Positions 1 through 64,000 of a DNA stretch of 64,000 nucleotides are shown here, piece after piece. Position 1 is the first letter of the stretch; every line of letters begins with the position of its first letter. The stretch spans positions 1-64,000 of the forward strand of contig SOET01000007.1 of the NCBI GenBank assembly GCA_021646465.1. Reading direction: 5' to 3'. The DNA is from Candidatus Kuenenia hertensis (GTDB lineage: Bacteria; Planctomycetota; Brocadiia; Brocadiales; Brocadiaceae). The position numbers were made by a program, and so were the translations under genes. Below the pieces are notes generated by a model that ran no database searches, was not told where the DNA came from, and worked only from the letters and a program-made list of their open reading frames with translations.

Positions 1-111
1 TTTATGTTTATTCTGTGGAAAGTACGTTGTTGACTGAAGTGTGACTTGCATTTGTCTGAGAGCGTTCCCGGTTTTTTTCGGTATACATTGCATACATAAT
101 TGGATTAATTT

Positions 112-918
112 TCAATGTAATACAAAAACAACAGCAACTTCCATACGAATATATGAACTACTTATCTCCTCAGGAATAGGCGGAAACGGAGAAGCTCTTT
201 TTACAGTATTAACCGCCTCGTCATCAAAGATTTTAGAGCCGGAAGAACGGGTTATGAAAATATTGCGACATGAACCTCTGGACAGAACCGTAAAACTTAA
301 ATAGACAATGCCTTCCATTCCTTGCTTTTTTGCCCAGTAGGGGTATTTTCTTGCGTCTTCGATTCTTTGCTTTACCATATCCTGATAGCGAAACATTGCC
401 TCCTGGGCAGGGTCGATTACTTCAATCTTTTCATTCCTCGGCTCTTTAGGAGGTTTTTCAGTCGTAATTTCTTCTGATTGAAGTTCAGGTTCTGGTTCAG
501 CCTCTTCAGGTTTTTCTGCCATCTTTTCAACTGGCTCTTCAGTGGGCTCTTCGGTTACAGCTTCTTCTGATTGAAGTTCTGATTCTGGTTTGGTTTCAAA
601 CTCCTTGGGTTTTTCTGCTATCTCTTCAACTGGCTCTTCATAGTGCTTTTCGGTTACTACTTCTTCTGATTGAAATTTATGTTTTGGCTCGGAATTGGTC
701 TCTTTCTGTATTTCTGCCGCCTCCTCAATTTTCTTTTTTTCTCCCATGATATCTATCTTTGGTAAAAGGGGCGGTTTTTCTATTTCCATCCTGACAGTGA
801 TTTCTTCAGGCTTCTTGATTTGTAATGGAGAAGGAGAAAATCCTGGCATACCTAACAAGAGGATGTGCCCTGTTAAGGAAATTATGAATGTTCCTATGAT
901 TATTTTATCATTGAACAT
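112..918 (-). CDS. tonB: TonB family energy-transducing protein
   Basis: 268 aa. The layout is that of TonB: an N-terminal membrane anchor (about residues 5-28), a long periplasmic spacer rich in Pro, Glu and Lys (about 35-165), and a C-terminal domain of about 90 residues. The C-terminal domain holds YPYWAKKQGMEG and a phase of beta strands typical of TonB_C. The spacer contains repeated blocks of the type ELQSEE-TEEP-EEPVE-AEKP, so part of it arose by internal duplication. It would carry proton-motive energy from ExbBD to the outer-membrane receptor encoded upstream in the same operon (10545-12530). It is the last gene of the minus-strand operon and overlaps exbD by 11 bases. Function is clear from architecture; the receptor partner is inferred from linkage. 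Confidence 0.9.
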   Translation of the reverse strand: MFNDKIIIGTFIISLTGHILLLGMPGFSPSPLQIKKPEEITVRMEIEKPPLLPKIDIMGEKKKIEEAAEIQKETNSEPKHKFQSEEVVTEKHYEEPVEEIAEKPKEFETKPESELQSEEAVTEEPTEEPVEKMAEKPEEAEPEPELQSEEITTEKPPKEPRNEKIEVIDPAQEAMFRYQDMVKQRIEDARKYPYWAKKQGMEGIVYLSFTVLSRGSCRNIFITRSSGSKIFDDEAVNTVKRASPFPPIPEEISSSYIRMEVAVVFVLH

Positions 919-1321
919 CTTCTTCTGCTTTGGTCGAAATTATTAATCCTTCTGCCTCTGCTTGTTTGGCTATATCCATTACTTTTACTGCCATGCCTAA
1001 ATCTATTCTTTCATCTGCTCTGATGGTAACACTTTTCTTTTTCGATTCCCTAACCATTGTTCTTAATTTATCCGGAAGGGCATCTATGGCTACTTTTTCA
1101 GTATTCAAATACAGATAATTATCTTCAGCAATAAAAATAGTGATATCTTTTTCCGGATGTAGTTTTGCTGTTGCAGCAGTGGGTAAAGTAATCTTTATCC
1201 CTGGTTGGGTAACAAAGTGAGCAGAGAGCATTAAAAACAGCAGCAAGAGAAAAATGACATCTATGAGAGGGGCAATATTTAATTGTGTTCCTACTTTTTT
1301 TCTTCCTTCGAATTCCATCAT
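908..1321 (-). CDS. exbD: ExbD/TolR family proton-channel subunit
   Basis: 137 aa, the usual ExbD length. A short cytoplasmic N-terminus (EFEGRKKVGTQLNIAPLIDV) leads into one membrane helix at about residues 16-38. This helix carries the Asp of the family (PLIDVIFLLLLFLML), which takes part in proton conduction. The rest is the periplasmic ExbD domain. It overlaps exbB by four bases (ATGA) and tonB by 11, so the three are translationally coupled. TolR is the alternative name, but the neighbouring TonB and receptor favour ExbD. Confidence 0.9.
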   Translation of the reverse strand: MMEFEGRKKVGTQLNIAPLIDVIFLLLLFLMLSAHFVTQPGIKITLPTAATAKLHPEKDITIFIAEDNYLYLNTEKVAIDALPDKLRTMVRESKKKSVTIRADERIDLGMAVKVMDIAKQAEAEGLIISTKAEEDVQ

Positions 1322-1911
1322 ATCTCCAAAAGTTCAGTTGCTGCATCTTTCATTAAACTGGCGATATCATCCACTTTTCCTTCAAAATAATGGTAAGCAA
1401 CCAAGGTCGGTATCGCTACAAATAAACCTGCGGCGGTAGTCAAAAGTGCTTCCCATATTCCGCCTGCCAGCACCGAAGCATCTACTCCTCCACCTAATTC
1501 CTGTATTTTCACAAAAGCTCCGATCATCCCGGTTACCGTTCCTAATAAACCTACAAAGGGAGCAATGTTGCCGATAATCGCAAGCACCCGTAAATTTTTA
1601 TCAAGCTGGCGAATAATTTTAGAACCAGCTCTTGAAATCAATTTTTCCTTTTCTTCTAATTTTCTATGACGGATGTGAATCCCAATTGCCAATATGTGGG
1701 CAACAGGCCCTGAAGTGTTCTCGCACAATTTTAGCGCCTCATCAGCCTTGCTTTCTTTTAGCAATGCCTTTACTTGTGAGATTATATTCGGAATTTTTAA
1801 CCTTGCCTGATAGAATCGCCAAAAGCGCTCCAGGATAACTGTGATTGAAACAATCGAGCACAAAAGAATCGGCCACATCAAAGGCCCGCCTTTTAAGAAA
1901 AAATCAAACAT
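1318..1911 (-). CDS. exbB: ExbB/TolQ/MotA family proton-channel subunit
   Basis: 197 aa. Three membrane helices are visible: near residues 8-25, in the segment around NIAPFVGLLGTVTGMIGAF, and in the segment LLTTAAGLFVAIPTLVAYHYF. The Gly-rich GLLGTVTGMI and the TTAAGL motif are hallmarks of the MotA/TolQ/ExbB family. With ExbD it forms the proton channel that drives TonB. It sits between the chelatase gene (16-base gap) and exbD (4-base overlap). Its position inside a chelatase/importer operon indicates a dedicated TonB system rather than a housekeeping Tol system. Confidence 0.9.
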   Translation of the reverse strand: MFDFFLKGGPLMWPILLCSIVSITVILERFWRFYQARLKIPNIISQVKALLKESKADEALKLCENTSGPVAHILAIGIHIRHRKLEEKEKLISRAGSKIIRQLDKNLRVLAIIGNIAPFVGLLGTVTGMIGAFVKIQELGGGVDASVLAGGIWEALLTTAAGLFVAIPTLVAYHYFEGKVDDIASLMKDAATELLEI

Positions 1912-1927
1912 TTACCACCTCCTTCAA

Positions 1928-3892
1928 CTACTTTATAGATTCTTTTACAAAATTGAAAATAGTTTCAACTTTTATGTCTTCTGCCTGGTAATACGCGGCT
2001 CCCAGTCCTTGAGAAAGTTCCTGTAATTTCCCCAAGCGTACAAAACCTGTTTCTGTATTGATGACTATTGATTTTATCCCTGAATGCTTTATGTCACCTG
2101 CAACCCGCATGGCTTCATCAAAAGGTTTAACATCTTTATTCATACTTATATTTGCCTTTCCATCAGAAATAATAACAAGAAGCAGCGCCGCTTTTTTATC
2201 TTTATTTAACTCCTTCCGCAATACTTCAAAACCCTTTAATAATCCTTTTGATAACGGGGTCTTGCCTCCTGTGGGAAGTACTTCCAGATGTTTTTTTGCC
2301 AATTCCACACTGGATGTAGGAGAAAGAAGAAGTTCTGCCTGATTACCTTTAAATGCTACTAATCCCACTTTGTCCCTTTTTTGATAGGCATCAATAAGCA
2401 AAGAGAGTATTGCTCCCTTTGTCTCAACCATACGCCTGTTTGCTCCCATTGAACCGGAAGAATCAACCACAAACATGATGGTATTTCCAATCTTCTTTTC
2501 TCTTACCTTCTGACGAATATCCTGAGGTTCTATTGCCAATGCGGTATTGCTATTCTTTCTGTGTATTTGATAAGGGGCAGAGGCGCGCAGTGTTGCGTCA
2601 AAAGCGAGATCATTTGTCTTGTCTTCGGGGAAGGTGCTTCCTACATAACGCCCCGATTTTGTTTCACTCCTGGCCTTACTTCTTCTGCCTGAACCTGAAT
2701 GTGTTGCATCTTCTCCGGATAAAGACATTTTCTTTATCGGGTGTGGTTCTCCGGTATCAAAGTTAGTTTCTGACTTACCATTGGGATTTTGTTCCTGAAT
2801 CTCAGGATTATGGGCTGTGGATTGTTGCTTCTCCTCCGGCCTCTCTTTTTGGGTTTGATTTTTGTGTTTTTGAATAGTTTCTTCCAGTTTTTCTTTATCG
2901 GCCTTTGGCTCCTGGAAGGGTTTACGTCTCATCCGGTGAAAAATAACTAATTCTGCAGCTTCTTTTACATCGTCCACCGTTATCTGTGACCTCTCGTGAT
3001 AGGCCGCAATTGTCTGGGCTACTTTCAGCATAAAAATGTCTGCCCGGTGTCCGTCAACATCCATTTCTGTTGTGATATCGCAAATAAGCCGTAAAATTTC
3101 AATCGTGTAGGTTTCTTTTGGAAATAACTCTTTTGCACGGACTATCAAATCCGATAATCTCGTCTCTTCAGGCTGCCACTTTATTTCAAAGCCCTGAGGG
3201 TCCTTTTCATATTCGATATACCGTTGGATCACTTCAATCCTCGCCTCCTTGTCGTCAATCCCTTCTACCTCCACGGATAAACCAAATCTGTCCAATAACT
3301 GCGGTCTAAGCTCACCTTCTTCAGGATTCATTGTACCAATCAAAATAAATCTGGCGGGATGAGAAAAGGAAACCCCTTCCCTTTCTACGGTATTTATCCC
3401 CATTGCCGCAGAATCCAGGAGTACATCTACCAAATGGTCATCCAGAAGATTTATCTCATCTACATATAATATTCCACGGTGTGCCGCGGCAAGAATTCCA
3501 GGTTCGAAAATCCTCTCTCCTTTTTTTATTGCATGTTCTATGTTTAAAGTACCGGCTACCCTGTCTTCGGTAGCGCCTAAGGGTAAATCTATAACCTGCA
3601 TTTTTCTCTTCACTATTGGTAATATTTCCCCATGAGAGAGCCGGGAGAAACATCCTTTACACATTTCTTTCTTCTGATGCGGATTGCAGTTAAAAGGACA
3701 ATCTTTTACTACTTCTATCTCCGGCAGAAGATTTGCCAGCGCCCTTGCAGCAGTTGATTTGGCGGTTCCTTTCTGACCGCGTATTAATACACCGCCCAAA
3801 TTTAGATTTATCGCGTTAAGGACAAGCGCTTTTTTCATTCGTTCCTGTCCGACTATTGCGGTAAACGGGAAAACTGTTCTCCTGTAAGTCAT
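1928..3892 (-). CDS. Chelatase AAA+/VWA subunit (ChlI-ChlD fusion)
   Basis: 654 aa. The N-terminal half is a ChlI/BchI-type AAA+ module: Walker A in [12 protein letters not shown] near residue 40, Walker B in [10 protein letters not shown], and arginine-finger/sensor segments such as [12 protein letters not shown] charged, low-complexity linker (about residues 330-430) leads to a C-terminal VWA domain with the MIDAS motif DSSGSMG near residue 475. This fused I-D form is known to serve Mg- or cobaltochelatases in place of separate I and D (or CobS/CobT) subunits. The next gene encodes CobN, 15 bases downstream, so it most likely powers metal insertion by CobN. A second, unrelated target cannot be excluded. 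Confidence 0.9.
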
Positions 3893-3907
3893 ATTTCTTA
3901 CCCCTCC

Positions 3908-6900
3908 CTATGATTCTTTATGAAATAATTTTTTTACTTCTTTCATCTTATCTTTCCAGTTATCAACATCCATTGAGTTCAAAACATCAATTGTTCCTCC
4001 CTGGAAATCGCCTTCCACATCACCCATTTTTTCTTCAAGCCAGCTCTCGATCTCAAGATAGGCGTCTTTCAACCCCTCCAATACTTCCGGATTAGCGTCC
4101 CAAAGTTTTCGCTGATGCGCCTCCAGGAGCCTCCTGCCTATCTCTTCCAAAGCCCAGGGGTTGTTTTCCTGAAAAAATTCCCGCATTTCCTTATCAAGGA
4201 TAAATGTGCCGGCAATATCGTCAAATATCCAGTCATCTACTTCATGTGTTGTCGCTTCCCAACCGTAAACCCTTCCAATTCTCTTTGAAATATCAGAAGC
4301 GCCCTTGTATCCGTGTTTTTTCATACCTTCAATCCATTTGGGATTTAAAAGTTTTGTCCGCACGACTCTCCTTACCTCATCCGCTAAATTATCCACTCTG
4401 ACGCGGAAAGGGTCCCTTGTATCACCGTAATAGTTTTTAACTTCCTTACCCGAAATGTGTTTTGCCGTAAGCGACATGCCCCCTTGCGTGGAAAAATAAC
4501 CGCAGCATCCAAAAAGGTCGTATTCGTCAGTGACACTTTTATTGAAAGTGAGATCAACGCTTTTAAGCTGATGCATAAAATGACTATGCATCTCTTTTCC
4601 CTGAATGCCTTTGCCATAAGCATGTCCATTCCAGTAGACGAAAATTTCGGACAGGTCTTTTTCTTCTTTCCACGCAGAGGCATAAATTGCTAAATTAACG
4701 CCTGAGCCGTATGTACCAGCCCTTGAGCCAAACATTCTCAGTGTTGCCTCCCGGAATGTGGAAGATTGGCCATCCATATCGAGAGTTTCTGTTTTTTCCA
4801 AAACATGTTTTCTTATAAAGTTATCTTCCGGGTTCTCGGGAAGTAATGCCACTGCCTGTATTGCTTCGTCAATAAAATCAACGCATTCGGGAAAACAATC
4901 CCTTGTTATGCCCGATAACCTGATCGTTACATCGATACGCGGGCGTCCCAGTTCCTTTAAAGGGATAATCTCGAAACCTTTTAATCTTCCGTTGGATTGC
5001 CATACAGGTCTAACCCCTACCAAAGACATAAGTTGTGCCATTTCTTCCCCATCCGCCCACATAATATCGGAAGAAAACCAAACCATGGCAAGATTCTCCG
5101 GGAATCTTCCCGTGTCCTGTTTGTATTTCCCGATTAAAGCAGAGGCTAATTTCTGTCCTACTTTCCACGCCGCTGGCGTAGGGATCTTCTTAGGGTCAAG
5201 AGAATAAAAATTTCTGCCTGTGGGAAGAACATCGGGCCTGCCTCGAGTGATCAACCCTGAAGGGCCCGGCTCGATAAAACCGGCTGACTTAGCATGGAAT
5301 AAAGAGCCCATTTCATCTGATGCATCTATACGTGCTGCGATATCCAGTACTTTTTCCCTGAGCAGGTAAAGGCTATCAATTGATTTGGTATTTTTCAGAC
5401 TGTCTCCTAAAATTTCATTTGCTGTGGACTCCAGCTCCTTTTTACCGTTATTTAAGAAATTCCTGATAAACTGCAAAGAAAAATTATCTACGTCTTCGAT
5501 AAGTTCGGAATACGTTTTTTTATGCATTCCGGAAAACCCCGAAGGGTTAGTGAGCGCCCAATCCATATTTTCACCCAATAGATCAAAGAGCAGCCTCCTT
5601 GAAGATGCTCCGTAGCCAAAATCGTATTTAACAACAGAATTAATAAATTCTATTTTCGCGTCAGCCTCAGGAATTTCTCCGAAGATATGCATACCATCAG
5701 GAATAAGCGTTGTCTTTACCCGTGTTAAAATATCATGTGTTTTTTTCATTACCAGTTCAAACGGAGTCTCATCGGTAATGGTAATTTCCCTATCGAGACT
5801 TGCCTCCTTTATCATGTTGGTAATCATGTGTTCTAACGTGTGCGCTCTCACCCGGTCAATATCCCTGGCCTGATTGTATTCTCCCAGCAACTTTGCCAGT
5901 TCTTCAAGCTTATCATAGAGGCCGCTTGAGGTCATCACGGCTTGCATATGATCAACCAGGACGGCATAGCTTCTGCGCTTGGCGATTGTTCCTTCAGGTG
6001 GATTATCAGCATTATAAATGTAGAGATGTGGCAACCGGCCAAGGGAAATATCAGGGTAGCATTCATCAGACAATGCTGTACTTTTGCCCGGTAAAAATTC
6101 TAAATTGCCATGCGTCCCGACATGAATAATAAGGTTGGCTTTAAAATCATTTTCTAAAAAATGATACGTGGCCAGATACTGATGCGGCGGTGGTATTTCG
6201 GGATCATGCAATATCTTACATGCCTTGCCGTCACAACGCGCTCCGGCGCAGCCACGTTTTGGCTGCACGCATACAACGGCATTGCCGAAATTCACACCAG
6301 TAACCAGAATTTTATCCTGGTACATCATTGCAGCGGGAACGCCGTCTTTTTCCTCTCCGGGAGGGTTGCCCCATGTACGGCAAAGGTTTTTCTGCACTTT
6401 TGCCGGAAAAGTTTCAAACCATTTTAAATATTTCTCTTTGCTGATAAAAGAAAGCACCCCGCCTTTTTTGACGATCTCATCCGTAGTCGTCCAGCGAAAT
6501 TCAGAGAGGGCTTTCCTCTCCATTATGGTGGTTATCAATTCTTTCCCGTCTTTGGGAGGATTAACAACGTATCCCCTTTTTTTCATTTCCTGCAAAATTC
6601 GGGCTACGCTTTCCAGTGTATCAAGATGTGCACCACAACCTACCGTCGCCTCCACCGAAGCGCATGGGTTATTATGTAAAATGAAGGCTACCTTTCTTTC
6701 ACGCGGCGGCGTATGCTTTAATTCAATCCAGTTTTTTACTCTGCTTACAAATCGTTCAATGCGTTCTTTTATCGGCCAGTATTGTTCGATAGAGGCTTCG
6801 CTTCCCTCATCGATAATCCTCCTTACAGCACCAATGATAATGGGCTCAATTACCCCCTGAAACTCGGGAATGGCCATCTGCCAGCCTACCGAACTGCCAA

Positions 6901-7789
6901 TTCCGAGATTGTCATCTCTCCATTCCTGTTCTGTCTTATAATAGGCTACAAGCGGATGAAAGACCGGTATATCCAGTTGTTTCAGAAATTCCACACCGCC
7001 TTGAATTCCGGTATGTTCGTGAATGGCTGTCTCGGGTGAAAGTATAGAAGACTGTAAATTAATTAAGGAGTCTATAGCCGGATGCCCATTGCCATCAAGA
7101 AAATACTCTTTCACTACCTCATAGCCCGGCCTGGAATTGAAATCGGTTTTACCGATGCTTTGTGAAAAGGCGGGGATAACATTGAGTCCGCTGCGCTCTA
7201 GCTCTTTAATTAACGCCCGTTCGATTTCCATGTTCTGGTTGATCCAGTAACAGCGGTAAAAGAGTATCCCCACGGTATGTCTCTCTTTATGAACATGCTC
7301 TCTGTCATAATCATTACGGTTTGTATAAACGCGGTTTGTATCGGGGTGCAGGATTCCCTCCCAGGGGAAGGACTGAGGTTGTTCCACAGTTAGATTTAAA
7401 CCCAACACTTTATTACCTATAAACCGGAGCATATGGGTAAAATTTTCCTCGCCGCCCAATGTCAGATACTCGTAACAGGTTTTTACTATGTCTGCACTGA
7501 CCGTAGAGTATTTAAAAAACACCGGATCCTGGCTCATGCAGATAACGGGCGTTGTCAGGCCGATTTCTTCTACATCCGGTTTTATCCTTTCCCAGACCTC
7601 ACTGTTGCCGAGATAAAGCAAAACTACATTACATTCCCGCAAAGCAAGGAGGCTCTTTTCTGCCTCTTGCGGATCTTCTAATTGGTGCACGGAAAAGGCG
7701 GTTAATGTCAGAATGCCGTTAAGCCCTCTGGCAGCATGAGCCAAACAGTTTAAAATTGTCCCTCCCCACACAATTGCCCCTATCTTCAT
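3908..7789 (-). CDS. cobN: CobN-type cobaltochelatase large subunit
   Basis: 1293 aa, full length for the CobN/ChlH/BchH family. Recognisable segments include VGTHGNLEFLPGK with its conserved His, and the C-terminal stretch with GCCGYFSTQGGM, GDTRDPFRVRV and the EVKNYYG region. In the aerobic B12 pathway CobN holds the tetrapyrrole while an AAA+/VWA complex drives cobalt insertion. The ChlI-ChlD fusion that could do this lies immediately downstream. No other corrin-ring biosynthesis gene is present here. The gene sits in a TonB/receptor/ABC operon, an arrangement also known for the CobN-like HmuS proteins of haem-uptake loci. Its substrate could therefore be an imported tetrapyrrole rather than a newly made corrin. 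Confidence 0.9.
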   Translation of the reverse strand: MKIGAIVWGGTILNCLAHAARGLNGILTLTAFSVHQLEDPQEAEKSLLALRECNVVLLYLGNSEVWERIKPDVEEIGLTTPVICMSQDPVFFKYSTVSADIVKTCYEYLTLGGEENFTHMLRFIGNKVLGLNLTVEQPQSFPWEGILHPDTNRVYTNRNDYDREHVHKERHTVGILFYRCYWINQNMEIERALIKELERSGLNVIPAFSQSIGKTDFNSRPGYEVVKEYFLDGNGHPAIDSLINLQSSILSPETAIHEHTGIQGGVEFLKQLDIPVFHPLVAYYKTEQEWRDDNLGIGSSVGWQMAIPEFQGVIEPIIIGAVRRIIDEGSEASIEQYWPIKERIERFVSRVKNWIELKHTPPRERKVAFILHNNPCASVEATVGCGAHLDTLESVARILQEMKKRGYVVNPPKDGKELITTIMERKALSEFRWTTTDEIVKKGGVLSFISKEKYLKWFETFPAKVQKNLCRTWGNPPGEEKDGVPAAMMYQDKILVTGVNFGNAVVCVQPKRGCAGARCDGKACKILHDPEIPPPHQYLATYHFLENDFKANLIIHVGTHGNLEFLPGKSTALSDECYPDISLGRLPHLYIYNADNPPEGTIAKRRSYAVLVDHMQAVMTSSGLYDKLEELAKLLGEYNQARDIDRVRAHTLEHMITNMIKEASLDREITITDETPFELVMKKTHDILTRVKTTLIPDGMHIFGEIPEADAKIEFINSVVKYDFGYGASSRRLLFDLLGENMDWALTNPSGFSGMHKKTYSELIEDVDNFSLQFIRNFLNNGKKELESTANEILGDSLKNTKSIDSLYLLREKVLDIAARIDASDEMGSLFHAKSAGFIEPGPSGLITRGRPDVLPTGRNFYSLDPKKIPTPAAWKVGQKLASALIGKYKQDTGRFPENLAMVWFSSDIMWADGEEMAQLMSLVGVRPVWQSNGRLKGFEIIPLKELGRPRIDVTIRLSGITRDCFPECVDFIDEAIQAVALLPENPEDNFIRKHVLEKTETLDMDGQSSTFREATLRMFGSRAGTYGSGVNLAIYASAWKEEKDLSEIFVYWNGHAYGKGIQGKEMHSHFMHQLKSVDLTFNKSVTDEYDLFGCCGYFSTQGGMSLTAKHISGKEVKNYYGDTRDPFRVRVDNLADEVRRVVRTKLLNPKWIEGMKKHGYKGASDISKRIGRVYGWEATTHEVDDWIFDDIAGTFILDKEMREFFQENNPWALEEIGRRLLEAHQRKLWDANPEVLEGLKDAYLEIESWLEEKMGDVEGDFQGGTIDVLNSMDVDNWKDKMKEVKKLFHKES

Positions 7790-7856
7790 AAAAAATTCTC
7801 CTTCAAATCAGAAATAAAAAGACTGCAAGATCGGCTGAATAAAAGTATCTTCCAGA

Positions 7857-8642
7857 TCAATTACCTGTCCTGGAAACAGGAATAATGGTAAGCATGCCTG
7901 TAATTTTACTTGTGATTATCTCAGCATCTATTTTATAAACTTCTTTTATGCAGGCAGAATCTAACACATCCGGCGGACTACCCGCTCTGTGGATTTTGCC
8001 TTCTTTCAAAACCAATAGCGTGTCCGAATATCGGGCTGCAAGGTTGAGGTCGTGAGAAACCATGATCACAATAAATCCCTTCCGTTCGGTCAGTGTTTTC
8101 AATAGTTCAAGAAAATCCAACTGGTGATGTATATCCAGATGGAGAGTTGGTTCATCAAGCAACAAAACACGAGGTTCCTGCGCCAGAGCCCTGGCGATAA
8201 TTACCTTTTGATACTCACCTCCGCTCAGCTCTGTAACCAGTTTTGAAGAGAGATGTTCAATCCCGCATAATTGCAAACAGTTTCGAACTATATCAAAGTC
8301 TGTTGCTGATTCTCTGTTAAAACGGCCTACATGGGGAAATCTTCCCATAAGAACTGTTTCCAAGACAGTAAAAGCAAATCGATGAATCGAATTTTGAGGA
8401 ACTACCCCCATCAGTTTTGCTATATCTTTCTGCCGGAATGAGCATATATTTTTGTCATCAAGTAGTACTGTCCCGGTTTTTGGTTTTAAGGTGTTATTAA
8501 GGCATCTGATCAGCGTTGTTTTTCCTGAACCATTAGGGCCGATAATGCCAAGTATCTCACCTTTTCTTGCCTCAAAAGTAATGCCATCCAGCACACAATC
8601 GCTGTCATAAACAAACCTTATATTCTTTACTTTTAATATCAT
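7857..8642 (-). CDS. ABC transporter ATP-binding protein, BtuD/FhuC/HmuV type
   Basis: 261 aa. Walker A GPNGSGKTT, Q-loop (VVPQNS), ABC signature LSGGEYQKV, Walker B VLLLDEPT and H-loop SHDLN are all present. The closest general match is the ATPase of iron-siderophore, haem and cobalamin importers. It lies four bases after the permease gene, and the binding protein precedes that, giving a complete BtuFCD-type importer. A 67-base gap separates it from cobN downstream. Substrate (cobalamin, haem or another chelate) cannot be decided from the ATPase alone. Confidence 0.92.
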   Translation of the reverse strand: MILKVKNIRFVYDSDCVLDGITFEARKGEILGIIGPNGSGKTTLIRCLNNTLKPKTGTVLLDDKNICSFRQKDIAKLMGVVPQNSIHRFAFTVLETVLMGRFPHVGRFNRESATDFDIVRNCLQLCGIEHLSSKLVTELSGGEYQKVIIARALAQEPRVLLLDEPTLHLDIHHQLDFLELLKTLTERKGFIVIMVSHDLNLAARYSDTLLVLKEGKIHRAGSPPDVLDSACIKEVYKIDAEIITSKITGMLTIIPVSRTGN

Positions 8643-8646
8643 CAGA

Positions 8647-9687
8647 CTACAGTCCCAACTGTTTTTTTCTTCCTCGCAAAAGAATCAAAAAGAACGGTAC
8701 CCCCAAAATGGCAGTAATGATTCCTACGGGTAATTCTGAGGGGGTTATAATCGTCCGCGCTAATGTATCGGTCCAAACCAAAAATATTGCACCCCCTAAA
8801 AAAGAAGCGGGCATAAGAACCCGGTGGTCAGGCCCTGCCAATATCCTCATACTATGGGGAATAATAAGCCCCACAAACCCGATGATTCCGCAAGCCGCCA
8901 CTGCAGTTGCCGTTACCAGAGAAGAAAGAACCAGAACAATTCTCCTCACATTTTCTACGTCAACTCCTAAATTCTTCGCCTCTTCTTCTCCGGTAAGTAA
9001 AATGTTTAAATCACGTGCAAAGCATAAAAGCCCTGTGCTTCCAAAAACCGCCAAAGGCAGAACCGTGAATACCTTATTCCAGTTGCCATCCCATAATCCC
9101 CCCATGAGCCAGAATACGATTTGCCGTAACTCCCTTTCCCCGGCCACATATTGCGTAAAAGAAACAAGTGCCGAAAAAAAGATTGATACCGCAATTCCCG
9201 CCAGGAGAAGCACTCCAACAGGAACTGTGTTTTTTACTTTTGCAAGATGATAAACTAAAAAGGCGCTGGAGACAGAAAACAAAAATGCCGAAGGCCCTAT
9301 CCACGCAGAACCTAGTCCAAGAATTATCACCAAAGAAGCGCCAAAAGCACTGCTTGAAGCAATACCGGTAACGTAAGGCGAAGCCATCGGATTCCTGAAC
9401 AAACCCTGCATTGCGCATCCGGCAATTCCCAGCACTGCGCCTACAAGAGCGCTTAATATTATTCTGGGAAGTCTTACATTAAAAATTATTACCTCATAGT
9501 TGCCCGGCCAATCCGCTCGTATTCCAAAAATTTTGAATATAATTAACTTTGCTATTAAACACGGCGGTATTTGAGTTGTACCTATTGCCAGAGCAGAAAC
9601 TGCACTTAAAACCAGCACAATCCCCATAATCAAAAGTATGAGACCATGTTTAAACTTTCTTGCAGACCGGAATTCTTCGCATCTCAT
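8647..9687 (-). CDS. FecCD/BtuC-type ABC permease
   Basis: About 346 aa from the chosen start, with roughly ten hydrophobic helices, as in the FecCD family. Family landmarks include VRLPRIILSALVGA, GIAGCAMQGLFRNPMASP, GEEEAKNLGV and the GFVGLIIPH segment, which contacts the ATPase. I place the start at 9687: the ATG there overlaps the stop of the binding-protein gene as ATGA, which fits coupled translation. An upstream in-frame ATG at 9714 would lie inside the preceding gene. It moves the substrate handed over by the BtuF-type protein across the inner membrane. Confidence 0.92.
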   Translation of the reverse strand: MRCEEFRSARKFKHGLILLIMGIVLVLSAVSALAIGTTQIPPCLIAKLIIFKIFGIRADWPGNYEVIIFNVRLPRIILSALVGAVLGIAGCAMQGLFRNPMASPYVTGIASSSAFGASLVIILGLGSAWIGPSAFLFSVSSAFLVYHLAKVKNTVPVGVLLLAGIAVSIFFSALVSFTQYVAGERELRQIVFWLMGGLWDGNWNKVFTVLPLAVFGSTGLLCFARDLNILLTGEEEAKNLGVDVENVRRIVLVLSSLVTATAVAACGIIGFVGLIIPHSMRILAGPDHRVLMPASFLGGAIFLVWTDTLARTIITPSELPVGIITAILGVPFFLILLRGRKKQLGL

Positions 9688-10541
9688 TCTCCGAATGCCT
9701 CCGGATGGAACCACCGTGCGTATTGTTCCAAACCATTAATGCATTTAGGCGTATAATTTGTGTACATAGTGGGGCTGATAAATATCTTATTGTTTCTGAC
9801 TGCTTTTATTTTCTGCCAGCCATCTCTTTTTTTTACTTCTTCCGGGGGCACACCGTATTCTTCCAGTAGTATAATATCAGGATTCATTTCGATTATGCGC
9901 TCGATGCTTAATAACGGAAAGGTAATGGGTTCGTCTTTCGCTAAATTAATTCCTCCGGCCATGGTAATTAAATCATGTGTGAGTGAACCCGGCGCTCTTG
10001 TACGGCCAATTGCACCTGATTCAAAATATACTAAAGGCCGGGTATTCACCTTTCTCAGTTTTTCCTGAATGTCATCTATTCGCTTTTGCATTTTTTGCAC
10101 CAGTTGAGAGGCTTGCGATTCCATAGCAACCACTTTACCGATTTCCGTGACAAGCCGTATCACCTCATTCAGGTTACATGTCTCTACAACAAATACATTG
10201 ACGTCCTTTTCCTTGAGCACTTCAGCGTCAGAATTTGAAGCAAAGACAATATCCGGTTTTAAACTGAGCACCGCCTCAATATTGATATTCCCGAATTGCC
10301 TGCCTACATGTGGTTTTTTCTTTACTTCCTCCGGATTGCTGAACGTACTATTGACGCCTGCTATCTTGTCTTCCAAGCCAAGCTCAATAAGTATCTGAGT
10401 TGCCGCAACTGTTAATGATACAATCCTTTCTATATTTCCAGATGCGGGAACATCACGTTTTTCTTTTGTCAAATGAGAGACAAAATATGAAATGCAATAA
10501 ACAAAAAATATAAACAGAATAAACATAAACCACTTCTTCAT
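9684..10541 (-). CDS. Periplasmic substrate-binding protein, BtuF type
   Basis: 285 aa. An N-terminal hydrophobic segment (about residues 4-20) acts as signal or membrane anchor; no lipobox is seen. Two lobes of the helical-backbone binding-protein fold follow. The family start ERIVSLTVAATQILIELG and the motif KPDIVFAS are typical of BtuF/FhuD/HmuT proteins. It lies between the receptor gene (3-base gap) and the permease (ATGA overlap), so ligand passes from the TonB-dependent receptor to this protein to the BtuCD-like transporter. The linked CobN favours a corrinoid or other tetrapyrrole ligand; a metal-siderophore is the alternative. Confidence 0.88.
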   Translation of the reverse strand: MKKWFMFILFIFFVYCISYFVSHLTKEKRDVPASGNIERIVSLTVAATQILIELGLEDKIAGVNSTFSNPEEVKKKPHVGRQFGNINIEAVLSLKPDIVFASNSDAEVLKEKDVNVFVVETCNLNEVIRLVTEIGKVVAMESQASQLVQKMQKRIDDIQEKLRKVNTRPLVYFESGAIGRTRAPGSLTHDLITMAGGINLAKDEPITFPLLSIERIIEMNPDIILLEEYGVPPEEVKKRDGWQKIKAVRNNKIFISPTMYTNYTPKCINGLEQYARWFHPEAFGE

Positions 10542-10544
10542 TTT

Positions 10545-12530
10545 CTAAAACTCCTTGCTGAGGTAAAACCCAACCATGTAGTCTCTGGGATATGCGGGAT
10601 AAATACCACCGCTGGCGGTTCTATAATCATAATAATTTTTATCAAACAGATTCGTGACGCCGGTGTAAAATCCCACATTTGCAAATTTAAAATCATGTTC
10701 GTAATCAATTCTTGTGTCCCATATTGTGCGTCCTGGTATAGTATAGGTATTTGCATCATCTGTGTACGCAGAGGACCTGTAATTCCCACTTATTGAATAA
10801 CTGATTCCTATAGGATGCTCGTATCTTACCCCATAAGCTACGGTTCGCTTTGGTGCATGAGGCAGCCAATTGTCGTCGTAACTGGTTGAACCTACTGTAT
10901 AATCCGTAAACTTCGCTTCCTGAAAAGTCAGGTTGGAGAAGATGGAGAACCCACTGAATAAATAAAGCCCCAATTCAGACTCAATACCTTTATGCCTGGT
11001 CTTTCCCGTATTGTGATAAATGTCATCGCTTCCCAAATAAATCTCATCCTCCACATTCATCAAATACCCCGCAACCTGAACCGATAGTCTTTGAAAAAAC
11101 AGGGCTTTTACTCCTATTTCATAATTCCAGGCGGTTTCGGGAGTTAACTCCGGGTTGCGGTATCGGCTGGTAAACATTCTGTAAGCGGAAGGAGGCATGA
11201 ATGCTTTCCCGGTATTACCATACAAAGAAATATCTTCGGTCAGCCGGTATAAAATCCCAAACTTTGGACTGAATTCATCGAATGATTTGCTTTTGTCTGC
11301 TGCACCCGAAGAGTCATAAAAAACATTATAATCGTATTCAACCAGGTCAAACCTCCCGCCCAAAGTCAGCGTCAGCGGTTTAAAAGGGGTTAATTCATCC
11401 TGAACATATGCACCCCAAAACAAAGGTTTTGTGTTGTCATCTGTACTAAGGGTGTCACCGTAATAAGTAGAATAGTCTATTTCATCACGTTTCAATGATG
11501 TGCCAAGAATAAAGGAATTTTCCATTCCGGCCAACGGATGAGACAATGTGTATTGCAATTCACCTCCCCATCCGTCAATATCCGCTTTATAATGATAGGA
11601 ACCGGGATAATCGTAATCATAACGGGTCGTAAACACCTGTCCTTTGAAATGATTAAATTCATTTATATTTTTATTATAAATCAGACTGACGCGATGAGAT
11701 TCCAAATCTCCGCTGGAAAGCGAACTTGCCTGTTTTCTGTCTTCGTCATATTGAGATTCTGTCAAACTTCCCGCATATTCCACATCGGTGTTCTGCACAT
11801 CAAAATCAAATATAATATTGGAAGTTTTATCAACATCCAGTGAAAGTTTGCCTTGAATATCTCTTCTGATGAAACCTGTATTTTCCCTGTATCCATCGCC
11901 ATTTCGATAACCGCTACCAATTCTGTAATTAAAAATTCCGGATGTGCCGCCTGTTTCTAAACGGTATTTTTGTTCGTTGAATCTGCCAAAACCCACATCA
12001 GTTTTTGCGAAGGTTTTCTCCTGCCCTTTTTGGGTTATAATATTGATAACACCACCCATGGCAAACGGGCCGTACAGCGATGAAGAAGGGCCTTTAACAA
12101 TTTCTATCTTCTCAATATTATCAAGTGAAGGAAGCCTGGATTGCTGCACATAGCCATCATTGCCGCTATTTATTGGTACGCCGTCAACCATAATTAAAAC
12201 TCTTTCCGAACCGTACGGTGCGAACCCTCTCATGCTGATATGCCCTTCTATCCCGGCGCCATACTGGTCATACGCGTATACACCAGGCACTTGTTTTATG
12301 ATATCAATAACACCTTTAGCGGTAGATTGGCTGATTTCTTCCTGCGTAATTACCGTTACCGTAGAAGAAACATTTTTAACCGTGCGCTCGGTTTTTGTAG
12401 ACGCGACAACTACCTGCCCTAAGTTGAACATATCTGCCTCGCCGCCTTCCTGAACTTCAGCACAACATTTATGAGCAAAATTAAAAACTGATGCTACGAC
12501 CATAAAAATCACTATATTTCGAAACTTCAC
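10545..12530 (-). CDS. TonB-dependent outer-membrane receptor, BtuB-like
   Basis: 661 aa with a GTG start preceded by a strong GGGGGAG site. After the signal peptide comes a TonB box-like stretch and the plug domain (VVVASTKTERT, TVTVITQEEI, IKQVPGVYAYDQ, GPSSSLYGPFAMGGVINIIT). A 22-strand barrel follows, ending in an aromatic-terminated strand (residues YLSKEF). At 661 aa it is in the BtuB/colicin-receptor size class, smaller than most siderophore receptors. It heads the importer part of the operon. Cobalamin is the favoured substrate from size and from the BtuFCD/CobN context, but haem or a nickel/cobalt chelate is possible. Confidence 0.9.
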   Translation of the reverse strand: MKFRNIVIFMVVASVFNFAHKCCAEVQEGGEADMFNLGQVVVASTKTERTVKNVSSTVTVITQEEISQSTAKGVIDIIKQVPGVYAYDQYGAGIEGHISMRGFAPYGSERVLIMVDGVPINSGNDGYVQQSRLPSLDNIEKIEIVKGPSSSLYGPFAMGGVINIITQKGQEKTFAKTDVGFGRFNEQKYRLETGGTSGIFNYRIGSGYRNGDGYRENTGFIRRDIQGKLSLDVDKTSNIIFDFDVQNTDVEYAGSLTESQYDEDRKQASSLSSGDLESHRVSLIYNKNINEFNHFKGQVFTTRYDYDYPGSYHYKADIDGWGGELQYTLSHPLAGMENSFILGTSLKRDEIDYSTYYGDTLSTDDNTKPLFWGAYVQDELTPFKPLTLTLGGRFDLVEYDYNVFYDSSGAADKSKSFDEFSPKFGILYRLTEDISLYGNTGKAFMPPSAYRMFTSRYRNPELTPETAWNYEIGVKALFFQRLSVQVAGYLMNVEDEIYLGSDDIYHNTGKTRHKGIESELGLYLFSGFSIFSNLTFQEAKFTDYTVGSTSYDDNWLPHAPKRTVAYGVRYEHPIGISYSISGNYRSSAYTDDANTYTIPGRTIWDTRIDYEHDFKFANVGFYTGVTNLFDKNYYDYRTASGGIYPAYPRDYMVGFYLSKEF

Positions 12531-12580
12531 CGTATTCTCCCCCTTTTTTTCATGTTTTAAACCGGCATTTTATTGCAGTA

Positions 12581-12778
12581 TCATACTCTGAATCTTTCAA
12601 GACAAAGTTGGCATTCGATATAGTTATCGCATGGCCGTAAATTAGGTAAAATATTGCTTTCAAAAGAACGTATTTTTGCTTCCGGAGATTGGTAAATCAC
12701 CTGGACATTACTCGTAAATATTTTAAACTTCTCATCATAACCACAATTCGGACACACAAAGAATTTACATAATCTCAA
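12581..12778 (-). CDS. Small zinc-ribbon-like protein, unknown function
   Basis: 65 aa from a TTG start at 12776-12778. This start is chosen because AGGAGG lies nine bases upstream and the longer reading frame has no comparable site. The peptide begins MRLCKFFVCPNCGYDE and holds a CPNC knuckle plus a later RPC and ECQLC, so six Cys that could bind one metal. There is no signal peptide or membrane segment. It precedes the receptor gene by 50 bases in the same orientation and is probably the first gene of the operon. I do not recognise the family. A metal-sensing or metallochaperone role is only a guess from context. Confidence 0.55.
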   Translation of the reverse strand: MRLCKFFVCPNCGYDEKFKIFTSNVQVIYQSPEAKIRSFESNILPNLRPCDNYIECQLCLERFRV

Positions 12779-12917
12779 GTACGATATCCTCCTGGACAAT
12801 GCATTTTTTAAGAATATAAATATTTGACAATCGGAATGCTTTTTTCGCCTTTTATACCGGAAGACACAAAGGAAATAATGAATCAACAGTTAGACACTAC
12901 ATATCTGCGAGCGGACA

Positions 12918-12948
12918 TAGTGTTATTATTATGATAATCGTGCTACCA
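12918..12948 (-). promoter_or_regulatory. Possible NikR-like operator upstream of the zinc-ribbon/receptor operon
   Basis: The layout is TAGTGTTA-N15-TGCTACCA. The left half is identical to the half-site of the perfect dyad upstream of nikR. The right part belongs to a 14-base block (12939-12952) that recurs exactly at 14995-15008. It lies about 140 bases upstream of the zinc-ribbon start. The dyad itself is imperfect. Confidence 0.4.
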
Positions 12949-12957
12949 ATCAGTCTG

Positions 12958-12993
12958 AAAAAAACAAAATGGTACATATCATTTTGTTTTTTT
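12958..12993 (-). terminator. Bidirectional hairpin terminator
   Basis: A 14-base perfect inverted repeat (AAAAAAACAAAATG and its complement) is separated by an 8-base loop, so either strand ends in a run of T. It lies downstream of the minus-strand gene ending at 13129 and would stop its transcripts before the receptor operon. The rest of 12779-13128 shows no gene, riboswitch or repeat that I can support. Confidence 0.6.
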
Positions 12994-13128
12994 CACAGAG
13001 TGGTCTCTGCCACGATAAAATTGTAACCAGGTAAATGGCAGTGCAAATACAAAGAACCTTTTTTTATCTGGCCTGCATGGCAGAAGCAAGCATCATACTG
13101 GTTCTAATACTACATCCAGCAATGTTCA

Positions 13129-13701
13129 TCATTTTTGCTTTGTCACGTTCTCAATATTGTCGCACGTTGTTGATTCACCGGAAGTGTAAGGACAAATTTG
13201 AGTGTTTTTTTCCGGTTGAAACCAGTAACCTGAATCATCTTTGCAGTAATAAAGTTTTAATTCGTTCTGTTTTAGCTGCATCGGCCATGCAACGAAAAAA
13301 GGGAACAATTCGCTGCTTATTAACTTGAAGGATTCTCTTGCATTTTCAAGCGTTTCGGTTTTTTTAAGAGCCATTGCATGCAGGTAAATGTGTTCCATCA
13401 TATATCGCCCTTCTCCTTTGTTTTCAGTTTGAACACCCTGTTGTGCGGCATCCATAATATTTTGCGCCAATAGAGGAATATTTTGAATATCTTTCTCTAT
13501 AAGTTTTTTATAGAGAAGATTATATGATTCCAATACTGACTGCAAATGCGCCACGGTCGATTTTTTAATGGTTATAGGGGTATTACTCCAGTGGTCATGG
13601 CCTTCATGTGCAAGTATGTCTTTCTGCTGAACCAGAAATAAACAACAAACACAAAGAAATATCGTACACGTCAATTTTTTCCGGAGACCTGTTTTTAGCA
13701 T
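13129..13701 (-). CDS. Exported metal-associated protein, DUF3347-like
   Basis: 190 aa, preceded by a strong GGAGGA site. A signal peptide (hydrophobic core about residues 10-26) ends before the motif HEGHDHW, a likely metal-binding His cluster at the mature N-terminus. The body is helical (SVLESYNLLYKKLIEKD). The C-terminus has a Cys-containing segment (YYCKDDSGYWFQPEKN, then CPY) that resembles the end of DUF3347-type periplasmic proteins found beside metal-efflux systems. It stands between the nickel transporter/outer-membrane gene and the receptor operon. A periplasmic nickel or copper binding role is plausible; the exact family is uncertain. Confidence 0.6.
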   Translation of the reverse strand: MLKTGLRKKLTCTIFLCVCCLFLVQQKDILAHEGHDHWSNTPITIKKSTVAHLQSVLESYNLLYKKLIEKDIQNIPLLAQNIMDAAQQGVQTENKGEGRYMMEHIYLHAMALKKTETLENARESFKLISSELFPFFVAWPMQLKQNELKLYYCKDDSGYWFQPEKNTQICPYTSGESTTCDNIENVTKQK

Positions 13702-13771
13702 AATTTTTCCTCCTTCACTGTAAATGGTTTAAGGTATAGTTTTGTAAGAAACCCTGTCAGGGTTGACATCT

Positions 13772-14782
13772 TTAGAATGAACAGGTCACGGTAATAATAG
13801 CCCTGTAGTGTTCCAGCCCTTCAGCACCCTGTTGTTCCGATTCCCTGTTTAAATCTTTCCAGACGGGAAATTTCAGAAGACCTCCGATACTGATATTTTT
13901 GCTGAGAGAGACGCGAAAGCCGGGTGAGAGATACAGAATCGAGCCCCCGCTGTCGTCTTCGTCATGATGGTGATCATCTTCGTCTTTTGTCAGATGGAGG
14001 AAGTTTGATTCAGTAATAATATCCACCCTTTGAAGAAATCCCTGTGAATTTTCAAATACTTCATATCCACCGGCCAGATTGAAGCGTATCTCATTTCCCG
14101 GTTTTCCTTCGTCGTGACGGGTAAAAGTGGTAAATGAAGTATCTCCGGTAAGAGTAAAATGCGGGAAAAGCATTTTTGATGCGGAGAAACCCGACATAAA
14201 CGTTGGCGCTGCAAAACCTGTCTGCATTCCCATGTCAAACCTGTTGCCTTTATTATCCTCGTTTGTAATATCGCCGGTCTGAACAGTAAAGCCTCCTAAA
14301 AAAGACATTTTCAGGTCGTTGGTCGTATAACTCTCTCCAATAGTATCTTCAGGGCAGTTATTATAAAAACCCCGAATCCCGTTTCTCTCGCCGTACTTAA
14401 ACCCGTATTGCACTAAAAAACCAGCATCACCGAACCCCTTCGATGTGCCTAAGGAATCTTGTTCTTTAATAGCATAAGGCATCACAAGATAGAGGGATAA
14501 ATAGTCAGTAACGCCATAGCCGACTAATGTATTAAAGAAGGTAAAGTTTTCAATGTTTTCCGGGTCGGCATGACTTTCTTGTTCGAAAGATGCAAATTCC
14601 ATTTTTTCATACAGCAGAAATTTTCCTTTACCGATGGTCATCGGCGAGGCGGTTTCAACAGGGGCGCCGGGACCAAAGGCAGTAGAAACACCGCCATGAT
14701 GTGCATAGACTAAATTCCCAACGCTGCTTGCGCAGCAGACAAAAAGGATAAGTATAAAACTATAAAAAAACCGATAAAGCAT
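13772..14782 (-). CDS. Predicted outer-membrane beta-barrel protein of the nickel locus
   Basis: 336 aa from the ATG at 14782, chosen because AAAGGAG lies eight bases before it. That site is inside the codons of an alternative in-frame ATG at 14800. A signal peptide runs over about residues 1-28 (HH follows the cleavage region). The remainder alternates hydrophobic and polar residues like an outer-membrane barrel (for example GFGDAGFLVQYGFKYG) and ends in an aromatic-rich strand finishing with SF. One loop near residue 285 is a His/Asp cluster (DDHHHDEDD), a likely divalent-metal ligand. It is related in layout to the transporter-like barrel proteins seen beside metal systems. Its start is about 190 bases downstream of a NikR-like dyad. 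Nickel passage across the outer membrane is a reasonable hypothesis. Confidence 0.6.
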   Translation of the reverse strand: MLYRFFYSFILILFVCCASSVGNLVYAHHGGVSTAFGPGAPVETASPMTIGKGKFLLYEKMEFASFEQESHADPENIENFTFFNTLVGYGVTDYLSLYLVMPYAIKEQDSLGTSKGFGDAGFLVQYGFKYGERNGIRGFYNNCPEDTIGESYTTNDLKMSFLGGFTVQTGDITNEDNKGNRFDMGMQTGFAAPTFMSGFSASKMLFPHFTLTGDTSFTTFTRHDEGKPGNEIRFNLAGGYEVFENSQGFLQRVDIITESNFLHLTKDEDDHHHDEDDSGGSILYLSPGFRVSLSKNISIGGLLKFPVWKDLNRESEQQGAEGLEHYRAIITVTCSF

Positions 14783-14876
14783 TACAAAAACTCCTTTCAT
14801 TATAACAAAACAAAATACCAGTGTCTTAAATCATGCCCTTCTGCAACGTATGATTATATAGTTTTACAATATGGTC

Positions 14877-14945
14877 CACCCCCTTCACCCCCGCCAGCGG
14901 GGGATAGTTGTTATCCCTCTCAATGAGGGGGATTAAGGGGGAGGA
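14877..14945. repeat. Short inverted-repeat element (C-rich/G-rich arms)
   Basis: Arms CACCCCCTTCACCCCC and GGGGGATTAAGGGGGA face each other, with a second small inverted repeat (GGGGGATA..TATCCCTC) inside. It lies between nikO and the outer-membrane gene and is of the same general type as the ACACACCCC elements elsewhere in the window. Confidence 0.5.
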
Positions 14946-14973
14946 GAATACTTTAAAATTTTAGCAATTTAGC

Positions 14974-15004
14974 AAATAGCACTATATAAATATTCGTGCT
15001 ACCA
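14974..15004 (-). promoter_or_regulatory. NikR-like operator upstream of the outer-membrane gene
   Basis: Inverted repeat TAGCAC-N13-GTGCTA (14977-15001), extended as AAATAGCA-N15-TGCTACCA. It has the same 8-15-8 layout as the sites near nikR, nikM and the receptor operon. It sits just after the nikO stop and about 190 bases before the start at 14782, so it would serve a promoter of its own. Confidence 0.5.
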
Positions 15005-15016
15005 ATCATTAAAAAA

Positions 15017-15772
15017 TTATTCTTTCATCGGTATTGCCTCCATCCCATACATTTGTAATATTTCTTCATCATGTATTAACTCAGAGGTGGCTTTGTCAGC
15101 GACAACCTTGCCTTTATCCATAAGGATGCATCGTTCGGTCAATTCCCCGATCAGGCGCAAATCATGAGAGGCCACCAGAAGGGCAATTTTTAGTCCTTTC
15201 AGATAGGTTATTAATTTACGTCTATGGCGGTGGTCCAAATCGTTTGCGGGTTCATCGAGGATTAACAAGTCTGGTTCCATTGCCATAGCCGCCGCCAGTG
15301 CAACCCTGCGTTTCTGCCCTCCGGATAAATGGTGAGGAGGTCTTTCCCGAACATCATTTAATTCAAAATACGCCAGCCACTTTTCCACCGTGTCTGCTAC
15401 CTGCTGTTTTGGCCAATACAAATTTTTCGGGCCAAATGCAATTTCCTCCCAAACGGAAGAACAGAAAAGCTGATCATTCACCTGCTGAAAAGTGAGTGCG
15501 ACATGCTTCCGAACTTCATTAATATTTTTGTGTCCGGTAAGCGGTTTATCCAAAACACTAACCTCTCCCGAATGTGGTCTTAAAAGCCCGTTTAAGTGCC
15601 AAAAAAGAGTTGTTTTGCCAGCGCCGCTAGGGCCGATTAATCCAACCTTTTCATGTTGATGTACAGAAAATGACAATCCGGATATTGCCTGTACGCCATT
15701 CGGATAAAGAAACGTGACTTTATAAACACTAACTACACAGGACATCGTGAATAATCCAGGCCCAAATTGCAA
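15017..15772 (-). CDS. nikO: ECF nickel/cobalt transporter ATPase (NikO/CbiO)
   Basis: 251 aa. Walker A GPSGAGKTT, Q-loop FQQVNDQL, signature HLSGGQKRR, Walker B LLILDEPANDLD and H-loop ASHDLR are present, in the CbiO/EcfA style. It supplies ATP hydrolysis to the NikMLQ membrane complex encoded upstream. The frame overlaps nikQ by 44 bases; an internal ATG at 15745 (MSCVVSVYKV) is a possible alternative start that still overlaps. Substrate assignment to nickel rests on the linked nikR, as the ATPase is shared by cobalt and nickel systems. Confidence 0.9.
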   Translation of the reverse strand: MQFGPGLFTMSCVVSVYKVTFLYPNGVQAISGLSFSVHQHEKVGLIGPSGAGKTTLFWHLNGLLRPHSGEVSVLDKPLTGHKNINEVRKHVALTFQQVNDQLFCSSVWEEIAFGPKNLYWPKQQVADTVEKWLAYFELNDVRERPPHHLSGGQKRRVALAAAMAMEPDLLILDEPANDLDHRHRRKLITYLKGLKIALLVASHDLRLIGELTERCILMDKGKVVADKATSELIHDEEILQMYGMEAIPMKE

Positions 15773-16439
15773 AAGCCATAAAAAATATCAAAAACAAAGC
15801 GATATACGAAACAGTTTCTTCATTTTCTGTGCGGAGAGTATACGCCCCGCAAAATCCACGTGACTGCATTGCACGTTCAACATTTTCAGATTGTTCGAAA
15901 CTTGACAAAAGTACACTGCCAATCCCTCCGGCAAGGTTACGTAATTGCAGGGAACGCAACCCCTTTTTTGCACCGCGCGAAGCCTGTGCGGCAAACGTCA
16001 TTTTTACCCGTTCCGCCATAATAGGTAAAAAACGCGTGGTGAATGCAATGATATTTAACAAAATTGCCGGTATTCCCATTTTTTCCAGGGTTGACAAAAT
16101 ACGTTCAAATCTTACCCATTTAATCCAGATTACACTCCACAACCACATTGAAAACATTTTGACCATAAGGATTGGGGCAAGCACCCGGCCCTCTTTTGTT
16201 AACAGAAGGCTTACACCAGTGAGAAGAAAAAAAATCCAGACTCCTTTAGCGTGGTATACAACCATGAATATGTTTCCAACGGTAAATATGCCAAACAATA
16301 ACACCATAAACAGGCAAACCACAAGAGGAGCAAAATTATTCAGCAAGCCTGTTCCCGCCAGTACAAGCAAAACCAGTATCGTTCCTGTACGGGTAGAAAC
16401 CGGCGGCAATTTCAATTTTTGAAACTTGCAAAATAGCAT
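15729..16439 (-). CDS. nikQ: ECF nickel/cobalt transporter transmembrane subunit (NikQ/CbiQ)
   Basis: 236 aa with several membrane helices in the first half and the cytoplasmic coupling region AQASRGA and AMQSRGF. The two Ala-Arg-Gly-type coupling motifs are the signature of EcfT/CbiQ proteins and contact the ATPases. It lies between nikL and nikO, all on the minus strand. About 150 bases separate it from nikL, a gap filled by a mobile repeat element (16450-16591), so the operon has been invaded without loss of the gene order. Confidence 0.88.
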   Translation of the reverse strand: MLFCKFQKLKLPPVSTRTGTILVLLVLAGTGLLNNFAPLVVCLFMVLLFGIFTVGNIFMVVYHAKGVWIFFLLTGVSLLLTKEGRVLAPILMVKMFSMWLWSVIWIKWVRFERILSTLEKMGIPAILLNIIAFTTRFLPIMAERVKMTFAAQASRGAKKGLRSLQLRNLAGGIGSVLLSSFEQSENVERAMQSRGFCGAYTLRTENEETVSYIALFLIFFMAFAIWAWIIHDVLCS

Positions 16440-16449
16440 TATTTCCGTA

Positions 16450-16591
16450 TCTATTCAGCGTAAATTTATAACACACCCCTAAATCCCCTCTTGTAGAGAC
16501 GCAATGCATTGCGTCTCTACTTCCCATCTTCCCCTCTAAAAAGAGGGGTGGCAGCGTAGCTGACGGGGTGTGTATTAACACGCCGAATACT
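16450..16591. mobile_element. MITE-like element, ACACACCCC family, full copy
   Basis: Terminal inverted repeats: the left arm starts CTATTCAGCGTAA and runs through ACACACCCCTAAATCCCC. The right arm read in reverse starts GTATTCGGCGTGT and runs to ACACACCCC. Inside lies a 28-base palindrome built on GTAGAGACGCAATG and a GGGGTGGCAGCG segment. The segment from TAAAAAGAGGGG to GTGTGTATT is shared almost base for base with 28205-28254. No open reading frame of its own. Confidence 0.65.
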
Positions 16592-17007
16592 TATTTCCTT
16601 TTCTTTAATAAAAACCGTTGTATGGCATAACCGCCGCCGATAATGAACACAACTCCAATTGCTACGCGGATGCTTAAAAGGTCAAACACTCCCTTCGGGC
16701 GTTCTTTCAGAAATTCCTCCCATGTTATCATTGCACGATGACCTCCGGAATCATCTACAATAATTAAATGAGGAACTGTTTCCAGATTCTCCGGCAATTT
16801 CCACGCACCATTTTCATCCATTCTATCCTGAAGAATTACTACGCCATTTGCATCCACAAGAACAACCTCGGCGCCGGAGGCAGGGGTATGATCGCTGTAA
16901 GATGCATACAATGTTTTCTCCTGAGAAAAAAGGGAAAGTCCGTGTGCATATACCGCTAAAGGCGCCGAAAAAAAGATACAACAAAAAACGAATAAGAAAA
17001 ATTTCAC
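16591..17007 (-). CDS. nikL: NikL-type small subunit of the nickel ECF transporter
   Basis: 138 aa. Signal peptide (about residues 1-21, ending VYAHG), then a periplasmic beta-rich domain with TPASGAEVVLVDANG of the carboxypeptidase-regulatory-like/NikL type. A single C-terminal membrane helix (about residues 112-130) is followed by a basic tail RFLLKKRK. NikL proteins replace CbiN in nickel-type ECF systems and are needed for uptake. It overlaps nikM by four bases (ATGA), and its place between nikM and nikQ supports the assignment. Confidence 0.8.
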   Translation of the reverse strand: MKFFLFVFCCIFFSAPLAVYAHGLSLFSQEKTLYASYSDHTPASGAEVVLVDANGVVILQDRMDENGAWKLPENLETVPHLIIVDDSGGHRAMITWEEFLKERPKGVFDLLSIRVAIGVVFIIGGGYAIQRFLLKKRK

Positions 17008-17609
17008 GGTAAAATTCCTAATAATGAAGGTTTTACTTTTTGCAGAAAGTGTACCAGCCAGTAACTAATAACACCTTCAATCAGCATGACAGGAACATGT
17101 CCCAAAAAAACCAGTTTGGCAAGTGGAGCCAGCGACGCATGGGTTGTAGAGAGGGCAACAAAGAGTAAAACAGACGAAATAAAGACAGCACTGCCTCCCG
17201 CGAACGACCCTATCCATGGCCGTTTTTTTGCTGAAGCCTGTTTCATCAAATGGCGTCCAAGCACGCCGATAATTGTGCCTGGCAACGCCATAACAGCAAT
17301 GTTCACTCCCAACACCGTCAATCCTCCAAAGCCAAGGAACAACGCCTGCAACAAAAGTCCAACCGTTATTACCGTTACGGCGCTCCATCCCAGTAAAAGC
17401 CCTGCAATACCATTAAGTACAAGATGCATGCTGAAAGGTCCGACGGGTATGTGGATTGTTGAACCCGCAAAAAAAGCAGCGGCAATTACCCCGTATGCAC
17501 CAACTTTGTCCGGTTTCAGGCTTTTCACCGACATCGCTAACGAAGGGACTGCAACTGCCCAGCCGGTAATGATAATGTAGGGAGAAAGCACTCCGTCGCT
17601 AATATGCAA
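17004..17609 (-). CDS. nikM: Nickel ECF transporter substrate-binding subunit (NikM/CbiM)
   Basis: 201 aa. The N-terminus MHISDGVLSP holds the invariant His-2 that, with the free N-terminal amine, coordinates Ni or Co in CbiM/NikM proteins. Six or seven membrane helices follow, with the conserved IPVGPFSMHLVLNG segment containing further ligand His residues. It is the first gene of nikMLQO. A terminator for nikR ends 64 bases upstream, and a NikR-like site (17629-17659) overlaps the promoter region, so the operon probably has its own nickel-controlled promoter. Confidence 0.92.
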   Translation of the reverse strand: MHISDGVLSPYIIITGWAVAVPSLAMSVKSLKPDKVGAYGVIAAAFFAGSTIHIPVGPFSMHLVLNGIAGLLLGWSAVTVITVGLLLQALFLGFGGLTVLGVNIAVMALPGTIIGVLGRHLMKQASAKKRPWIGSFAGGSAVFISSVLLFVALSTTHASLAPLAKLVFLGHVPVMLIEGVISYWLVHFLQKVKPSLLGILP

Positions 17610-17628
17610 AAATATCTCCTTCAGATAA

Positions 17629-17659
17629 CGTTGCTACATATTTTTAATACGTGCTACTA
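17629..17659 (-). promoter_or_regulatory. Possible NikR operator in the nikM promoter
   Basis: Read on the plus strand the site is CGTTGCTA-N15-TGCTACTA. The GTAGCACG block (minus strand) is shared with the two sites at 12918 and 14974. Its right edge lies 50 bases before the nikM start, where repression would act. The half-sites are closer to a direct than an inverted repeat here, so confidence is limited. Confidence 0.4.
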
Positions 17660-17672
17660 TAAGTGTAAGAAA

Positions 17673-17703
17673 AAAACCTCGGAATATTTTCCGGAGGTTT
17701 TGC
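17673..17703 (-). terminator. Rho-independent terminator of nikR
   Basis: On the minus strand, AACCTCCGGAA pairs with TTCCGAGGTT around a short loop (one mismatch), followed by seven T. It starts 19 bases after the nikR stop and separates nikR from nikMLQO. Confidence 0.8.
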
Positions 17704-17721
17704 AAGGGCAAGCTGAACTAT

Positions 17722-18138
17722 TTACAAAATCCCCTTTCCGGTAGTTGCCATGGATATGCCCCCGTGTTTTACCCCTTTTGCCGATTTCAGTTTTCCGTAT
17801 AATTCCTGTATCCGTTGCGGCTTGCCTTTTATGATGATAATCTCCAGGCAATTATCATGGTCGAGATGAATATGCTGGGTAGAAAGTATAACATCATGGT
17901 AATCATGCTGAATATCAATAAGAATACCCACCAGTTCTCTTTTATGGTGATCATACACAAGGGAGATCGATCCGGTAATCTCCTTGCCTTCCTGCCATTC
18001 TTCCATCACCAAATCACCGCGAATCAGATCACGTATAGCTTCGGAGCGGTTGGTATATTTTTTCTTTCTTATGTGGGAATCAAATTTTTTCAGGAGTTCC
18101 TTTTCCAGGGAGACCCCGAATCTTACCAAAAACGACAT
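17722..18138 (-). CDS. nikR: Nickel-responsive transcriptional regulator NikR
   Basis: 138 aa from the ATG at 18138, chosen because GAGG lies six bases before it; the longer frame begins with a TTG that overlaps this site. The N-terminal ribbon-helix-helix (about residues 1-45: FLVRFGVSLEKELLKKFD, NRSEAIRDLIR) binds DNA. The C-terminal ACT-like domain carries the nickel ligands: a His in DYHDVILS, the pair QHIHLD, and the Cys of NCLE, in the order H-HxH-C known for NikR. It is a single-gene unit upstream of nikM. A perfect dyad at 18236-18266, about 100 bases before the start, suggests autoregulation. Confidence 0.93.
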   Translation of the reverse strand: MSFLVRFGVSLEKELLKKFDSHIRKKKYTNRSEAIRDLIRGDLVMEEWQEGKEITGSISLVYDHHKRELVGILIDIQHDYHDVILSTQHIHLDHDNCLEIIIIKGKPQRIQELYGKLKSAKGVKHGGISMATTGKGIL

Positions 18139-18235
18139 AGTGTGCCTCAATAAAAAACGTATACTGCTCAGGTCTTAAAACAAATGATTACGGGGGAATT
18201 TTCATTTCCATAGACCAATAATATGAAACAACAAA

Positions 18236-18266
18236 TAGTGTTACTAGCCGGAGAATTATAACACTA
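18236..18266 (-). promoter_or_regulatory. NikR-type operator upstream of nikR
   Basis: Perfect inverted repeat TAGTGTTA-N15-TAACACTA. GTGTTAC/TAACAC halves with a 13-15 base spacer resemble the NikR signals reported outside enterobacteria. It lies 97 bases before the nikR start. Confidence 0.6.
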
Positions 18267-18348
18267 CTCAGTGTGATGTCAAGGATCAATTCGCAAAAAA
18301 GGTAAACATTTTGGGTGAAAATGATACATTGACAGAAATAAGCACTAA

Positions 18349-18702
18349 CGTTATAACAATACAAAAACAACACTACGAAGCAGTACTGCAAATGATGGAG
18401 ACAGCTTCCTTGTGGAAATCGATGGGAATCCTTTTTTTGCAAGGCTTTATTTTATCGATTGTCCTGAAACTTTTGTTAATACCCAGAGCGATGCTCAAAG
18501 GGTAAGGGAACAAACGCGGTATTTTGGATTGCCAGACGCATCCCGTACCGTTCATTTCGGCAACGAAGCAAAGTCCTTTGTGGAACACATTCTGCAGAAA
18601 CCTTTTACCGTACATACCGCTTTTGCAAATGCCCCTGGAAGATCCGCCAAAGGACGTGTATACGCTTTTATTACTACCTATGTTATGGTAAGCAAAGAAT
18701 AG
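18349..18702 (+). pseudogene. Remnant of a staphylococcal-nuclease-like (thermonuclease) gene
   Basis: The frame reads NDGDSFLVEIDGNPFFARL, then YFIDCPETF, QTRYFGLP, and finally FANAPGRSAKGRVYAF. These are the order and motifs of the SNase fold, including the Asp-Gly-Asp segment, the Asp-Cys-Pro-Glu loop and the RSxxGRVYAF segment. There is no in-frame ATG upstream of DGDS; the only start-like codon is a GTG at 18412 inside the domain. The frame stops right after the RVYAF strand, about 60 or more residues short of a complete domain. So both ends are missing and I call it a decayed gene. It lies alone between nikR and a repeat element. Confidence 0.6.
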
Positions 18703-18737
18703 TGGAACTGACATTTCCCAGATAGACGACTATAGTC

Positions 18738-18860
18738 AAACAGATTTGATTTTCGAATATTTACACACCCCTAAATCCCCTGGATAGAGGGGACTTGTCC
18801 TCTCTCCCCGCTATCAAGAGGGGCCGGGGGTGTGTTTCATCAAACAAATCTGGTTTTCGA
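18738..18860. repeat. ACACACCCC-family element flanked by direct repeats
   Basis: Central inverted repeat ACACACCCC(T)AAATCCCC facing GGGGCCGGGGGTGTGT. It is flanked by imperfect direct repeats AAACAGATTTGATTTTCGAA (18738) and AAACAAATCTGGTTTTCGAA (18841). The remaining intergenic stretch to 19265 holds a short CTTCGACTCCGCTCA block (about 18895-18909) that recurs at 24283 and 24317. I see no gene in 18861-19265. Confidence 0.5.
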
Positions 18861-19265
18861 AATAATATATAGATTTTCACATAGAAATATAACCCTTCGA
18901 CTCCGCTCAGACGGTGAATGTCATCTGAGCACATTCGCACCCTCTGTGTAAACTCCGTGGGAGCATAAAAAGGTTCCTGTGCAAAATTTGCATTCAGATA
19001 AGCAAAAGCCATGAGCAGGGGATGCACCTGAGAAAATTTTAAACTATGATGAAAATATTTTTGTATTAATATTAAGGGTGCATAATTTTTTAAAGAAATA
19101 ATAATTTATCTATCAATAACTTAAACAACAACTTAAACAACGATTTACTATTGAGGTATTGACTCTTGGTAAATATCAATTATAAAGTAATACGAATAAT
19201 GTAACCTACAAAAACGGCTAATAATAATGGCAAGTAATAACAGTTTTAGAATGTAATAGTTGTTT

Positions 19266-20906
19266 ATGGTAAAAAGCAGTTTATGGAAACGAATGGTTTT
19301 TGGTTATGCTATTATTACACTGCTTATGCTGTCAATGAGTTTTTATTTAATTTTTCGCCTAAAACACCTCAACCAGGCATCAACCTCAGTTCTGAGCAGT
19401 GACATTCCTTCTATGGAGAACGAAGAAAAATTATTAAAGATACTTTTAGAACAAGTAAGTATTGAGAAAAAATACTCAATTACAAAAGACCAGGCGTTTT
19501 TAGATATTTTTACTGCAAAGAAAAGTGAATTTATCAATCGGCTTAATTCGATAAAAAAATTAATAACGAATCATGAAACATATAACATTTTTGATAAATT
19601 AAAATCCGTTTATACAAGATATTTTGGGAGCCCCGGGTTTGAGCAGCTTCACCTTGCAGAAGACAATATGGGACGGAATGAAATGATATCAATTACCGCT
19701 CAAATTGAAACGCTTTATAATTTCTACATTGGAATGGCTTCAAAAGGGTTTATACTTTTAAAGTATAATGCAGATGACTCTTCGTATTCCTCTTCTTCTT
19801 TCGGTGAGGAGAAAAACAAAACGATTGATCAATTAACGAATGCTATTAATAAACTTATTCTTTTGCAGCAAACAAGATTATTTAAGAAAATGGAACTATT
19901 CCAAAAAACGGTTCAAAAATCTACTACGATATCGCTGGCAATTATGCTGTTTGCAATCATGTTTGTTGCGGTGTTTTCCTTTTTCTTTATCCGTAGTATT
20001 TACAATCCTATAAACGCCCTAAAGATTGCTACTGACCATGTTGCCCAGGGGAATTTAGATTACAGGATCAGTGTCACATCAAAAGATGAAATTGGTTCTT
20101 TGGGAAAAGCGTTTAACGAAATGTGCGAGGAGCTTGAGCAGCTTGATAAAATGAAATCGGATTTTATTTCCAATATCTCACATAATTTGAAGACGCCTTT
20201 AACCTCTATCAGAGAAGCAAACGAACTTATGCTGGATAAAATCGCTGGGCAAATATCTGCAGAACAGTTGAAGTTACTCAATATTATCAAGGAAAATACC
20301 CTTCGGCTTATCCTCATGATTAATGATTTATTGGATATATCAAGGATAGAGGCAGGGTTGATGAGATACAATTTTCAACCATCACAGATTCAGCATGTTA
20401 TTTCAAGGAGTATTGAGGACATTCGCTTTTTGGCGGAAAAGAAAGGCATTTCCATTCAATATAAAGACGATTCTATCATTCCTGATGTTTTATTGGATCA
20501 GGAGAAAATTTTACAGGTACTGGAGAATTTATTTAGTAATTCGATTAAATTTACCCCGGCGGGAGGTATTGTAACAATAAAAGCATTTGTGGTCGATTCT
20601 GTCTTGCTTTCCCCTGTTTTGACTCAGGAAAGCAACCCGAACAAAATACAGTCATTTGTGCAAATAAGTGTTTCGGACACGGGAATCGGAATACCTGAAG
20701 AATATCATGATTGTATTTTTGACAAATTTCAACAGGTTGTTAATAAGGAAAGAAGTGGTATTAAGGGCACAGGATTAGGACTTTTTATGGCAAAACACAT
20801 TGTGCTGGATCATGGCGGAAATATCTGGCTGGAAAAGAATTGCGGCATCGGAAGTACTTTCCACTTTGCACTCCCTTTGCGTGTCGATTTTGATCTAAAT
20901 ACTTGA
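19266..20906 (+). CDS. glrK: Sensor histidine kinase, GlrK/QseE-like
   Basis: 546 aa from the ATG at 19266 (a TTG two codons earlier is possible). TM1 is near residues 9-30, followed by a roughly 190-residue helical extracytoplasmic sensor, then TM2 near 222-243 and a HAMP domain (NPINALKIATDHVAQGNLDYRI). The HisKA box is SNISHNLKTPL with the phospho-acceptor His near residue 300. The HATPase domain has N box NSIKFT, G1 DTGIGIPEEY, F box FDKFQQV and G2 GTGLGLFM. It is followed by a coiled-coil lipoprotein and a sigma54 response regulator. This order matches the enterobacterial glrK-qseG-glrR operon, where envelope stress is sensed. Confidence 0.85.
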   Translation: MVKSSLWKRMVFGYAIITLLMLSMSFYLIFRLKHLNQASTSVLSSDIPSMENEEKLLKILLEQVSIEKKYSITKDQAFLDIFTAKKSEFINRLNSIKKLITNHETYNIFDKLKSVYTRYFGSPGFEQLHLAEDNMGRNEMISITAQIETLYNFYIGMASKGFILLKYNADDSSYSSSSFGEEKNKTIDQLTNAINKLILLQQTRLFKKMELFQKTVQKSTTISLAIMLFAIMFVAVFSFFFIRSIYNPINALKIATDHVAQGNLDYRISVTSKDEIGSLGKAFNEMCEELEQLDKMKSDFISNISHNLKTPLTSIREANELMLDKIAGQISAEQLKLLNIIKENTLRLILMINDLLDISRIEAGLMRYNFQPSQIQHVISRSIEDIRFLAEKKGISIQYKDDSIIPDVLLDQEKILQVLENLFSNSIKFTPAGGIVTIKAFVVDSVLLSPVLTQESNPNKIQSFVQISVSDTGIGIPEEYHDCIFDKFQQVVNKERSGIKGTGLGLFMAKHIVLDHGGNIWLEKNCGIGSTFHFALPLRVDFDLNT

Positions 20907-20954
20907 AAATAGTAAAATAAAAAGAGAAATGATAATTATAAAAAGGAGAAAGTA

Positions 20955-21602
20955 ATGGGTATCGTTAATAAGAAAAAAGTATGGCGCATTTCATTTTTGT
21001 TAGTTCCTGCATTTTTGCTGTGTATCGGTTGTGCTAACACTGCTTATAAAAAAGAATTAGCGAAAAAAGACGAAGAAATTAACCTTGTCAGGGTAGACGT
21101 TCAGCACAAGGCGAAAACTATAAATGATCTTTTGGACCGTCTTTCATGGAAAGACCAGGAAATCGGAAAACTCACCGATGAAATCCGCACTGCTTCTGCA
21201 ACAATAGAAACACTTAAAAAAGAGATAGAAAAACTTCAGGCAAATGACCTGTTAGACCGTCTTTCTCAAAAAGATCAGGAAATCGGAAAGATTTCTGATG
21301 AACTTCGTGCTTCGAAAGAAGCGATTGAAACGCTAAAGAACAACATTGAAAAACTTCAGAAATCCGAACTCCTGGACCGCCTCGCTAAGAAAGACCAGGT
21401 GATAGGAAAACTTTCTACCGATCTTCACAGCGCCACCTCTGAGATTAACACCCTCAAAAAAGATATCGGGAAACTCAGCGAAATTGATTTACAGACAGAG
21501 GAAAAGAAGAAAGAAGCGGACAACCTGATTATCAGCGTAAATCCTGCGGATTTACTTCCTGGTGCTACGATAAATACGACAAACATGAGAAAGTCAGAAT
21601 AA
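20955..21602 (+). CDS. Coiled-coil lipoprotein with three 40-residue repeats, QseG-like position
   Basis: 215 aa. A lipoprotein signal peptide with lipobox LCIGC at about residues 20-24 is followed by an almost entirely helical coiled coil. Three repeats of 40 residues are visible, each starting DLLDRLS or ELLDRLA and containing KDQxIGKL and IxTLKxxIxKL. At DNA level they are 120-base repeats from about 21125 to 21485. It sits between kinase and regulator genes, the place of the outer-membrane lipoprotein QseG, which modulates the QseE/GlrK kinase. The sequence repeats differ from classical QseG, so only position and topology support the analogy. Confidence 0.75.
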   Translation: MGIVNKKKVWRISFLLVPAFLLCIGCANTAYKKELAKKDEEINLVRVDVQHKAKTINDLLDRLSWKDQEIGKLTDEIRTASATIETLKKEIEKLQANDLLDRLSQKDQEIGKISDELRASKEAIETLKNNIEKLQKSELLDRLAKKDQVIGKLSTDLHSATSEINTLKKDIGKLSEIDLQTEEKKKEADNLIISVNPADLLPGATINTTNMRKSE

Positions 21603-21633
21603 TTCATAACTAATTCATAAATAATAATTTGCC

Positions 21634-23004
21634 ATGTCAAATGAAAATATACTTGTAATAGATGATGATGCGAACATATTGGAAGTCTTGCAAATGCGTT
21701 TAAAAGCATTAGGCTATTATGTGTCAATTGCCAAAGATGGGGGTGAGGCGAAAAGGGCATTATCTTTGAACAATATAAATCTTGCTATTGTTGACCTGAG
21801 GTTGTCTGAAGAAAATGGTATAGAATTAATGGAAGATGTCATAAAAAATTATCCGAAACTTCCCATTATAATATTAACGGCACACGGAAGCATCGAAAGT
21901 GCAGTGGAGGCTATGAAAAAGGGTGCATATAGTTATATCACCAAGCCTTTCAGAAATGATGATCTTGCAATGCAAATCAAAAATGCCCTTGAGAAGCAAC
22001 GGCTTACGCAGGAAATAGAATATCTAAGGAATCAGCTCGATGAGCAAAACAATTTTCATCAGATTATCGGAAAAAACAAAAAGATGCTGGAGATATTTGA
22101 ACTGATTTCAAAGATATCAGGAACTGATTGTAATGTTATCATTTATGGGGAGAGTGGTACCGGTAAGGAATTGATCGCAAGGGCAATTCACCAAAATAGT
22201 AACCGCTCCGATGAGCCTTTTATTGCAACAAACTGTGGCGCCATACCGGAAGGATTGCTGGAGAATGAACTCTTCGGGCATATACGCGGCGCTTATACAG
22301 ACGCCCATGAATCAAAAGAAGGCCTTTTTGCCCAGGCCAATAAGGGATCGATCTTTCTTGACGAAATCAGCAACACTTCGATGACGTTTCAGATAAAACT
22401 TCTGAGAGTTTTACAGGAGAGAGAAATTAAACCTATCGGAAGTACAAAGAATATAAAAATCAACGTCAGGATTATTGCCGCCTCAAATATTGACTTGCAA
22501 AAGGCAGTAAACGAAGGGACTTTTCGTGACGATTTGTTTTACAGGATACATGTTATGCCTGTTTATCTTCCTCCCTTGAGACAAAGGAAAGATGATATCC
22601 CATTATTGGCAACGTATTTTATGACGGAATTTTGTAAAGCATTAAAGAAAGACCCCCTGGAATTTTCTCCTAATGTCTTGCAAAGGATGCTTTTGTATGA
22701 CTGGCCGGGCAATATTCGCGAATTAAGAAACAAAATTGAGCATGCGGTCATCGTTGCAAATAAAAATAGTATTGAACCGGGAGATGTTTTCCCGGAAAGA
22801 AATGCCACCGCGAATGTTTTTAATTCTTACAAGGATGCAAAAGAAAGATTCGAAAGAGAATACATCGAAAATCTCCTGAAGGTAAACAACGGCAACGTTA
22901 CAAATGCGTCAAAAATGGCAAAGCGGTACCGGGCAGACATTTATAAGCTGATAAAAAAATACGATATCAATCCCGAAAAGTATAAAATGAATTTTAGTAA
23001 ATGA
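21634..23004 (+). CDS. glrR: Sigma54-dependent response regulator, GlrR-like
   Basis: 456 aa. The receiver domain (1-120) has acidic pocket DDD, the phospho-acceptor Asp in IVDLRLSEENG near residue 54, Thr in LTAHGS and Lys in TKPF. The AAA+ domain has Walker A GESGTGKE and Walker B GSIFLDEI. The sigma54-contact loop reads GAYTDA instead of GAFTGA. The C-terminal helix-turn-helix (NNGNVTNASKMAKRYRADIYKLIKKY) closely follows the GlrR type. It lies 31 bases after the lipoprotein gene. A good -24/-12 promoter for a small secreted protein lies about 660 bases further on (23666) and is the obvious candidate target. Confidence 0.9.
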   Translation: MSNENILVIDDDANILEVLQMRLKALGYYVSIAKDGGEAKRALSLNNINLAIVDLRLSEENGIELMEDVIKNYPKLPIIILTAHGSIESAVEAMKKGAYSYITKPFRNDDLAMQIKNALEKQRLTQEIEYLRNQLDEQNNFHQIIGKNKKMLEIFELISKISGTDCNVIIYGESGTGKELIARAIHQNSNRSDEPFIATNCGAIPEGLLENELFGHIRGAYTDAHESKEGLFAQANKGSIFLDEISNTSMTFQIKLLRVLQEREIKPIGSTKNIKINVRIIAASNIDLQKAVNEGTFRDDLFYRIHVMPVYLPPLRQRKDDIPLLATYFMTEFCKALKKDPLEFSPNVLQRMLLYDWPGNIRELRNKIEHAVIVANKNSIEPGDVFPERNATANVFNSYKDAKERFEREYIENLLKVNNGNVTNASKMAKRYRADIYKLIKKYDINPEKYKMNFSK

Positions 23005-23018
23005 TAAAATGTACAGAA

Positions 23019-23297
23019 TGGGAGCATTCCCGGTTTTTTATAACCTAAATTATTATATTATGGTTCGGCGGAGTTTATCCTGAGCGGCAAAGAGCTTCTT
23101 CGGCTCCGCTCAGACAAAAGCTTGTTCTGAGAGTGAAGCGAACGGAGCGAAGGGCTCCGCATGGCATTCACAGTCATCCCCTGAGTACATTGCAGGTTCA
23201 GTCTGTAGTTAGTAGTAAGGTCGGGTTTCTTACCCGACAATACAATTATGAAAACAGGAATTGTTTTTTACAAAAAATAGGGAAAGTTCCCGATGGT
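23019..23297. mobile_element. MITE-like element, GGGAGCATTCCCG family (copy 1)
   Basis: Left end GGGAGCATTCCCGGTTTTTT. The right end read in reverse is CGGGAACTTTCCCTATTTTTT, followed by GTAA. About 280 bp, the longest of three copies. The interior carries G/C-rich hairpin material such as CTTCGGCTCCGCTCAGA and GAAGCGAACGGAGCGAAG. No clear target duplication is left and there is no open reading frame of its own. The stretch 23298-23665 shows nothing else I can support except a small dyad GTATG-N6-CATAC at 23450-23465. Confidence 0.6.
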
Positions 23298-23665
23298 TAT
23301 TAAGTTAAGCCGGCTTTCCTTTACGCAATACAATATACGCTCCATACTTCCACCTCTTACAAAGAACCTTTCTGAAATATCTTTGCAGAACAAACAAATT
23401 GTATAATACAACCCTTATCCAAATACTGAATCCGATCAGATGCATTGTTGTATGCAAATACATACACTAGGACAAATTGGTGTAACAGTTTCAATTATTA
23501 ATAGTTACAAACTCTTCCCCTTGCCAGTGGCGTATTGATTTGCAGACACTTTTAGAAATTACCAAGTCTGTATACATTGCAACTGCGCGTTTAATTGCCA
23601 ATAGGATTAATTATAACTGCCACTATCAAAATATGTTGTGATAATTTTGTTGTTTAAATTTTTAA

Positions 23666-23681
23666 TGGCAAAATTATTGCA
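23666..23681 (+). promoter_or_regulatory. Sigma54 (-24/-12) promoter
   Basis: TGGCAAAATTATTGCA fits TGGCAYR-N4-TTGCW with GG and GC exactly ten bases apart. Expected start of transcription is near 23692, about 70 bases before the small acidic protein gene at 23765. Confidence 0.7.
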
Positions 23682-23764
23682 ATGGTTAATCGATGAGAAA
23701 TTCTTACGGGAGTGTTCCCGGAAGATTGTTAACAAATTGTGTATAGCAGAAGGAGGAAGAAGAA

Positions 23765-24082
23765 ATGTTTAAGGAATTTGGTATTGGTGTTGTTATTTCA
23801 GGGGCATTGATATTTAGTAATTGTGCGTTAGGCACAGTGTTTATCAGCACGGTAATGGCCGAAGAAGAAAACGAAAAGAAGGATGATGAATTGATAACCA
23901 CCGGACACCTTTGTATTGCAAGCGTCTGCAACGAAGAGGATGAGGATGAGAAAAAGAATGATGATGAACTGATGAACAACGATCACCTTTGTATTGCGAG
24001 CGCCAACAATGAAGGGGAAGATGACGATGATGATGATGAAGATGATGATGAATTGATGAACAGTCATAGGGCAAGAAGTTAA
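23765..24082 (+). CDS. Small exported acidic repeat protein
   Basis: 105 aa with GGAGGA site about ten bases upstream. A signal peptide of about 31 residues ends VMA before EEEN. The mature part is three imperfect repeats beginning DDELI/DDELM. The first two read on as DDELxxxxHLCIAS followed by an Asp/Glu-rich tail; the third is cut to DDELMNSHRARS. The mature protein is extremely acidic, with runs of Asp and paired Cys (HLCIAS twice, plus VCN), so binding of calcium or another metal is conceivable. It stands behind a sigma54 promoter and downstream of the GlrR-like regulator. I do not recognise a family. Confidence 0.7.
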   Translation: MFKEFGIGVVISGALIFSNCALGTVFISTVMAEEENEKKDDELITTGHLCIASVCNEEDEDEKKNDDELMNNDHLCIASANNEGEDDDDDDEDDDELMNSHRARS

Positions 24083-24107
24083 TCTTATAGTAAAGGATTT
24101 TCATATG

Positions 24108-24186
24108 AGGCAGTTGAATGAGATTCGTCGCTCCGCTCAGAATGACAAACACTGTCATTCTGAGAAGTGAGGCGAGGAAGAACTCG
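24108..24186. repeat. Intergenic hairpin repeat
   Basis: GCTCAGAATGACA and TGTCATTCTGAG form a stem around AACAC, inside weaker outer arms (GAGATTCGTCGCTCC facing GGCGAGGAAGAACTC). This is a common dispersed bacterial repeat type and could also act as the end of the acidic-protein transcript. Confidence 0.5.
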
Positions 24187-24223
24187 ATTTTGAATTTCCT
24201 TAACGTCTGAATTAAGCACGGGC

Positions 24224-24373
24224 GGGAGCAATTCCGGTTTTTTGTAAAAGAGCGTCCTTAATTTCATCAAAAGACGAAAACCCTTCGACTCCGCTCATGG
24301 TGACTGTGATCGTCATCTGAGCGGAGTCGAAGCATAATAAACGATAGTTTTACAAAAAATTGGGAATGTTCCC
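24224..24373. mobile_element. MITE-like element, GGGAGCATTCCCG family (copy 2)
   Basis: 150 bp. It starts GGGAGCAATTCCGGTTTTTT and ends with the reverse complement of GGGAACATTCCCAATTTTTT. It is flanked by an 8-base direct repeat GCACGGGC (24216-24223 and 24374-24381), the likely target-site duplication. The interior contains the hairpin CTTCGACTCCGCTCA / TGAGCGGAGTCGAAG. Confidence 0.7.
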
Positions 24374-24374
24374 G

Positions 24375-24407
24375 CACGGGCAAACATTAATTTTGCCCGT
24401 GCTTTTA
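24375..24407 (+). terminator. Terminator-like hairpin next to MITE copy 2
   Basis: CACGGGCAAA pairs with TTTGCCCGTG around CATTAATT, followed by CTTTTAATT. The MITE appears to have inserted at the 5' edge of this hairpin, since its target repeat GCACGGGC is the hairpin arm. Confidence 0.5.
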
Positions 24408-24578
24408 ATTCCATTAGGAGGAGAACGTTCCCAATAAGTGGTAAAAGTTTTGTAAGAATGGATGATTCACTGATAAAAATTGTTATACTATTTACATATT
24501 TCCGGGCTGTCAAAAGGCTTTGATAGGGTTCACTTCGCTTAACCCATTTACATCTTTCCATTTTACTAAGGGGCTAGC

Positions 24579-25367
24579 ATGTTATATTCGGCAACATTTT
24601 GGGAATACTTCCACATTAATGTAATTGGCGTCAAACAACGCAGGCTGATAGAAAAGGAATTTTTACTGGCAAAGAAATTACAGACAATGGGGGTTATAAC
24701 AACCCTGGTCGCACACGAATTTAACTCCGTTCTTGGAATTATAGACGGAAAAATACAGTTGCTGATGCAGGAGAACAAGGACAAAGAGACGTTAGTTGAA
24801 GAGTTACGTCTCATTCGCAATATTATCAAGGATGGCGCTGAAATTGTCCACCATATGAATAAATTTACCAAAATCAGAAAAGACCGCTGTTGCTATGTAA
24901 CAATAGATTTACTGGACATAATTAAAAAAACGCTGGATTTAACAATCCCAAAATGGAAGGACCGTGCGAAGAGAGAGGGAATTACCTATTCCATGAATTT
25001 AGATGATGTCAAGCACACTTCAGGTATAAAAGGCAATCCTTTGGAAGTGCGGGAAGTATTGATAAATATTATCAATAATGCCATAGACGCTATGCCAGAG
25101 GGGGGAACGCTTTCTTTTTCCACATGGGAAGAAGGAGAAAACGTTATTCTGAGCATTTCAGACACTGGATTGGGTATGGACGAAGAAACGCAGTCAAATA
25201 TCTTCGATCCTTTTTTTACTACCAAGGAAGAAGGAACGGGGCTGGGAATGAGTATTGTTCTCGGTATTGTCAAACGACATGGAGGCAAAATAGAGGTGCA
25301 AAGCCAAAAGGGAAAAGGCAGCACATTTATATTAAGCTTTCCAGCATCAAAAGAATTTCCGAAATGA
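24579..25367 (+). CDS. Soluble histidine kinase, NtrB-like, without a complete sensor domain
   Basis: 262 aa. A short N-terminus resembling the tail of a PAS/PAC unit (VIGVKQRRLIEKE) leads into the dimerisation box VAHEFNSVLG with the phospho-acceptor His near residue 48. The ATPase domain follows with N box NIINNAIDAMPEGG, G1 DTGLGMDEE, F box FDPFFTTK and G2 GTGLGMSIV. There is no membrane segment. No response regulator is adjacent, so it may serve a distant regulator or the GlrR-like protein upstream. Its short N-terminus suggests loss of a sensor domain, or a partner protein supplying the signal. It lies just beyond the MITE-rich intergenic region. Confidence 0.8.
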   Translation: MLYSATFWEYFHINVIGVKQRRLIEKEFLLAKKLQTMGVITTLVAHEFNSVLGIIDGKIQLLMQENKDKETLVEELRLIRNIIKDGAEIVHHMNKFTKIRKDRCCYVTIDLLDIIKKTLDLTIPKWKDRAKREGITYSMNLDDVKHTSGIKGNPLEVREVLINIINNAIDAMPEGGTLSFSTWEEGENVILSISDTGLGMDEETQSNIFDPFFTTKEEGTGLGMSIVLGIVKRHGGKIEVQSQKGKGSTFILSFPASKEFPK

Positions 25368-25638
25368 GAATGGAACAATGCTCATGCACACATCATCTGG
25401 TGAGCGATCTGTTTTAAAAATTTCCATTTCTATAGCATTCCTCTTTAAAAGACCTCTTTTTTGATTTTTACAACCATCTTGCCAACACTGCCTGCCGTCA
25501 AGAAGGGATAGTTAAAGGAGATTTGGTTGCGACTTTTCTGCTCTATGGTATAATGACAAAAATAATACCTTCCCATATCACTTAAACACAAAAATTAACT
25601 TTGGTATTCTGACCATTACATTACATGCAAGTTTGAAA

Positions 25639-25938
25639 ATGATAGAAGAAAAAACATTACCCTATATCTGTCACGTATTCGTCTGCACCAACGACCGCCA
25701 TGGTGAACGGAAATCCTGTGCGGACGGCAATAGTTCTTCTGTTCTTTCTTTACTGAAGGATGCAATCGCAGAGCAAGGATGGAAAGGCAGGGTACGGGTA
25801 TCTCAAAGCGGGTGCCTTGGCCTTTGCATGAAGGGTCCGAATGTGCTGCTCTATCCGCAGAAAATCTGGTTTTCTTCCGTGGCAGAATCAGATGTTCCTG
25901 ATATTATGAAAAAAATTGAGTTGATAGTTGCTGAATAA
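25639..25938 (+). CDS. Thioredoxin-like [2Fe-2S] ferredoxin
   Basis: 99 aa from the ATG at 25639. Cys ligands are arranged as in the thioredoxin-fold ferredoxins: FVCTNDR with RKSC eight or so residues on, then SGCLGLCMKGPNVLLYP. The fold carries one [2Fe-2S] cluster with low potential. It begins a run of three co-directional genes with a pentapeptide-type protein (79-base gap) and a metallo-beta-lactamase-fold enzyme. The redox partner cannot be named from the sequence. Confidence 0.82.
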   Translation: MIEEKTLPYICHVFVCTNDRHGERKSCADGNSSSVLSLLKDAIAEQGWKGRVRVSQSGCLGLCMKGPNVLLYPQKIWFSSVAESDVPDIMKKIELIVAE

Positions 25939-26017
25939 AACCGGTGGCAAGAAATGATCATGCCAACCCAGCAGTTTACTGGCAGGGATACAAAGAATAA
26001 AAGGAATATGTCCAATA

Positions 26018-26662
26018 ATGGAACCAGACAAAAATCAGAAAAAAACAATATATATCCGTGAAACCCTTTCGGCTATGACCTTCACCGGGCAGGATTTCTC
26101 CGGCAAGCGGTTGATTGGCAGCACTGTACAGCTTGTCCGGTTTCTGGATGGTTGTTTCCGGCATCTTCGGGCGCAGGAGAGCAAACTTCAAGATGTCTCG
26201 TTTGACCATGTCCTTTGTGACGATGGGCATTATCACGATTGCCGGTGGGAGCAGGTGCACGTTGAAAATTCCCTCTTTACCGGAAACCATTTCTCCGGGT
26301 GTACGCTGGAAATCAGCGAAGGCAAGTTGAGTTCCTTCGGGTTATCTACCTTTAACAATTGCAAACTTCGGGAATCCAGACTCAGCGAAGTTGCCTTCAG
26401 CGGTTCATGGTGGAATGCCTGCCGGTTTGAGCGGGAAGATTACTTTTTTGTCCGTTTTCCCTCCTCAGTCTTTATTGATACCCATTTCGCAGAGTGCCGG
26501 TTGCAAAAGGCTATTTTCCGGGCGGCAACCTTTATCCGCTGCACTTTTGAAAAATGCACCCTTCACGAATCGGTATTTCACAAGGCGCGTCTTATTGATA
26601 CGAATTGGATCGATACCGATATTAAACAAGCAGCAAATCTGGAAGAGGTGCGCTATGATTGA
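26018..26662 (+). CDS. Pentapeptide-repeat-like protein
   Basis: 214 aa. From about residue 20 the chain shows the five-residue periodicity of a right-handed quadrilateral beta helix, with small or polar residues around a central Phe or Leu. Examples are SLFTGNHFSGCTLE, FRAATFIRCTFEKCTLHES and VFHKARLIDTNWID. It has no signal peptide or membrane segment. Repeats are more degenerate and Cys-richer than in Qnr-type proteins. It shares orientation with the ferredoxin upstream and the hydrolase downstream. Role unknown: such proteins range from gyrase mimics to scaffold proteins. Confidence 0.75.
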   Translation: MEPDKNQKKTIYIRETLSAMTFTGQDFSGKRLIGSTVQLVRFLDGCFRHLRAQESKLQDVSFDHVLCDDGHYHDCRWEQVHVENSLFTGNHFSGCTLEISEGKLSSFGLSTFNNCKLRESRLSEVAFSGSWWNACRFEREDYFFVRFPSSVFIDTHFAECRLQKAIFRAATFIRCTFEKCTLHESVFHKARLIDTNWIDTDIKQAANLEEVRYD

Positions 26663-26716
26663 CCATAATTCTGCCGCTAATCTGTTCGCAATACGGAATG
26701 ATTCAGTGGAGACCAT

Positions 26717-27289
26717 ATGATGATAGACAATCTGATATTCAGGCGTTTTACTGTGGGAGGTTATCCGATCAACGGATACCTTGCGGCAGACCCTCCGACC
26801 AGAATAGGGGTTTTCATTGATCCTGGCGGTTTTAGTGATGAAATAGAGGCTTTTATCCGGGAACAGAATATTATCCTGAAATATCTCTTTTTTACGCATG
26901 GACATTGGGACCATACCGAAGGGATGCAGGAGTTCACACGCCGTTATCCTGTTCAAAGCTATGCTGGCAAGGGTGAAGTACGTTCTGTTCATCACATGGT
27001 ACAGCACAATGAAATAATTGAGGTAGGCATGTTACCATTCAGGGCGTTATCCACACCGGGTCATACCCCTCATGGAATGTCGTATTATGTAAACGGTTGT
27101 GTGTTTACGGGTGACGCCCTTTTCTGCGGATCGGTTGGAGGAACCGGTTCCGCAAAAGACGCACAATGCCAGGTCGAGCATATCAGAAAACATATCTTTA
27201 CCCTGCCGGATGAAACTCTTGTCTTTCCGGCTCATGGCCCGATGTCTACGGTGGGCGTGGAAAAATACACAAATCCATTTTGTCTGTAA
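26717..27289 (+). CDS. Metallo-beta-lactamase-fold hydrolase, glyoxalase II-like
   Basis: 190 aa. The zinc motif THGHWDHTEG (about residues 58-67), the later His in STPGHTPHG, the bridging Asp in FTGDALF and the final His in FPAHGP form a complete dinuclear metal site. A Trp replaces the usual residue in HxHxDH, giving HGHWDH, which is still the canonical ligand spacing. Small MBL-fold proteins of this length act on thioesters such as S-lactoylglutathione or on persulfides. The linked [2Fe-2S] protein gives no firm clue to substrate. Confidence 0.85.
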   Translation: MMIDNLIFRRFTVGGYPINGYLAADPPTRIGVFIDPGGFSDEIEAFIREQNIILKYLFFTHGHWDHTEGMQEFTRRYPVQSYAGKGEVRSVHHMVQHNEIIEVGMLPFRALSTPGHTPHGMSYYVNGCVFTGDALFCGSVGGTGSAKDAQCQVEHIRKHIFTLPDETLVFPAHGPMSTVGVEKYTNPFCL

Positions 27290-27297
27290 AAAGATTT

Positions 27298-27798
27298 TTA
27301 TTTTTTCAACGGCTTTTTTCTGCCTTTTAAATATTTTTGGTAACGATCTTCGCCAACGCATTCGCTTCCTACAGGACATTTCTCAATGCAGCTCTCAGGG
27401 ATTTCGCGTTGTATCATTTTTCCGCAGCTCTCACAGGCAAACTCATGCTCAAAACCGGCTGCCGATGCCGTGCCTTTTTTGCGGCAGTGCGGGCAGATTA
27501 TGTCCAGGATTTCCACCCTTTTTATCTTCTCTGCACCCGGACACTGAAAAACGCTGGGTTTTTTAAATCCCTTAACGGAGGTTTGGGATACTTCTTTTAC
27601 CTTTGGAATTATTTGGGTGGCTAAAACACGGAGAGGCATTCGTCGCTCTCTCTTCAAAAATTCCTGAAGCGCTTTCATAGCTTCACGATTCCCCCTTCCG
27701 ACTCTGCCGATTTCTTCAAGGGACTGTTTCACCACTTCGCTATCCTCGCTTTGCAGCTTTTGCGAGAGATCGTTAATATGTGCATCGATATCATTCAT
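27298..27798 (-). CDS. HEAT-like/zinc-ribbon protein, unknown function
   Basis: 166 aa from the ATG at 27798 (MNDIDAHIND); a longer frame to 27849 adds a hydrophobic leader with no good ribosome site. Residues 1-70 are helical and HEAT-like (EEIGRVGRGNREAMKALQEFL). The C-terminal part carries two Cys pairs (IICPHCRKKG, FACESCGKM) of a zinc ribbon and a last cluster CIEKCPVGSECVG. It converges on the MBL-fold gene with only eight bases between stops. A nucleic-acid or protein binding adaptor is possible. I do not recognise it. Confidence 0.6.
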   Translation of the reverse strand: MNDIDAHINDLSQKLQSEDSEVVKQSLEEIGRVGRGNREAMKALQEFLKRERRMPLRVLATQIIPKVKEVSQTSVKGFKKPSVFQCPGAEKIKRVEILDIICPHCRKKGTASAAGFEHEFACESCGKMIQREIPESCIEKCPVGSECVGEDRYQKYLKGRKKPLKK

Positions 27799-28172
27799 TA
27801 TTAGTATTAATGATAAAACGAATAAAAACCAAGATATGATGAGAGGCATTTCTGCCCTAAAAGTAGGGTTTGTGTACCTTAACCAGCATTTTTTATTTCA
27901 CATTCTGAATGTATTTCTTAATTTTCCCCACAAACAGTATTTGCTGGATTTTATTTTCTTCAATATATTTACGAATTATTTTTACATTAATCTGCGCAAA
28001 ATCAATTAAATGGTATCATTTTGGCTTTAATCTTAAACTTAACGCAGAAGAAGAAAATGTACGTTTCTTTGGTGGTTAATTGTTTTAAAAATTCAAGAGT
28101 GCAATTAATACCGGAAAAAAAGGAAAAAATCAAGCGTATAAACAAAACAGATCAAAACTTATTGAATCATTG

Positions 28173-28266
28173 TAGCTATTTAGTGCAATTTAAACGCACC
28201 TCTAAATCCCCTCTAAAAAGAGGGGTGGCAGCGTAGCTGACGGGGTGTGTATTACATGTTGAATAG
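28173..28266. mobile_element. MITE-like element, ACACACCCC family, short copy
   Basis: Left arm CTATTTAGTGCAATTTAAAC then GCACCTCTAAATCCCCTC. The right arm read in reverse starts AACTATTCAACATGTAATAC and continues ACACACCCC. The right half is near-identical to 16533-16577. It lies in the 28-kb intergenic stretch 27850-28593, which otherwise holds no supported gene. Confidence 0.6.
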
Positions 28267-28455
28267 TTTCAAATCATTTATGTTATATGTAATTCAATTT
28301 ACAATCAACGTATCATCAAAAAACGAAAAAAATGTCAAAAAAAACACAAAACACATGAGGTTATCCCACAACCGCAATTTACTCAGATTGAACCTTTAAA
28401 TTATTCTATAGGGGATTTTTAATAAAAGCGATATTAATCTCTGGTAAAGGGGGGA

Positions 28456-28563
28456 CACCGGCGGATTCAGATCGCAAATCTGATTCCGCCGTGTGTATTA
28501 AAAAGGGTAGCTGCCCCTTCCTTCCGCGAAGGAACTGTGGGAGAAGAAGGTAGTTACCCTGCC
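28456..28563. repeat. Two adjacent long hairpins
   Basis: First hairpin 28456-28496: ACACCGGCGGATTCAGAT against ATCTGATTCCGCCGTGT with one mismatch. Second 28504-28563: GGGTAGCT against AGTTACCC with an inner CTTCCTTC/GAAGGAA stem. They lie just downstream of the minus-strand protease gene and could end its transcript or be part of a small RNA or mobile repeat. Confidence 0.45.
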
Positions 28564-28593
28564 CTAGACAACTGAAATCCAACGGCAGACCTA

Positions 28594-29545
28594 TTATTTA
28601 CTATTCAAAACAGGTCTCTGCCCCGGTGCCACTTTAATATTTTGAAGCAACTCTTTCATATATTGCGCATGAACAACAACAGCGAGACCGAGTTCTTTTT
28701 GATCCATAGGATTTATTTTCTCTAGATCTTTCACTTGTTTAGTTATGTACCAATTTTCTATAACAATTCCCACAATATAATTATGATCCCCTGTTATATC
28801 ACCATAAGAATCTCTATTTTGCATGAATACGGGACCTCCGCTATTTCCTCCAAACACATCAAAGTTCATTAGAAAAGTTTTATAGTCTTTAATCGGAGAT
28901 AACGGATGGCTGGCAATGGTTCCCGTTCTAAGAATTGGGAATCCTGCATTATTTGCTTCAATACCAAATGGATAGCCAAGAACAAACAACTTGTCTCCGG
29001 TAATTAGTTGTCTAGTTTCAAATATTTCATCAGTTGCAATATTTACAGTTGAAGGTACATTTAAGTCTATCCCTAACGGTTTCTGAGGGAAAATAGCTGC
29101 GATATCAACCTCTGGGTGTTTTATCCATAGCGGCTTATCTTTATATCTTATTTGGAGATCATAAGGGATTTTTTTATATACTTTTCCAGTTTTTTCCCTT
29201 AAAAAAAGAGTTGCATAATCCCCTTTAATACCTTCCAGTACATGTGCTGCTGTAAAGAAAACAAGAGTGCTTTGTCCTGGTAGGTGTGGTATTTCAGGGA
29301 AGTCATGACCCATTATAAAAATTGTACCAGTTATAGTCCTTCCTTATATAATCGGTTCCCTGTATCTTGTATGTTGAATTAATAAAAATATCTGACATGA
29401 GAATTTGTGGCTTCCTGCCGAAATAGGTAGTAGCAAATAATGAATTTAAATAAAATAATGAAAGAATAGAAAACATTAAAAGTCTAAAGCTTGGTTTTCT
29501 TGCACAATTTATAATCTGATTAATTAATTTTGTTTTTATCCACAT
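28594..29545 (-). pseudogene. Trypsin-like serine protease split by a frameshift
   Basis: Two overlapping frames make one protein. The upstream frame (29545 to about 29340) starts after a perfect AAGGAGGG site, carries an N-terminal signal or membrane segment (LMFSILSLFYLNSLFATT) and reaches NSTYKIQG. The protein then continues in another frame as ITGTIFIMGHDF and goes on to the catalytic parts: His in FFTAAHVLEG, Asp in HPEVDIAAIFP and Ser in GGNSGGPVF. The change of frame lies within about 29330-29345. The downstream frame alone (28594-29313) keeps the catalytic triad but lacks the export signal. Either a recent inactivation or a sequencing error would explain this. Confidence 0.75.
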
Positions 29546-29799
29546 CTTTTATTTCTCCCTCCTTTGCCTCTTTGTGGTGAACCTTTTTACTCTTTTGTCT
29601 CCTGTTCCTGATAATTCCCCATTAAAAATAGGGGGAGAAGGGGGTTGTCATTCTAGCTCCTACCGCTGTATCTCCGAAAATACTAGAAACAGTGATCGTT
29701 TTATTAATCAAGGCCATTGTCCTTTTTCTTATATAAATTATTCTTCTTCTTGGTATTACTTTAACCTATTATATATGATAATTAGGGACAAATTTTACG

Positions 29800-30042
29800 G
29801 TTTCTATAGCATCTTTATGAGAAACTATAACAAATTCTTTATTGAACGGAGAAATGATGTCTGAATGCTTAGATGTTTTCAAATTTATATCTGTTTTCAG
29901 AAATAATGCTAATATCGCTTAAAACAAAGAATAATATGACCTATTTTGGAGTCATATTTTGTTGCACCATCTTTTCAGCATCAGAAAGTGTTTCTTCTGC
30001 TTGCTTAAGTCTGTATGTACAAAGAGCTTCTTTTTCTGTCAT
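29800..30042 (-). pseudogene. Decayed HEPN-domain (HepT-like) toxin gene
   Basis: The start ATG (30040-30042) overlaps the stop of the nucleotidyltransferase gene as ATGA. The first 33 codons read MTEKEALCTYRLKQAEETL and on to QNMTPK, a typical HEPN N-terminus, then stop at TAG (29941-29943). The catalytic RX4-6H part is not readable in order. Further on, around 29800-29893, the same strand still encodes KTSKHSDIISPFNKEFV, the known C-terminal part of this HEPN family. So the gene has lost its middle and carries a nonsense codon. Confidence 0.65.
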
Positions 30043-30356
30043 ACAATTATGCCTTCTTCCATAATATTTTTTACTATAGGAGATAGCCGTAAGGGTGAAT
30101 CTTCTATTTCTTCTTTTGTAAAAATAAGGGGGAAAATAACAACAAAATCTTCAAATCCTATTTCCAATACAATATCAGATATCTTTTCTTTTAGTTTCTT
30201 ATCAATAAATTCGATTTCTATAAATACATCCATGTCTGAATATTCATCTCCACTTCCTCTTGCCCGTGAACCAAAAACCCTGAAATCAACGAGACTAACT
30301 GTTTCACTTAACCTCTCTTTTAGTTTTTTTGCTATTTCATAATCCTTTTGTTTCAT
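30039..30356 (-). CDS. mntA: Minimal nucleotidyltransferase, MntA-like antitoxin
   Basis: 105 aa. The active-site motif GSRARG followed by YSDMDVFIEI (the GSX10DXD pattern) marks a DNA polymerase beta-fold minimal nucleotidyltransferase. In MntA-HepT modules this enzyme adenylylates the HEPN toxin and neutralises it. The toxin gene that should follow, and does start with an ATGA overlap, is broken here. The antitoxin frame itself is intact with all catalytic acidic residues, so it may be a remnant awaiting loss or have another target. Confidence 0.85.
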   Translation of the reverse strand: MKQKDYEIAKKLKERLSETVSLVDFRVFGSRARGSGDEYSDMDVFIEIEFIDKKLKEKISDIVLEIGFEDFVVIFPLIFTKEEIEDSPLRLSPIVKNIMEEGIIV

Positions 30357-30817
30357 AATTTATGCCTGAATGTTATTATTTTTACCGTTTGTAGAAAAAT
30401 ATTAAAATTTTTGTTTTTTAACCGCCAAAGCTGCTTGTTTCACTACATAATATTTTCCGCCCAAGCACTGATAATTTATGGTGGGTATGTAAGATTGCAT
30501 ATCAAACTCCTACTTCTGTTGCACCACTCGGTACATTTTTTGTGCATGTTTTGTTAATCGAATAGATTTCATTTTTGATGCTTATTCTAATTTTTGGAGG
30601 ATTGATTTGCCAACACAATTATTTTATGGCTGGTTCTATTAAATCCATCAATAACATATTTTATTGAAAGTTGACATTTGCATATTCACGTTATAACATA
30701 GTTATAATTTACTATTCAGCATTTCAAACGTATCCAACAGGATTAACAGGAGAGGCAGGACATCTTTTTATTATTTTTACCCCGTTCATCATTGTTTGAT
30801 TAAACTGGAGATAAATC
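30357..30817. other. Intergenic stretch without recognisable gene
   Basis: About 460 AT-rich bases between mntA and the AbrB-type antitoxin. No reading frame with family features and no clear hairpin repeat. The promoter of the toxin-antitoxin pair should lie near its right end. Confidence 0.5.
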
Positions 30818-31066
30818 ATGTTGCGCAAAATATGTCATATAGGGAATAGCTACGGTGTTTCAATCCCAAAAGAGATACTGGAAAAACTTCATTTAACTAC
30901 CGGTACTCAGGTTGAAATAAACCTTGATGCAGAAACGAATAAAATTATTATTGAACCAGTCAAAATCAAGGCAGAGGACACAATAATAGACCCCGAATTC
31001 GCCTCACAGGTAAAAGACTTCATTAAACACTATAAACCCGCTCTTAATGCACTGGCGAAAAAATGA
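30818..31066 (+). CDS. AbrB/MazE-family antitoxin
   Basis: 82 aa. The swapped-hairpin DNA-binding domain is evident in the first 50 residues (KICHIGNSYGVSIPKEILEKL, then TGTQVEINLD and KIIIEPVK). A helical C-terminal tail would contact the toxin. Its stop overlaps the start of the Doc-type gene (ATGA). Doc is usually paired with Phd, so the AbrB-type partner makes a hybrid toxin-antitoxin pair. Autoregulation of its own promoter is expected for the family. Confidence 0.85.
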   Translation: MLRKICHIGNSYGVSIPKEILEKLHLTTGTQVEINLDAETNKIIIEPVKIKAEDTIIDPEFASQVKDFIKHYKPALNALAKK

Positions 31067-31449
31067 ACTTTCTGGCCGCTGCACAAGTCCTCTTTATTCA
31101 CTACCGGATAATAGAAGAAACCGGTGGAAGTCATGGAATCAGGGATCTTGCCCTTCTCCAATCAGCGCTGGCAAGACCTATGGCTACCTTTGATAGAAAT
31201 GACCTTTATTCAGACTTATTTTCTAAAGCTGCTGCCCTTATGCACTCCATCATCAAAAACCACCCATTCATTGACGGCAACAAAAGAACTGCCATTGCAT
31301 CCGCATCGATTTTTCTTATCCGCAACGGTTTTCAAATAACAGCATCAAACAAGGAACTTGAACGCTTTACCTTAAAAGTTGCTTCCAAAAAAACGGAGAT
31401 CGAAGAAATCGCAAAGTGGTTTAAAAAAAACTCAACCCAAATCGATTAA
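31063..31449 (+). CDS. doc: Doc-family Fic-domain toxin
   Basis: 128 aa. The Fic/Doc motif HPFIDGNKRTA (about residues 66-76) is complete, with the catalytic His and the Gly-Asn-Lys-Arg loop. The N-terminal part has the IRDLALLQSALARP segment typical of Doc proteins. Doc phosphorylates elongation factor EF-Tu in the phage P1 case. The gene overlaps its antitoxin by four bases and appears intact. Confidence 0.88.
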   Translation: MNFLAAAQVLFIHYRIIEETGGSHGIRDLALLQSALARPMATFDRNDLYSDLFSKAAALMHSIIKNHPFIDGNKRTAIASASIFLIRNGFQITASNKELERFTLKVASKKTEIEEIAKWFKKNSTQID

Positions 31450-31825
31450 CCAGTAAAAAAAACTTCAATCGTTCTGGCCAGAACTCTCAACCAGTATTCC
31501 CAAATTATTTTTTACAGGTTTAAAGAGTCGAATGTATATTTTGTTAGTTCCTAAAGAACATGTAATTTTTACATTGAGGTATTGTAAATATTACACAGGG
31601 ATGTAAAAAACTCTTCTATATCGTATGCACTCTTTTACGTTAATCATTGCATTACCACTATTTTGCCACAATTACACCACATAAAAAATACTTGGCATAT
31701 CTATTGCTAAATTATTCCAATTCAAGCGTTAAAAACGGACGCAATGGGTTTTTTGTCGTTTACAAAATGAACCGTCTATGACCTTCGGTCTCAAAAACTC
31801 GTACCTTATGAAAGATAATAGTTCA

Positions 31826-32008
31826 CCGCCGAGGATGCAAAGATCGCAGAGAATGTGATAGAGGATGAACAAAAAAATTATGCAAAATTTTCTCTTTTAA
31901 AAAAGTAGGGATCAAGGCATCAAGAGTTCAAGGGTTAAAGTATTATACACTCGAACCCTTGAAACCTTCTTTACACCTTTACGCTCTCGGCGCCCTCGGC
32001 GGTGGGCT
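31826..32008. repeat. Possible repeat with related ends
   Basis: Left end CACCGCCGAGGATGCAAAG. The right end read in reverse is CACCGCCGAGGGCGCCGAG. About 180 bp in the 570-base gap 31450-32019 between doc and the cytochrome operon. No other feature is evident in that gap. Confidence 0.45.
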
Positions 32009-32019
32009 GAAATGTTACT

Positions 32020-32328
32020 ATGAAAGATTACACAAAAAACAAACGTCCGGAGATGCTGGAACCCTTTTTCCCGAACGAAATGTTCCGGTACATTATTGTC
32101 GGTTGCTTTCTTGTTATTCTTGACTTTGCGGCTGTTTTGTTTTTTCCGCTGCCTTTTCATCCTGTAAACAAGCCGGAGCATATTCCATGGTTTTTCTTTC
32201 CCATTTATTTATTAAAAAAACTTGTCCATAGCGAAGTTATCTTTATTCTTATTCTGGTGACAAGCGCACTGTTCTTTATTTTCATTCCTTTTATATTCCG
32301 TAGAAAACGATGGCATGATCCGAATTAA
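32020..32328 (+). CDS. Small membrane subunit resembling the C-terminal part of cytochrome b
   Basis: 102 aa with two membrane helices (about residues 22-44 and 70-92) and a hydrophobic amphipathic stretch between them. The segments PFFPNEMFRYIIVG, FPLPFHPVNKPEHIPWFFFPIYLL and the terminal basic tail recall cytochrome b subunit IV (the quinol-side C-terminal half of cytochrome b/b6). In that protein the order is PFFPN...P.HI.PEWYF. There are no haem-ligating His pairs, so by itself it would not hold haem b. It heads a five-gene operon with three multihaem cytochromes and may anchor them to a quinol-oxidising unit. The homology is a pattern judgement. Confidence 0.6.
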   Translation: MKDYTKNKRPEMLEPFFPNEMFRYIIVGCFLVILDFAAVLFFPLPFHPVNKPEHIPWFFFPIYLLKKLVHSEVIFILILVTSALFFIFIPFIFRRKRWHDPN

Positions 32329-32344
32329 TCCTGAAAATACAGCA

Positions 32345-33313
32345 ATGAAAATATGCCGGTTTCCTTTTTTTGCTTTCTTTCTTCCGATGGTTTTTCTTGT
32401 CAATGGCTGCATTGTTTATCCTGATCTGGTTGAAACAGGCATGAAGTCTCCAAAAACAGAAAAATGCGGCGACTGCCATATTGATATCTACAACGAATGG
32501 AAAGAATCGCCCCATGCCAGCAGTTACACCAGCAACGCCTTTAAGGAAGAAACCTTTGATTATTCGTTCACTTTCTGCCTTGGATGCCATGCGCCGGAAA
32601 CTATCTTTACCGGTGCAAAAATCGAACCGAGAAGCGTACACGTGGAAGAGGGAGTTAACTGCAACGGGTGTCATTTAAACGACTGTACACTTTCCGGACC
32701 AACCCCGGCCCGCGCCCCGCACCCGATTACCGAAAAGGATATGTACTATAAGACCAGCGAACTCTGCGGGAAATGCCATGTTGGTACGTATAACGCCTGG
32801 CAAAAAACAGGCAACATGGAAGATAAAAAAACCTGCCAGGATTGCCATATGCCAAAAATTGTCCGAAAACTTATCCAGGATGAACCCTGGCAAAAGATAT
32901 ATCCAAAGAGGGAGGGTAAACAGCATTTCTTTTCTTATCAGGAGTTAATTCCTGTCCGGGAAAATATCTTATTGCTTTCTTTTACAAATATAGTTCAATC
33001 TGAAGATACCATTGAAGGCACACTTGAAATAACAAATACCGGTATTCCGCACAGTGTGCCGACTGGCGACTACGGATATCGGGAAGTGCTCATAAAAATT
33101 GAGTTGTTAAATAAAACGGGGCATGTAATAGATACCAGAGAGACAAGCCTTTTTACCGAAATGAAAACTGCACTAAATTATGGGGAAAAAAGAATTATCC
33201 CTTTTGATTTTACACAAAAAAATACTGCCTCCGGCATCAGAGTAAGAATGATACGAACGTCATTGAATCGGGATACATCATTCATTCTGGTAGAAAAAAT
33301 ATATAGTCATTAA
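32345..33313 (+). CDS. Pentahaem c-type cytochrome, cytochrome c554-like
   Basis: About 322 aa from ATG 32345; an upstream ATG at 32315 overlaps the previous gene. A signal peptide with a lipoprotein-like VNGC motif comes first. Five CxxCH haem sites follow in the first 185 residues: CGDCH, CLGCH, CNGCH, CGKCH and CQDCH. The spacing resembles cytochrome c554-type proteins. The C-terminal 120 residues form a haem-free beta domain (TLEITNTGIPHSVPTGDYGYREV). It would be an exported or membrane-tethered electron carrier. The gene lies 16 bases after the cytochrome b-like subunit and four before the next cytochrome. Confidence 0.82.
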   Translation: MKICRFPFFAFFLPMVFLVNGCIVYPDLVETGMKSPKTEKCGDCHIDIYNEWKESPHASSYTSNAFKEETFDYSFTFCLGCHAPETIFTGAKIEPRSVHVEEGVNCNGCHLNDCTLSGPTPARAPHPITEKDMYYKTSELCGKCHVGTYNAWQKTGNMEDKKTCQDCHMPKIVRKLIQDEPWQKIYPKREGKQHFFSYQELIPVRENILLLSFTNIVQSEDTIEGTLEITNTGIPHSVPTGDYGYREVLIKIELLNKTGHVIDTRETSLFTEMKTALNYGEKRIIPFDFTQKNTASGIRVRMIRTSLNRDTSFILVEKIYSH

Positions 33314-33317
33314 TAAT

Positions 33318-34580
33318 TTGTTCATGTTTAACGAAGTAAAAAAAATAAATAAAAAACTGGCCTTTCGGCTGGCAATATCTGCAATTATTGCCATTGTCGT
33401 TGCTACTGGTGCTTTGTTTTTTACCGTGACAAGAGTAAAGCACGTACAATATTGCGGCAAGTGTCATTCCGATGTTACTTTTAACAATATATGCAGTAAT
33501 ATTGTATCGGGAAATATTACCTGTATCGATTGTCACGCCCATGAAAATTCCGGAAGCTTGAAGAGGATGGCAGTCGATATGACTGATGAACATTGTACGT
33601 CAGAGCAGTGCCATTCCCTGAATAAACTTTCTGAAAAATCAATTCAATTTAAAGGAACAAAAGATTTCAGGCATTCCACCCATACAACGAACTATCCCGG
33701 CAATCTTACAATGCGTTGTGTTTCCTGTCACTCGAATCTTCATGGAGAAAAACATTTTGAGACGGACATTGATACCTGTAATCTATGCCATTTTATCAAC
33801 ACACAGCAGTTGCTTACAAAGGAGGAACGTCCTATTTCCGAATGCTCTTTATGTCATAATTCTGTAAAAAGAACTATTCAAATCTACAACAACACATTTG
33901 ATCATATTGTTTATGAAGAAAGGGGGAACGTAAGTTGTTCTGAATGTCATTTTGCAGTTATTCAGGGAAAAGGAACCGTTGTCAGGGAGAATTGCCATGT
34001 ATGCCATCAAACTATCATGGGGAATTATACTGCACCGGATATGCATGAGACGCATATTATGAAGCATAAAACTTCATGCGTCCCATGCCATAACACCATT
34101 GTGCATACATCAATAAAGAAGAATGGTTTGGTACTTTCAAATATTCAAAACCTCACTTTTGATCTCTCTCTTTACAAAACGCAATATATGATCATGGCGG
34201 GAACGGGAGGTAAAGGCATCGCGGAAGAGCCTGATCCCATGTTTATTGCAACGCTCAATTGCTCGGCGTGTCATAAGAACGAATTATTATCAAAAGTAGA
34301 ACCGACAGTATGTAACAATTGCCACGACAAAGGATTTGATAAAATTCTATCGGAACAAATGTCTTTTGTTTCAAAACGAATGAGATTATTAAAGGTTCTG
34401 TTGAAAAAAGCCAAAAAACCTCCTCTTACTGAGACAAATCCTTTTGTTACCGAAGCGGAATCAAATTATTATTTTATTAAGGAAGACGGAAGTAACGGCG
34501 CACATAACGTTAAATATGTAAAGGATCTACTGGAATACAGCATCATGAAACTTACGTTGATTTTGCAAAAAAACACATGA
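33318..34580 (+). CDS. Membrane-anchored multihaem c-type cytochrome
   Basis: 420 aa. An N-terminal membrane helix (about residues 14-36) is followed by eleven possible haem sites. Ten are CxxCH: CGKCH, CIDCH, CVSCH, CNLCH, CSLCH, CSECH, CHVCH, CVPCH, CSACH and CNNCH. One is a wider CX4CH site (CTSEQCH, DNA 33594-33614). Architecture is that of a NapC/NirT-like or larger multihaem quinol-linked protein, though the length exceeds NapC. It probably passes electrons between the quinone pool and periplasmic acceptors. It overlaps the next cytochrome gene by four bases, so the proteins are likely made in fixed ratio. Confidence 0.82.
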   Translation: MFMFNEVKKINKKLAFRLAISAIIAIVVATGALFFTVTRVKHVQYCGKCHSDVTFNNICSNIVSGNITCIDCHAHENSGSLKRMAVDMTDEHCTSEQCHSLNKLSEKSIQFKGTKDFRHSTHTTNYPGNLTMRCVSCHSNLHGEKHFETDIDTCNLCHFINTQQLLTKEERPISECSLCHNSVKRTIQIYNNTFDHIVYEERGNVSCSECHFAVIQGKGTVVRENCHVCHQTIMGNYTAPDMHETHIMKHKTSCVPCHNTIVHTSIKKNGLVLSNIQNLTFDLSLYKTQYMIMAGTGGKGIAEEPDPMFIATLNCSACHKNELLSKVEPTVCNNCHDKGFDKILSEQMSFVSKRMRLLKVLLKKAKKPPLTETNPFVTEAESNYYFIKEDGSNGAHNVKYVKDLLEYSIMKLTLILQKNT

Positions 34581-35287
34581 AAAAGTTTATAAGCATTTGT
34601 TTTTTAATCGTTTTACTCAATTCATCTGCATCCGGAAAAGATAACTCGTTAACATTACAGACCCCAATTGCATATGCTACCGGGTCTTGCATTGACAGAT
34701 GCCATGTAAATTACCTGAGCTACCGGACACAATATAAAGAAGATATCTTTCTGCATAAGAACCATTCATCCTTACAGAACATTGAGTGTTGTGAATGCCA
34801 TAATAACGATCCGGTAAACACAAAAACACACGGCGGTTTAATAATTGAAGAAAACGATTGCAAGAAATGCCATCACAAAGAAGCAAAGAATGAAGATTGT
34901 TTGAAATGCCATTCCGAAGTTAGCGATTACAGAAACGGTTCTTTCCCATATGCGGACATTAACTATACTGACATGAAAACACCCGATTGGATGTATAAAG
35001 CGGTTTTGTGTACCGATTGCCATAAAAAAGAGGAAAATAATTTTCTTTTTCAGGACGTTCGGAACCTTTGCATAGAGTGCCATAATGACGACTACGGATT
35101 ACTCTATGATAAATGGCAAGAATTTTTGAGGGAAGAAACACAACCGGATATTTATGGATACAAGAAAAGTGCAAAAATGCAATCGTATATGCTTCAGATA
35201 CGACAGCACGGTATCCATAATATCCGTTTATCACGGATACTGTTGAAAAGAATTGAAAAAGAAAAGGATAATTCTGAGAAAAAATGA
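34577..35287 (+). CDS. Exported hexahaem-type c cytochrome with a CX3CH site
   Basis: 236 aa. Signal peptide (about residues 1-20). Five CxxCH motifs: CCECH, CKKCH, CLKCH, CTDCH and CIECH. An N-terminal site is spaced CX3CH (CIDRCH, DNA 34688-34705). The C-terminus is helical and basic and has no haem site. It overlaps its neighbours on both sides (ATGA at the start, ATGA into the hydrolase). The irregular first site either binds haem in an unusual way or is not a haem site, so the count is five or six. Confidence 0.8.
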   Translation: MKKFISICFLIVLLNSSASGKDNSLTLQTPIAYATGSCIDRCHVNYLSYRTQYKEDIFLHKNHSSLQNIECCECHNNDPVNTKTHGGLIIEENDCKKCHHKEAKNEDCLKCHSEVSDYRNGSFPYADINYTDMKTPDWMYKAVLCTDCHKKEENNFLFQDVRNLCIECHNDDYGLLYDKWQEFLREETQPDIYGYKKSAKMQSYMLQIRQHGIHNIRLSRILLKRIEKEKDNSEKK

Positions 35288-35967
35288 ACATAACAGAAGA
35301 ACACGTACGCTTTTCTTCCGATAAGGTAAACCTGGAGGGAGTATTGGCATATAATGAAGATGTTTTTCCCGCCAAAGCAATCCTTTTGTGTTCTCCCCAC
35401 CCGACTCTTGGTGGCGACATGGAAAACAACATAATAACAAGCCTTGCCCTTGTTTCGGCACATGCTGGTTTTATCTCGCTTCGTTTTAATTACCGCGGCG
35501 TAGGCAACAGCGAATGTGATGGCAAAGATATTGCTGAAAAATTTCACTACTGGGAAAAAACAATGAGCAGTGAAAATTACACTGACGCGGTAACAGATGT
35601 ATACTCGGCATTCAAATTCTTAACGGCGCAAGTGGACAAGGATGCAATGATTTTCATTGCCGGATATTCTTTTGGCGGCATTGTTGGCATGAGAGTGGCG
35701 GCAACGCACGATAATGTACTTGCATTTGCTTCAATTTCCACACCTTTTGGAAAGTACGATCTCGATTTTTTAAGAGGATGTAAAAAACCAAAATTATTTA
35801 TATATAACAAAAATGATTTCGCGACAACGGTAGAGGAGACCTTACAAGGTTTGGAAAAAATACCTTTGCCAAAGACAATAGAATTAATAGAAAACAGCGA
35901 CCATTTCTATAGGGGAAAAGAAGATGTTGTTTCACAGAAGGTATGTGCTTTTTTTGACAGTGTCTGA
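35284..35967 (+). CDS. Alpha/beta hydrolase
   Basis: 227 aa. Nucleophile elbow GYSFGG (Ser near residue 143), probable acid Asp in NKNDFATT and catalytic His in SDHFYRG, the order of an alpha/beta hydrolase. The oxyanion region is CSPHPTLGGDMEN. It has the dienelactone-hydrolase/YhaK-like size, with no signal peptide. It is the last gene of the cytochrome operon, overlapping the preceding gene by four bases. Why a soluble hydrolase is coupled to periplasmic cytochromes is unclear; a maturation or lipid role is possible. Confidence 0.85.
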   Translation: MNITEEHVRFSSDKVNLEGVLAYNEDVFPAKAILLCSPHPTLGGDMENNIITSLALVSAHAGFISLRFNYRGVGNSECDGKDIAEKFHYWEKTMSSENYTDAVTDVYSAFKFLTAQVDKDAMIFIAGYSFGGIVGMRVAATHDNVLAFASISTPFGKYDLDFLRGCKKPKLFIYNKNDFATTVEETLQGLEKIPLPKTIELIENSDHFYRGKEDVVSQKVCAFFDSV

Positions 35968-36017
35968 TAGTGACAATTATTTCATTACAAATAAATCAAG
36001 AGCCTATACAAACATGT

Positions 36018-36761
36018 TTAAGGAGAATTTTTGTCAGCATTTATTTTCTGTGTCTTTACCAGCAATTCTACAATCAACTTTGTTTCTTCATTCCCGATAA
36101 TTATCATCTGTGTTGAGTTTCTTGCATATTGCTGCCTGTCTCTCACAATGTCTTCCCATTCCTTTCTATTGTGTTGTTCTAAGAGAATCTTTTCTCCGGG
36201 AGGGTGGCAGACAAGGCACTTAGTGACAAATAACTCGCTTGCAACATCTTCCTTTAACATTTCCGACCTCTTGGAAAGAAAAGTAGCTATGCGGTCTGCG
36301 TCTTCGTTTGTGATATATTCATCACCCGCTTCAAGGCGCATGCGTTCAACCGTTTCCCTCCATTCATCAGGGGATTTGTTATGTTTTAAAATCCTATTAA
36401 CGGTATGGCACATTGTGCAACGGTCGATAAACAACAATCGATTGTCATCATAATCCTTTTTTTCCGCAACCATATTTTGAACACGTTCCTGCCAGTGAGT
36501 TACGATTTCATGGAAAATTTGTTTAGCATCATCCTCTTTAATCCATTCCGGAACTTTATCCATCATTTTTCGAATAACACTACGCCATTCTTCTTCCGTT
36601 CGGGCGTGAATAAAGACACGTTTAATCGTATGGCATTTTGAACACTTTTCATCTACCAAAAAAGTTACTTTACTTGCCTCCGGCGTGCTTTCCGCCAATA
36701 GTGAAGTCATTATGCATAATTGGAAGCCTATTGCCAAAATAACGAATATATATCTTTTCAT
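36018..36761 (-). CDS. Exported trihaem c-type protein with repeated monohaem modules
   Basis: 247 aa. A signal peptide is followed by three modules of about 70 residues. Each has one CxxCH near its start (CSKCHTIKRV, CTMCHTVNRI, CLVCHPPG) and a shared helical pattern EEWRxxIxxM or DEWRETVERM. This looks like triplication of a small class I-like domain. The middle and first modules match best. It faces the cytochrome operon tail to tail (51 bases between stops), so it is transcribed separately. A soluble periplasmic electron shuttle is likely. Confidence 0.8.
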   Translation of the reverse strand: MKRYIFVILAIGFQLCIMTSLLAESTPEASKVTFLVDEKCSKCHTIKRVFIHARTEEEWRSVIRKMMDKVPEWIKEDDAKQIFHEIVTHWQERVQNMVAEKKDYDDNRLLFIDRCTMCHTVNRILKHNKSPDEWRETVERMRLEAGDEYITNEDADRIATFLSKRSEMLKEDVASELFVTKCLVCHPPGEKILLEQHNRKEWEDIVRDRQQYARNSTQMIIIGNEETKLIVELLVKTQKINADKNSP

Positions 36762-36792
36762 TCTTTACGCTTTCACTCATTTTTAAAATAAA

Positions 36793-38109
36793 TTATTCCT
36801 TATTCTCAAATTTTAAAACATGCCCTTTTTCAGGTAAAGAAAGATATTTTCTCCGTTCGGCGCCTTTCTTCTCGTCCACAAAAAAAAGCAGTACTCCTCC
36901 TGTTATAAAAAGAATCACTATTGACACAATGCCTATTCGTGAACTCTCAAAAAAAAACCCTGTTACACCAATTAAAAGAGGGCCGAGAATAACGGCAAAT
37001 TTACCTGTCATATTGTAGAAACCGTAAAACTCTGCTAATTGATCGTGGGGAACAAGACGGGAATAGAAAGACCGGCTCATTGCCTGAATACCGCCCTGGA
37101 CAAGGCCTATCGTCACAGCGAGGCCGTAAAATTCATATTTTACTTTCATTCTCATTGCCCACATTACTGCAAAAATATATACTCCGATGGCAATAAAGAT
37201 TGCGTATTTTGTCCCTATTCTTTTCCCTAATTTTCCAAATACGATAGCGCAAGGAAAACTCACAAATTGAGTAATAAGCAATGCCAGCAACAAATCCTTA
37301 TATTCAAAGCCGATTGACAGCCCATAATCAACCCCCATCCTCGCAATAGTATCCACCCCGTCAATATAAAACCAATAGGCAATTAAAAAAAGAAATACTG
37401 TTTTCATATGTTGTATCTTGTGAAAAGTATGGGCTAACTGCTTCAATCCGCTTCGGAAAGCAAGACCCGATGAAATACCGGTTATTTTCCCCGGTTCATG
37501 CACAAAGAAGATGATGGGCAACGTAAATATTCCCCACCAGGCAGCAACAGTCAGAAACGAAATCCGTATTGCCTGACTGGAATCTTTCAGTCCGAAAAAT
37601 GATGGATGTACTACCATCCAAATATTGAATGCGAAGAGTATTCCGCCGCCCAGATAACCCATGGCATATCCCAGCGCCGAAACATAATCTATCCTTTTTT
37701 TATTTGCTATTGAAGGGAGAAGGGAATCATAAAAAATAACACTGCTTGAAAATCCCACAGCGCCAATTGCATAGACAACTACTGCGGGCAGCCAATTTTC
37801 CCTCTGTACCATAAAAAGCGTCGTTGTTGACAGAATTCCAAGATACGCAAAGAAGATTAAAAACTTTTTTTTATAATATCCGCGATCCGCGATTGCGCCA
37901 ATTAGTGGCGCAATCGCCGCCACAAAAAAACCGGACAACGAATTTGCAATTCCCAAAATCGCAGTACTTTGTGTCGCTTCCATACCTTGGCACCAATGTT
38001 TTTTAAAAAATACCGGGAAGAGACCAGACATAATAGTTGTTGCGAATGCTGAATTTGCCCAATCATAAAAACACCATCCCAGTTCTTGTCGGTTTTTAAA
38101 TTTCAGCAT
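36793..38109 (-). CDS. MFS transporter, UMF1 (Atg22-like) family
   Basis: 438 aa with about twelve membrane helices. The start QELGWCFYDWANSAFATTI is diagnostic of the UMF1/Atg22-like family, and later motifs such as GLVQGGIQAMSRSFYSRLVP support it. Members are proposed effluxers of amino acids or similar solutes. The gene lies 31 bases upstream of the trihaem protein on the same strand and may be cotranscribed. Substrate unknown. Confidence 0.88.
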   Translation of the reverse strand: MLKFKNRQELGWCFYDWANSAFATTIMSGLFPVFFKKHWCQGMEATQSTAILGIANSLSGFFVAAIAPLIGAIADRGYYKKKFLIFFAYLGILSTTTLFMVQRENWLPAVVVYAIGAVGFSSSVIFYDSLLPSIANKKRIDYVSALGYAMGYLGGGILFAFNIWMVVHPSFFGLKDSSQAIRISFLTVAAWWGIFTLPIIFFVHEPGKITGISSGLAFRSGLKQLAHTFHKIQHMKTVFLFLIAYWFYIDGVDTIARMGVDYGLSIGFEYKDLLLALLITQFVSFPCAIVFGKLGKRIGTKYAIFIAIGVYIFAVMWAMRMKVKYEFYGLAVTIGLVQGGIQAMSRSFYSRLVPHDQLAEFYGFYNMTGKFAVILGPLLIGVTGFFFESSRIGIVSIVILFITGGVLLFFVDEKKGAERRKYLSLPEKGHVLKFENKE

Positions 38110-38234
38110 ACGTTTTTATACCGCAATAAATAAGCTACGTTTTCTGAACATTGTAATTTATCACTCTAAAAAACACTCTTTTTCACTGCGAAATCTTCCT
38201 TTCCGGCAGTAGAATTTGTTCCTGAAAATCAATG

Positions 38235-38325
38235 TCATTAAGTTAAGGATTATTTTATCGAAACAAACCCCCGAATCGCCCTTTTTTTAAGGTGGAATTT
38301 TACAATTGGCAGCTTAACTTAATGA
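38235..38325. repeat. 91-bp element with perfect 13-base terminal inverted repeats
   Basis: TCATTAAGTTAAG at the left and CTTAACTTAATGA at the right, with an interior of 65 bases. The core ATTAAGTTAAG also occurs alone near 23301 and inverted near 50396. Otherwise 38110-38481 holds no gene. Confidence 0.6.
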
Positions 38326-38481
38326 TATTGTCCTGCAAATAGCATCTTACATGGTTTTTTCGTTGACTGATAACATTATTTATGTTTGAATTTTTACTTA
38401 TAAAAATGTCCCGTTGGCAAGCAATAACCGTTATTGGATACGGTAATTAATACTATTTTCTTAGGAAGAGAGAGGGAAAAC

Positions 38482-38736
38482 ATGGCCACGAATAAATTTA
38501 AAGTATTTTGTACTCCGTTTTGCCCGAAATGCAATCAATTACTTGCATACTTAAATCAGAGAAAAGCAAATTATGTTTCTTATGATATTGACAAAGATGA
38601 TGACGCAAGGAAAGATGCCATAAAAATTGTTGGAACAGATGACATAGAATCTTTGGATAAACTTCCCATTGTTGTTGTTAATGAAGAAAAAATCTTATAT
38701 GGCTTTAATAAAGAAGAAATTGACGCATATCTTTAA
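38482..38736 (+). CDS. Glutaredoxin/thioredoxin-like protein
   Basis: 84 aa from the ATG at 38482 (MATNKFKVF), chosen for the purine-rich GAGAGAGGGA site just upstream; the frame extends further left without such a site. The motif TPFCPKCNQ gives a CPKC redox pair, and the cis-Pro lies in DKLPIVVVNEE, so the thioredoxin fold is complete. It is small, like NrdH or glutaredoxin-3. It would act in cytoplasmic thiol-disulphide exchange. It converges with the formimidoyltransferase gene. Confidence 0.85.
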   Translation: MATNKFKVFCTPFCPKCNQLLAYLNQRKANYVSYDIDKDDDARKDAIKIVGTDDIESLDKLPIVVVNEEKILYGFNKEEIDAYL

Positions 38737-38816
38737 GATGGACATTCCCTGCAACGCCCTTTTTACAAGAAGCGGGTCGTTCATCACCCTCTTTTATCGG
38801 GAACATCGGCGGTGCG

Positions 38817-39827
38817 TCAATTCAAACCAAGCAGATATTCCACAATCTTCTTTTCCGGCACAAATTTATTAAGCTGGCTCAAACCCAGTTTTTCAACCGC
38901 AACACTGATAAGGTTTTGTTCTTTCTCTTCTGTAGTATAAAATCGCCCCGCCGCAATTAATGCGTCTTTTGGTATGAGGCCAATAACCTCGCTGCCGCTG
39001 GCATTTACCCCATAAACATTTGCCAGTTTCTTTACTTCTTCAAAAATAACATGCGGGGGGGTTACCTTGTAATTCAATATGTTGGTAGATACCTGCGTAA
39101 TCTTGTATTCCTTTAATTCGACACCCATTGCCTGGACGAATTTCAACATGCCAGTGACGCGTTCTTTTTCGCCGTTTTCAGTAATTTTCACTGTTCCCGA
39201 AGACCGTATCATTCCCGAAATATTGTTGGCAACGGAAATATCTTCCGTATTCAGATTTACGTTGTAGGCTATTAAAAATTCCCGTGCACCAATGACGGTA
39301 GCGCCTGTTTTTTTTACACGGTCATTAAATTCTGAAGGGCCATAATCAGGCGGCCATTCAGGATTACTCATCTTTTCCGAAAGACCCTCATACTCTCCTT
39401 TCCGTATATCCGGTAACAAATACCGTTGCGGTATGTTTGCTGCTTCCGCGTAAAGATAAACAGGAATTCCAAGCTTTTCTCCGACCTCCTTACCCAATAA
39501 ATGCGCTAACTTAACGCATTCATCCATGGCGACACCTGCAACAGGAACAAAAGGGCAAACATCAGTTGCGCCAATGCGCGGATGTTCCCCTTTTTGCTGC
39601 GACATGTCAATTACAGCGGCAGCTGTTTCTATAGCGTAAAATGCTGCGTCTTTTACCGATTCGGGTTCTCCCGCAAAGGTTATTACCGTCCGGTTGTAAT
39701 CCACGTCGGATTCAATATTCAGTAATTTTACCCCTTTGACCCTTTGGACAGCATCCGCAATCTTTTCTATTTTCCGGGTGTCTTTTCCTTCACTAAAATT
39801 AGGCACGCATTCAATAATCTTATTCAT
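38817..39827 (-). CDS. ftcD: Glutamate formimidoyltransferase
   Basis: 336 aa. The start IIECVPNFSEGKD and the segments GEHPRIGATDVCPFVPV and VYLYAEAA are characteristic of the formiminotransferase domain. The protein has no cyclodeaminase domain. The enzyme moves the formimino group between glutamate and tetrahydrofolate in histidine or one-carbon metabolism. The C-terminal extension (about residues 270-336) is longer than the bare transferase and resembles the FTCD linker. It appears to be a single-gene unit. Confidence 0.92.
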   Translation of the reverse strand: MNKIIECVPNFSEGKDTRKIEKIADAVQRVKGVKLLNIESDVDYNRTVITFAGEPESVKDAAFYAIETAAAVIDMSQQKGEHPRIGATDVCPFVPVAGVAMDECVKLAHLLGKEVGEKLGIPVYLYAEAANIPQRYLLPDIRKGEYEGLSEKMSNPEWPPDYGPSEFNDRVKKTGATVIGAREFLIAYNVNLNTEDISVANNISGMIRSSGTVKITENGEKERVTGMLKFVQAMGVELKEYKITQVSTNILNYKVTPPHVIFEEVKKLANVYGVNASGSEVIGLIPKDALIAAGRFYTTEEKEQNLISVAVEKLGLSQLNKFVPEKKIVEYLLGLN

Positions 39828-39958
39828 AATATTTCCATTGTAAAAACGATACAGTTAAATAAATGAAGATATGGTTTGTTTATATTTCAGGCTTTGGGCT
39901 AATTTTGGGGGGGATAATTACGAATTATCAGAAAATCGGATTTTCGGGGAGGATACAA

Positions 39959-39991
39959 CCGTATTGCACTTGTTAATCAAGTGCAATACGG
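39959..39991 (-). repeat. Perfect 14-bp hairpin downstream of the Cys/His lipoprotein gene
   Basis: CCGTATTGCACTTG, loop TTAAT, then CAAGTGCAATACGG. It ends 27 bases after the stop of the minus-strand gene ending at 40018. There is no run of T after it, so it may protect the transcript rather than end it. Confidence 0.55.
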
Positions 39992-40017
39992 AGCGCCAAA
40001 TTTTATCATTTCTTCGC

Positions 40018-40938
40018 TTACTCGTGCTTGTGATCTTTGTTTACTTCTTTTTCGCATTCAAAGCAGAAATATGTTTCACCGCATTTATGCCCTTCGCCCA
40101 CTTCTTCTTTGCACGCATAGCAAAAATTGGTAAGACCGCAAATATGTTCATCTCCCACCTCTTTTTCGCACTCGTAACAATAGTATGTTAAATCGCAAAT
40201 ATGGCCTGGTCCCACTTCTTCCTCGCAGTTCATACAAAGCGTTGTAACGTTGCAAATATGCCCATCACCCACTTCTTTTTTGCAATCAGGGCAAAAAAAT
40301 GTTAAGTCGCAGATGTGATTGGGGCCAACCTCCTCAACACATTCATGGCAAAATTGCGTGATGCCGCAAATATGACCGGTTCCTGCTTCTTTTTTGCATT
40401 GACTGCAATAGGTAGTAATGCCGCAAATATGCTGATCACCCACTTCTTTATTACAGATGGAACAGGTATGTGTTTCTGCAGCAGGCGCTTCCATTTTTGC
40501 ACCAGGAGATATTTCTGTTGCAATTTCTTCTTCCACCTCTTCCTCTGCAGCGGCTTCTTCCGGTGGTATTTCAGCCTCTAAAGGCTCCACCAGTTCTTCT
40601 GTTACCTCAGGTACAACAGCAGCTTCTTCCGTTAGTTCCGGTTCCTCCGGCTCAAGGACTTTTTCTGCTGTTTCTTCCTCAAGAAGAGGTTCAGTTATTT
40701 CTTCCTCAGGGACTGGTTCTGTTATTACTTCCTCTTCAATAACTTCTTCTCTTATTTCTTCTGTTTCCACTTCTTCGGTAACAGGCGCCGTTATTTCAGC
40801 CTCTGGTTCTTCGTACGGCACAACTTCTACCTTTATTTCCGGAGCTTTTTCTTCAACTGCGGTTTGCGTGGTAACGCAAGAGGTCAGGAAAAACGATAAA
40901 CCTACTAAACCTGCAACGGCCAAATACCCTTTTTTCAT
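40018..40938 (-). CDS. Lipoprotein with acidic stalk and eight Cys/His repeats
   Basis: 306 aa. A lipoprotein signal peptide (lipobox LTSC near residue 21) leads to a 125-residue stalk rich in Glu, Pro and Val. The C-terminal half is eight tandem repeats of 19 residues with the pattern CxxCxxEVGxxHICGxTxF (positions about 160-306); the last ends in KDHKHE. Each unit offers Cys, Cys, His and Cys, so each could bind zinc, copper or an Fe-S centre, or engage a disulphide. The chain would be displayed on the envelope as a long rod ending in a Cys array. It is separated by 29 bases from the RCK-DHH gene upstream. I know no characterised homologue. Confidence 0.75.
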   Translation of the reverse strand: MKKGYLAVAGLVGLSFFLTSCVTTQTAVEEKAPEIKVEVVPYEEPEAEITAPVTEEVETEEIREEVIEEEVITEPVPEEEITEPLLEEETAEKVLEPEEPELTEEAAVVPEVTEELVEPLEAEIPPEEAAAEEEVEEEIATEISPGAKMEAPAAETHTCSICNKEVGDQHICGITTYCSQCKKEAGTGHICGITQFCHECVEEVGPNHICDLTFFCPDCKKEVGDGHICNVTTLCMNCEEEVGPGHICDLTYYCYECEKEVGDEHICGLTNFCYACKEEVGEGHKCGETYFCFECEKEVNKDHKHE

Positions 40939-40967
40939 ACGATCCTCCTTTTTAGCAAATTAAAAAA

Positions 40968-42443
40968 TTACCCTTTTACGCTAAAATTCATCATTGATTC
41001 TAAATCATCCGGTACTTCTCGTTTCTCAATATCCACCCCGGCGGCAGAGAAAAACTTTTTCCTGACAGCGTCAAAAGTGATTTTTGAAAGTGACTTTTTA
41101 TCGGTTGCATCGCCAAAAATTCCAAGTTCGATGCTTCCGGCGGCCATAGTGGCATGTCCCCCTGCATTCATAAAGCCGAAAGCCTTTTGCAATAAGGAGG
41201 CGAGATTAATCCTTGAATCGACACTCCTTGCTGATAATTGAACCCTGTCTTTATCGATACCAAATATGAGTACTGTAGAAACCCCTTCCATTTGCAGCAT
41301 TAGCTCGGCTGCCTGCGGCAGCGCATCACGATCGTTTATAAATTCTACAAAAGAGGTTAAATATGATCCTCTTACTTCACGGTTTCTTATTGCCCTTCCG
41401 ATAATATCTATTGTTTCAGCACTCATCGGAGGGTTTTCAATTTGATTTAAGAGCCCCACGTCCACTATTGGAGAAAGAAATGCCGCCGCGTCAAGATCTT
41501 CGGTCGTTGTATTTCTTGTAAATCCACTGGTATCAACCCTTATACCATAGCGAAGCGCGGTAGCAAGTGAAACGTCAGGCACTATTCCCAGATACCTCAG
41601 ATACCTTGTCATAATAGAAGATGTGGCGCCAATGCCAGGTAATATTTCAACAAATTCACCTTTCACCAGACTGAAGTCCGTTTGGTGATGATCAATAATA
41701 ATATTAACTCTTGTATCGGGAGGCAATACATTATTCTTTGAAGGGATAGAGGCTTCTATTAATGCTACTTTATCAACAGAATTAAGAATACTAAGAGACT
41801 CTTCGGGAGAATTTAACCGGAGTAGATCTGTTTGCAGCAAATTAACCAGTGCTTTGTTTTTCTGGTGGCCAATGTTCCCTCCATAATAAATCTTTGATCC
41901 AATACCATATTCCTCTGCGATACGTTTAAGTGCGAGTCCGGAAGCAATAGCGTCAGGATCGGGATTGTCCTGCAAAAAAATAGCTAATCCGTTATTCGCT
42001 GCTTCTTTTATGACATTTACCAGTTTTGACACAGATCTTTTTAGTTTTGCGGTTTCCAGTTCGCTGAGAATGGCATTCGAAATGATTCTGACGGATTCAA
42101 CGGCACAATCTGCCCCGACAGCCAGTGATTCAGATGATTCATTCTCATCTGCCACTTGCGTTAAAACAAATTTATCGGGAAACAACTCCTTGATTCGTTG
42201 TATTAAGGTGAGGTTTTCTTTTAAGTTTTTTTGTAAGATAATAAAGGCTACTGGTTCTTTTGCCGGTAAAGAATTAAAATCATAGGTATAAATATCCGCC
42301 GTTATGGTAGTGACGTTAAATTCTTTTAAGGCATTTAAGGTATTCTCGTCCTTATCTATTACGAGAATTTCCTCTTCGCCGGATTTGCTTAAATTTTTCA
42401 CCAATGCCTTAGCAACATAATCGCAACCAAGGATTATATACAT
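40968..42443 (-). CDS. RCK_N (TrkA-N)-DHH/DHHA1 phosphoesterase
   Basis: 491 aa. Residues 1-130 form an RCK_N nucleotide-binding domain (MYIILGCDYVAKALVKNL, VIDKDENTLNAL, TADIYTYDF). Then comes a DHH phosphoesterase core: NPDPDAIASG near residue 160, the DHH motif in IIIDHHQTD and RVDTSGF. The C-terminal DHHA1 domain ends in GGHATMAAGS. The DHH part resembles nanoRNases/cyclic-dinucleotide phosphodiesterases such as GdpP and NrnA. RCK-DHH fusions are known from archaea and some bacteria but have little functional data. A link of cation or nucleotide sensing to dinucleotide breakdown is an inference. Confidence 0.88.
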   Translation of the reverse strand: MYIILGCDYVAKALVKNLSKSGEEEILVIDKDENTLNALKEFNVTTITADIYTYDFNSLPAKEPVAFIILQKNLKENLTLIQRIKELFPDKFVLTQVADENESSESLAVGADCAVESVRIISNAILSELETAKLKRSVSKLVNVIKEAANNGLAIFLQDNPDPDAIASGLALKRIAEEYGIGSKIYYGGNIGHQKNKALVNLLQTDLLRLNSPEESLSILNSVDKVALIEASIPSKNNVLPPDTRVNIIIDHHQTDFSLVKGEFVEILPGIGATSSIMTRYLRYLGIVPDVSLATALRYGIRVDTSGFTRNTTTEDLDAAAFLSPIVDVGLLNQIENPPMSAETIDIIGRAIRNREVRGSYLTSFVEFINDRDALPQAAELMLQMEGVSTVLIFGIDKDRVQLSARSVDSRINLASLLQKAFGFMNAGGHATMAAGSIELGIFGDATDKKSLSKITFDAVRKKFFSAAGVDIEKREVPDDLESMMNFSVKG

Positions 42444-42842
42444 AGTTTTATGTCCTTAAAAGATGGAATCTTATTTCAAAACGTGGTCAGCAGCAACCAA
42501 ATACCCATTCATATTCCTGCCTTTGTAAGCAGGGGAAGATCAAGAGGGTTGTAAAAAACTTGTTAACTTGCTAAAAAAAAATTTACCGGGTAATGCAGTA
42601 CTGATTTTAAAATGTTCGGTAATTATACGAATATGCTTTTCCCAAGTCAACAGTAAAAACAAATGTACCTTAAATTTAACCTGCTGTAAATATTGAAGTT
42701 ACAATAATCATGCGAGAAACTAATACTTGTTTTGCTGAAATTATACCGTAATTTTGCCTTGAATAAACGGTCTGGGGTTCAGTAAGATTGTTTTTCTAAT
42801 GTTCCTGATATTTTTAAAAATTCTTTTTCCGGATATTTTTCC
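42444..42842. other. Intergenic stretch without recognisable gene
   Basis: About 400 bases between the divergent RCK-DHH and RNA-ligase genes. AT-rich, with no supported reading frame or strong hairpin. It should contain both promoters. Confidence 0.5.
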
Positions 42843-43967
42843 ATGTTGTTAACCGAAACTATCAAAAAAGCAGGCATTGCAGAAGACCAGTGGCAGGCAT
42901 CTATTGATCAGCATGGCGTTATTGGAGAAGAATACGATGGTGTTTCCTATCACCGGGTGATACGCAAGATCGGACCTCTGGCAAAAGGGTCGATAGTTAC
43001 CGGCGATGGTATTCTTTATGACTTTCCCCGGATTGCCAGGATATTGCATCTGGAAAATGGACTAAAGAATGCATATACACAACCATTTTATGTTGAGGAA
43101 AAAGTGGATGGTTACAATGTAAGGGTTGTTCGCATTCAGGGAAAAGTGCTCGTCTTCTCCAGGGGAGCATACGTTTGTCCATTTTCTACGGACAGGATTG
43201 CCGATTTTCTGGATGTACAAAAAATATTTGATAAGCACCCTGATCTAATCATTTGCGGGGAATTCGCAGGACCGGATAATCCATATAATATTGAACATCC
43301 TCCGTATGTTCAGGAAGATATACGCTTTTTTGCCTTTGATTTAATGGAAAAAAATACTTCACAAAACATTCCCATCGAAAAACGGTTACAGATCTTCGAT
43401 GAGTATGGCATGCCCACCGTGAGGAGATTCGGGTGTTTTTCTTCTTCAGACATCTCTGCGTTAAAAGAAATTATTAAGGAATTAGACGCTGGGGGAAGCG
43501 AAGGTATAGTGTTTAAGCCAACAAAGAAAGAGGAAAAGACTCTGAAATATGTCACTTTCGGGTCATGCCTGCGTGACATTCGTGTAACTGCACCACTGAT
43601 GGCAGAGATGTCGTCCGAATACTTTACCCATCGTATAATAAGGGCGGCCATGTATCGTTATGAGCAATTTCATGAATTAACCCCTAAAAATTTTACGGAC
43701 CTTGGGGAAGTATTATTAAAGCCCATTTACGAAAGTGTTAAAAAAGCAGCAGAAGGAGAACTTATCAAAGAGAAGTTTCTCCTGCGTTTTCGTAAAGAGG
43801 AAAACGTGCAGCGGATGATTGATCATTTGCAAAAATGCAAGGTAAACTTTGAAGTACTCTCTCAGGAAAAAATAAATTCTTACTGGCATGTACGTTTTGC
43901 CAGGAAATGTTACGCCTCGTATGAAATCCTTCAAAGCCATTTAGGGGGAATAGCCCATGTGGACTGA
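42843..43967 (+). CDS. ATP-dependent RNA ligase, archaeal Rnl3/Pab1020 type
   Basis: 374 aa, the length of the Rnl3 family. The nucleotidyl-transfer motif I is VEEKVDGYNVRV with the acceptor Lys near residue 90. The motif IV-V region holds GSEGIVFKP, with CGEFAGPDNPYN and IRFFAFDLM as motif III/IIIa. The start IGPLAKGSIVTGDG and FPRIARILHLE are typical of MthRnl-like enzymes that adenylylate and seal or circularise RNA. The C-terminal part (about residues 260-374) is the family dimerisation domain. The gene is alone. Such ligases are mainly archaeal, so lateral transfer is possible. Confidence 0.88.
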   Translation: MLLTETIKKAGIAEDQWQASIDQHGVIGEEYDGVSYHRVIRKIGPLAKGSIVTGDGILYDFPRIARILHLENGLKNAYTQPFYVEEKVDGYNVRVVRIQGKVLVFSRGAYVCPFSTDRIADFLDVQKIFDKHPDLIICGEFAGPDNPYNIEHPPYVQEDIRFFAFDLMEKNTSQNIPIEKRLQIFDEYGMPTVRRFGCFSSSDISALKEIIKELDAGGSEGIVFKPTKKEEKTLKYVTFGSCLRDIRVTAPLMAEMSSEYFTHRIIRAAMYRYEQFHELTPKNFTDLGEVLLKPIYESVKKAAEGELIKEKFLLRFRKEENVQRMIDHLQKCKVNFEVLSQEKINSYWHVRFARKCYASYEILQSHLGGIAHVD

Positions 43968-43979
43968 ATTTTTTGGTAA

Positions 43980-44037
43980 CTCTATTCAGCGTAATTCATA
44001 ACACACCCCTAAATCCCCTCTTGATAGAGGGGACTTA
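43980..44037. repeat. Half copy of the ACACACCCC element
   Basis: Shares CTATTCAGCGTAA, ATAACACACCCC and TAAATCCCCTCTTG with the full copy at 16450, then breaks off after GATAGAGGGGAC. It lies just after the RNA-ligase gene. Confidence 0.55.
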
Positions 44038-44092
44038 CCGTTTTCCACATTTTTTACCGTACACTGCGGGTAAAGTTTGTTAAATTAACCGC

Positions 44093-44170
44093 ATGATTAT
44101 ATGCGGTAAAGAATTTTCGTCAGAAGACACAGACATGATAAGGGCGATAATAGCAGAGGATCAAGTTTGA
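44093..44170 (+). pseudogene. Possible N-terminal remnant of a DUF4338/transposase-associated protein
   Basis: The 25-codon frame reads MIICGKEFSSEDTDMIRAI then IAEDQV and stops. The ICGxxFSxxxxxxIRxxIAE pattern resembles the start of DUF4338 proteins found in some transposons and defence loci. It adjoins a broken repeat element. It is too short for certainty. Confidence 0.35.
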
Positions 44171-44200
44171 TAAAGATTTTAAGGAGGTGTAAAATAAGCA

Positions 44201-44941
44201 ATGAAAAATGAAAATCTATTTGTTGGTACTAGCGGTTTTACCTATGACCACTGGGGTGGTGGGGTGTTCTATCCCGATGGGGTATCAAAGCACAAGTGGC
44301 TGGAATACTATGCACAGTTTTTTGACACTACCGAATTAAATGTTACTTTTTACCGGCTACCCTCCGAAAATGCCTTTGAGGGTTGGTACCGGAGAACACC
44401 ACAAAGGTTTTCATTTGCGGTAAAAGGCAGCCGATTTATTACTCATATAAAAAAACTCCATGAAATGGAAGAACCGCTGCAATTATTTATTGAAAGAGTT
44501 TCTCTGCTGAAGGAAAAAGTGTCCGTTGTATTGTGGCAACTGCCGCCTTCGTTTCATGTACATGTTGACAGGTTATCGTTCTTTGTGGCACTGCTTGGCA
44601 GATGGCGTTCTGTTATACAGGTCTTTGAGTTCCGGCATGAGAGCTGGTTTTGTGAGGATGTGTACCGGATACTGAAAAAATCGAATATGGCGGTCTGTCA
44701 GGCAGATTGGCCGGAGATTACAGTAAATGCCCCGATTACGGCAGATTTTGTTTATCTCAGGCGCCATGGGCCTGCCAAACAAATGTACAGGGGATGTTAT
44801 TCACATGCCGAATTACGCTCTGATGCAAAGAAAATTCAGTCCTTGTTGAAGGAAGGGAAGAGGGTGTATATCTATTTCAATAATGACGAGTCCGGTTATG
44901 CTGTAAAAAATGCCCTCGCGCTGAAAAAGATGCTGGTATAA
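44201..44941 (+). CDS. DUF72 family protein (YecE-like)
   Basis: 246 aa, with a good AAGGAGG site ten bases upstream. The start NLFVGTSGFTYDHW, TTELNVTFYRLPSENAFEGW and the C-terminal YIYFNNDESGYAVKNA are the signature of DUF72, a TIM-barrel fold of unknown function. The protein is complete. It is a common bacterial family without established biochemical role. Confidence 0.9.
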   Translation: MKNENLFVGTSGFTYDHWGGGVFYPDGVSKHKWLEYYAQFFDTTELNVTFYRLPSENAFEGWYRRTPQRFSFAVKGSRFITHIKKLHEMEEPLQLFIERVSLLKEKVSVVLWQLPPSFHVHVDRLSFFVALLGRWRSVIQVFEFRHESWFCEDVYRILKKSNMAVCQADWPEITVNAPITADFVYLRRHGPAKQMYRGCYSHAELRSDAKKIQSLLKEGKRVYIYFNNDESGYAVKNALALKKMLV

Positions 44942-45047
44942 AGGGAAACATATTTACCTTTCGGGCGGGCTAAGGGTGTGTTCCTGCATTTTTTCCCCTC
45001 TTGCCTCTCATGAAGTTTCTTTCATAGAAATCTTTATAGATAAAAAC

Positions 45048-45536
45048 TTAGTCAACTTTCCAAAATACAATATCGAATGCAGTGCGAACATCAAGAATTG
45101 GACACGCGTAAAAACAGTTGGTTCCTGTCCATAGATCTGTGTGCCCTGAAACATCTGAGAAGTTGGAGTGATAAAGCAATATCCCCGTTACAGATGGCAG
45201 AGTCGAGAAATTAAATTGTGATCCTGGTTGCTTTTTCATATTCCAGAATGGCTGATCAAACATCTCTTTATAGTATTCAAAAATAGTTTTAATTCTGACT
45301 ATTATATGATTTCCTGCTGAATTGGTATGCCCACCGTCCTGAATCCCATAGTGCCTGGGTATCTCATAGCTTCCCCCGATTCGATTGAAGGCCACCGACA
45401 TCCTGATAGCACAGGTGTTTTCGTAATTCTTTTTTTTGTAAAGATCTATAAAATCACCCTTGAGGGTAAGGATAAAGAGTTTTTCCCGATGTTCTATCGG
45501 ATAATTTGAACAAAGGTTTTTAAAGTTAAATTCCAT
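45048..45536 (-). CDS. Tae4-like peptidoglycan amidase
   Basis: 162 aa with an AAGGAGA site. The catalytic Cys lies in NTCAIRMSVAFN near residue 43, and the His in SGHTDLWTG near residue 133, the two landmark motifs of type VI secretion amidase effector 4 (a D,L-endopeptidase of the NlpC/P60-like fold). No signal peptide or fused delivery domain is seen. No Tai4-like immunity gene and no secretion-system gene lies nearby; the 306 bases upstream (45537-45843) hold nothing recognisable. It could be an orphan effector, an acquired gene, or an enzyme used in cell-wall turnover. Confidence 0.72.
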   Translation of the reverse strand: MEFNFKNLCSNYPIEHREKLFILTLKGDFIDLYKKKNYENTCAIRMSVAFNRIGGSYEIPRHYGIQDGGHTNSAGNHIIVRIKTIFEYYKEMFDQPFWNMKKQPGSQFNFSTLPSVTGILLYHSNFSDVSGHTDLWTGTNCFYACPILDVRTAFDIVFWKVD

Positions 45537-45843
45537 GATGTATTCTCCTTATTGCATTTTTTTAAAAATTGTGACCTTCAAAAGATTTGTTATGCAACTT
45601 GCAGCTTCAATTTGAAATACTAACTGTGCGGATTCTTTGGATGGCTTGAATAAGTATTGTAATGGTTAACATGGGCATGTTCAATGTAAACTTGTTATGA
45701 GAAGAGAAGAACTTATGACCATGAAACACTCTATACAATGAATTCTGATGTCCGATATTGACACATTAGGGTTTTGCTTATAAACAAAAGGTTAAGCGTT
45801 TTTTTGATAAAAAAATCCGTCTTTTAAACAGAAATTATAGCTA

Positions 45844-46224
45844 TTATGCTTCTTTATATTCCAGCTTTGGCGGCGAATCCAGGGTAAAAATAATAACTTT
45901 TTCTCCTGTTCTGGTGCTAATATCGGTATGTAAGCTTATTGTTTTTTGATTTATGATAGATTCTACAACAGTTTCTATAAGCGGACGTCCTTTTTCCAGT
46001 AATGCAATTCTCATCTGTTTTATCAATGTTCTTCCATTGGCAATGTCTCTGGGATTTGCAAGCTGGTATTCTGCTTTTGTAAGTACGCCTTTAAGTCTGA
46101 CTAAAACCAAATCATCAATAATATATGTTTTCGCTTCCAATGGTCCCCGTCCCATATATTCCTTTTCGAATTTAATAATTGCTTCGCTGATTTCAGCTTC
46201 TATTTGTCCTTTAGTTTTCTTCAT
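45844..46224 (-). CDS. DUF2294/MpsC-like protein
   Basis: 126 aa. The profile KTKGQIEAEISEAIIKFEKEYMGRGP, then DDLVLVRLKGVLTKAE and RTGEKVIIFTLD, matches DUF2294, a family including MpsC of Staphylococcus membrane-potential systems. It has no membrane segment and no partner gene of that system nearby. Function in this organism is unknown. Confidence 0.75.
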   Translation of the reverse strand: MKKTKGQIEAEISEAIIKFEKEYMGRGPLEAKTYIIDDLVLVRLKGVLTKAEYQLANPRDIANGRTLIKQMRIALLEKGRPLIETVVESIINQKTISLHTDISTRTGEKVIIFTLDSPPKLEYKEA

Positions 46225-46364
46225 GATACTTCTATATTAACAATAAAAATTTACAATTTTTAAACAAATCAGAGGTAACACCGTAGGCAACAATAAAGAA
46301 ATAATAAAACTAAGCAGAAAATATTTATGGTTTGTTATGATGCATAGAAGGACTGATTTGTGCC

Positions 46365-48686
46365 TTATTTAGTTGAAATGTTTGTTTCTTCTTCGTTTGT
46401 TGTTTCTTCACCGGCAATGGGCAGTTCTTTTGAAATGTAATCACAATCAGGATATTTGCTGCATCCGAAAAATATACCTCCTTTTTTTGAATAACGTTGT
46501 ATTAAGTCACCATCGCATCCTTCTCTCGGACATTTTACACCGGTAGGCAGTGATTTTATATTTCTGCATTTAGGATAGGCTGAACATCCCATAAATCTGC
46601 CTTTTTTGCTAAATCGAATTACCATCGGGCTGCCACATTTTTCACAAATTTCATTTGTTGGTTCAACCTTTGTAGTCTCGCCGGAGAGAGATTTTGTGTT
46701 TTTACAATCAGGATATGCTGAACAAGCCAGAAATTTCCCATGACGACTGGTTTTAATAATCATTGGGCTGCCACATTTTTCACATACCTGATCAGACGTT
46801 TCCGGAGGTGCGGCTTCTCCTTTTTCGTCTAATGGCATCGTGTTTTTGCATTTTGGAAATGCTGAACAACCGAGGAATTTTCCATGCCTTCCCCATCTGA
46901 TTACCATAGGGCTTCCACATATATTACAAACCTGGCTGCTTTCCTCCGGGGTACCTTTTACGCTTTTCATTTCGCCAGTAGCTTTTTCCAAATCCACTTT
47001 AAAAGGTTCATAAAACTCTTTCAGTACTGTCAGCCAATCAATTTTTTTATCTTCTATCTTATCAAGTTCGTCTTCCATATGTGACGTAAAATTTACATCC
47101 ATTATTTTTTGAAAGTGCTCTTCAAGCTTTTCGGTAACCAATATGCCTAATTCGGTTGCATAAAAAGCGCGTTTCTCCTGTTTCACATACCCACGATCCT
47201 GGATTGTTGAAATAATAGTAGCGTAGGTACTTGGCCTTCCTATTCCCATTTTTTCCAGAGTCTTTACCAGAGATGCCTCTGAATAGCGAGGAGGAGGCTG
47301 AGTAAAATGTTGTGTTGGCAAGAGTTGAATTAGTTCAAGTATTTGGTCTTTTTCTAACGGAGGCAGTATTTGCTCCTCCCGGTCAATTTCATGACCGGAA
47401 ATAAGTGTATGTCCGTCAAATATCAGTTCCCTGCCCTTGGTCTTAAAAATATATTGATCAGAGGTAATTTCTATATCAGTAATGGCATAAAGCGCTGGTT
47501 TTATTTGGCTGGCAACGAACCTTTTCCAGATGAGTTCATAGAGTTTATGCTGATCCTTTGTAAGAAACTGCTTTATGGAATCAGGGGTATACTCTACAAA
47601 TGTTGGCCTCACCGCTTCATGTGCGCCTTGTGTACCTTTTTTGTTTGAGGCATATACATTCGGTTTGTCCGGCAAATAGTTTTTCCCGTAGTTGTTTTCA
47701 ATAAACTCTCTGCATGAAGATAATGCCTGTCCGGAAACATGGAAAGAGTCGGTTCTCATATAAGTAATCAGCCCTGTTGGCCCATCTGCACCGACATCGA
47801 TACCTTCGTAAAGCTGCTGGGCAATCAACATGGTTTTTTTTGCGCTGAATTGCAAACGAGTGGAAGCCTGTTGTTGTAAAAGGCTTGTAGTGAATGGAGG
47901 TGGAGCATTGTTGCGTTTTGTTTGCTTTTTTACGTTTGTAATAACGAACGGCACATTTTGCAGTTTTTCAGTAATTTCCTTCGCCTGCTGCTCATTTTTA
48001 ATTTCTATATTTTTATCGTCAAATTTTTGCAGAATGGCTTTGAAAGGTTGTATGTCTCCAGATTCTTTATCCTCGGAAATGGTTTGTAATTCGGCGGTTA
48101 TTTTCCAATACTCCTGAGGTTTAAATCCGTTTATCTCTTTTTCGCGTTCTACGATAAGTTTGACAGCAACGGATTGGACACGGCCTGCACTTAATCTTTT
48201 AGAAATTTTTTTCCATAAGAGCGGGCTTATTTGATATCCAACAAGGCGGTCAAGTATTCTCCGTGCCTGCTGTGCATTCACTTTTGCCATATTAATTGGG
48301 CCGTAGTGCTGAAAGGCTTCCCGAATAGCGTCTTTTGTGATTTCATTAAAAGTGACCCGGCGTATTTTTTCTGATGGTATTTCCAGTGCTTTATATAAGT
48401 GCCATGCAATTGCTTCACCTTCGCGGTCAAGATCGGAAGCTAAATAAACAGTGCCGGCTTTCTTGGAATCGCTGATTAATTCCTCAATTAATTTTTTCCT
48501 CCCCGGTATTACTTTATATTCCGGAGTAAAGTTGTTTTCGATGTCTACGGATAGTTTTTTTGCGGGAAGGTCCCGAACGTGACCCATGGAGGATCGTACG
48601 AAGAAAGAAGAATCGAGAAACTTGCTTATGGTTTTAGCTTTTGCAGGCGATTCAACAATTACCAGGTTTTTTTTAGACTTGGCCAT
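46365..48686 (-). CDS. topA: DNA topoisomerase I
   Basis: 773 aa. The TOPRIM domain has VIVESPAKAKTI and ASDLDREGEAIAWHL, and the catalytic Tyr is in GLITYMRTDS near residue 310. The C-terminus has four topoisomerase zinc fingers of the CxxC-x(~17)-C type (CNICGSP, CEKCGSP twice, CPREGC). The number of fingers is typical for long bacterial TopA. It relaxes negative supercoils ahead of and behind replication and transcription. It is divergent from rpsT. Confidence 0.96.
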   Translation of the reverse strand: MAKSKKNLVIVESPAKAKTISKFLDSSFFVRSSMGHVRDLPAKKLSVDIENNFTPEYKVIPGRKKLIEELISDSKKAGTVYLASDLDREGEAIAWHLYKALEIPSEKIRRVTFNEITKDAIREAFQHYGPINMAKVNAQQARRILDRLVGYQISPLLWKKISKRLSAGRVQSVAVKLIVEREKEINGFKPQEYWKITAELQTISEDKESGDIQPFKAILQKFDDKNIEIKNEQQAKEITEKLQNVPFVITNVKKQTKRNNAPPPFTTSLLQQQASTRLQFSAKKTMLIAQQLYEGIDVGADGPTGLITYMRTDSFHVSGQALSSCREFIENNYGKNYLPDKPNVYASNKKGTQGAHEAVRPTFVEYTPDSIKQFLTKDQHKLYELIWKRFVASQIKPALYAITDIEITSDQYIFKTKGRELIFDGHTLISGHEIDREEQILPPLEKDQILELIQLLPTQHFTQPPPRYSEASLVKTLEKMGIGRPSTYATIISTIQDRGYVKQEKRAFYATELGILVTEKLEEHFQKIMDVNFTSHMEDELDKIEDKKIDWLTVLKEFYEPFKVDLEKATGEMKSVKGTPEESSQVCNICGSPMVIRWGRHGKFLGCSAFPKCKNTMPLDEKGEAAPPETSDQVCEKCGSPMIIKTSRHGKFLACSAYPDCKNTKSLSGETTKVEPTNEICEKCGSPMVIRFSKKGRFMGCSAYPKCRNIKSLPTGVKCPREGCDGDLIQRYSKKGGIFFGCSKYPDCDYISKELPIAGEETTNEEETNISTK

Positions 48687-48980
48687 TTGGGTACCTCAGA
48701 AAATCAGAAAATAAGAAAAATATAAACAGGAGGGACAATGAGTGTCAAGATATTTTTCATTATCAGTGCTTTACCGTTTTATTTACTACTAAAAATTCAC
48801 CGTACAATGCATGCATAAACTAATGGACAAAAACATACCGTAATTCTTTATTAAAAATATCATAAGTTTTCCTGTTGACATTATGTTGTGCGTTGCATAA
48901 AGTATATGCTTTCCGAACTTTCTTTAAAAGAATTATTTTTTCTATATTTATTAGAGTATTTTAAGAATGGAGAAGATGTA

Positions 48981-49256
48981 ATGCCAACAACAAACTCTGC
49001 AAAAAAGAGTCTCAGACAAGACGCAAAACGTAATATGGTAAATAAATCAAGAAAAACTGCGTTAAAGACCCAGGTAAAAAAGTTTTTAACGGCAATACAA
49101 AACAAAGATGTTCAGGCTGCAGAAACTGAATATCGTTTAACCGTTAAAAAAATGGACAAAGGCGCTGCAAAAGGCATTTTACATAAGAAAAATGCGAGCA
49201 GAAAAAAGTCCCGTTATGCGAAAAAACTATACGATTTGAAAACATCAGTAAAATAA
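48981..49256 (+). CDS. rpsT: 30S ribosomal protein S20
   Basis: 91 aa from the ATG at 48981 (MPTTNSAKKSLRQDAKRN), chosen by family N-terminus and the GGAGAAG site before it; the frame is open further upstream. Lys/Arg-rich and helical. GAAKGILHKKNASRKKSR is the conserved C-terminal segment. It binds 16S rRNA in the body of the small subunit. Convergent with the deacetylase-family gene (10 bases between stops). Confidence 0.95.
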   Translation: MPTTNSAKKSLRQDAKRNMVNKSRKTALKTQVKKFLTAIQNKDVQAAETEYRLTVKKMDKGAAKGILHKKNASRKKSRYAKKLYDLKTSVK

Positions 49257-49266
49257 AGGAAGTTGA

Positions 49267-50208
49267 TCAGGATTTCATTTTTAGTAATCCTTTGAGGTGG
49301 GCTTCAACGCATAAGGGAATATCAGTTAGGTTATATCCTCCTTCTAAACAGGATAACAACATACCATCACAGTGTTTCTCCGCTGCTTCCATAACGATTT
49401 GTGTTAAAGTGTGAAAATCTTCTATTTTAAGATTTAAACCGCCTATCGGATCTCTTTTATACGTGTCGAAACCTGAAGAGAGAATAATGAATTCCGGTGC
49501 AAATTTATTTACGCTGCCGGATATTATCTCAGAAAACAATTCTATGTACTTTTCAGGCTTTGTATCTAAAGGCAGTGGTATATTGATATTAAATCCTTTT
49601 CCTTCCCCGTCACCTTTTTCATCTTTTGCTCCCGTACCAGGATAGAACGGATAGCGATGCATTGAAAAGTACATTACCGTCGGATCATCATAAAATGCAT
49701 CCTGAGTACCATTCCCATGATGAACATCCCAGTCTATGATAAGAATCCTTTCCCGTTTGTAATTCGTCTGTATGTATTTTGCAGCAATAGCAACATTGTT
49801 AAAAAGGCAGAATCCCATGCCCCTTTTAGGTGTAGCATGGTGCCCGGGCGGACGCACAAGGCAAAAAGCGTTTTTCACCGTTCCTTCCATAATCAAATCT
49901 ATCGCCGTTAAAGCTGCTCCCGCTGAATAGAGTGCAACATTGTATGAAGCGTCTGATACAGCAGTATCCCCATCTAACCAGCCACCACCGGAATCTGCAA
50001 TTTGTTTAATAGTCTGGATGTATGTTTTAGGGTGAATAAGGCTTATTTCTTCCTGAGATGCCGCACGAGGTTTTTTTATCGTTAAAAGATTCAAAAAACT
50101 ATTAGATTCCAGATATCTAATGGTATTTTCTACTCTCCTGGCATTTTCAGGGTGTCCTATTCCAGTGTTATGTTCCAGATAAATATTGTCATATATCAGT
50201 AGTGTCAT
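49267..50208 (-). CDS. Histone deacetylase-family (AcuC/acetylpolyamine-type) amidohydrolase
   Basis: 313 aa. The zinc and catalytic motifs RPPGHHATP, FCLFNNVAIA, IDWDVHHGNGTQ and LSSGFDTYKRDP are complete. Bacterial members deacetylate acetylpolyamines or acetyl-CoA synthetase. The final GGYNL segment is the family's conserved C-terminal Gly-Gly-Tyr. No linked acetyltransferase gene points to a substrate. Confidence 0.92.
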   Translation of the reverse strand: MTLLIYDNIYLEHNTGIGHPENARRVENTIRYLESNSFLNLLTIKKPRAASQEEISLIHPKTYIQTIKQIADSGGGWLDGDTAVSDASYNVALYSAGAALTAIDLIMEGTVKNAFCLVRPPGHHATPKRGMGFCLFNNVAIAAKYIQTNYKRERILIIDWDVHHGNGTQDAFYDDPTVMYFSMHRYPFYPGTGAKDEKGDGEGKGFNINIPLPLDTKPEKYIELFSEIISGSVNKFAPEFIILSSGFDTYKRDPIGGLNLKIEDFHTLTQIVMEAAEKHCDGMLLSCLEGGYNLTDIPLCVEAHLKGLLKMKS

Positions 50209-50457
50209 AAATTTTTAATTTTATGAATAAAAAATCTCTTTTCAAACTCGTATATAATTTTATCGTAATAACAAAACCAAAATTCATAGTATCAAAAATG
50301 ACAGTAACCCATCATATAAAAAGCACATAAACAAGGCAAGTTTTACTTGAAATTGCGATTTAAATTTGTTATTTTTAGCCGCTGGCAAAACGATACTTAA
50401 CTTAATGAAAAATACGCACTTAATATTTTTATATTAAACTGGAGGCTTTCTAAAAGA

Positions 50458-52518
50458 ATGAGAAATTTTCTATTAAATCTATTAGAACGGTTTGAAACAA
50501 CTGTACACAAATTTAATGGAAATGGAAACGGCAACGGGAAATACCCTATTCCCGAACTGCTTAAGCATGACTTGAATTTGGAAAATACTTACTCCAGAAC
50601 AAGTATTACCTCTACACAAAAAACAGAAAATCCTTTGGATGAATCGGTAAACAGGGCACAACATTATCTGATTAATCAGCAGGACTTGACGGATGGTCAC
50701 TGGGTGGGAATTTTAGAGGCAGATACTACATTAACGTCCGATTACATTATGCTGATGCATTTTCTGAATAAGGTGAACAATGAAAAACAAAGAAAAGCGG
50801 TAAAATTTCTCCTTGAACATCAGTTAACAGACGGAGGATGGAACATTTATTATGGTGGAGCAAGCGAGATTAGTGCCTCGGTAAAAGCGTATTTTGCGCT
50901 AAAATTAGCGGGATATTCTGAAAATGAATCATTTATGAAAAATGCAAAGGACTGCATACTTGGCATGGGTGGGATTATGAATGCTAATTGTTTTACAAAA
51001 ATCTATCTTGCCATGTTTGGGCAAGTTGATTGGCAGGCAGTACCTGCTGTTCCGGTAGAAATGATACTGTTTCCGGCAGGATTTTATTTCAGTATTTATG
51101 AAATATCATACTGGTCAAGATGTATTGTCGTCCCTCTTTCCATTGCCATTGCCAAAAAACCGCATGTTCCGGTTGGCGATGATTTGCTGAAGGAATTGTA
51201 TCTTGTTCCACGGGAGGACGTAGTATACCGGATCGAAAGGGAGCAGGATGGATTTTGCTGGCGTAATTTTTTTATTGATGCGGATAGTGTATTCCGTCGG
51301 TATGAACAACATCCCATTAAGTTCATCAGAAGAATTGCAATGAAGATGGCTGAGAAATGGATGCTTAATCATATGGAAAAATCGGGGGGTTTAGGAGCTA
51401 TTTGGCCGGCAATGATTAATTCTATCTTTGCCATGAAGTGTCTCGGCTATCCGGATAATCATCCGACTTTGGTTGCGCAGTTGAAAGAAGTGGAAGCGCT
51501 GATTGTTCATGAAGGAGACAAACTTTATTTACAACCATGTGTATCTCCCGTATGGGATACCGCATGGTCTGTTATTGCGTTGAATGATTCAGGCATTCCA
51601 GGGTCTCACCCTGTTCTTCAAAAAGCGGGTCAATGGCTGTTGGATAAAGAAGTTAGGAATTTTGGCGATTGGAAGTTGAAGTGCAAAGTAGAGGAACCCA
51701 GCGGATGGTATTTTCAATATGCGAATGAGTTTTATCCTGACACTGATGATACCGGTGCAGTGCTGATGGCATTGCAAAGGATCTCTATGCCAGAGGATGC
51801 TCATAAAGAAAAAACACTTTTACGTGCCTTGCGATGGTTGCAGGCTATGCAATGTGATGACGGTGGGTGGGGGGCATTTGACCGCAATAATAATAAAACA
51901 ATACTGAATCATATTCCCTTTGCTGATTTTAACGCCCTTCTTGACCCAAGCACAAGTGATGTGACAGGCAGATGTGTCGAGTTTTTTGGCCGTATAGGAT
52001 TTAATAAGACATATTCAAATATCAAAAAGGCAATCGAATTTCTGAAAAAAGAACAAGAGGAAGATGGTTCATGGTTTGGGCGCTGGGGTTCAAATTATAT
52101 TTATGGGACATGGTCTGTCCTCTCAGGGCTTGTAGCGGTTGGTGAAGATATTGACAAAGCATATATCAGAAAAGCAGTCGGGTGGCTGAAAAATATTCAG
52201 AATTCAGATGGAGGCTGGGGAGAAACGATAAAATCTTATGAAGACCCGGCATTAAAAGGAATCGGCAAAAGTACGCCATCTCAAACAGCATGGGCATTAC
52301 TGGCCTTGATTGCCACCGGTGAAATAAAATCTTCGTCAGTAGAAAGAGGAATAGATTTTCTTTTGACAACGCAAAAAGAAGACGGCAGTTGGGATGAAAT
52401 AGAATTTACCGCAACTGGTTTCCCCAAAGTTTTTTATTTGAAATATCACATGTATCGTAACTATTTTCCGCTAATGGCACTGGGAAGATATCGCCACTTT
52501 ATGAAAAAAGAGCAATAG
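50458..52518 (+). CDS. shc: Squalene-hopene cyclase
   Basis: 686 aa. Repeated QW motifs (GHWVGILE, GGWNIYYGG, GGWGAFDRN, GSWFGRWG, GGWGETI, GSWDEIE) are spread along the protein. The catalytic acid motif is PDTDDTGAV near residue 425, the DxDD that protonates squalene. It converts squalene to hopene at the cytoplasmic membrane. A GGAGG site lies about 12 bases before the start. The hpnH gene faces it tail to tail. Length is slightly above the 630-660 aa common range, from an extra N-terminal segment of about 40 residues rich in Asn and Gly. Confidence 0.95.
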   Translation: MRNFLLNLLERFETTVHKFNGNGNGNGKYPIPELLKHDLNLENTYSRTSITSTQKTENPLDESVNRAQHYLINQQDLTDGHWVGILEADTTLTSDYIMLMHFLNKVNNEKQRKAVKFLLEHQLTDGGWNIYYGGASEISASVKAYFALKLAGYSENESFMKNAKDCILGMGGIMNANCFTKIYLAMFGQVDWQAVPAVPVEMILFPAGFYFSIYEISYWSRCIVVPLSIAIAKKPHVPVGDDLLKELYLVPREDVVYRIEREQDGFCWRNFFIDADSVFRRYEQHPIKFIRRIAMKMAEKWMLNHMEKSGGLGAIWPAMINSIFAMKCLGYPDNHPTLVAQLKEVEALIVHEGDKLYLQPCVSPVWDTAWSVIALNDSGIPGSHPVLQKAGQWLLDKEVRNFGDWKLKCKVEEPSGWYFQYANEFYPDTDDTGAVLMALQRISMPEDAHKEKTLLRALRWLQAMQCDDGGWGAFDRNNNKTILNHIPFADFNALLDPSTSDVTGRCVEFFGRIGFNKTYSNIKKAIEFLKKEQEEDGSWFGRWGSNYIYGTWSVLSGLVAVGEDIDKAYIRKAVGWLKNIQNSDGGWGETIKSYEDPALKGIGKSTPSQTAWALLALIATGEIKSSSVERGIDFLLTTQKEDGSWDEIEFTATGFPKVFYLKYHMYRNYFPLMALGRYRHFMKKEQ

Positions 52519-52607
52519 TTTCGTTCAAAGATTTTACAATTTACGGTGGAAAAGCAGAGATGATACATATCTGTAAAGCAGATTATCAGGTAATACTTTG
52601 GTTTTTG

Positions 52608-53603
52608 TTAGCTGAAACTCCACTTCGCCATTTCATAAAGATCTGACAATCGTTTTCCTCCTTCAAGTACCACCGTCGGTTCGAAACCGCAATGCATCAT
52701 ACAATTTTTACAGCGCGGATCCCTCCCCTCCTGATATTTTTCCCAATCTGTCTGCTTCATACATTCATCAAACGTTTTATAATGCGTGTTGGTAATAAGG
52801 TAACAGGGGCTCTTCCATCCCAAATAATTTCGTGTAGGATTTCCCCATGGGGTACATTTCAAGGTTCTTTCTCCTTTTAAAAATTTTAAATAGAGAGGAG
52901 AATTTAATATTTTGTATTTTTTGGACATGCCATAAATAAACCCAAACCTTTCCTCTATTTCCTTTTGACAAAGAAAAATTTCATTTTCATTGTGTTCAAA
53001 TCCGAAACCGGGAGAAACCAACATCCCGTTAACGCCAAGTCCTTCCAAAAAAGAAAATAATTCCTTAATTTCTTTCTCGCTGGTATTTTTATAGATTGTA
53101 GTGTTTGTACAGACATTAAACCCTGCTTTTTTTGCTTCCCTGATAGCATTTGTCGCACGGTCGAATATTCCTTTGCCTGCAATTTTGTCGTGCGTTTCCG
53201 CAAGCCCGTCTATGTGGACATTAATATTGAGATATTTGTTCGGTTTCAGTTTTTTTAAAGCATCTGCCAGCAATATTCCGTTGGTGCATAAGTAGATATG
53301 CCGCTTCTTCTTTATTATTCCAAAAATGATTTTGTCTATTTCCGGATGCATGAGTGGTTCTCCCCCTGTTACCGTAACAACAGGCGTTGGGCACTCATGA
53401 ATTGCCTGCATACACTCTTCAACGCTTAACATTTCACGCATGGTATCATGGTACTCCAGAATACGTCCGCATCCTTCGCAGGCAAGATTACAAAGGTGGG
53501 TTACTTCTAACATTAATACAAGGGGGAATCTTTTTCTAAAGAACAACTTGTTTTTGATTAAATATTTTGCTAAAGAAAAACTCAATGCCGGAGAAACCCT
53601 CAT
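52608..53603 (-). CDS. hpnH: HpnH, adenosyl-hopene-forming radical SAM enzyme
   Basis: 331 aa. The radical-SAM cluster motif is CNLACEGC (CxxxCxxC) near residues 37-44, with VTVTGGEPLMHP as the SAM-binding GGE motif. The C-terminal Cys-rich tail has CKNCMMHCGFEP as in HpnH. It joins the 5'-deoxyadenosyl group of SAM to diploptene, the first step to bacteriohopanepolyols. It lies next to shc in convergent orientation, so the two are transcribed from separate promoters. Confidence 0.95.
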   Translation of the reverse strand: MRVSPALSFSLAKYLIKNKLFFRKRFPLVLMLEVTHLCNLACEGCGRILEYHDTMREMLSVEECMQAIHECPTPVVTVTGGEPLMHPEIDKIIFGIIKKKRHIYLCTNGILLADALKKLKPNKYLNINVHIDGLAETHDKIAGKGIFDRATNAIREAKKAGFNVCTNTTIYKNTSEKEIKELFSFLEGLGVNGMLVSPGFGFEHNENEIFLCQKEIEERFGFIYGMSKKYKILNSPLYLKFLKGERTLKCTPWGNPTRNYLGWKSPCYLITNTHYKTFDECMKQTDWEKYQEGRDPRCKNCMMHCGFEPTVVLEGGKRLSDLYEMAKWSFS

Positions 53604-53832
53604 TATTACTTGTGCTCCATTCCTTACAAAATTTTAAAAAGGTATGCCATTCAGGTAAAAATCGTAAGCAAAAATGCTATATTAATCACGGTATACTGTC
53701 AAGTTTTATTTAATTCGCAAAAACAGCGCCAATGGGCTGTATTTGCCTGATTTAATGCAGTATTGAGAGGAACAAAAACAGTAGTCTCTGATTATTTTCT
53801 ATTTGACTTTTTAATGTATTATGCTATATTTA

Positions 53833-53912
53833 CCCCACCAAGGGCAAACCAACCGTGAGGTCGGGGCGCAAAGCCATGGGTCTTCTTTTAGAAGAATGCC
53901 AGGTTGCCGCCA
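53833..53912 (+). ncRNA. Cyclic di-GMP-I (GEMM-I) riboswitch
   Basis: The conserved core reads AGGGCAAACC, then GGGGCGCAAAGCC, then a variable hairpin GGGTCTTC/GAAGAATGCC and a closing AGGTTGCCGCC. These match the GEMM-I elements: GCAAACC, tetraloop GTGA, CGCAAAGCC, and the downstream tetraloop-receptor arm. A terminator follows at 53985-54022, and a YjfB-like peptide gene starts at 54076. The segment AAGTATT (53971) can pair with AATACTT (54001), which overlaps the terminator stem. The element could therefore switch between terminator and antiterminator on binding c-di-GMP. The gene-free stretch before it (53604-53832) shows nothing else. Confidence 0.9.
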
Positions 53913-53984
53913 TAAAATTATGGTGTAAAGCTGATGCAGTAGTTGTGCAAAACCGGTATTTTTCTCATTTAAGTATTCCAGAAG

Positions 53985-54022
53985 ACCCAGTGCAAGTTTC
54001 AATACTTGTTCTGGGTTTTTTT
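53985..54022 (+). terminator. Riboswitch-linked intrinsic terminator
   Basis: ACCCAG-TG-CAAGT pairs with ACTTG-TT-CTGGGT around TTCAAT, then a run of eight T. It is 73 bases after the riboswitch core and is its likely expression platform. Confidence 0.8.
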
Positions 54023-54075
54023 TATTCCAAAAATTTTTAGCATTAGTAAAAATTGATAAAAGAAAGGGGATAATT

Positions 54076-54273
54076 ATGGATAATTCATTAACCGGTGTTG
54101 CTGCAAGTATGACAGATAATATTTTTGCGGTAAAGCAGGCCATGGAATCAATGAAGAATGAAGGCGAAACTGTTCAAAAACTTATAGATGATTCTGAAAG
54201 CATTCGCGAAGAAATCAATTCAATGGCTGGCAATGAAGAGCGTGTTGGAGGAAATATCGATATCTATGCTTAA
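54076..54273 (+). CDS. YjfB-family putative motility peptide
   Basis: 65 aa with an AAAGGGGA site eight bases before the ATG. The chain is one helical stretch, TGVAASMTDNIFAVKQAMESM then EGETVQKLIDDS, of the type called putative motility protein (YjfB, near the flagellar genes of Bacillus). It is under the c-di-GMP riboswitch with terminator, so its expression should follow the second messenger that controls motility and surface life. No flagellar gene lies in this window. Confidence 0.7.
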   Translation: MDNSLTGVAASMTDNIFAVKQAMESMKNEGETVQKLIDDSESIREEINSMAGNEERVGGNIDIYA

Positions 54274-54301
54274 TCCCCAATTGTGATCTGTATATTTTTT
54301 T

Positions 54302-54335
54302 GTAAGAAAGAAGGAATGATCTCCTTCTTTCTTAC
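54302..54335 (+). repeat. Perfect hairpin after the motility peptide gene
   Basis: GTAAGAAAGAAGGA and its exact complement around ATGATC, 28 bases after the stop. There is no T-run on the plus-strand 3' side. It may be a weak terminator or transcript-protecting stem. The rest of 54336-54694 shows no gene. Confidence 0.55.
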
Positions 54336-54694
54336 TGCGCTTCATATTTGCATTTCCGGCTATCGATAAATGGGATTACCGTTATACGTTGCAAAAACAT
54401 TTCTTTTTAAGTTTTTTTAATGCCCTTCGTCCCCTTTGCACCTGACTTTCTTTACCTATCGGGCAAGCAAAAAGTAAAAATCGCATCTGTCTTTGCAGTC
54501 GCTTTGCCTTTGTGTGAATATTTTCCTCCCCTCTTATGAGCAATGACTCATGGATGTTTCATTGCAAAAAGAAACCAGACAACATTTGATTTCATTTAGC
54601 TTTTTGTGTGGAATCATGATAATCTTGTCTCTGGCAAAAAATGTATCATTCAGAAATCAGACAATACACACATAATTCAAAGAAATAATGCCTT

Positions 54695-56266
54695 GTGTTA
54701 AAAAAAGGATTTTCAGTCAAAGTGAAACAAAAAAAAGACGGCGATGATTCTTATCCGTTCAAGCGTATCATGGGTTTTGGACTTGGATTTATATTTTTTT
54801 TCACCATGCTTTTTTTGCCAACGCCGGAAGGAATGTCCGCACCGGCACAAAAAACTGCGGCAGTAACACTTTTAATGGTGTGCTGGTGGCTATCGGAGGC
54901 ACTCCCGATCCCGGTTACCGCATTAACGCCTTTGGCCCTGTTTCCGATCCTTGGGATTATGGATGGCAGGGAGGCGGCAATGCCCTATGCGGAAGATGCA
55001 GTATTCCTTTTCCTTGGAGGATTCTGTATTGCAATATCAATGCAGAAATGGAGCCTGCATCGACGTATCGCTCTTTTTATTATAAAGGCAATCGGTAACA
55101 AGCCGAGGCAACTGGTGCTTGGGTTTATGATTGCTACGGCCTTCTTGTCAATGTGGATATCCAATACTGCCACAACTATGATGATGCTTCCCATCGGGAT
55201 GGCATTGATTGCACATTTCTGCGGTAATGACCATGACAAGAAAATCAATACGAAGTTTGGCGCTTCATTGATGCTGGGTATTGCTTACAGCGCAAGTATT
55301 GGCGGGATAGGAACGCTCATCGGAACGCCCCCGAATCTCGTCTTTGCAGGTCAATTGAAAATACTCTTTCCCGGCGCACCAGAGATAGGATTTTTTGAAT
55401 GGATGAAAATAGGGATTCCGCTTGTGTTTACCTTTCTTCCCCTTGCATGGTGGTATCTTACCTTTTGGGCCTTTCCCCCCGAACAGAAAGCGGTTAAAGC
55501 TAATACGGATATCACTGATAAAGAGATTGCATCTCTGGGGAGTTTTAATAAAGGGGAGAAATACACATTATGTGTGTTTGCGCTTACCTGCTTTGCCTGG
55601 ATATTTCGACAGAATATTGTTATCGGTTCCCTGAAAATTCCCGGGTGGACAAAATTCCTTGGGCTGGAAAATTATGTACGTGATTCGACAATTGCAATTG
55701 CTGCAGCGATCGTCCTTTTTGCCCTTCCTGTCGATATTAAAAAAAGAGAATTTGTACTCGACTGGAAATCTGCGGTAAAACTGCCATGGGGAATTTTAAT
55801 TCTCTTTGGTGGTGGTTTCACATTGGCAAAGGGATTCATGGTTTCCGGTCTTTCCGATTGGATTGGCCATTGTATCGTTGGATTAGGCGCCCTCCCTATC
55901 CTAATAATAATTATCGCTATCTGTTTGTTAATGACGTTTCTGACGGAAATTACCTCAAACACTGCGACTGCGACGATGATTCTGCCAATACTCGCCGCCT
56001 TGTCCGGCACTCTTAATATACATCCTTTTGCTTTAATGCTCCCTGCAGCACTCTCTGCATCGTGTGCGTTCATGCTTCCTGTTGCAACGCCGCCAAACGC
56101 TATCATATTCAGCAGTGGCCATGTTACCATACCCATAATGGCCCGAACCGGCCTTATCCTTAACCTATTTGGTGTGGTATTGATCACTGCGATTATCTAT
56201 CTCGTAGCCATTCCTGTTTTTGGTATAGTACTATCGGAATCGCCGGTATGGGCAATGAAGAAGTAA
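54695..56266 (+). CDS. DASS/SLC13-family sodium:anion symporter
   Basis: 523 aa from a GTG start. About twelve membrane segments. The two family signatures MWISNTATTMMMLPI and TEITSNTATATMILPI (the SNT motifs that form the substrate and sodium site) are both present, as is GTPPNLVFAG. Substrates of this family are dicarboxylates such as succinate and fumarate, or sulfate. It stands alone upstream of the methylmalonyl-CoA genes but 260 bases away. Succinate is made by that pathway, so a dicarboxylate carrier would fit the location. Confidence 0.9.
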   Translation: MLKKGFSVKVKQKKDGDDSYPFKRIMGFGLGFIFFFTMLFLPTPEGMSAPAQKTAAVTLLMVCWWLSEALPIPVTALTPLALFPILGIMDGREAAMPYAEDAVFLFLGGFCIAISMQKWSLHRRIALFIIKAIGNKPRQLVLGFMIATAFLSMWISNTATTMMMLPIGMALIAHFCGNDHDKKINTKFGASLMLGIAYSASIGGIGTLIGTPPNLVFAGQLKILFPGAPEIGFFEWMKIGIPLVFTFLPLAWWYLTFWAFPPEQKAVKANTDITDKEIASLGSFNKGEKYTLCVFALTCFAWIFRQNIVIGSLKIPGWTKFLGLENYVRDSTIAIAAAIVLFALPVDIKKREFVLDWKSAVKLPWGILILFGGGFTLAKGFMVSGLSDWIGHCIVGLGALPILIIIIAICLLMTFLTEITSNTATATMILPILAALSGTLNIHPFALMLPAALSASCAFMLPVATPPNAIIFSSGHVTIPIMARTGLILNLFGVVLITAIIYLVAIPVFGIVLSESPVWAMKK

Positions 56267-56526
56267 TGGAAATTTAAACCATCCTCTACTGTCAGAATGA
56301 ATCGATAAAACGGGAAAGCCTTTCTTCAACAAAAATTCTGCTTGCGCGTTTTCCTCTTTGATGGTTGAATGGTTTAAGAGTTGAAATTCCTGTATCATTA
56401 GGTTGGGCTATCTACCGCAAAAACCCCCTTCATAAAAGAAAACAAGAAAGAGATTGTTAAAAAAAAGATCCTCAACTTGCTGACATTGGAGGTAATTCGT
56501 AACAACATAGGAGAAAGGTTGTTTGT

Positions 56527-56958
56527 ATGGATATACAGCAGTGCCGTGGAAGAATATTAATAGGAAAGCCTGGCCTGGATGGCCATGATCGGGGAGCAAA
56601 GATTATTGCCCGCAGTCTTCGTGATGATGGATTTGAAGTCATTTACACGGGTATTCGCCGGACGCCTGAAGAAATTGCGTTAACGGCAATACAGGAAGAT
56701 GTGGACGTTGTTGGACTTTCTGTCCTCTCCGGAGCGCATAACGAACTTTTTCCCGAAGTGCTGAAGGCACTTCATCAGGCAAAAGGGGGTGATATACCAG
56801 TAATAGGCGGAGGTATCATTCCTGAGGAAGATATTCAACATTTAAAGGAACTGGGAATGTACGAAATATTTACTTCCGGTACACCGGTACAAACAATCCT
56901 GAACACATTCAGAGAGGCCACTGAAAAATACCGCCAAAGAAAACATAAAATAATTTAG
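56527..56958 (+). CDS. mcmA2: Methylmalonyl-CoA mutase, B12-binding C-terminal subunit
   Basis: 143 aa. The DxHxxG motif GLDGHDRGAK (about residues 16-25) supplies the lower axial His ligand of cobalamin. GLSVLSGAHNELFPE and VIGGGIIPEED are the conserved Rossmann-like loops that hold the nucleotide tail. It is the separate B12 domain; the catalytic barrel is encoded at 58001-59656. It starts the cluster with meaB 92 bases on. The split of mutase into two subunits is common in archaea and some bacteria. Confidence 0.92.
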   Translation: MDIQQCRGRILIGKPGLDGHDRGAKIIARSLRDDGFEVIYTGIRRTPEEIALTAIQEDVDVVGLSVLSGAHNELFPEVLKALHQAKGGDIPVIGGGIIPEEDIQHLKELGMYEIFTSGTPVQTILNTFREATEKYRQRKHKII

Positions 56959-57050
56959 TGGTAAATTTTAAGAACAAATAAGCATTGGCAAAAAAACAAT
57001 CAGGTCTTGTGCAATGCAAAATATATTCAAGAGAGTGCGATTGAAACAGC

Positions 57051-58004
57051 ATGAATGATATTGATGAAATTGTAAAGGGAATTTATCTAAAGGAACCGCG
57101 TGCGATTGGCCGTGCGATTTCAATAATTGAAGATGGCGACCAAAGGGCTGGCGCGCTTCTGAAGCAAATAAATGCGAAAAACATTCAGGAATCGACGATA
57201 TTGGGCATTACCGGGCCAATAGGTACAGGAAAGTCAACAATAATTAACCAATTGATTGCCCATTATCGCAAACAGGGAAACAGAGTAGGAATTGTGGCAA
57301 TAGACCCGTCGTCTCCGGTATCCGGAGGCGCCTTTTTGGGGGATCGCATCAGAATGATGAGGCACGCTATGGATAAAGATGTGGTGGTACGTTCGATGGC
57401 AACCAGAGGAAAGCAAGGAGGATTATGTGCCGCCGCCGCTGCTGCTGTCAGGATAATGATCTGTTCGGGGTGTGATCCTGTCATCATAGAGACAGTAGGA
57501 GTTGGGCAGGCTGAGATCGATGTAGTAAGACTTGCGGATATTACAATACTGGTGTTAGCCCCTGGTGTTGGCGACGAGATACAGATGATGAAAGCCGGTA
57601 TTATAGAAATAGCAGATATCGTGGTAGTAAATAAAGCAGAGTGCCCGGGGGCAGACTCCCTGTTTATGGAACTGGAGAACGTGCTCCATCAGAGAAATTG
57701 CACTGTCTGTCGTGTTATTGCCAGGGAGGCATACGGAATAGAAAAGCTTGCAGTTTTCATTGGTGTTATCGACAAGGAACGCCGCAAAAGCGGGCAATTT
57801 ACAAATAAACGAAAACAAACAAGAGAAACCGAAATAATAGATTATGCCATTGAGATGATGCGTGATGAACTCAGAAGGCGCTTAAAAGAATACCCGGGAA
57901 ATTATACCGGAGACCCGCGCACAATTGCCCGTAAGTTAATTGACGACATTTGCATAGCCGAATTAGATACATCAAAAAGAAACTGCCCGGAGGTGTTTTT
58001 ATGA
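57051..58004 (+). CDS. meaB: MeaB, G-protein chaperone of methylmalonyl-CoA mutase
   Basis: 317 aa. P-loop [11 protein letters not shown], switch region [18 protein letters not shown], base-recognition NKAE and an extended dimer arm at the C-terminus. MeaB guards loading and repair of adenosylcobalamin in the mutase using GTP. The gene lies between the two mutase subunits and overlaps the large subunit by four bases (ATGA), a strong sign of joint assembly. Confidence 0.93.
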
Positions 58005-59656
58005 ATAAGCATCCTGCATTTGTTGAATGGAAGGAAACGGTACTCAAAAAAACATTGGAACGATTTCCTGAAAGACAGAAAGAATTTAAAACTGATTCCG
58101 GTTTTCCCGCGGAACGTTTAGCGTTGCCAGAGGAGATTGATGACAAATACCTTTTGAAAATAGGTTTTCCCGGACAGTATCCGTTTACACGAGGCGTACA
58201 ACCTACGATGTACCGTGGTCGTCTCTGGACGATGAGGCAGTATGCCGGATTCTCCTCCGCTGAAGAGTCCAACAAAAGATACCGTTATCTGCTGGAACAG
58301 GGAACAACCGGACTTTCCGTGGCATTCGACCTGCCGACACAGATTGGCTATGATTCCGATCATAAAATAAGCCGGGGGGAGGTAGGAAGGGTTGGGGCTG
58401 CAATAGATACATTTGCCGATATGGAAGCGCTTTTTAACGGCATTCCGCTGGATAAGGTCTCTACCTCCATGACGATCAATTCTCCCACGGCAATACTGCT
58501 TGCCATGTATGTTGTGGTGGCGGAAAGACAGGGGATAAAGCCTGCACAGTTGGCCGGAACTGTGCAAAATGACATACTTAAAGAGTACATTGCCCGCGGG
58601 ACATATATTTTCCCGCCGCATCCGAGCATACGTCTGATGACAGACATTATAGAATGGTGCAGCAGGGAAATGCCGCAATTTAACACGATTTCCGTTTCCG
58701 GTTATCATATAAGAGAAGCAGGTTCTACGGCGGTACAGGAAATTGCTTTTACCTTCGCTAATGCCTGCACTTATGTGGAGGCGGCAATTTGCGCAGGACT
58801 GGATGTTGACGTATTTGCCCCGCGCATGACGTTTTTCTTTAATGCGTCATCTGATTTTCTGGAAGAGATAGCGAAATTCAGAGCTGCCCGGCGACTTTGG
58901 GCAAGATTGATGAAGGAACGATTCAAGGCAAAAGATCCTGCTTCCCTGAAACTTCGGTTTCATACGCAAACTGCCGGTTATACACTGACAGCGCAGCAGG
59001 TTGACAACAATATTGTCCGGGTAACACTGCAGGCCCTTGCTGCCGTGCTCGGGGGAACGCAATCTTTACACACAAATTCCCGCGATGAGGCTCTTACACT
59101 TCCCCTGGAAGACTCTGTTCGGACAGCTTTGCGTACACAACAGATCATAGCATACGAGTCCGGGGTATGTAATACCGTTGACCCCCTCGCCGGATCGTAC
59201 TACATTGAAAATCTGACGGACAGAATGGAGCAGGAAATTTCCGCCCTGATTGACAGAATTGATGCTGCCGGAGGCATGATCGCAGCAATTGAGTCAGGTA
59301 GTGTTCAGCGTCAAATCGAAGAATCCTCATACACGTACCAGCAGCAGATAGAAAACGGTGAACGAATTGTTATCGGACAAAACAAATTTCAGGAAACGAA
59401 AGAAGTATCCCCACCCGTTTTTCAAATTAATAAATTTATTGAAGAAAACCAGGTAATGAAATTGTTGAAAATACGCGCCGAACGAGATAATCAAAAGGTT
59501 AGGAAGTCATTGGCACACCTTGAAGAGGCCGTCCGGGGAAAAGAGAATGTAATGCCTCACGTTATTGAAGCAGTGCGCTGTTATGCAACATTGGGTGAAA
59601 TCTGTGACGTCCTGCGTAAAGTATTTGGCGTTTATGAGGAAACAAAAGGATACTAA
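58001..59656 (+). CDS. mcmA1: Methylmalonyl-CoA mutase, catalytic large subunit
   Basis: 551 aa from the ATG at 58001, preceded by CGGAGG and overlapping the meaB stop. This start fits the family, whereas the upstream extension would read through meaB. The substrate channel motif [15 protein letters not shown] then [10 protein letters not shown], and [12 protein letters not shown], keep the Tyr and Arg that favour methylmalonyl-CoA over isobutyryl-CoA. The protein lacks the B12 domain, which is supplied by 56527-56958. It isomerises methylmalonyl-CoA to succinyl-CoA. Confidence 0.94.
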
Positions 59657-59660
59657 AAAT

Positions 59661-60083
59661 ATGATACAAAAAATTGACCATCTGGGAATTGCAGTGCGGT
59701 CACTTGACGAGGCAGTTCAATATTATGAACAAGCCCTTGGATTAAAATGCAGTGGTAAGGAGGAAGTACCTTTACAAAAGGTAAAGATCGCCTTTTTTCA
59801 GATAGGTGACGTTCGCCTTGAACTTCTCGAACCTTCTTCTGCCGACAGCCCTGTCGCGCAATTTCTCGAAAAACATGGAGAAGGTGTACACCATGTTGCA
59901 TTTTCTACAGACAACATTGAAGAACAATTGTCAAAGGCGAAAAATGCGGGTTGCCGCCTGATTCATGAGGTACCCATAAAAGGATCGGGCGGCATGCAGG
60001 TGGCCTTTCTCCACCCAAAATCTACCCACGGGGTACTTACAGAATTTTGCTCGATGGAAAACGAGCAGAAAAAACATGATTGA
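59661..60083 (+). CDS. mce: Methylmalonyl-CoA epimerase
   Basis: 140 aa from the ATG at 59661 (MIQKIDHLGIAV), four bases after the mutase stop; the longer frame overlaps the mutase. A vicinal-oxygen-chelate fold with metal ligands in IDHLGIAV, GVHHVAFS and the final LTEFC segment. It interconverts (S)- and (R)-methylmalonyl-CoA and so links carboxylase and mutase. Confidence 0.93.
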   Translation: MIQKIDHLGIAVRSLDEAVQYYEQALGLKCSGKEEVPLQKVKIAFFQIGDVRLELLEPSSADSPVAQFLEKHGEGVHHVAFSTDNIEEQLSKAKNAGCRLIHEVPIKGSGGMQVAFLHPKSTHGVLTEFCSMENEQKKHD

Positions 60084-60106
60084 TCAGTGATTAATTTCAT
60101 CTGCCT

Positions 60107-61657
60107 ATGACCATTTCACAAAAGCTTATTGAAGAACTGGAAAAGCGAAAAAACCAAATCCTTACGTACGGGGCAGATAAAGCAAGCGCGAGGCACGAAC
60201 AAGGCTTGATGACAGCTCGGGAACGCCTTGTCAAACTTTTCGATCCAAATACTTTCCAGGAAACAGGAATGCATGCGCAACATGCCTGCCACGATTTCGG
60301 CATGGAAAAGAAAAACCTTCCTTGCGATGGCGTAATGACGGGAATCGGGCAGATTGCCGGAAAACCCGTTGCCGCTTTTAGCCAGGATTTTATGGTAAGC
60401 GGCGGATCATTGGGAAGGATTCATGCCAGAAAAATATGTGATCTTATGGACTATGCCATAAAAACAGGCATACCGGTAATAGGTTTTAACGACTCGGGTG
60501 GTGCGAGAATCCAGGAGGGGGTAGACTCATTATCGGGATACGGGCAGGTATTTTACAAAAATGTAATGCTGTCCGGTGTGGTTCCGCAAATAGCCGTTAT
60601 TGCAGGGCCTTGTGCCGGAGGTGCGTCATACTCCCCTGCACTCATGGATTTTATCATTATGACCAGACAAAATTCCTACATGTTTATTTGCGGACCGGAT
60701 GTTATCCGTTCTGTTACCGGAAACGATGCAACAATGGACGAAATAGGGAACACCACAGTTCATGCCACGTTGAGTGGCAATATCCACTTTGTTGCAGAAA
60801 ACGATGAACATGCCATTGAAATTGTTCGCCAGTTGCTTTCCTATTTTCCCTCCAATAATCTTTTGGACCCGCCTCACCGGCCAACACAAAACATTTCTCT
60901 CGATAAAGATGAGGGTATGAACGAACTCGTTCCCGCAGACAACAGGGAACCGATGAATGTGCTGGAGGTTATTAAAAAGCTCGTGGATAATGATTCATTC
61001 CTGGAAGTACAGAAAGAGTGGGCAAAAAATATTGTTATCGGATTTGCGAGAATTGAAGGAATCGTTGTGGGGCTGGTTGCAAATCAATCAATAGTAAAGG
61101 CGGGAACCCTTGATATTGACGCGTCGGATAAGGCAAGCCGGTTTATCCGTTTCTGCGACATATTTAATATACCATTGGTAACGTTAGTTGATGTGCCCGG
61201 TTTTTTGCCGGGAGTGGAGGAGGAGCAGGGAGGTATTATCCGGCATGGGGCAAAAATGTTGTATGCGTACGCTGAAGCAACCGTTCCCAAAATTACCGTA
61301 ATTCTTCGCAAGGCATACGGAGGAGCCTATCTCGCAATGTGCAGCAGTGATATGGGGGCAGATGTTGTCTTTGCCTGGCCCACTGCGGAAATAGCCGTTA
61401 TGGGCGCCGAAGGGGCGGTCAAAATTCTCTACCGCCATGAACTTAAAAACGCCGAAGATTCAAAAGCCGCAGAGTCAAAACTGATTTCAGAATATCATCA
61501 ACGATTCGCCTCTCCCTATCAGGCGGCTGCCAATGCGTTGATTTCCGACGTCATAGAACCATCGTTTACACGATACAAAGTGGCGATTGCGCTACACAAC
61601 ACTCTTTCAAAACGTGCAACACTCCCCCCAAAGAAACACGGGAATATGCCATTGTGA
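60107..61657 (+). CDS. Acyl-CoA carboxyltransferase (propionyl-CoA carboxylase beta or methylmalonyl-CoA decarboxylase alpha)
   Basis: 516 aa. Carboxyltransferase signatures: GFNDSGGARIQEGVDSLSGYG, AGPCAGGASYSPAL, LVDVPGFLPGVEEEQGGIIRHGAKMLYAYAEA (given here as known blocks at residues about 130, 165 and 365), and KAYGGAYLAMCS. It would carry out the carboxyl transfer between biotin and propionyl-CoA/methylmalonyl-CoA. No biotin carboxylase, biotin-carrier or decarboxylase membrane subunit lies in the window, so direction and partner remain open. It follows the epimerase by 23 bases. Confidence 0.9.
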   Translation: MTISQKLIEELEKRKNQILTYGADKASARHEQGLMTARERLVKLFDPNTFQETGMHAQHACHDFGMEKKNLPCDGVMTGIGQIAGKPVAAFSQDFMVSGGSLGRIHARKICDLMDYAIKTGIPVIGFNDSGGARIQEGVDSLSGYGQVFYKNVMLSGVVPQIAVIAGPCAGGASYSPALMDFIIMTRQNSYMFICGPDVIRSVTGNDATMDEIGNTTVHATLSGNIHFVAENDEHAIEIVRQLLSYFPSNNLLDPPHRPTQNISLDKDEGMNELVPADNREPMNVLEVIKKLVDNDSFLEVQKEWAKNIVIGFARIEGIVVGLVANQSIVKAGTLDIDASDKASRFIRFCDIFNIPLVTLVDVPGFLPGVEEEQGGIIRHGAKMLYAYAEATVPKITVILRKAYGGAYLAMCSSDMGADVVFAWPTAEIAVMGAEGAVKILYRHELKNAEDSKAAESKLISEYHQRFASPYQAAANALISDVIEPSFTRYKVAIALHNTLSKRATLPPKKHGNMPL

Positions 61658-61706
61658 TAGCAGTGAATATTAAAATGCAGATATCTTACAAAGAGGAGAT
61701 ATATAA

Positions 61707-61964
61707 ATGACATATAAATTATTTGAAGAAGTCGTTTTGTTAAAAGATATTCCTGAAAAAAAATTAAAGAAAGGGGACGTTGCCACTATTATTGAGCATC
61801 ACCCTGTTTCTAAGGGTGAAGACGGATATTCATTAGAAGTGTTTAATGCGCTTGGAGACACAATAGCAGTGATAATTGTACCTGAGTCTGCAATTGAACC
61901 CTTAACAGAGAATGAGATTTTTAGTATTCGTTCATTAGTGGCAGAGGGAAAAGAACAGAAGTAG
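61707..61964 (+). CDS. DUF4926 small protein
   Basis: 85 aa with AGAGGAG about eight bases upstream. The frame KLFEEVVLLKDIPEKKLKKGD, then GDVATIIEHHP and GYSLEVFNALG, is the typical DUF4926 beta-barrel (SH3-like) layout. Members often sit near toxin-antitoxin or mobile loci; function is unknown. It is 49 bases after the carboxyltransferase gene and just before a MITE copy. Confidence 0.75.
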   Translation: MTYKLFEEVVLLKDIPEKKLKKGDVATIIEHHPVSKGEDGYSLEVFNALGDTIAVIIVPESAIEPLTENEIFSIRSLVAEGKEQK

Positions 61965-61987
61965 GCGGTTGCACCTCAATTAAAAAC

Positions 61988-62146
61988 GGGAGCATTCCCG
62001 ATTTTTTGTAACTCTTTACATATATGCCAGTGACGGCCTCTTATTGTATCGCAAGCATCCTGCTTGTGATATTTCTAACTCAAGCTAGAAGCTTGAGTTA
62101 CTATTAGCCCCTAATTGTGTTTTTACAAAAAATCGGGAATGCTCCC
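61988..62146. mobile_element. MITE-like element, GGGAGCATTCCCG family (copy 3), with 9-base target duplication
   Basis: 159 bp. Ends GGGAGCATTCCCGATTTTTT and its near-exact inverse. It is flanked by perfect direct repeats ATTAAAAAC (61979-61987 and 62147-62155). The interior holds hairpins ATCGCAAGCA/TGCTTGTGAT and AACTCAAGCT/AGCTTGAGTT. No coding capacity. The rest of 62156-62310 has no feature I can support. Confidence 0.8.
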
Positions 62147-62310
62147 ATTAAAAACTAACGAATTTTTCTAAATTTGCCATAATAGTTTCCATGATTCGAA
62201 ACTCTCCCACTTTATTATAAGTACCCCTTAACCGTTTGTCTATTTTATCTTTATCGGATCTTCTTAAAGAATGTCCTTTATGTCGTTAACGAAGGTTTCA
62301 GGTTCATGCT

Positions 62311-63177
62311 TTAATGGATCACGTAATTTTTCAGATACTCTTCCAGTGCTTCCTGCCAGGGCCTCATTTTGTATCCGCTCATCTGCACAAACTTTGTACA
62401 ATCCAATGAGGAGTTTTGCGGTACTGCCGCAGCACGTTCAAAATCTTTTGCCTTTATGGGATGGAGAGATACCTGATTGTTTGTTAATTCAAAAATTTTC
62501 TTTGCCCATTCATACCATGAGCAGAAGCCGTCATTTGCAATGTGATAAATACCGCGAAGGTCAAGCGAAAAAATATACCAGATTGCAGGGACGATATCAG
62601 CAGCATAGGTAGGACTCCCGAATTGGTCTGTTACAACGGATACGGAACGCTTTTCTGCTCCAAGAGCGAGTATTTTTGTTACAAAATTACTTCTATGTAC
62701 CCCATAGAGCCGTGATATTCTTACAATGGCATAATTGCCGTTTATTTCCTGCACTGCCGATTCTCCGGCAAGTTTTGATTTGCCATATACCGAGAGGGGG
62801 TGAGTTTGGTCTGTCTCAATGTACGGAGTATTTTTCATGCCATCAAAAACATAATCAGTACTAATATGGATAACCTTGGCATTAATGTTTTTTCCTGCCT
62901 GTGCAACATTTTTTGCCCCGTCGGCATTAACGGAATATGCCTTGTCAGTATTAGTTTCACAAGCATCAACATCTGTAAATGCAGCGCCATTAATTATTAC
63001 ATCAGGCATATGCCGGGTAATTATTTCAGAAGTGTTTGAGGCATTGGTAATTTCTATTTGGGTATGAGGAGCGGTAATGACGGTAAAATTTTGCTTTTCC
63101 CTCCTGGCAAGGAGTGGTAACTGATTTGCCAGTTCCCGGCCAAGCATCCCGTCAGATCCAATAATAAGTATTTTCAT
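62311..63177 (-). CDS. rfbD: dTDP-4-dehydrorhamnose reductase
   Basis: 288 aa. An N-terminal nucleotide-binding GSDGMLGRELANQL, the active-site YGKSKLAGE, and the segments VIHISTDYVFDG and VVTDQFGSPTYAADI define the RmlD family. It makes dTDP-L-rhamnose for surface polysaccharide. It overlaps the ABC exporter gene by four bases, so the two are probably cotranscribed and serve envelope assembly. Confidence 0.93.
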   Translation of the reverse strand: MKILIIGSDGMLGRELANQLPLLARREKQNFTVITAPHTQIEITNASNTSEIITRHMPDVIINGAAFTDVDACETNTDKAYSVNADGAKNVAQAGKNINAKVIHISTDYVFDGMKNTPYIETDQTHPLSVYGKSKLAGESAVQEINGNYAIVRISRLYGVHRSNFVTKILALGAEKRSVSVVTDQFGSPTYAADIVPAIWYIFSLDLRGIYHIANDGFCSWYEWAKKIFELTNNQVSLHPIKAKDFERAAAVPQNSSLDCTKFVQMSGYKMRPWQEALEEYLKNYVIH

Positions 63178-64000
63178 ATATGGAGTGTATTTAAGTGCAA
63201 CTGGTAAACACGTTTGTATTCCCCGTTATCGTGTATGAGGGATTCGTGGCTGCCTGTTTCAACGATTTTGCCTTGTTTCATTACAATGATTCTATCGCAA
63301 TGCTGAATGGTGGAAAGCCGGTGGGCGACAATGATAGTGGTTTTTCCGGCAATGAGATTATTCAGGGCGTCCTGCACTAATTTTTCCGATTCATAATCAA
63401 GGGAGGACGTTGCTTCGTCTAATAAGAGAATCGGGGCGTTTTTCAGAATGGCGCGTGCAATTGCTATTCGTTGTCGCTGTCCTCCGGATAATTTTACCCC
63501 CATTTCTCCTACGACAGTATTATATTTTTCCGGAAGGGTTATGATAAATTCATGAATGTTAGCAGCTTTTGCGGCATTTTCAATATCTTCCATTCTCGCG
63601 TTTGGCCTGCCGTAAAGGATATTTTCATACAGACTCCGGTTAAACAAAAATGTCTGCTGAGTAACCAGCGCCATGTTTGAGAGAAGTGAATCCCGTTTTA
63701 TCTGGCGGAGGTCTATACCGTCAATGGTAATGGAACCTTCGGACGGATCGTAAAAACGGGGAATGAGATTCACGAGGGTCGATTTTCCCGCACCGCTTTC
63801 TCCCACGATAGCGATTACCTCTCCCTTTTGAATATTCAGACACACATTTTTCAGCACGCGTTCGCTTTTCCCCTCGTAGGAAAAACTCACGTTATGAAAT
63901 GAAATACCTTCTTCTATTTTTAGAGATACGGCGTCCGGCGCATCTTTTAAGTTGGATTCTATGTTGAATAATTCAAACACCCGGTTCGCGCCGGAAAGGG
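63174..64000 (-). CDS. MsbA-like ABC exporter, C-terminal part (runs off the window)
   Basis: At least 275 residues; the frame stays open to the right edge (segment SGANRVFELFNIES), so the transmembrane domain lies outside. Nucleotide-binding domain: Walker A GESGAGKST, Q-loop VTQQTFLFN, signature LSGGQRQRI, Walker B ILLLDEATSSLD and H-loop VAHRLST. This type fuses membrane and ATPase domains and exports lipid A core or other lipids. The pairing with rfbD fits a polysaccharide or lipid export role. Confidence 0.9.
   Translation of the reverse strand, partial: LSGANRVFELFNIESNLKDAPDAVSLKIEEGISFHNVSFSYEGKSERVLKNVCLNIQKGEVIAIVGESGAGKSTLVNLIPRFYDPSEGSITIDGIDLRQIKRDSLLSNMALVTQQTFLFNRSLYENILYGRPNARMEDIENAAKAANIHEFIITLPEKYNTVVGEMGVKLSGGQRQRIAIARAILKNAPILLLDEATSSLDYESEKLVQDALNNLIAGKTTIIVAHRLSTIQHCDRIIVMKQGKIVETGSHESLIHDNGEYKRVYQLHLNTLHI

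Follow-up and report, generated by a model that had tools for sequence, protein, structure and literature searches.

Zn_ribbon_6 (PF07191) is a double zinc ribbon built of tandem CxxC knuckles, with paired CxxC motifs at each site. Short zinc fingers of the C2H2/UBZ type, which are mostly nuclear or cytosolic, likewise provide four Cys/His ligands per unit. Metallothioneins and zinc-binding periplasmic proteins carry many Cys and His ligands and may serve as metal stores. Tethering lipoproteins of the Lpp/Pal type combine a lipid anchor, a spacer, and a binding head. Here we describe an envelope lipoprotein that is real, conserved within one anammox family, and unannotated, and that carries a zinc-knuckle-like array whose mechanism we infer. 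It is encoded in the first 64,000 nucleotides of contig SOET01000007.1 of Candidatus Kuenenia hertensis (the whole stretch analyzed, hereafter the window), with the following features:

39959..39991, minus strand: perfect hairpin with a 14-bp stem and a loop of 5, shortly past the stop codon (sequence)
40018..40938, minus strand: array lipoprotein gene (ORF and orthologues)
40021..40065, minus strand: unit 8, CFECEKEVNKDHKHE, C-terminal, ending in H-x-H (sequence and family readout)
40066..40122, minus strand: unit 7, CYACKEEVGEGHKCGETYF (sequence)
40123..40179, minus strand: unit 6, CYECEKEVGDEHICGLTNF, the most conserved slot (sequence and family comparison)
40180..40236, minus strand: unit 5, CMNCEEEVGPGHICDLTYY (sequence)
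40237..40293, minus strand: unit 4, CPDCKKEVGDGHICNVTTL (sequence)
40294..40350, minus strand: unit 3, CHECVEEVGPNHICDLTFF (sequence)
40351..40407, minus strand: unit 2, CSQCKKEAGTGHICGITQF (sequence)
40408..40464, minus strand: unit 1, CSICNKEVGDQHICGITTY (sequence)
40465..40875, minus strand: acidic stalk, residues 22-158, 137 aa, with 50 Glu, 15 Pro, and no Cys
40876..40938, minus strand: signal peptide with lipobox L-T-S-C (Cys21) (sequence; equivalent lipobox in N-terminally complete relatives)
40944..40949, minus strand: Shine-Dalgarno sequence AGGAGG, 5 nt before the ATG (read from sequence)
40968..42443, minus strand: TrkA_N + DHH + DHHA1 protein, 29 bp upstream (conserved family neighbour)

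The array shares the tandem CxxC knuckles of Zn_ribbon_6 but pairs CxxC with HxC or HxH, and it differs further in its 19-residue period and its lipoprotein stalk. The window protein fails the gathering cut-off of 25 bits, scoring 15.9 as a whole and 18.8 for the head, whereas a remote relative (L054) passes with 30.5 bits and three orthologues just pass at 25.1-26.4 bits, as a sum of sub-threshold pieces. Judged by sequence, the window protein appears zinc-ribbon-like, yet by its own score it is no Zn_ribbon_6 member. Single units show weak local likeness to C2H2/UBZ-type and other short zinc fingers (PF18439, PF25420, PF14369), from which the array differs in ligand spacing; the window protein lies under every one of these cut-offs, as do the UBZ and ZN292 matches among the orthologues listed. 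Compared with metallothioneins, the array has regular, separate four-ligand units and slot-specific conserved residues, and it shows no sequence match to them; its head is also unrelated to those of Lpp/Pal-type lipoproteins. In the profile search the window protein passed no Pfam or NCBIfam cut-off. A sequence search of the PDB gave no significant match (best, Gin, E 0.055), and literature searches returned nothing on the array protein. The absence of a characterized family with this architecture held across the Pfam/NCBIfam, PDB, and literature searches.

The gene was read from the sequence as a 306-aa lipoprotein ORF on the minus strand (40018-40938), starting with the ATG at 40938. The signal peptide is hydrophobic and the lipobox LTSC21 has the form expected of a lipoprotein. 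Sequence comparison showed an equivalent lipobox in those family members whose N-terminus is complete, and the window's genome encodes both LspA and LolA, all of which upholds the proposed lipoprotein export. In K. stuttgartiensis, LspA is kuste4338 (PMC2881027). We therefore regard the array protein as a predicted bacterial lipoprotein of the cell envelope. It would be exported by Sec, receive its lipid at Cys21, and be retained in an envelope membrane, more likely the outer membrane. A mobile or phage origin was dropped from consideration, since no plasmid or phage record matched the array protein in the record search.

The stalk, from Cys21 to the first unit, has a net charge of -45. The sequence-only reading was right about a Glu/Pro-bearing acidic stalk and wrong about its length, which is 137 residues and not 125. 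Among relatives, stalks are 96 to 279 aa long and carry net charges between -4 and -81, and the family's stalk sequences show internal duplications. The stalk of the window protein, acidic and proline-containing, may be a disordered spacer whose length is nearly irrelevant.

The head consists of eight units that start at residues 159, 178, 197, 216, 235, 254, 273, and 292, a period of 19. Each follows the pattern C-x2-C-x7-H-x-[C/H], and the last ends in H-x-H, so that seven units are CCHC and one is CCHH. The ligands total 23 Cys and 9 His, or eight complete four-ligand sets; the earlier count of up to 24 Cys and 8 His had the composition slightly wrong. The units had also been called near-identical, which overstates a mean identity within the window protein of 56%, ligands counted. 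The exact 19-residue spacing of the eight units was borne out and recurs in all 31 further family proteins read out, which excludes a chance origin of the repeat. In none of the 32 proteins is a unit lost or out of register, a result that speaks to count and spacing, since the unit search demands the motif itself. Together, the lipobox and the unit architecture support the proposed picture of extracytoplasmic, metal-knuckle-like units on an acidic stalk.

Family heads carry 7 units except in two genera, which have 8, and between genera a gain or loss involves one whole 19-mer. A MAFFT alignment of 13 family heads shows invariant ligand columns, including the His of every unit. Because the arrays open with CxxC, close with HxH, and change by whole 19-mers, complete sites appear to lie within single units; provided that each site does sit inside one unit, this start and end leave no leftover half-site. 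At outward-facing positions, assigned from the consensus rather than from a structure, identity is 72% when one slot is compared across species and 24% when different slots are compared, and shuffling the slot labels reaches at most 34%. A c-type multihaem cytochrome was ruled out: the window protein has no CxxCH, and a single CxxCH occurs in 1 of the 32 family proteins.

Structural modeling relied on shallow alignments throughout. The AlphaFold model of the whole head, built from two sequences, had a pLDDT of 46 and was too poor to use. A three-unit model, for which three units were aligned against further units from that pair of proteins, reached a mean pLDDT of 79 and showed short hairpin strands arranged as separate small hairpins. 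Foldseek gave no significant fold match (best E 2), and several of its top PDB entries, none significant, are zinc-finger proteins. The suggestion of either a solenoid or a string of metal knuckles survives in its second half, with knuckle-like units; a regular solenoid gains no support from the low-confidence whole-head model or from the three-unit model with its separate hairpins.

The presence of the hydrazine synthase alpha domain (PF18582) in the window's genome identifies an anammox planctomycete. A search for relatives and for variation in repeat number, as the sequence-only reading had proposed, detected the head in 31 of the 33 genomes of its anammox family. In another (G019), the first codons, signal peptide, and lipobox lie at a contig end; the contig stops inside the gene, which rules out a true absence and brings the total to 32 of 33. 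The sole family genome without an orthologue (G027) is 58% complete. In the same head search, no orthologue was found in any of the 29 genomes of four sister families in the order. Most sister-family genomes have a PF18582 match and thus hydrazine synthase homologues, so that the protein is dispensable for anammox itself, and a tie to anammox chemistry was ruled out on these grounds.

The TrkA_N-DHH gene lies upstream of the lipoprotein gene in every family locus examined. Most sister-family genomes have it as well, there without the lipoprotein and with other genes following it. Because it persists without the lipoprotein, and because remote relatives adjoin other genes, we dropped the neighbours as a clue to function; the DHH/TrkA_N protein looks cytosolic and gives no hint of what the lipoprotein does. 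In most of the family loci that were examined, an RNA ligase (42843-43967, plus strand; TIGR01209, with a Pab1020-type C-terminal region) is transcribed divergently from the TrkA_N-DHH gene, an arrangement that persists in one or more sister-family genomes (L080). The two may form an RNA processing or repair pair. Elsewhere in the window, ORFs at 112-18150 resemble, by eye, a CobN-like chelatase, TonB/ExbBD, a TonB-dependent receptor, ABC uptake components, and CbiM/CbiQ/NikR; together they probably serve the uptake of cobalt/nickel or cobalamin.

The perfect hairpin reported after the gene is present, with 14 perfect pairs. It lacks a T tract and has no second copy in the genome. Its site is where most other genera of the family hold a terminator-like AAAAAGGCATG...CATGCCTTTTT hairpin, and it was therefore dropped as a special element. 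The AAAAAGGCATG...CATGCCTTTTT core downstream of the orthologues is kept across genera (L005-L029); it was not found in the downstream regions compared for the window's genus.

Outside the order, related arrays were found in eight genomes of a 392-genome sample of the phylum. Six of these belong to one other class, in which they represent 6 of 23 genomes. Remote relatives whose start lies within the contig mostly show, by eye, a lipoprotein-like signal and short stalks, and two (L048 and L054) intersperse CxxC...CxxC zinc-ribbon units with CCHC units. The remote relatives gave 55 motif matches, a few of them spurious, with a pattern in which the first Cys and the His are set in advance. Position four of the ligand set holds Cys 28 times and His 23 times, and position two holds His 3 times. 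With four ligands per unit, at positions where Cys and His have replaced each other in evolution, the units look zinc-protein-like at the sequence level, and the bound metal would most likely be Zn2+. The neighbours of the remote relatives are phosphomannomutase-like or PilT-like genes; at three loci (L048, L053, L054) the array lipoprotein lies directly downstream of a phosphomannomutase-like gene. In one additional family member (L057, 1536-3290), HEAT and Big_5 domains replace signal and stalk and are fused to an array head, which suggests that the head is a transferable module; this MAG, which also holds two ordinary copies of the array protein, is fragmented, and the fusion may be a misassembly.

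We propose, with a probability of roughly 0.5, that the protein is a zinc-stabilized, rod-like binding module held off the membrane by a disordered stalk. This proposal builds on the observed architecture, conservation, phyletic range, and ligand swapping; from these we infer the zinc, the rod shape, the outer-membrane location, and the binding role. Each 19-residue unit would form a small β-hairpin knuckle that holds one metal ion through the CxxC and HxC that it carries itself (HxH in unit 8). Eight knuckles would form a stiff rod, and slot-specific outer residues would bind an envelope or cell-surface partner. A binding rod is favored because slot-specific outer residues and unit number are conserved while stalk length varies. 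The slot conservation could instead stem from packing between neighbouring units.

The array might alternatively act as an extracytoplasmic buffer that takes up and gives off a thiophilic metal such as Zn or Cu while the acidic stalk gathers cations, and so protect or supply envelope and anammoxosome metalloproteins. Eight complete ligand sets, the invariant ligand columns, and the strongly acidic stalk would suit such a role. A metal sponge, however, needs neither a fixed unit number nor slot-specific residues, and here the units are fixed at 7-8 and non-ligand residues are conserved by slot. The wide range of stalk charge also argues against it, and no recognized metal transport or metal-response gene lies among the conserved neighbours. 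Metal sequestration, raised in the initial interpretation, is therefore less favored, and we consider it unlikely.

A tether from the outer membrane to peptidoglycan or S-layer, similar to Lpp/Pal with a new head, would be a special case of the binding rod. The envelope of K. stuttgartiensis includes an outer membrane, peptidoglycan, and an S-layer (PMC4432595), and the lipid anchor and long stalk fit, but the profile search recognized no OmpA-like, LysM, or other wall-binding domain. We judge this specific form quite improbable.

The Cys residues could also form disulphides in an S-S-stabilized, Cys-rich extracellular repeat, with His in other roles. Such a protein would lie outside the cytoplasm, where Cys usually oxidize, and Kuenenia has a DsbD-type protein (PMC2881027). 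Yet an internal unit, with its three Cys, would always leave one of them unpaired within the unit, and the His is invariant throughout the units of the family alignment. The exchange of Cys and His as ligands among the remote relatives points to a zinc-type metal and is hard to reconcile with fixed disulphides, which makes this explanation very unlikely. A thiolate-rich array confined, within the order, to one anammox family might serve as a sink or sensor for NO or other reactive nitrogen species from anammox metabolism, which would react at its zinc-thiolate sites, but its absence from sister families, most of them with hydrazine synthase homologues, and its relatives in other Planctomycetota outside the order make this redox role very unlikely too.

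It is unusual for structural zinc arrays to be displayed on a lipid-anchored stalk beyond the cytoplasm. The head is of a size that allows direct expression and testing. More speculatively, such proteins may form an undescribed Planctomycetota envelope class of extracytoplasmic, zinc-finger-like binding rods, represented in Brocadiaceae by a universal linker of the outer membrane to wall, S-layer, or granule neighbours; we advance this as a tentative possibility. The gene is a family-wide marker of one anammox family, probably the one to which the wastewater anammox bacteria Kuenenia, Brocadia, and Jettenia belong, and it points to an undescribed component of their envelope.
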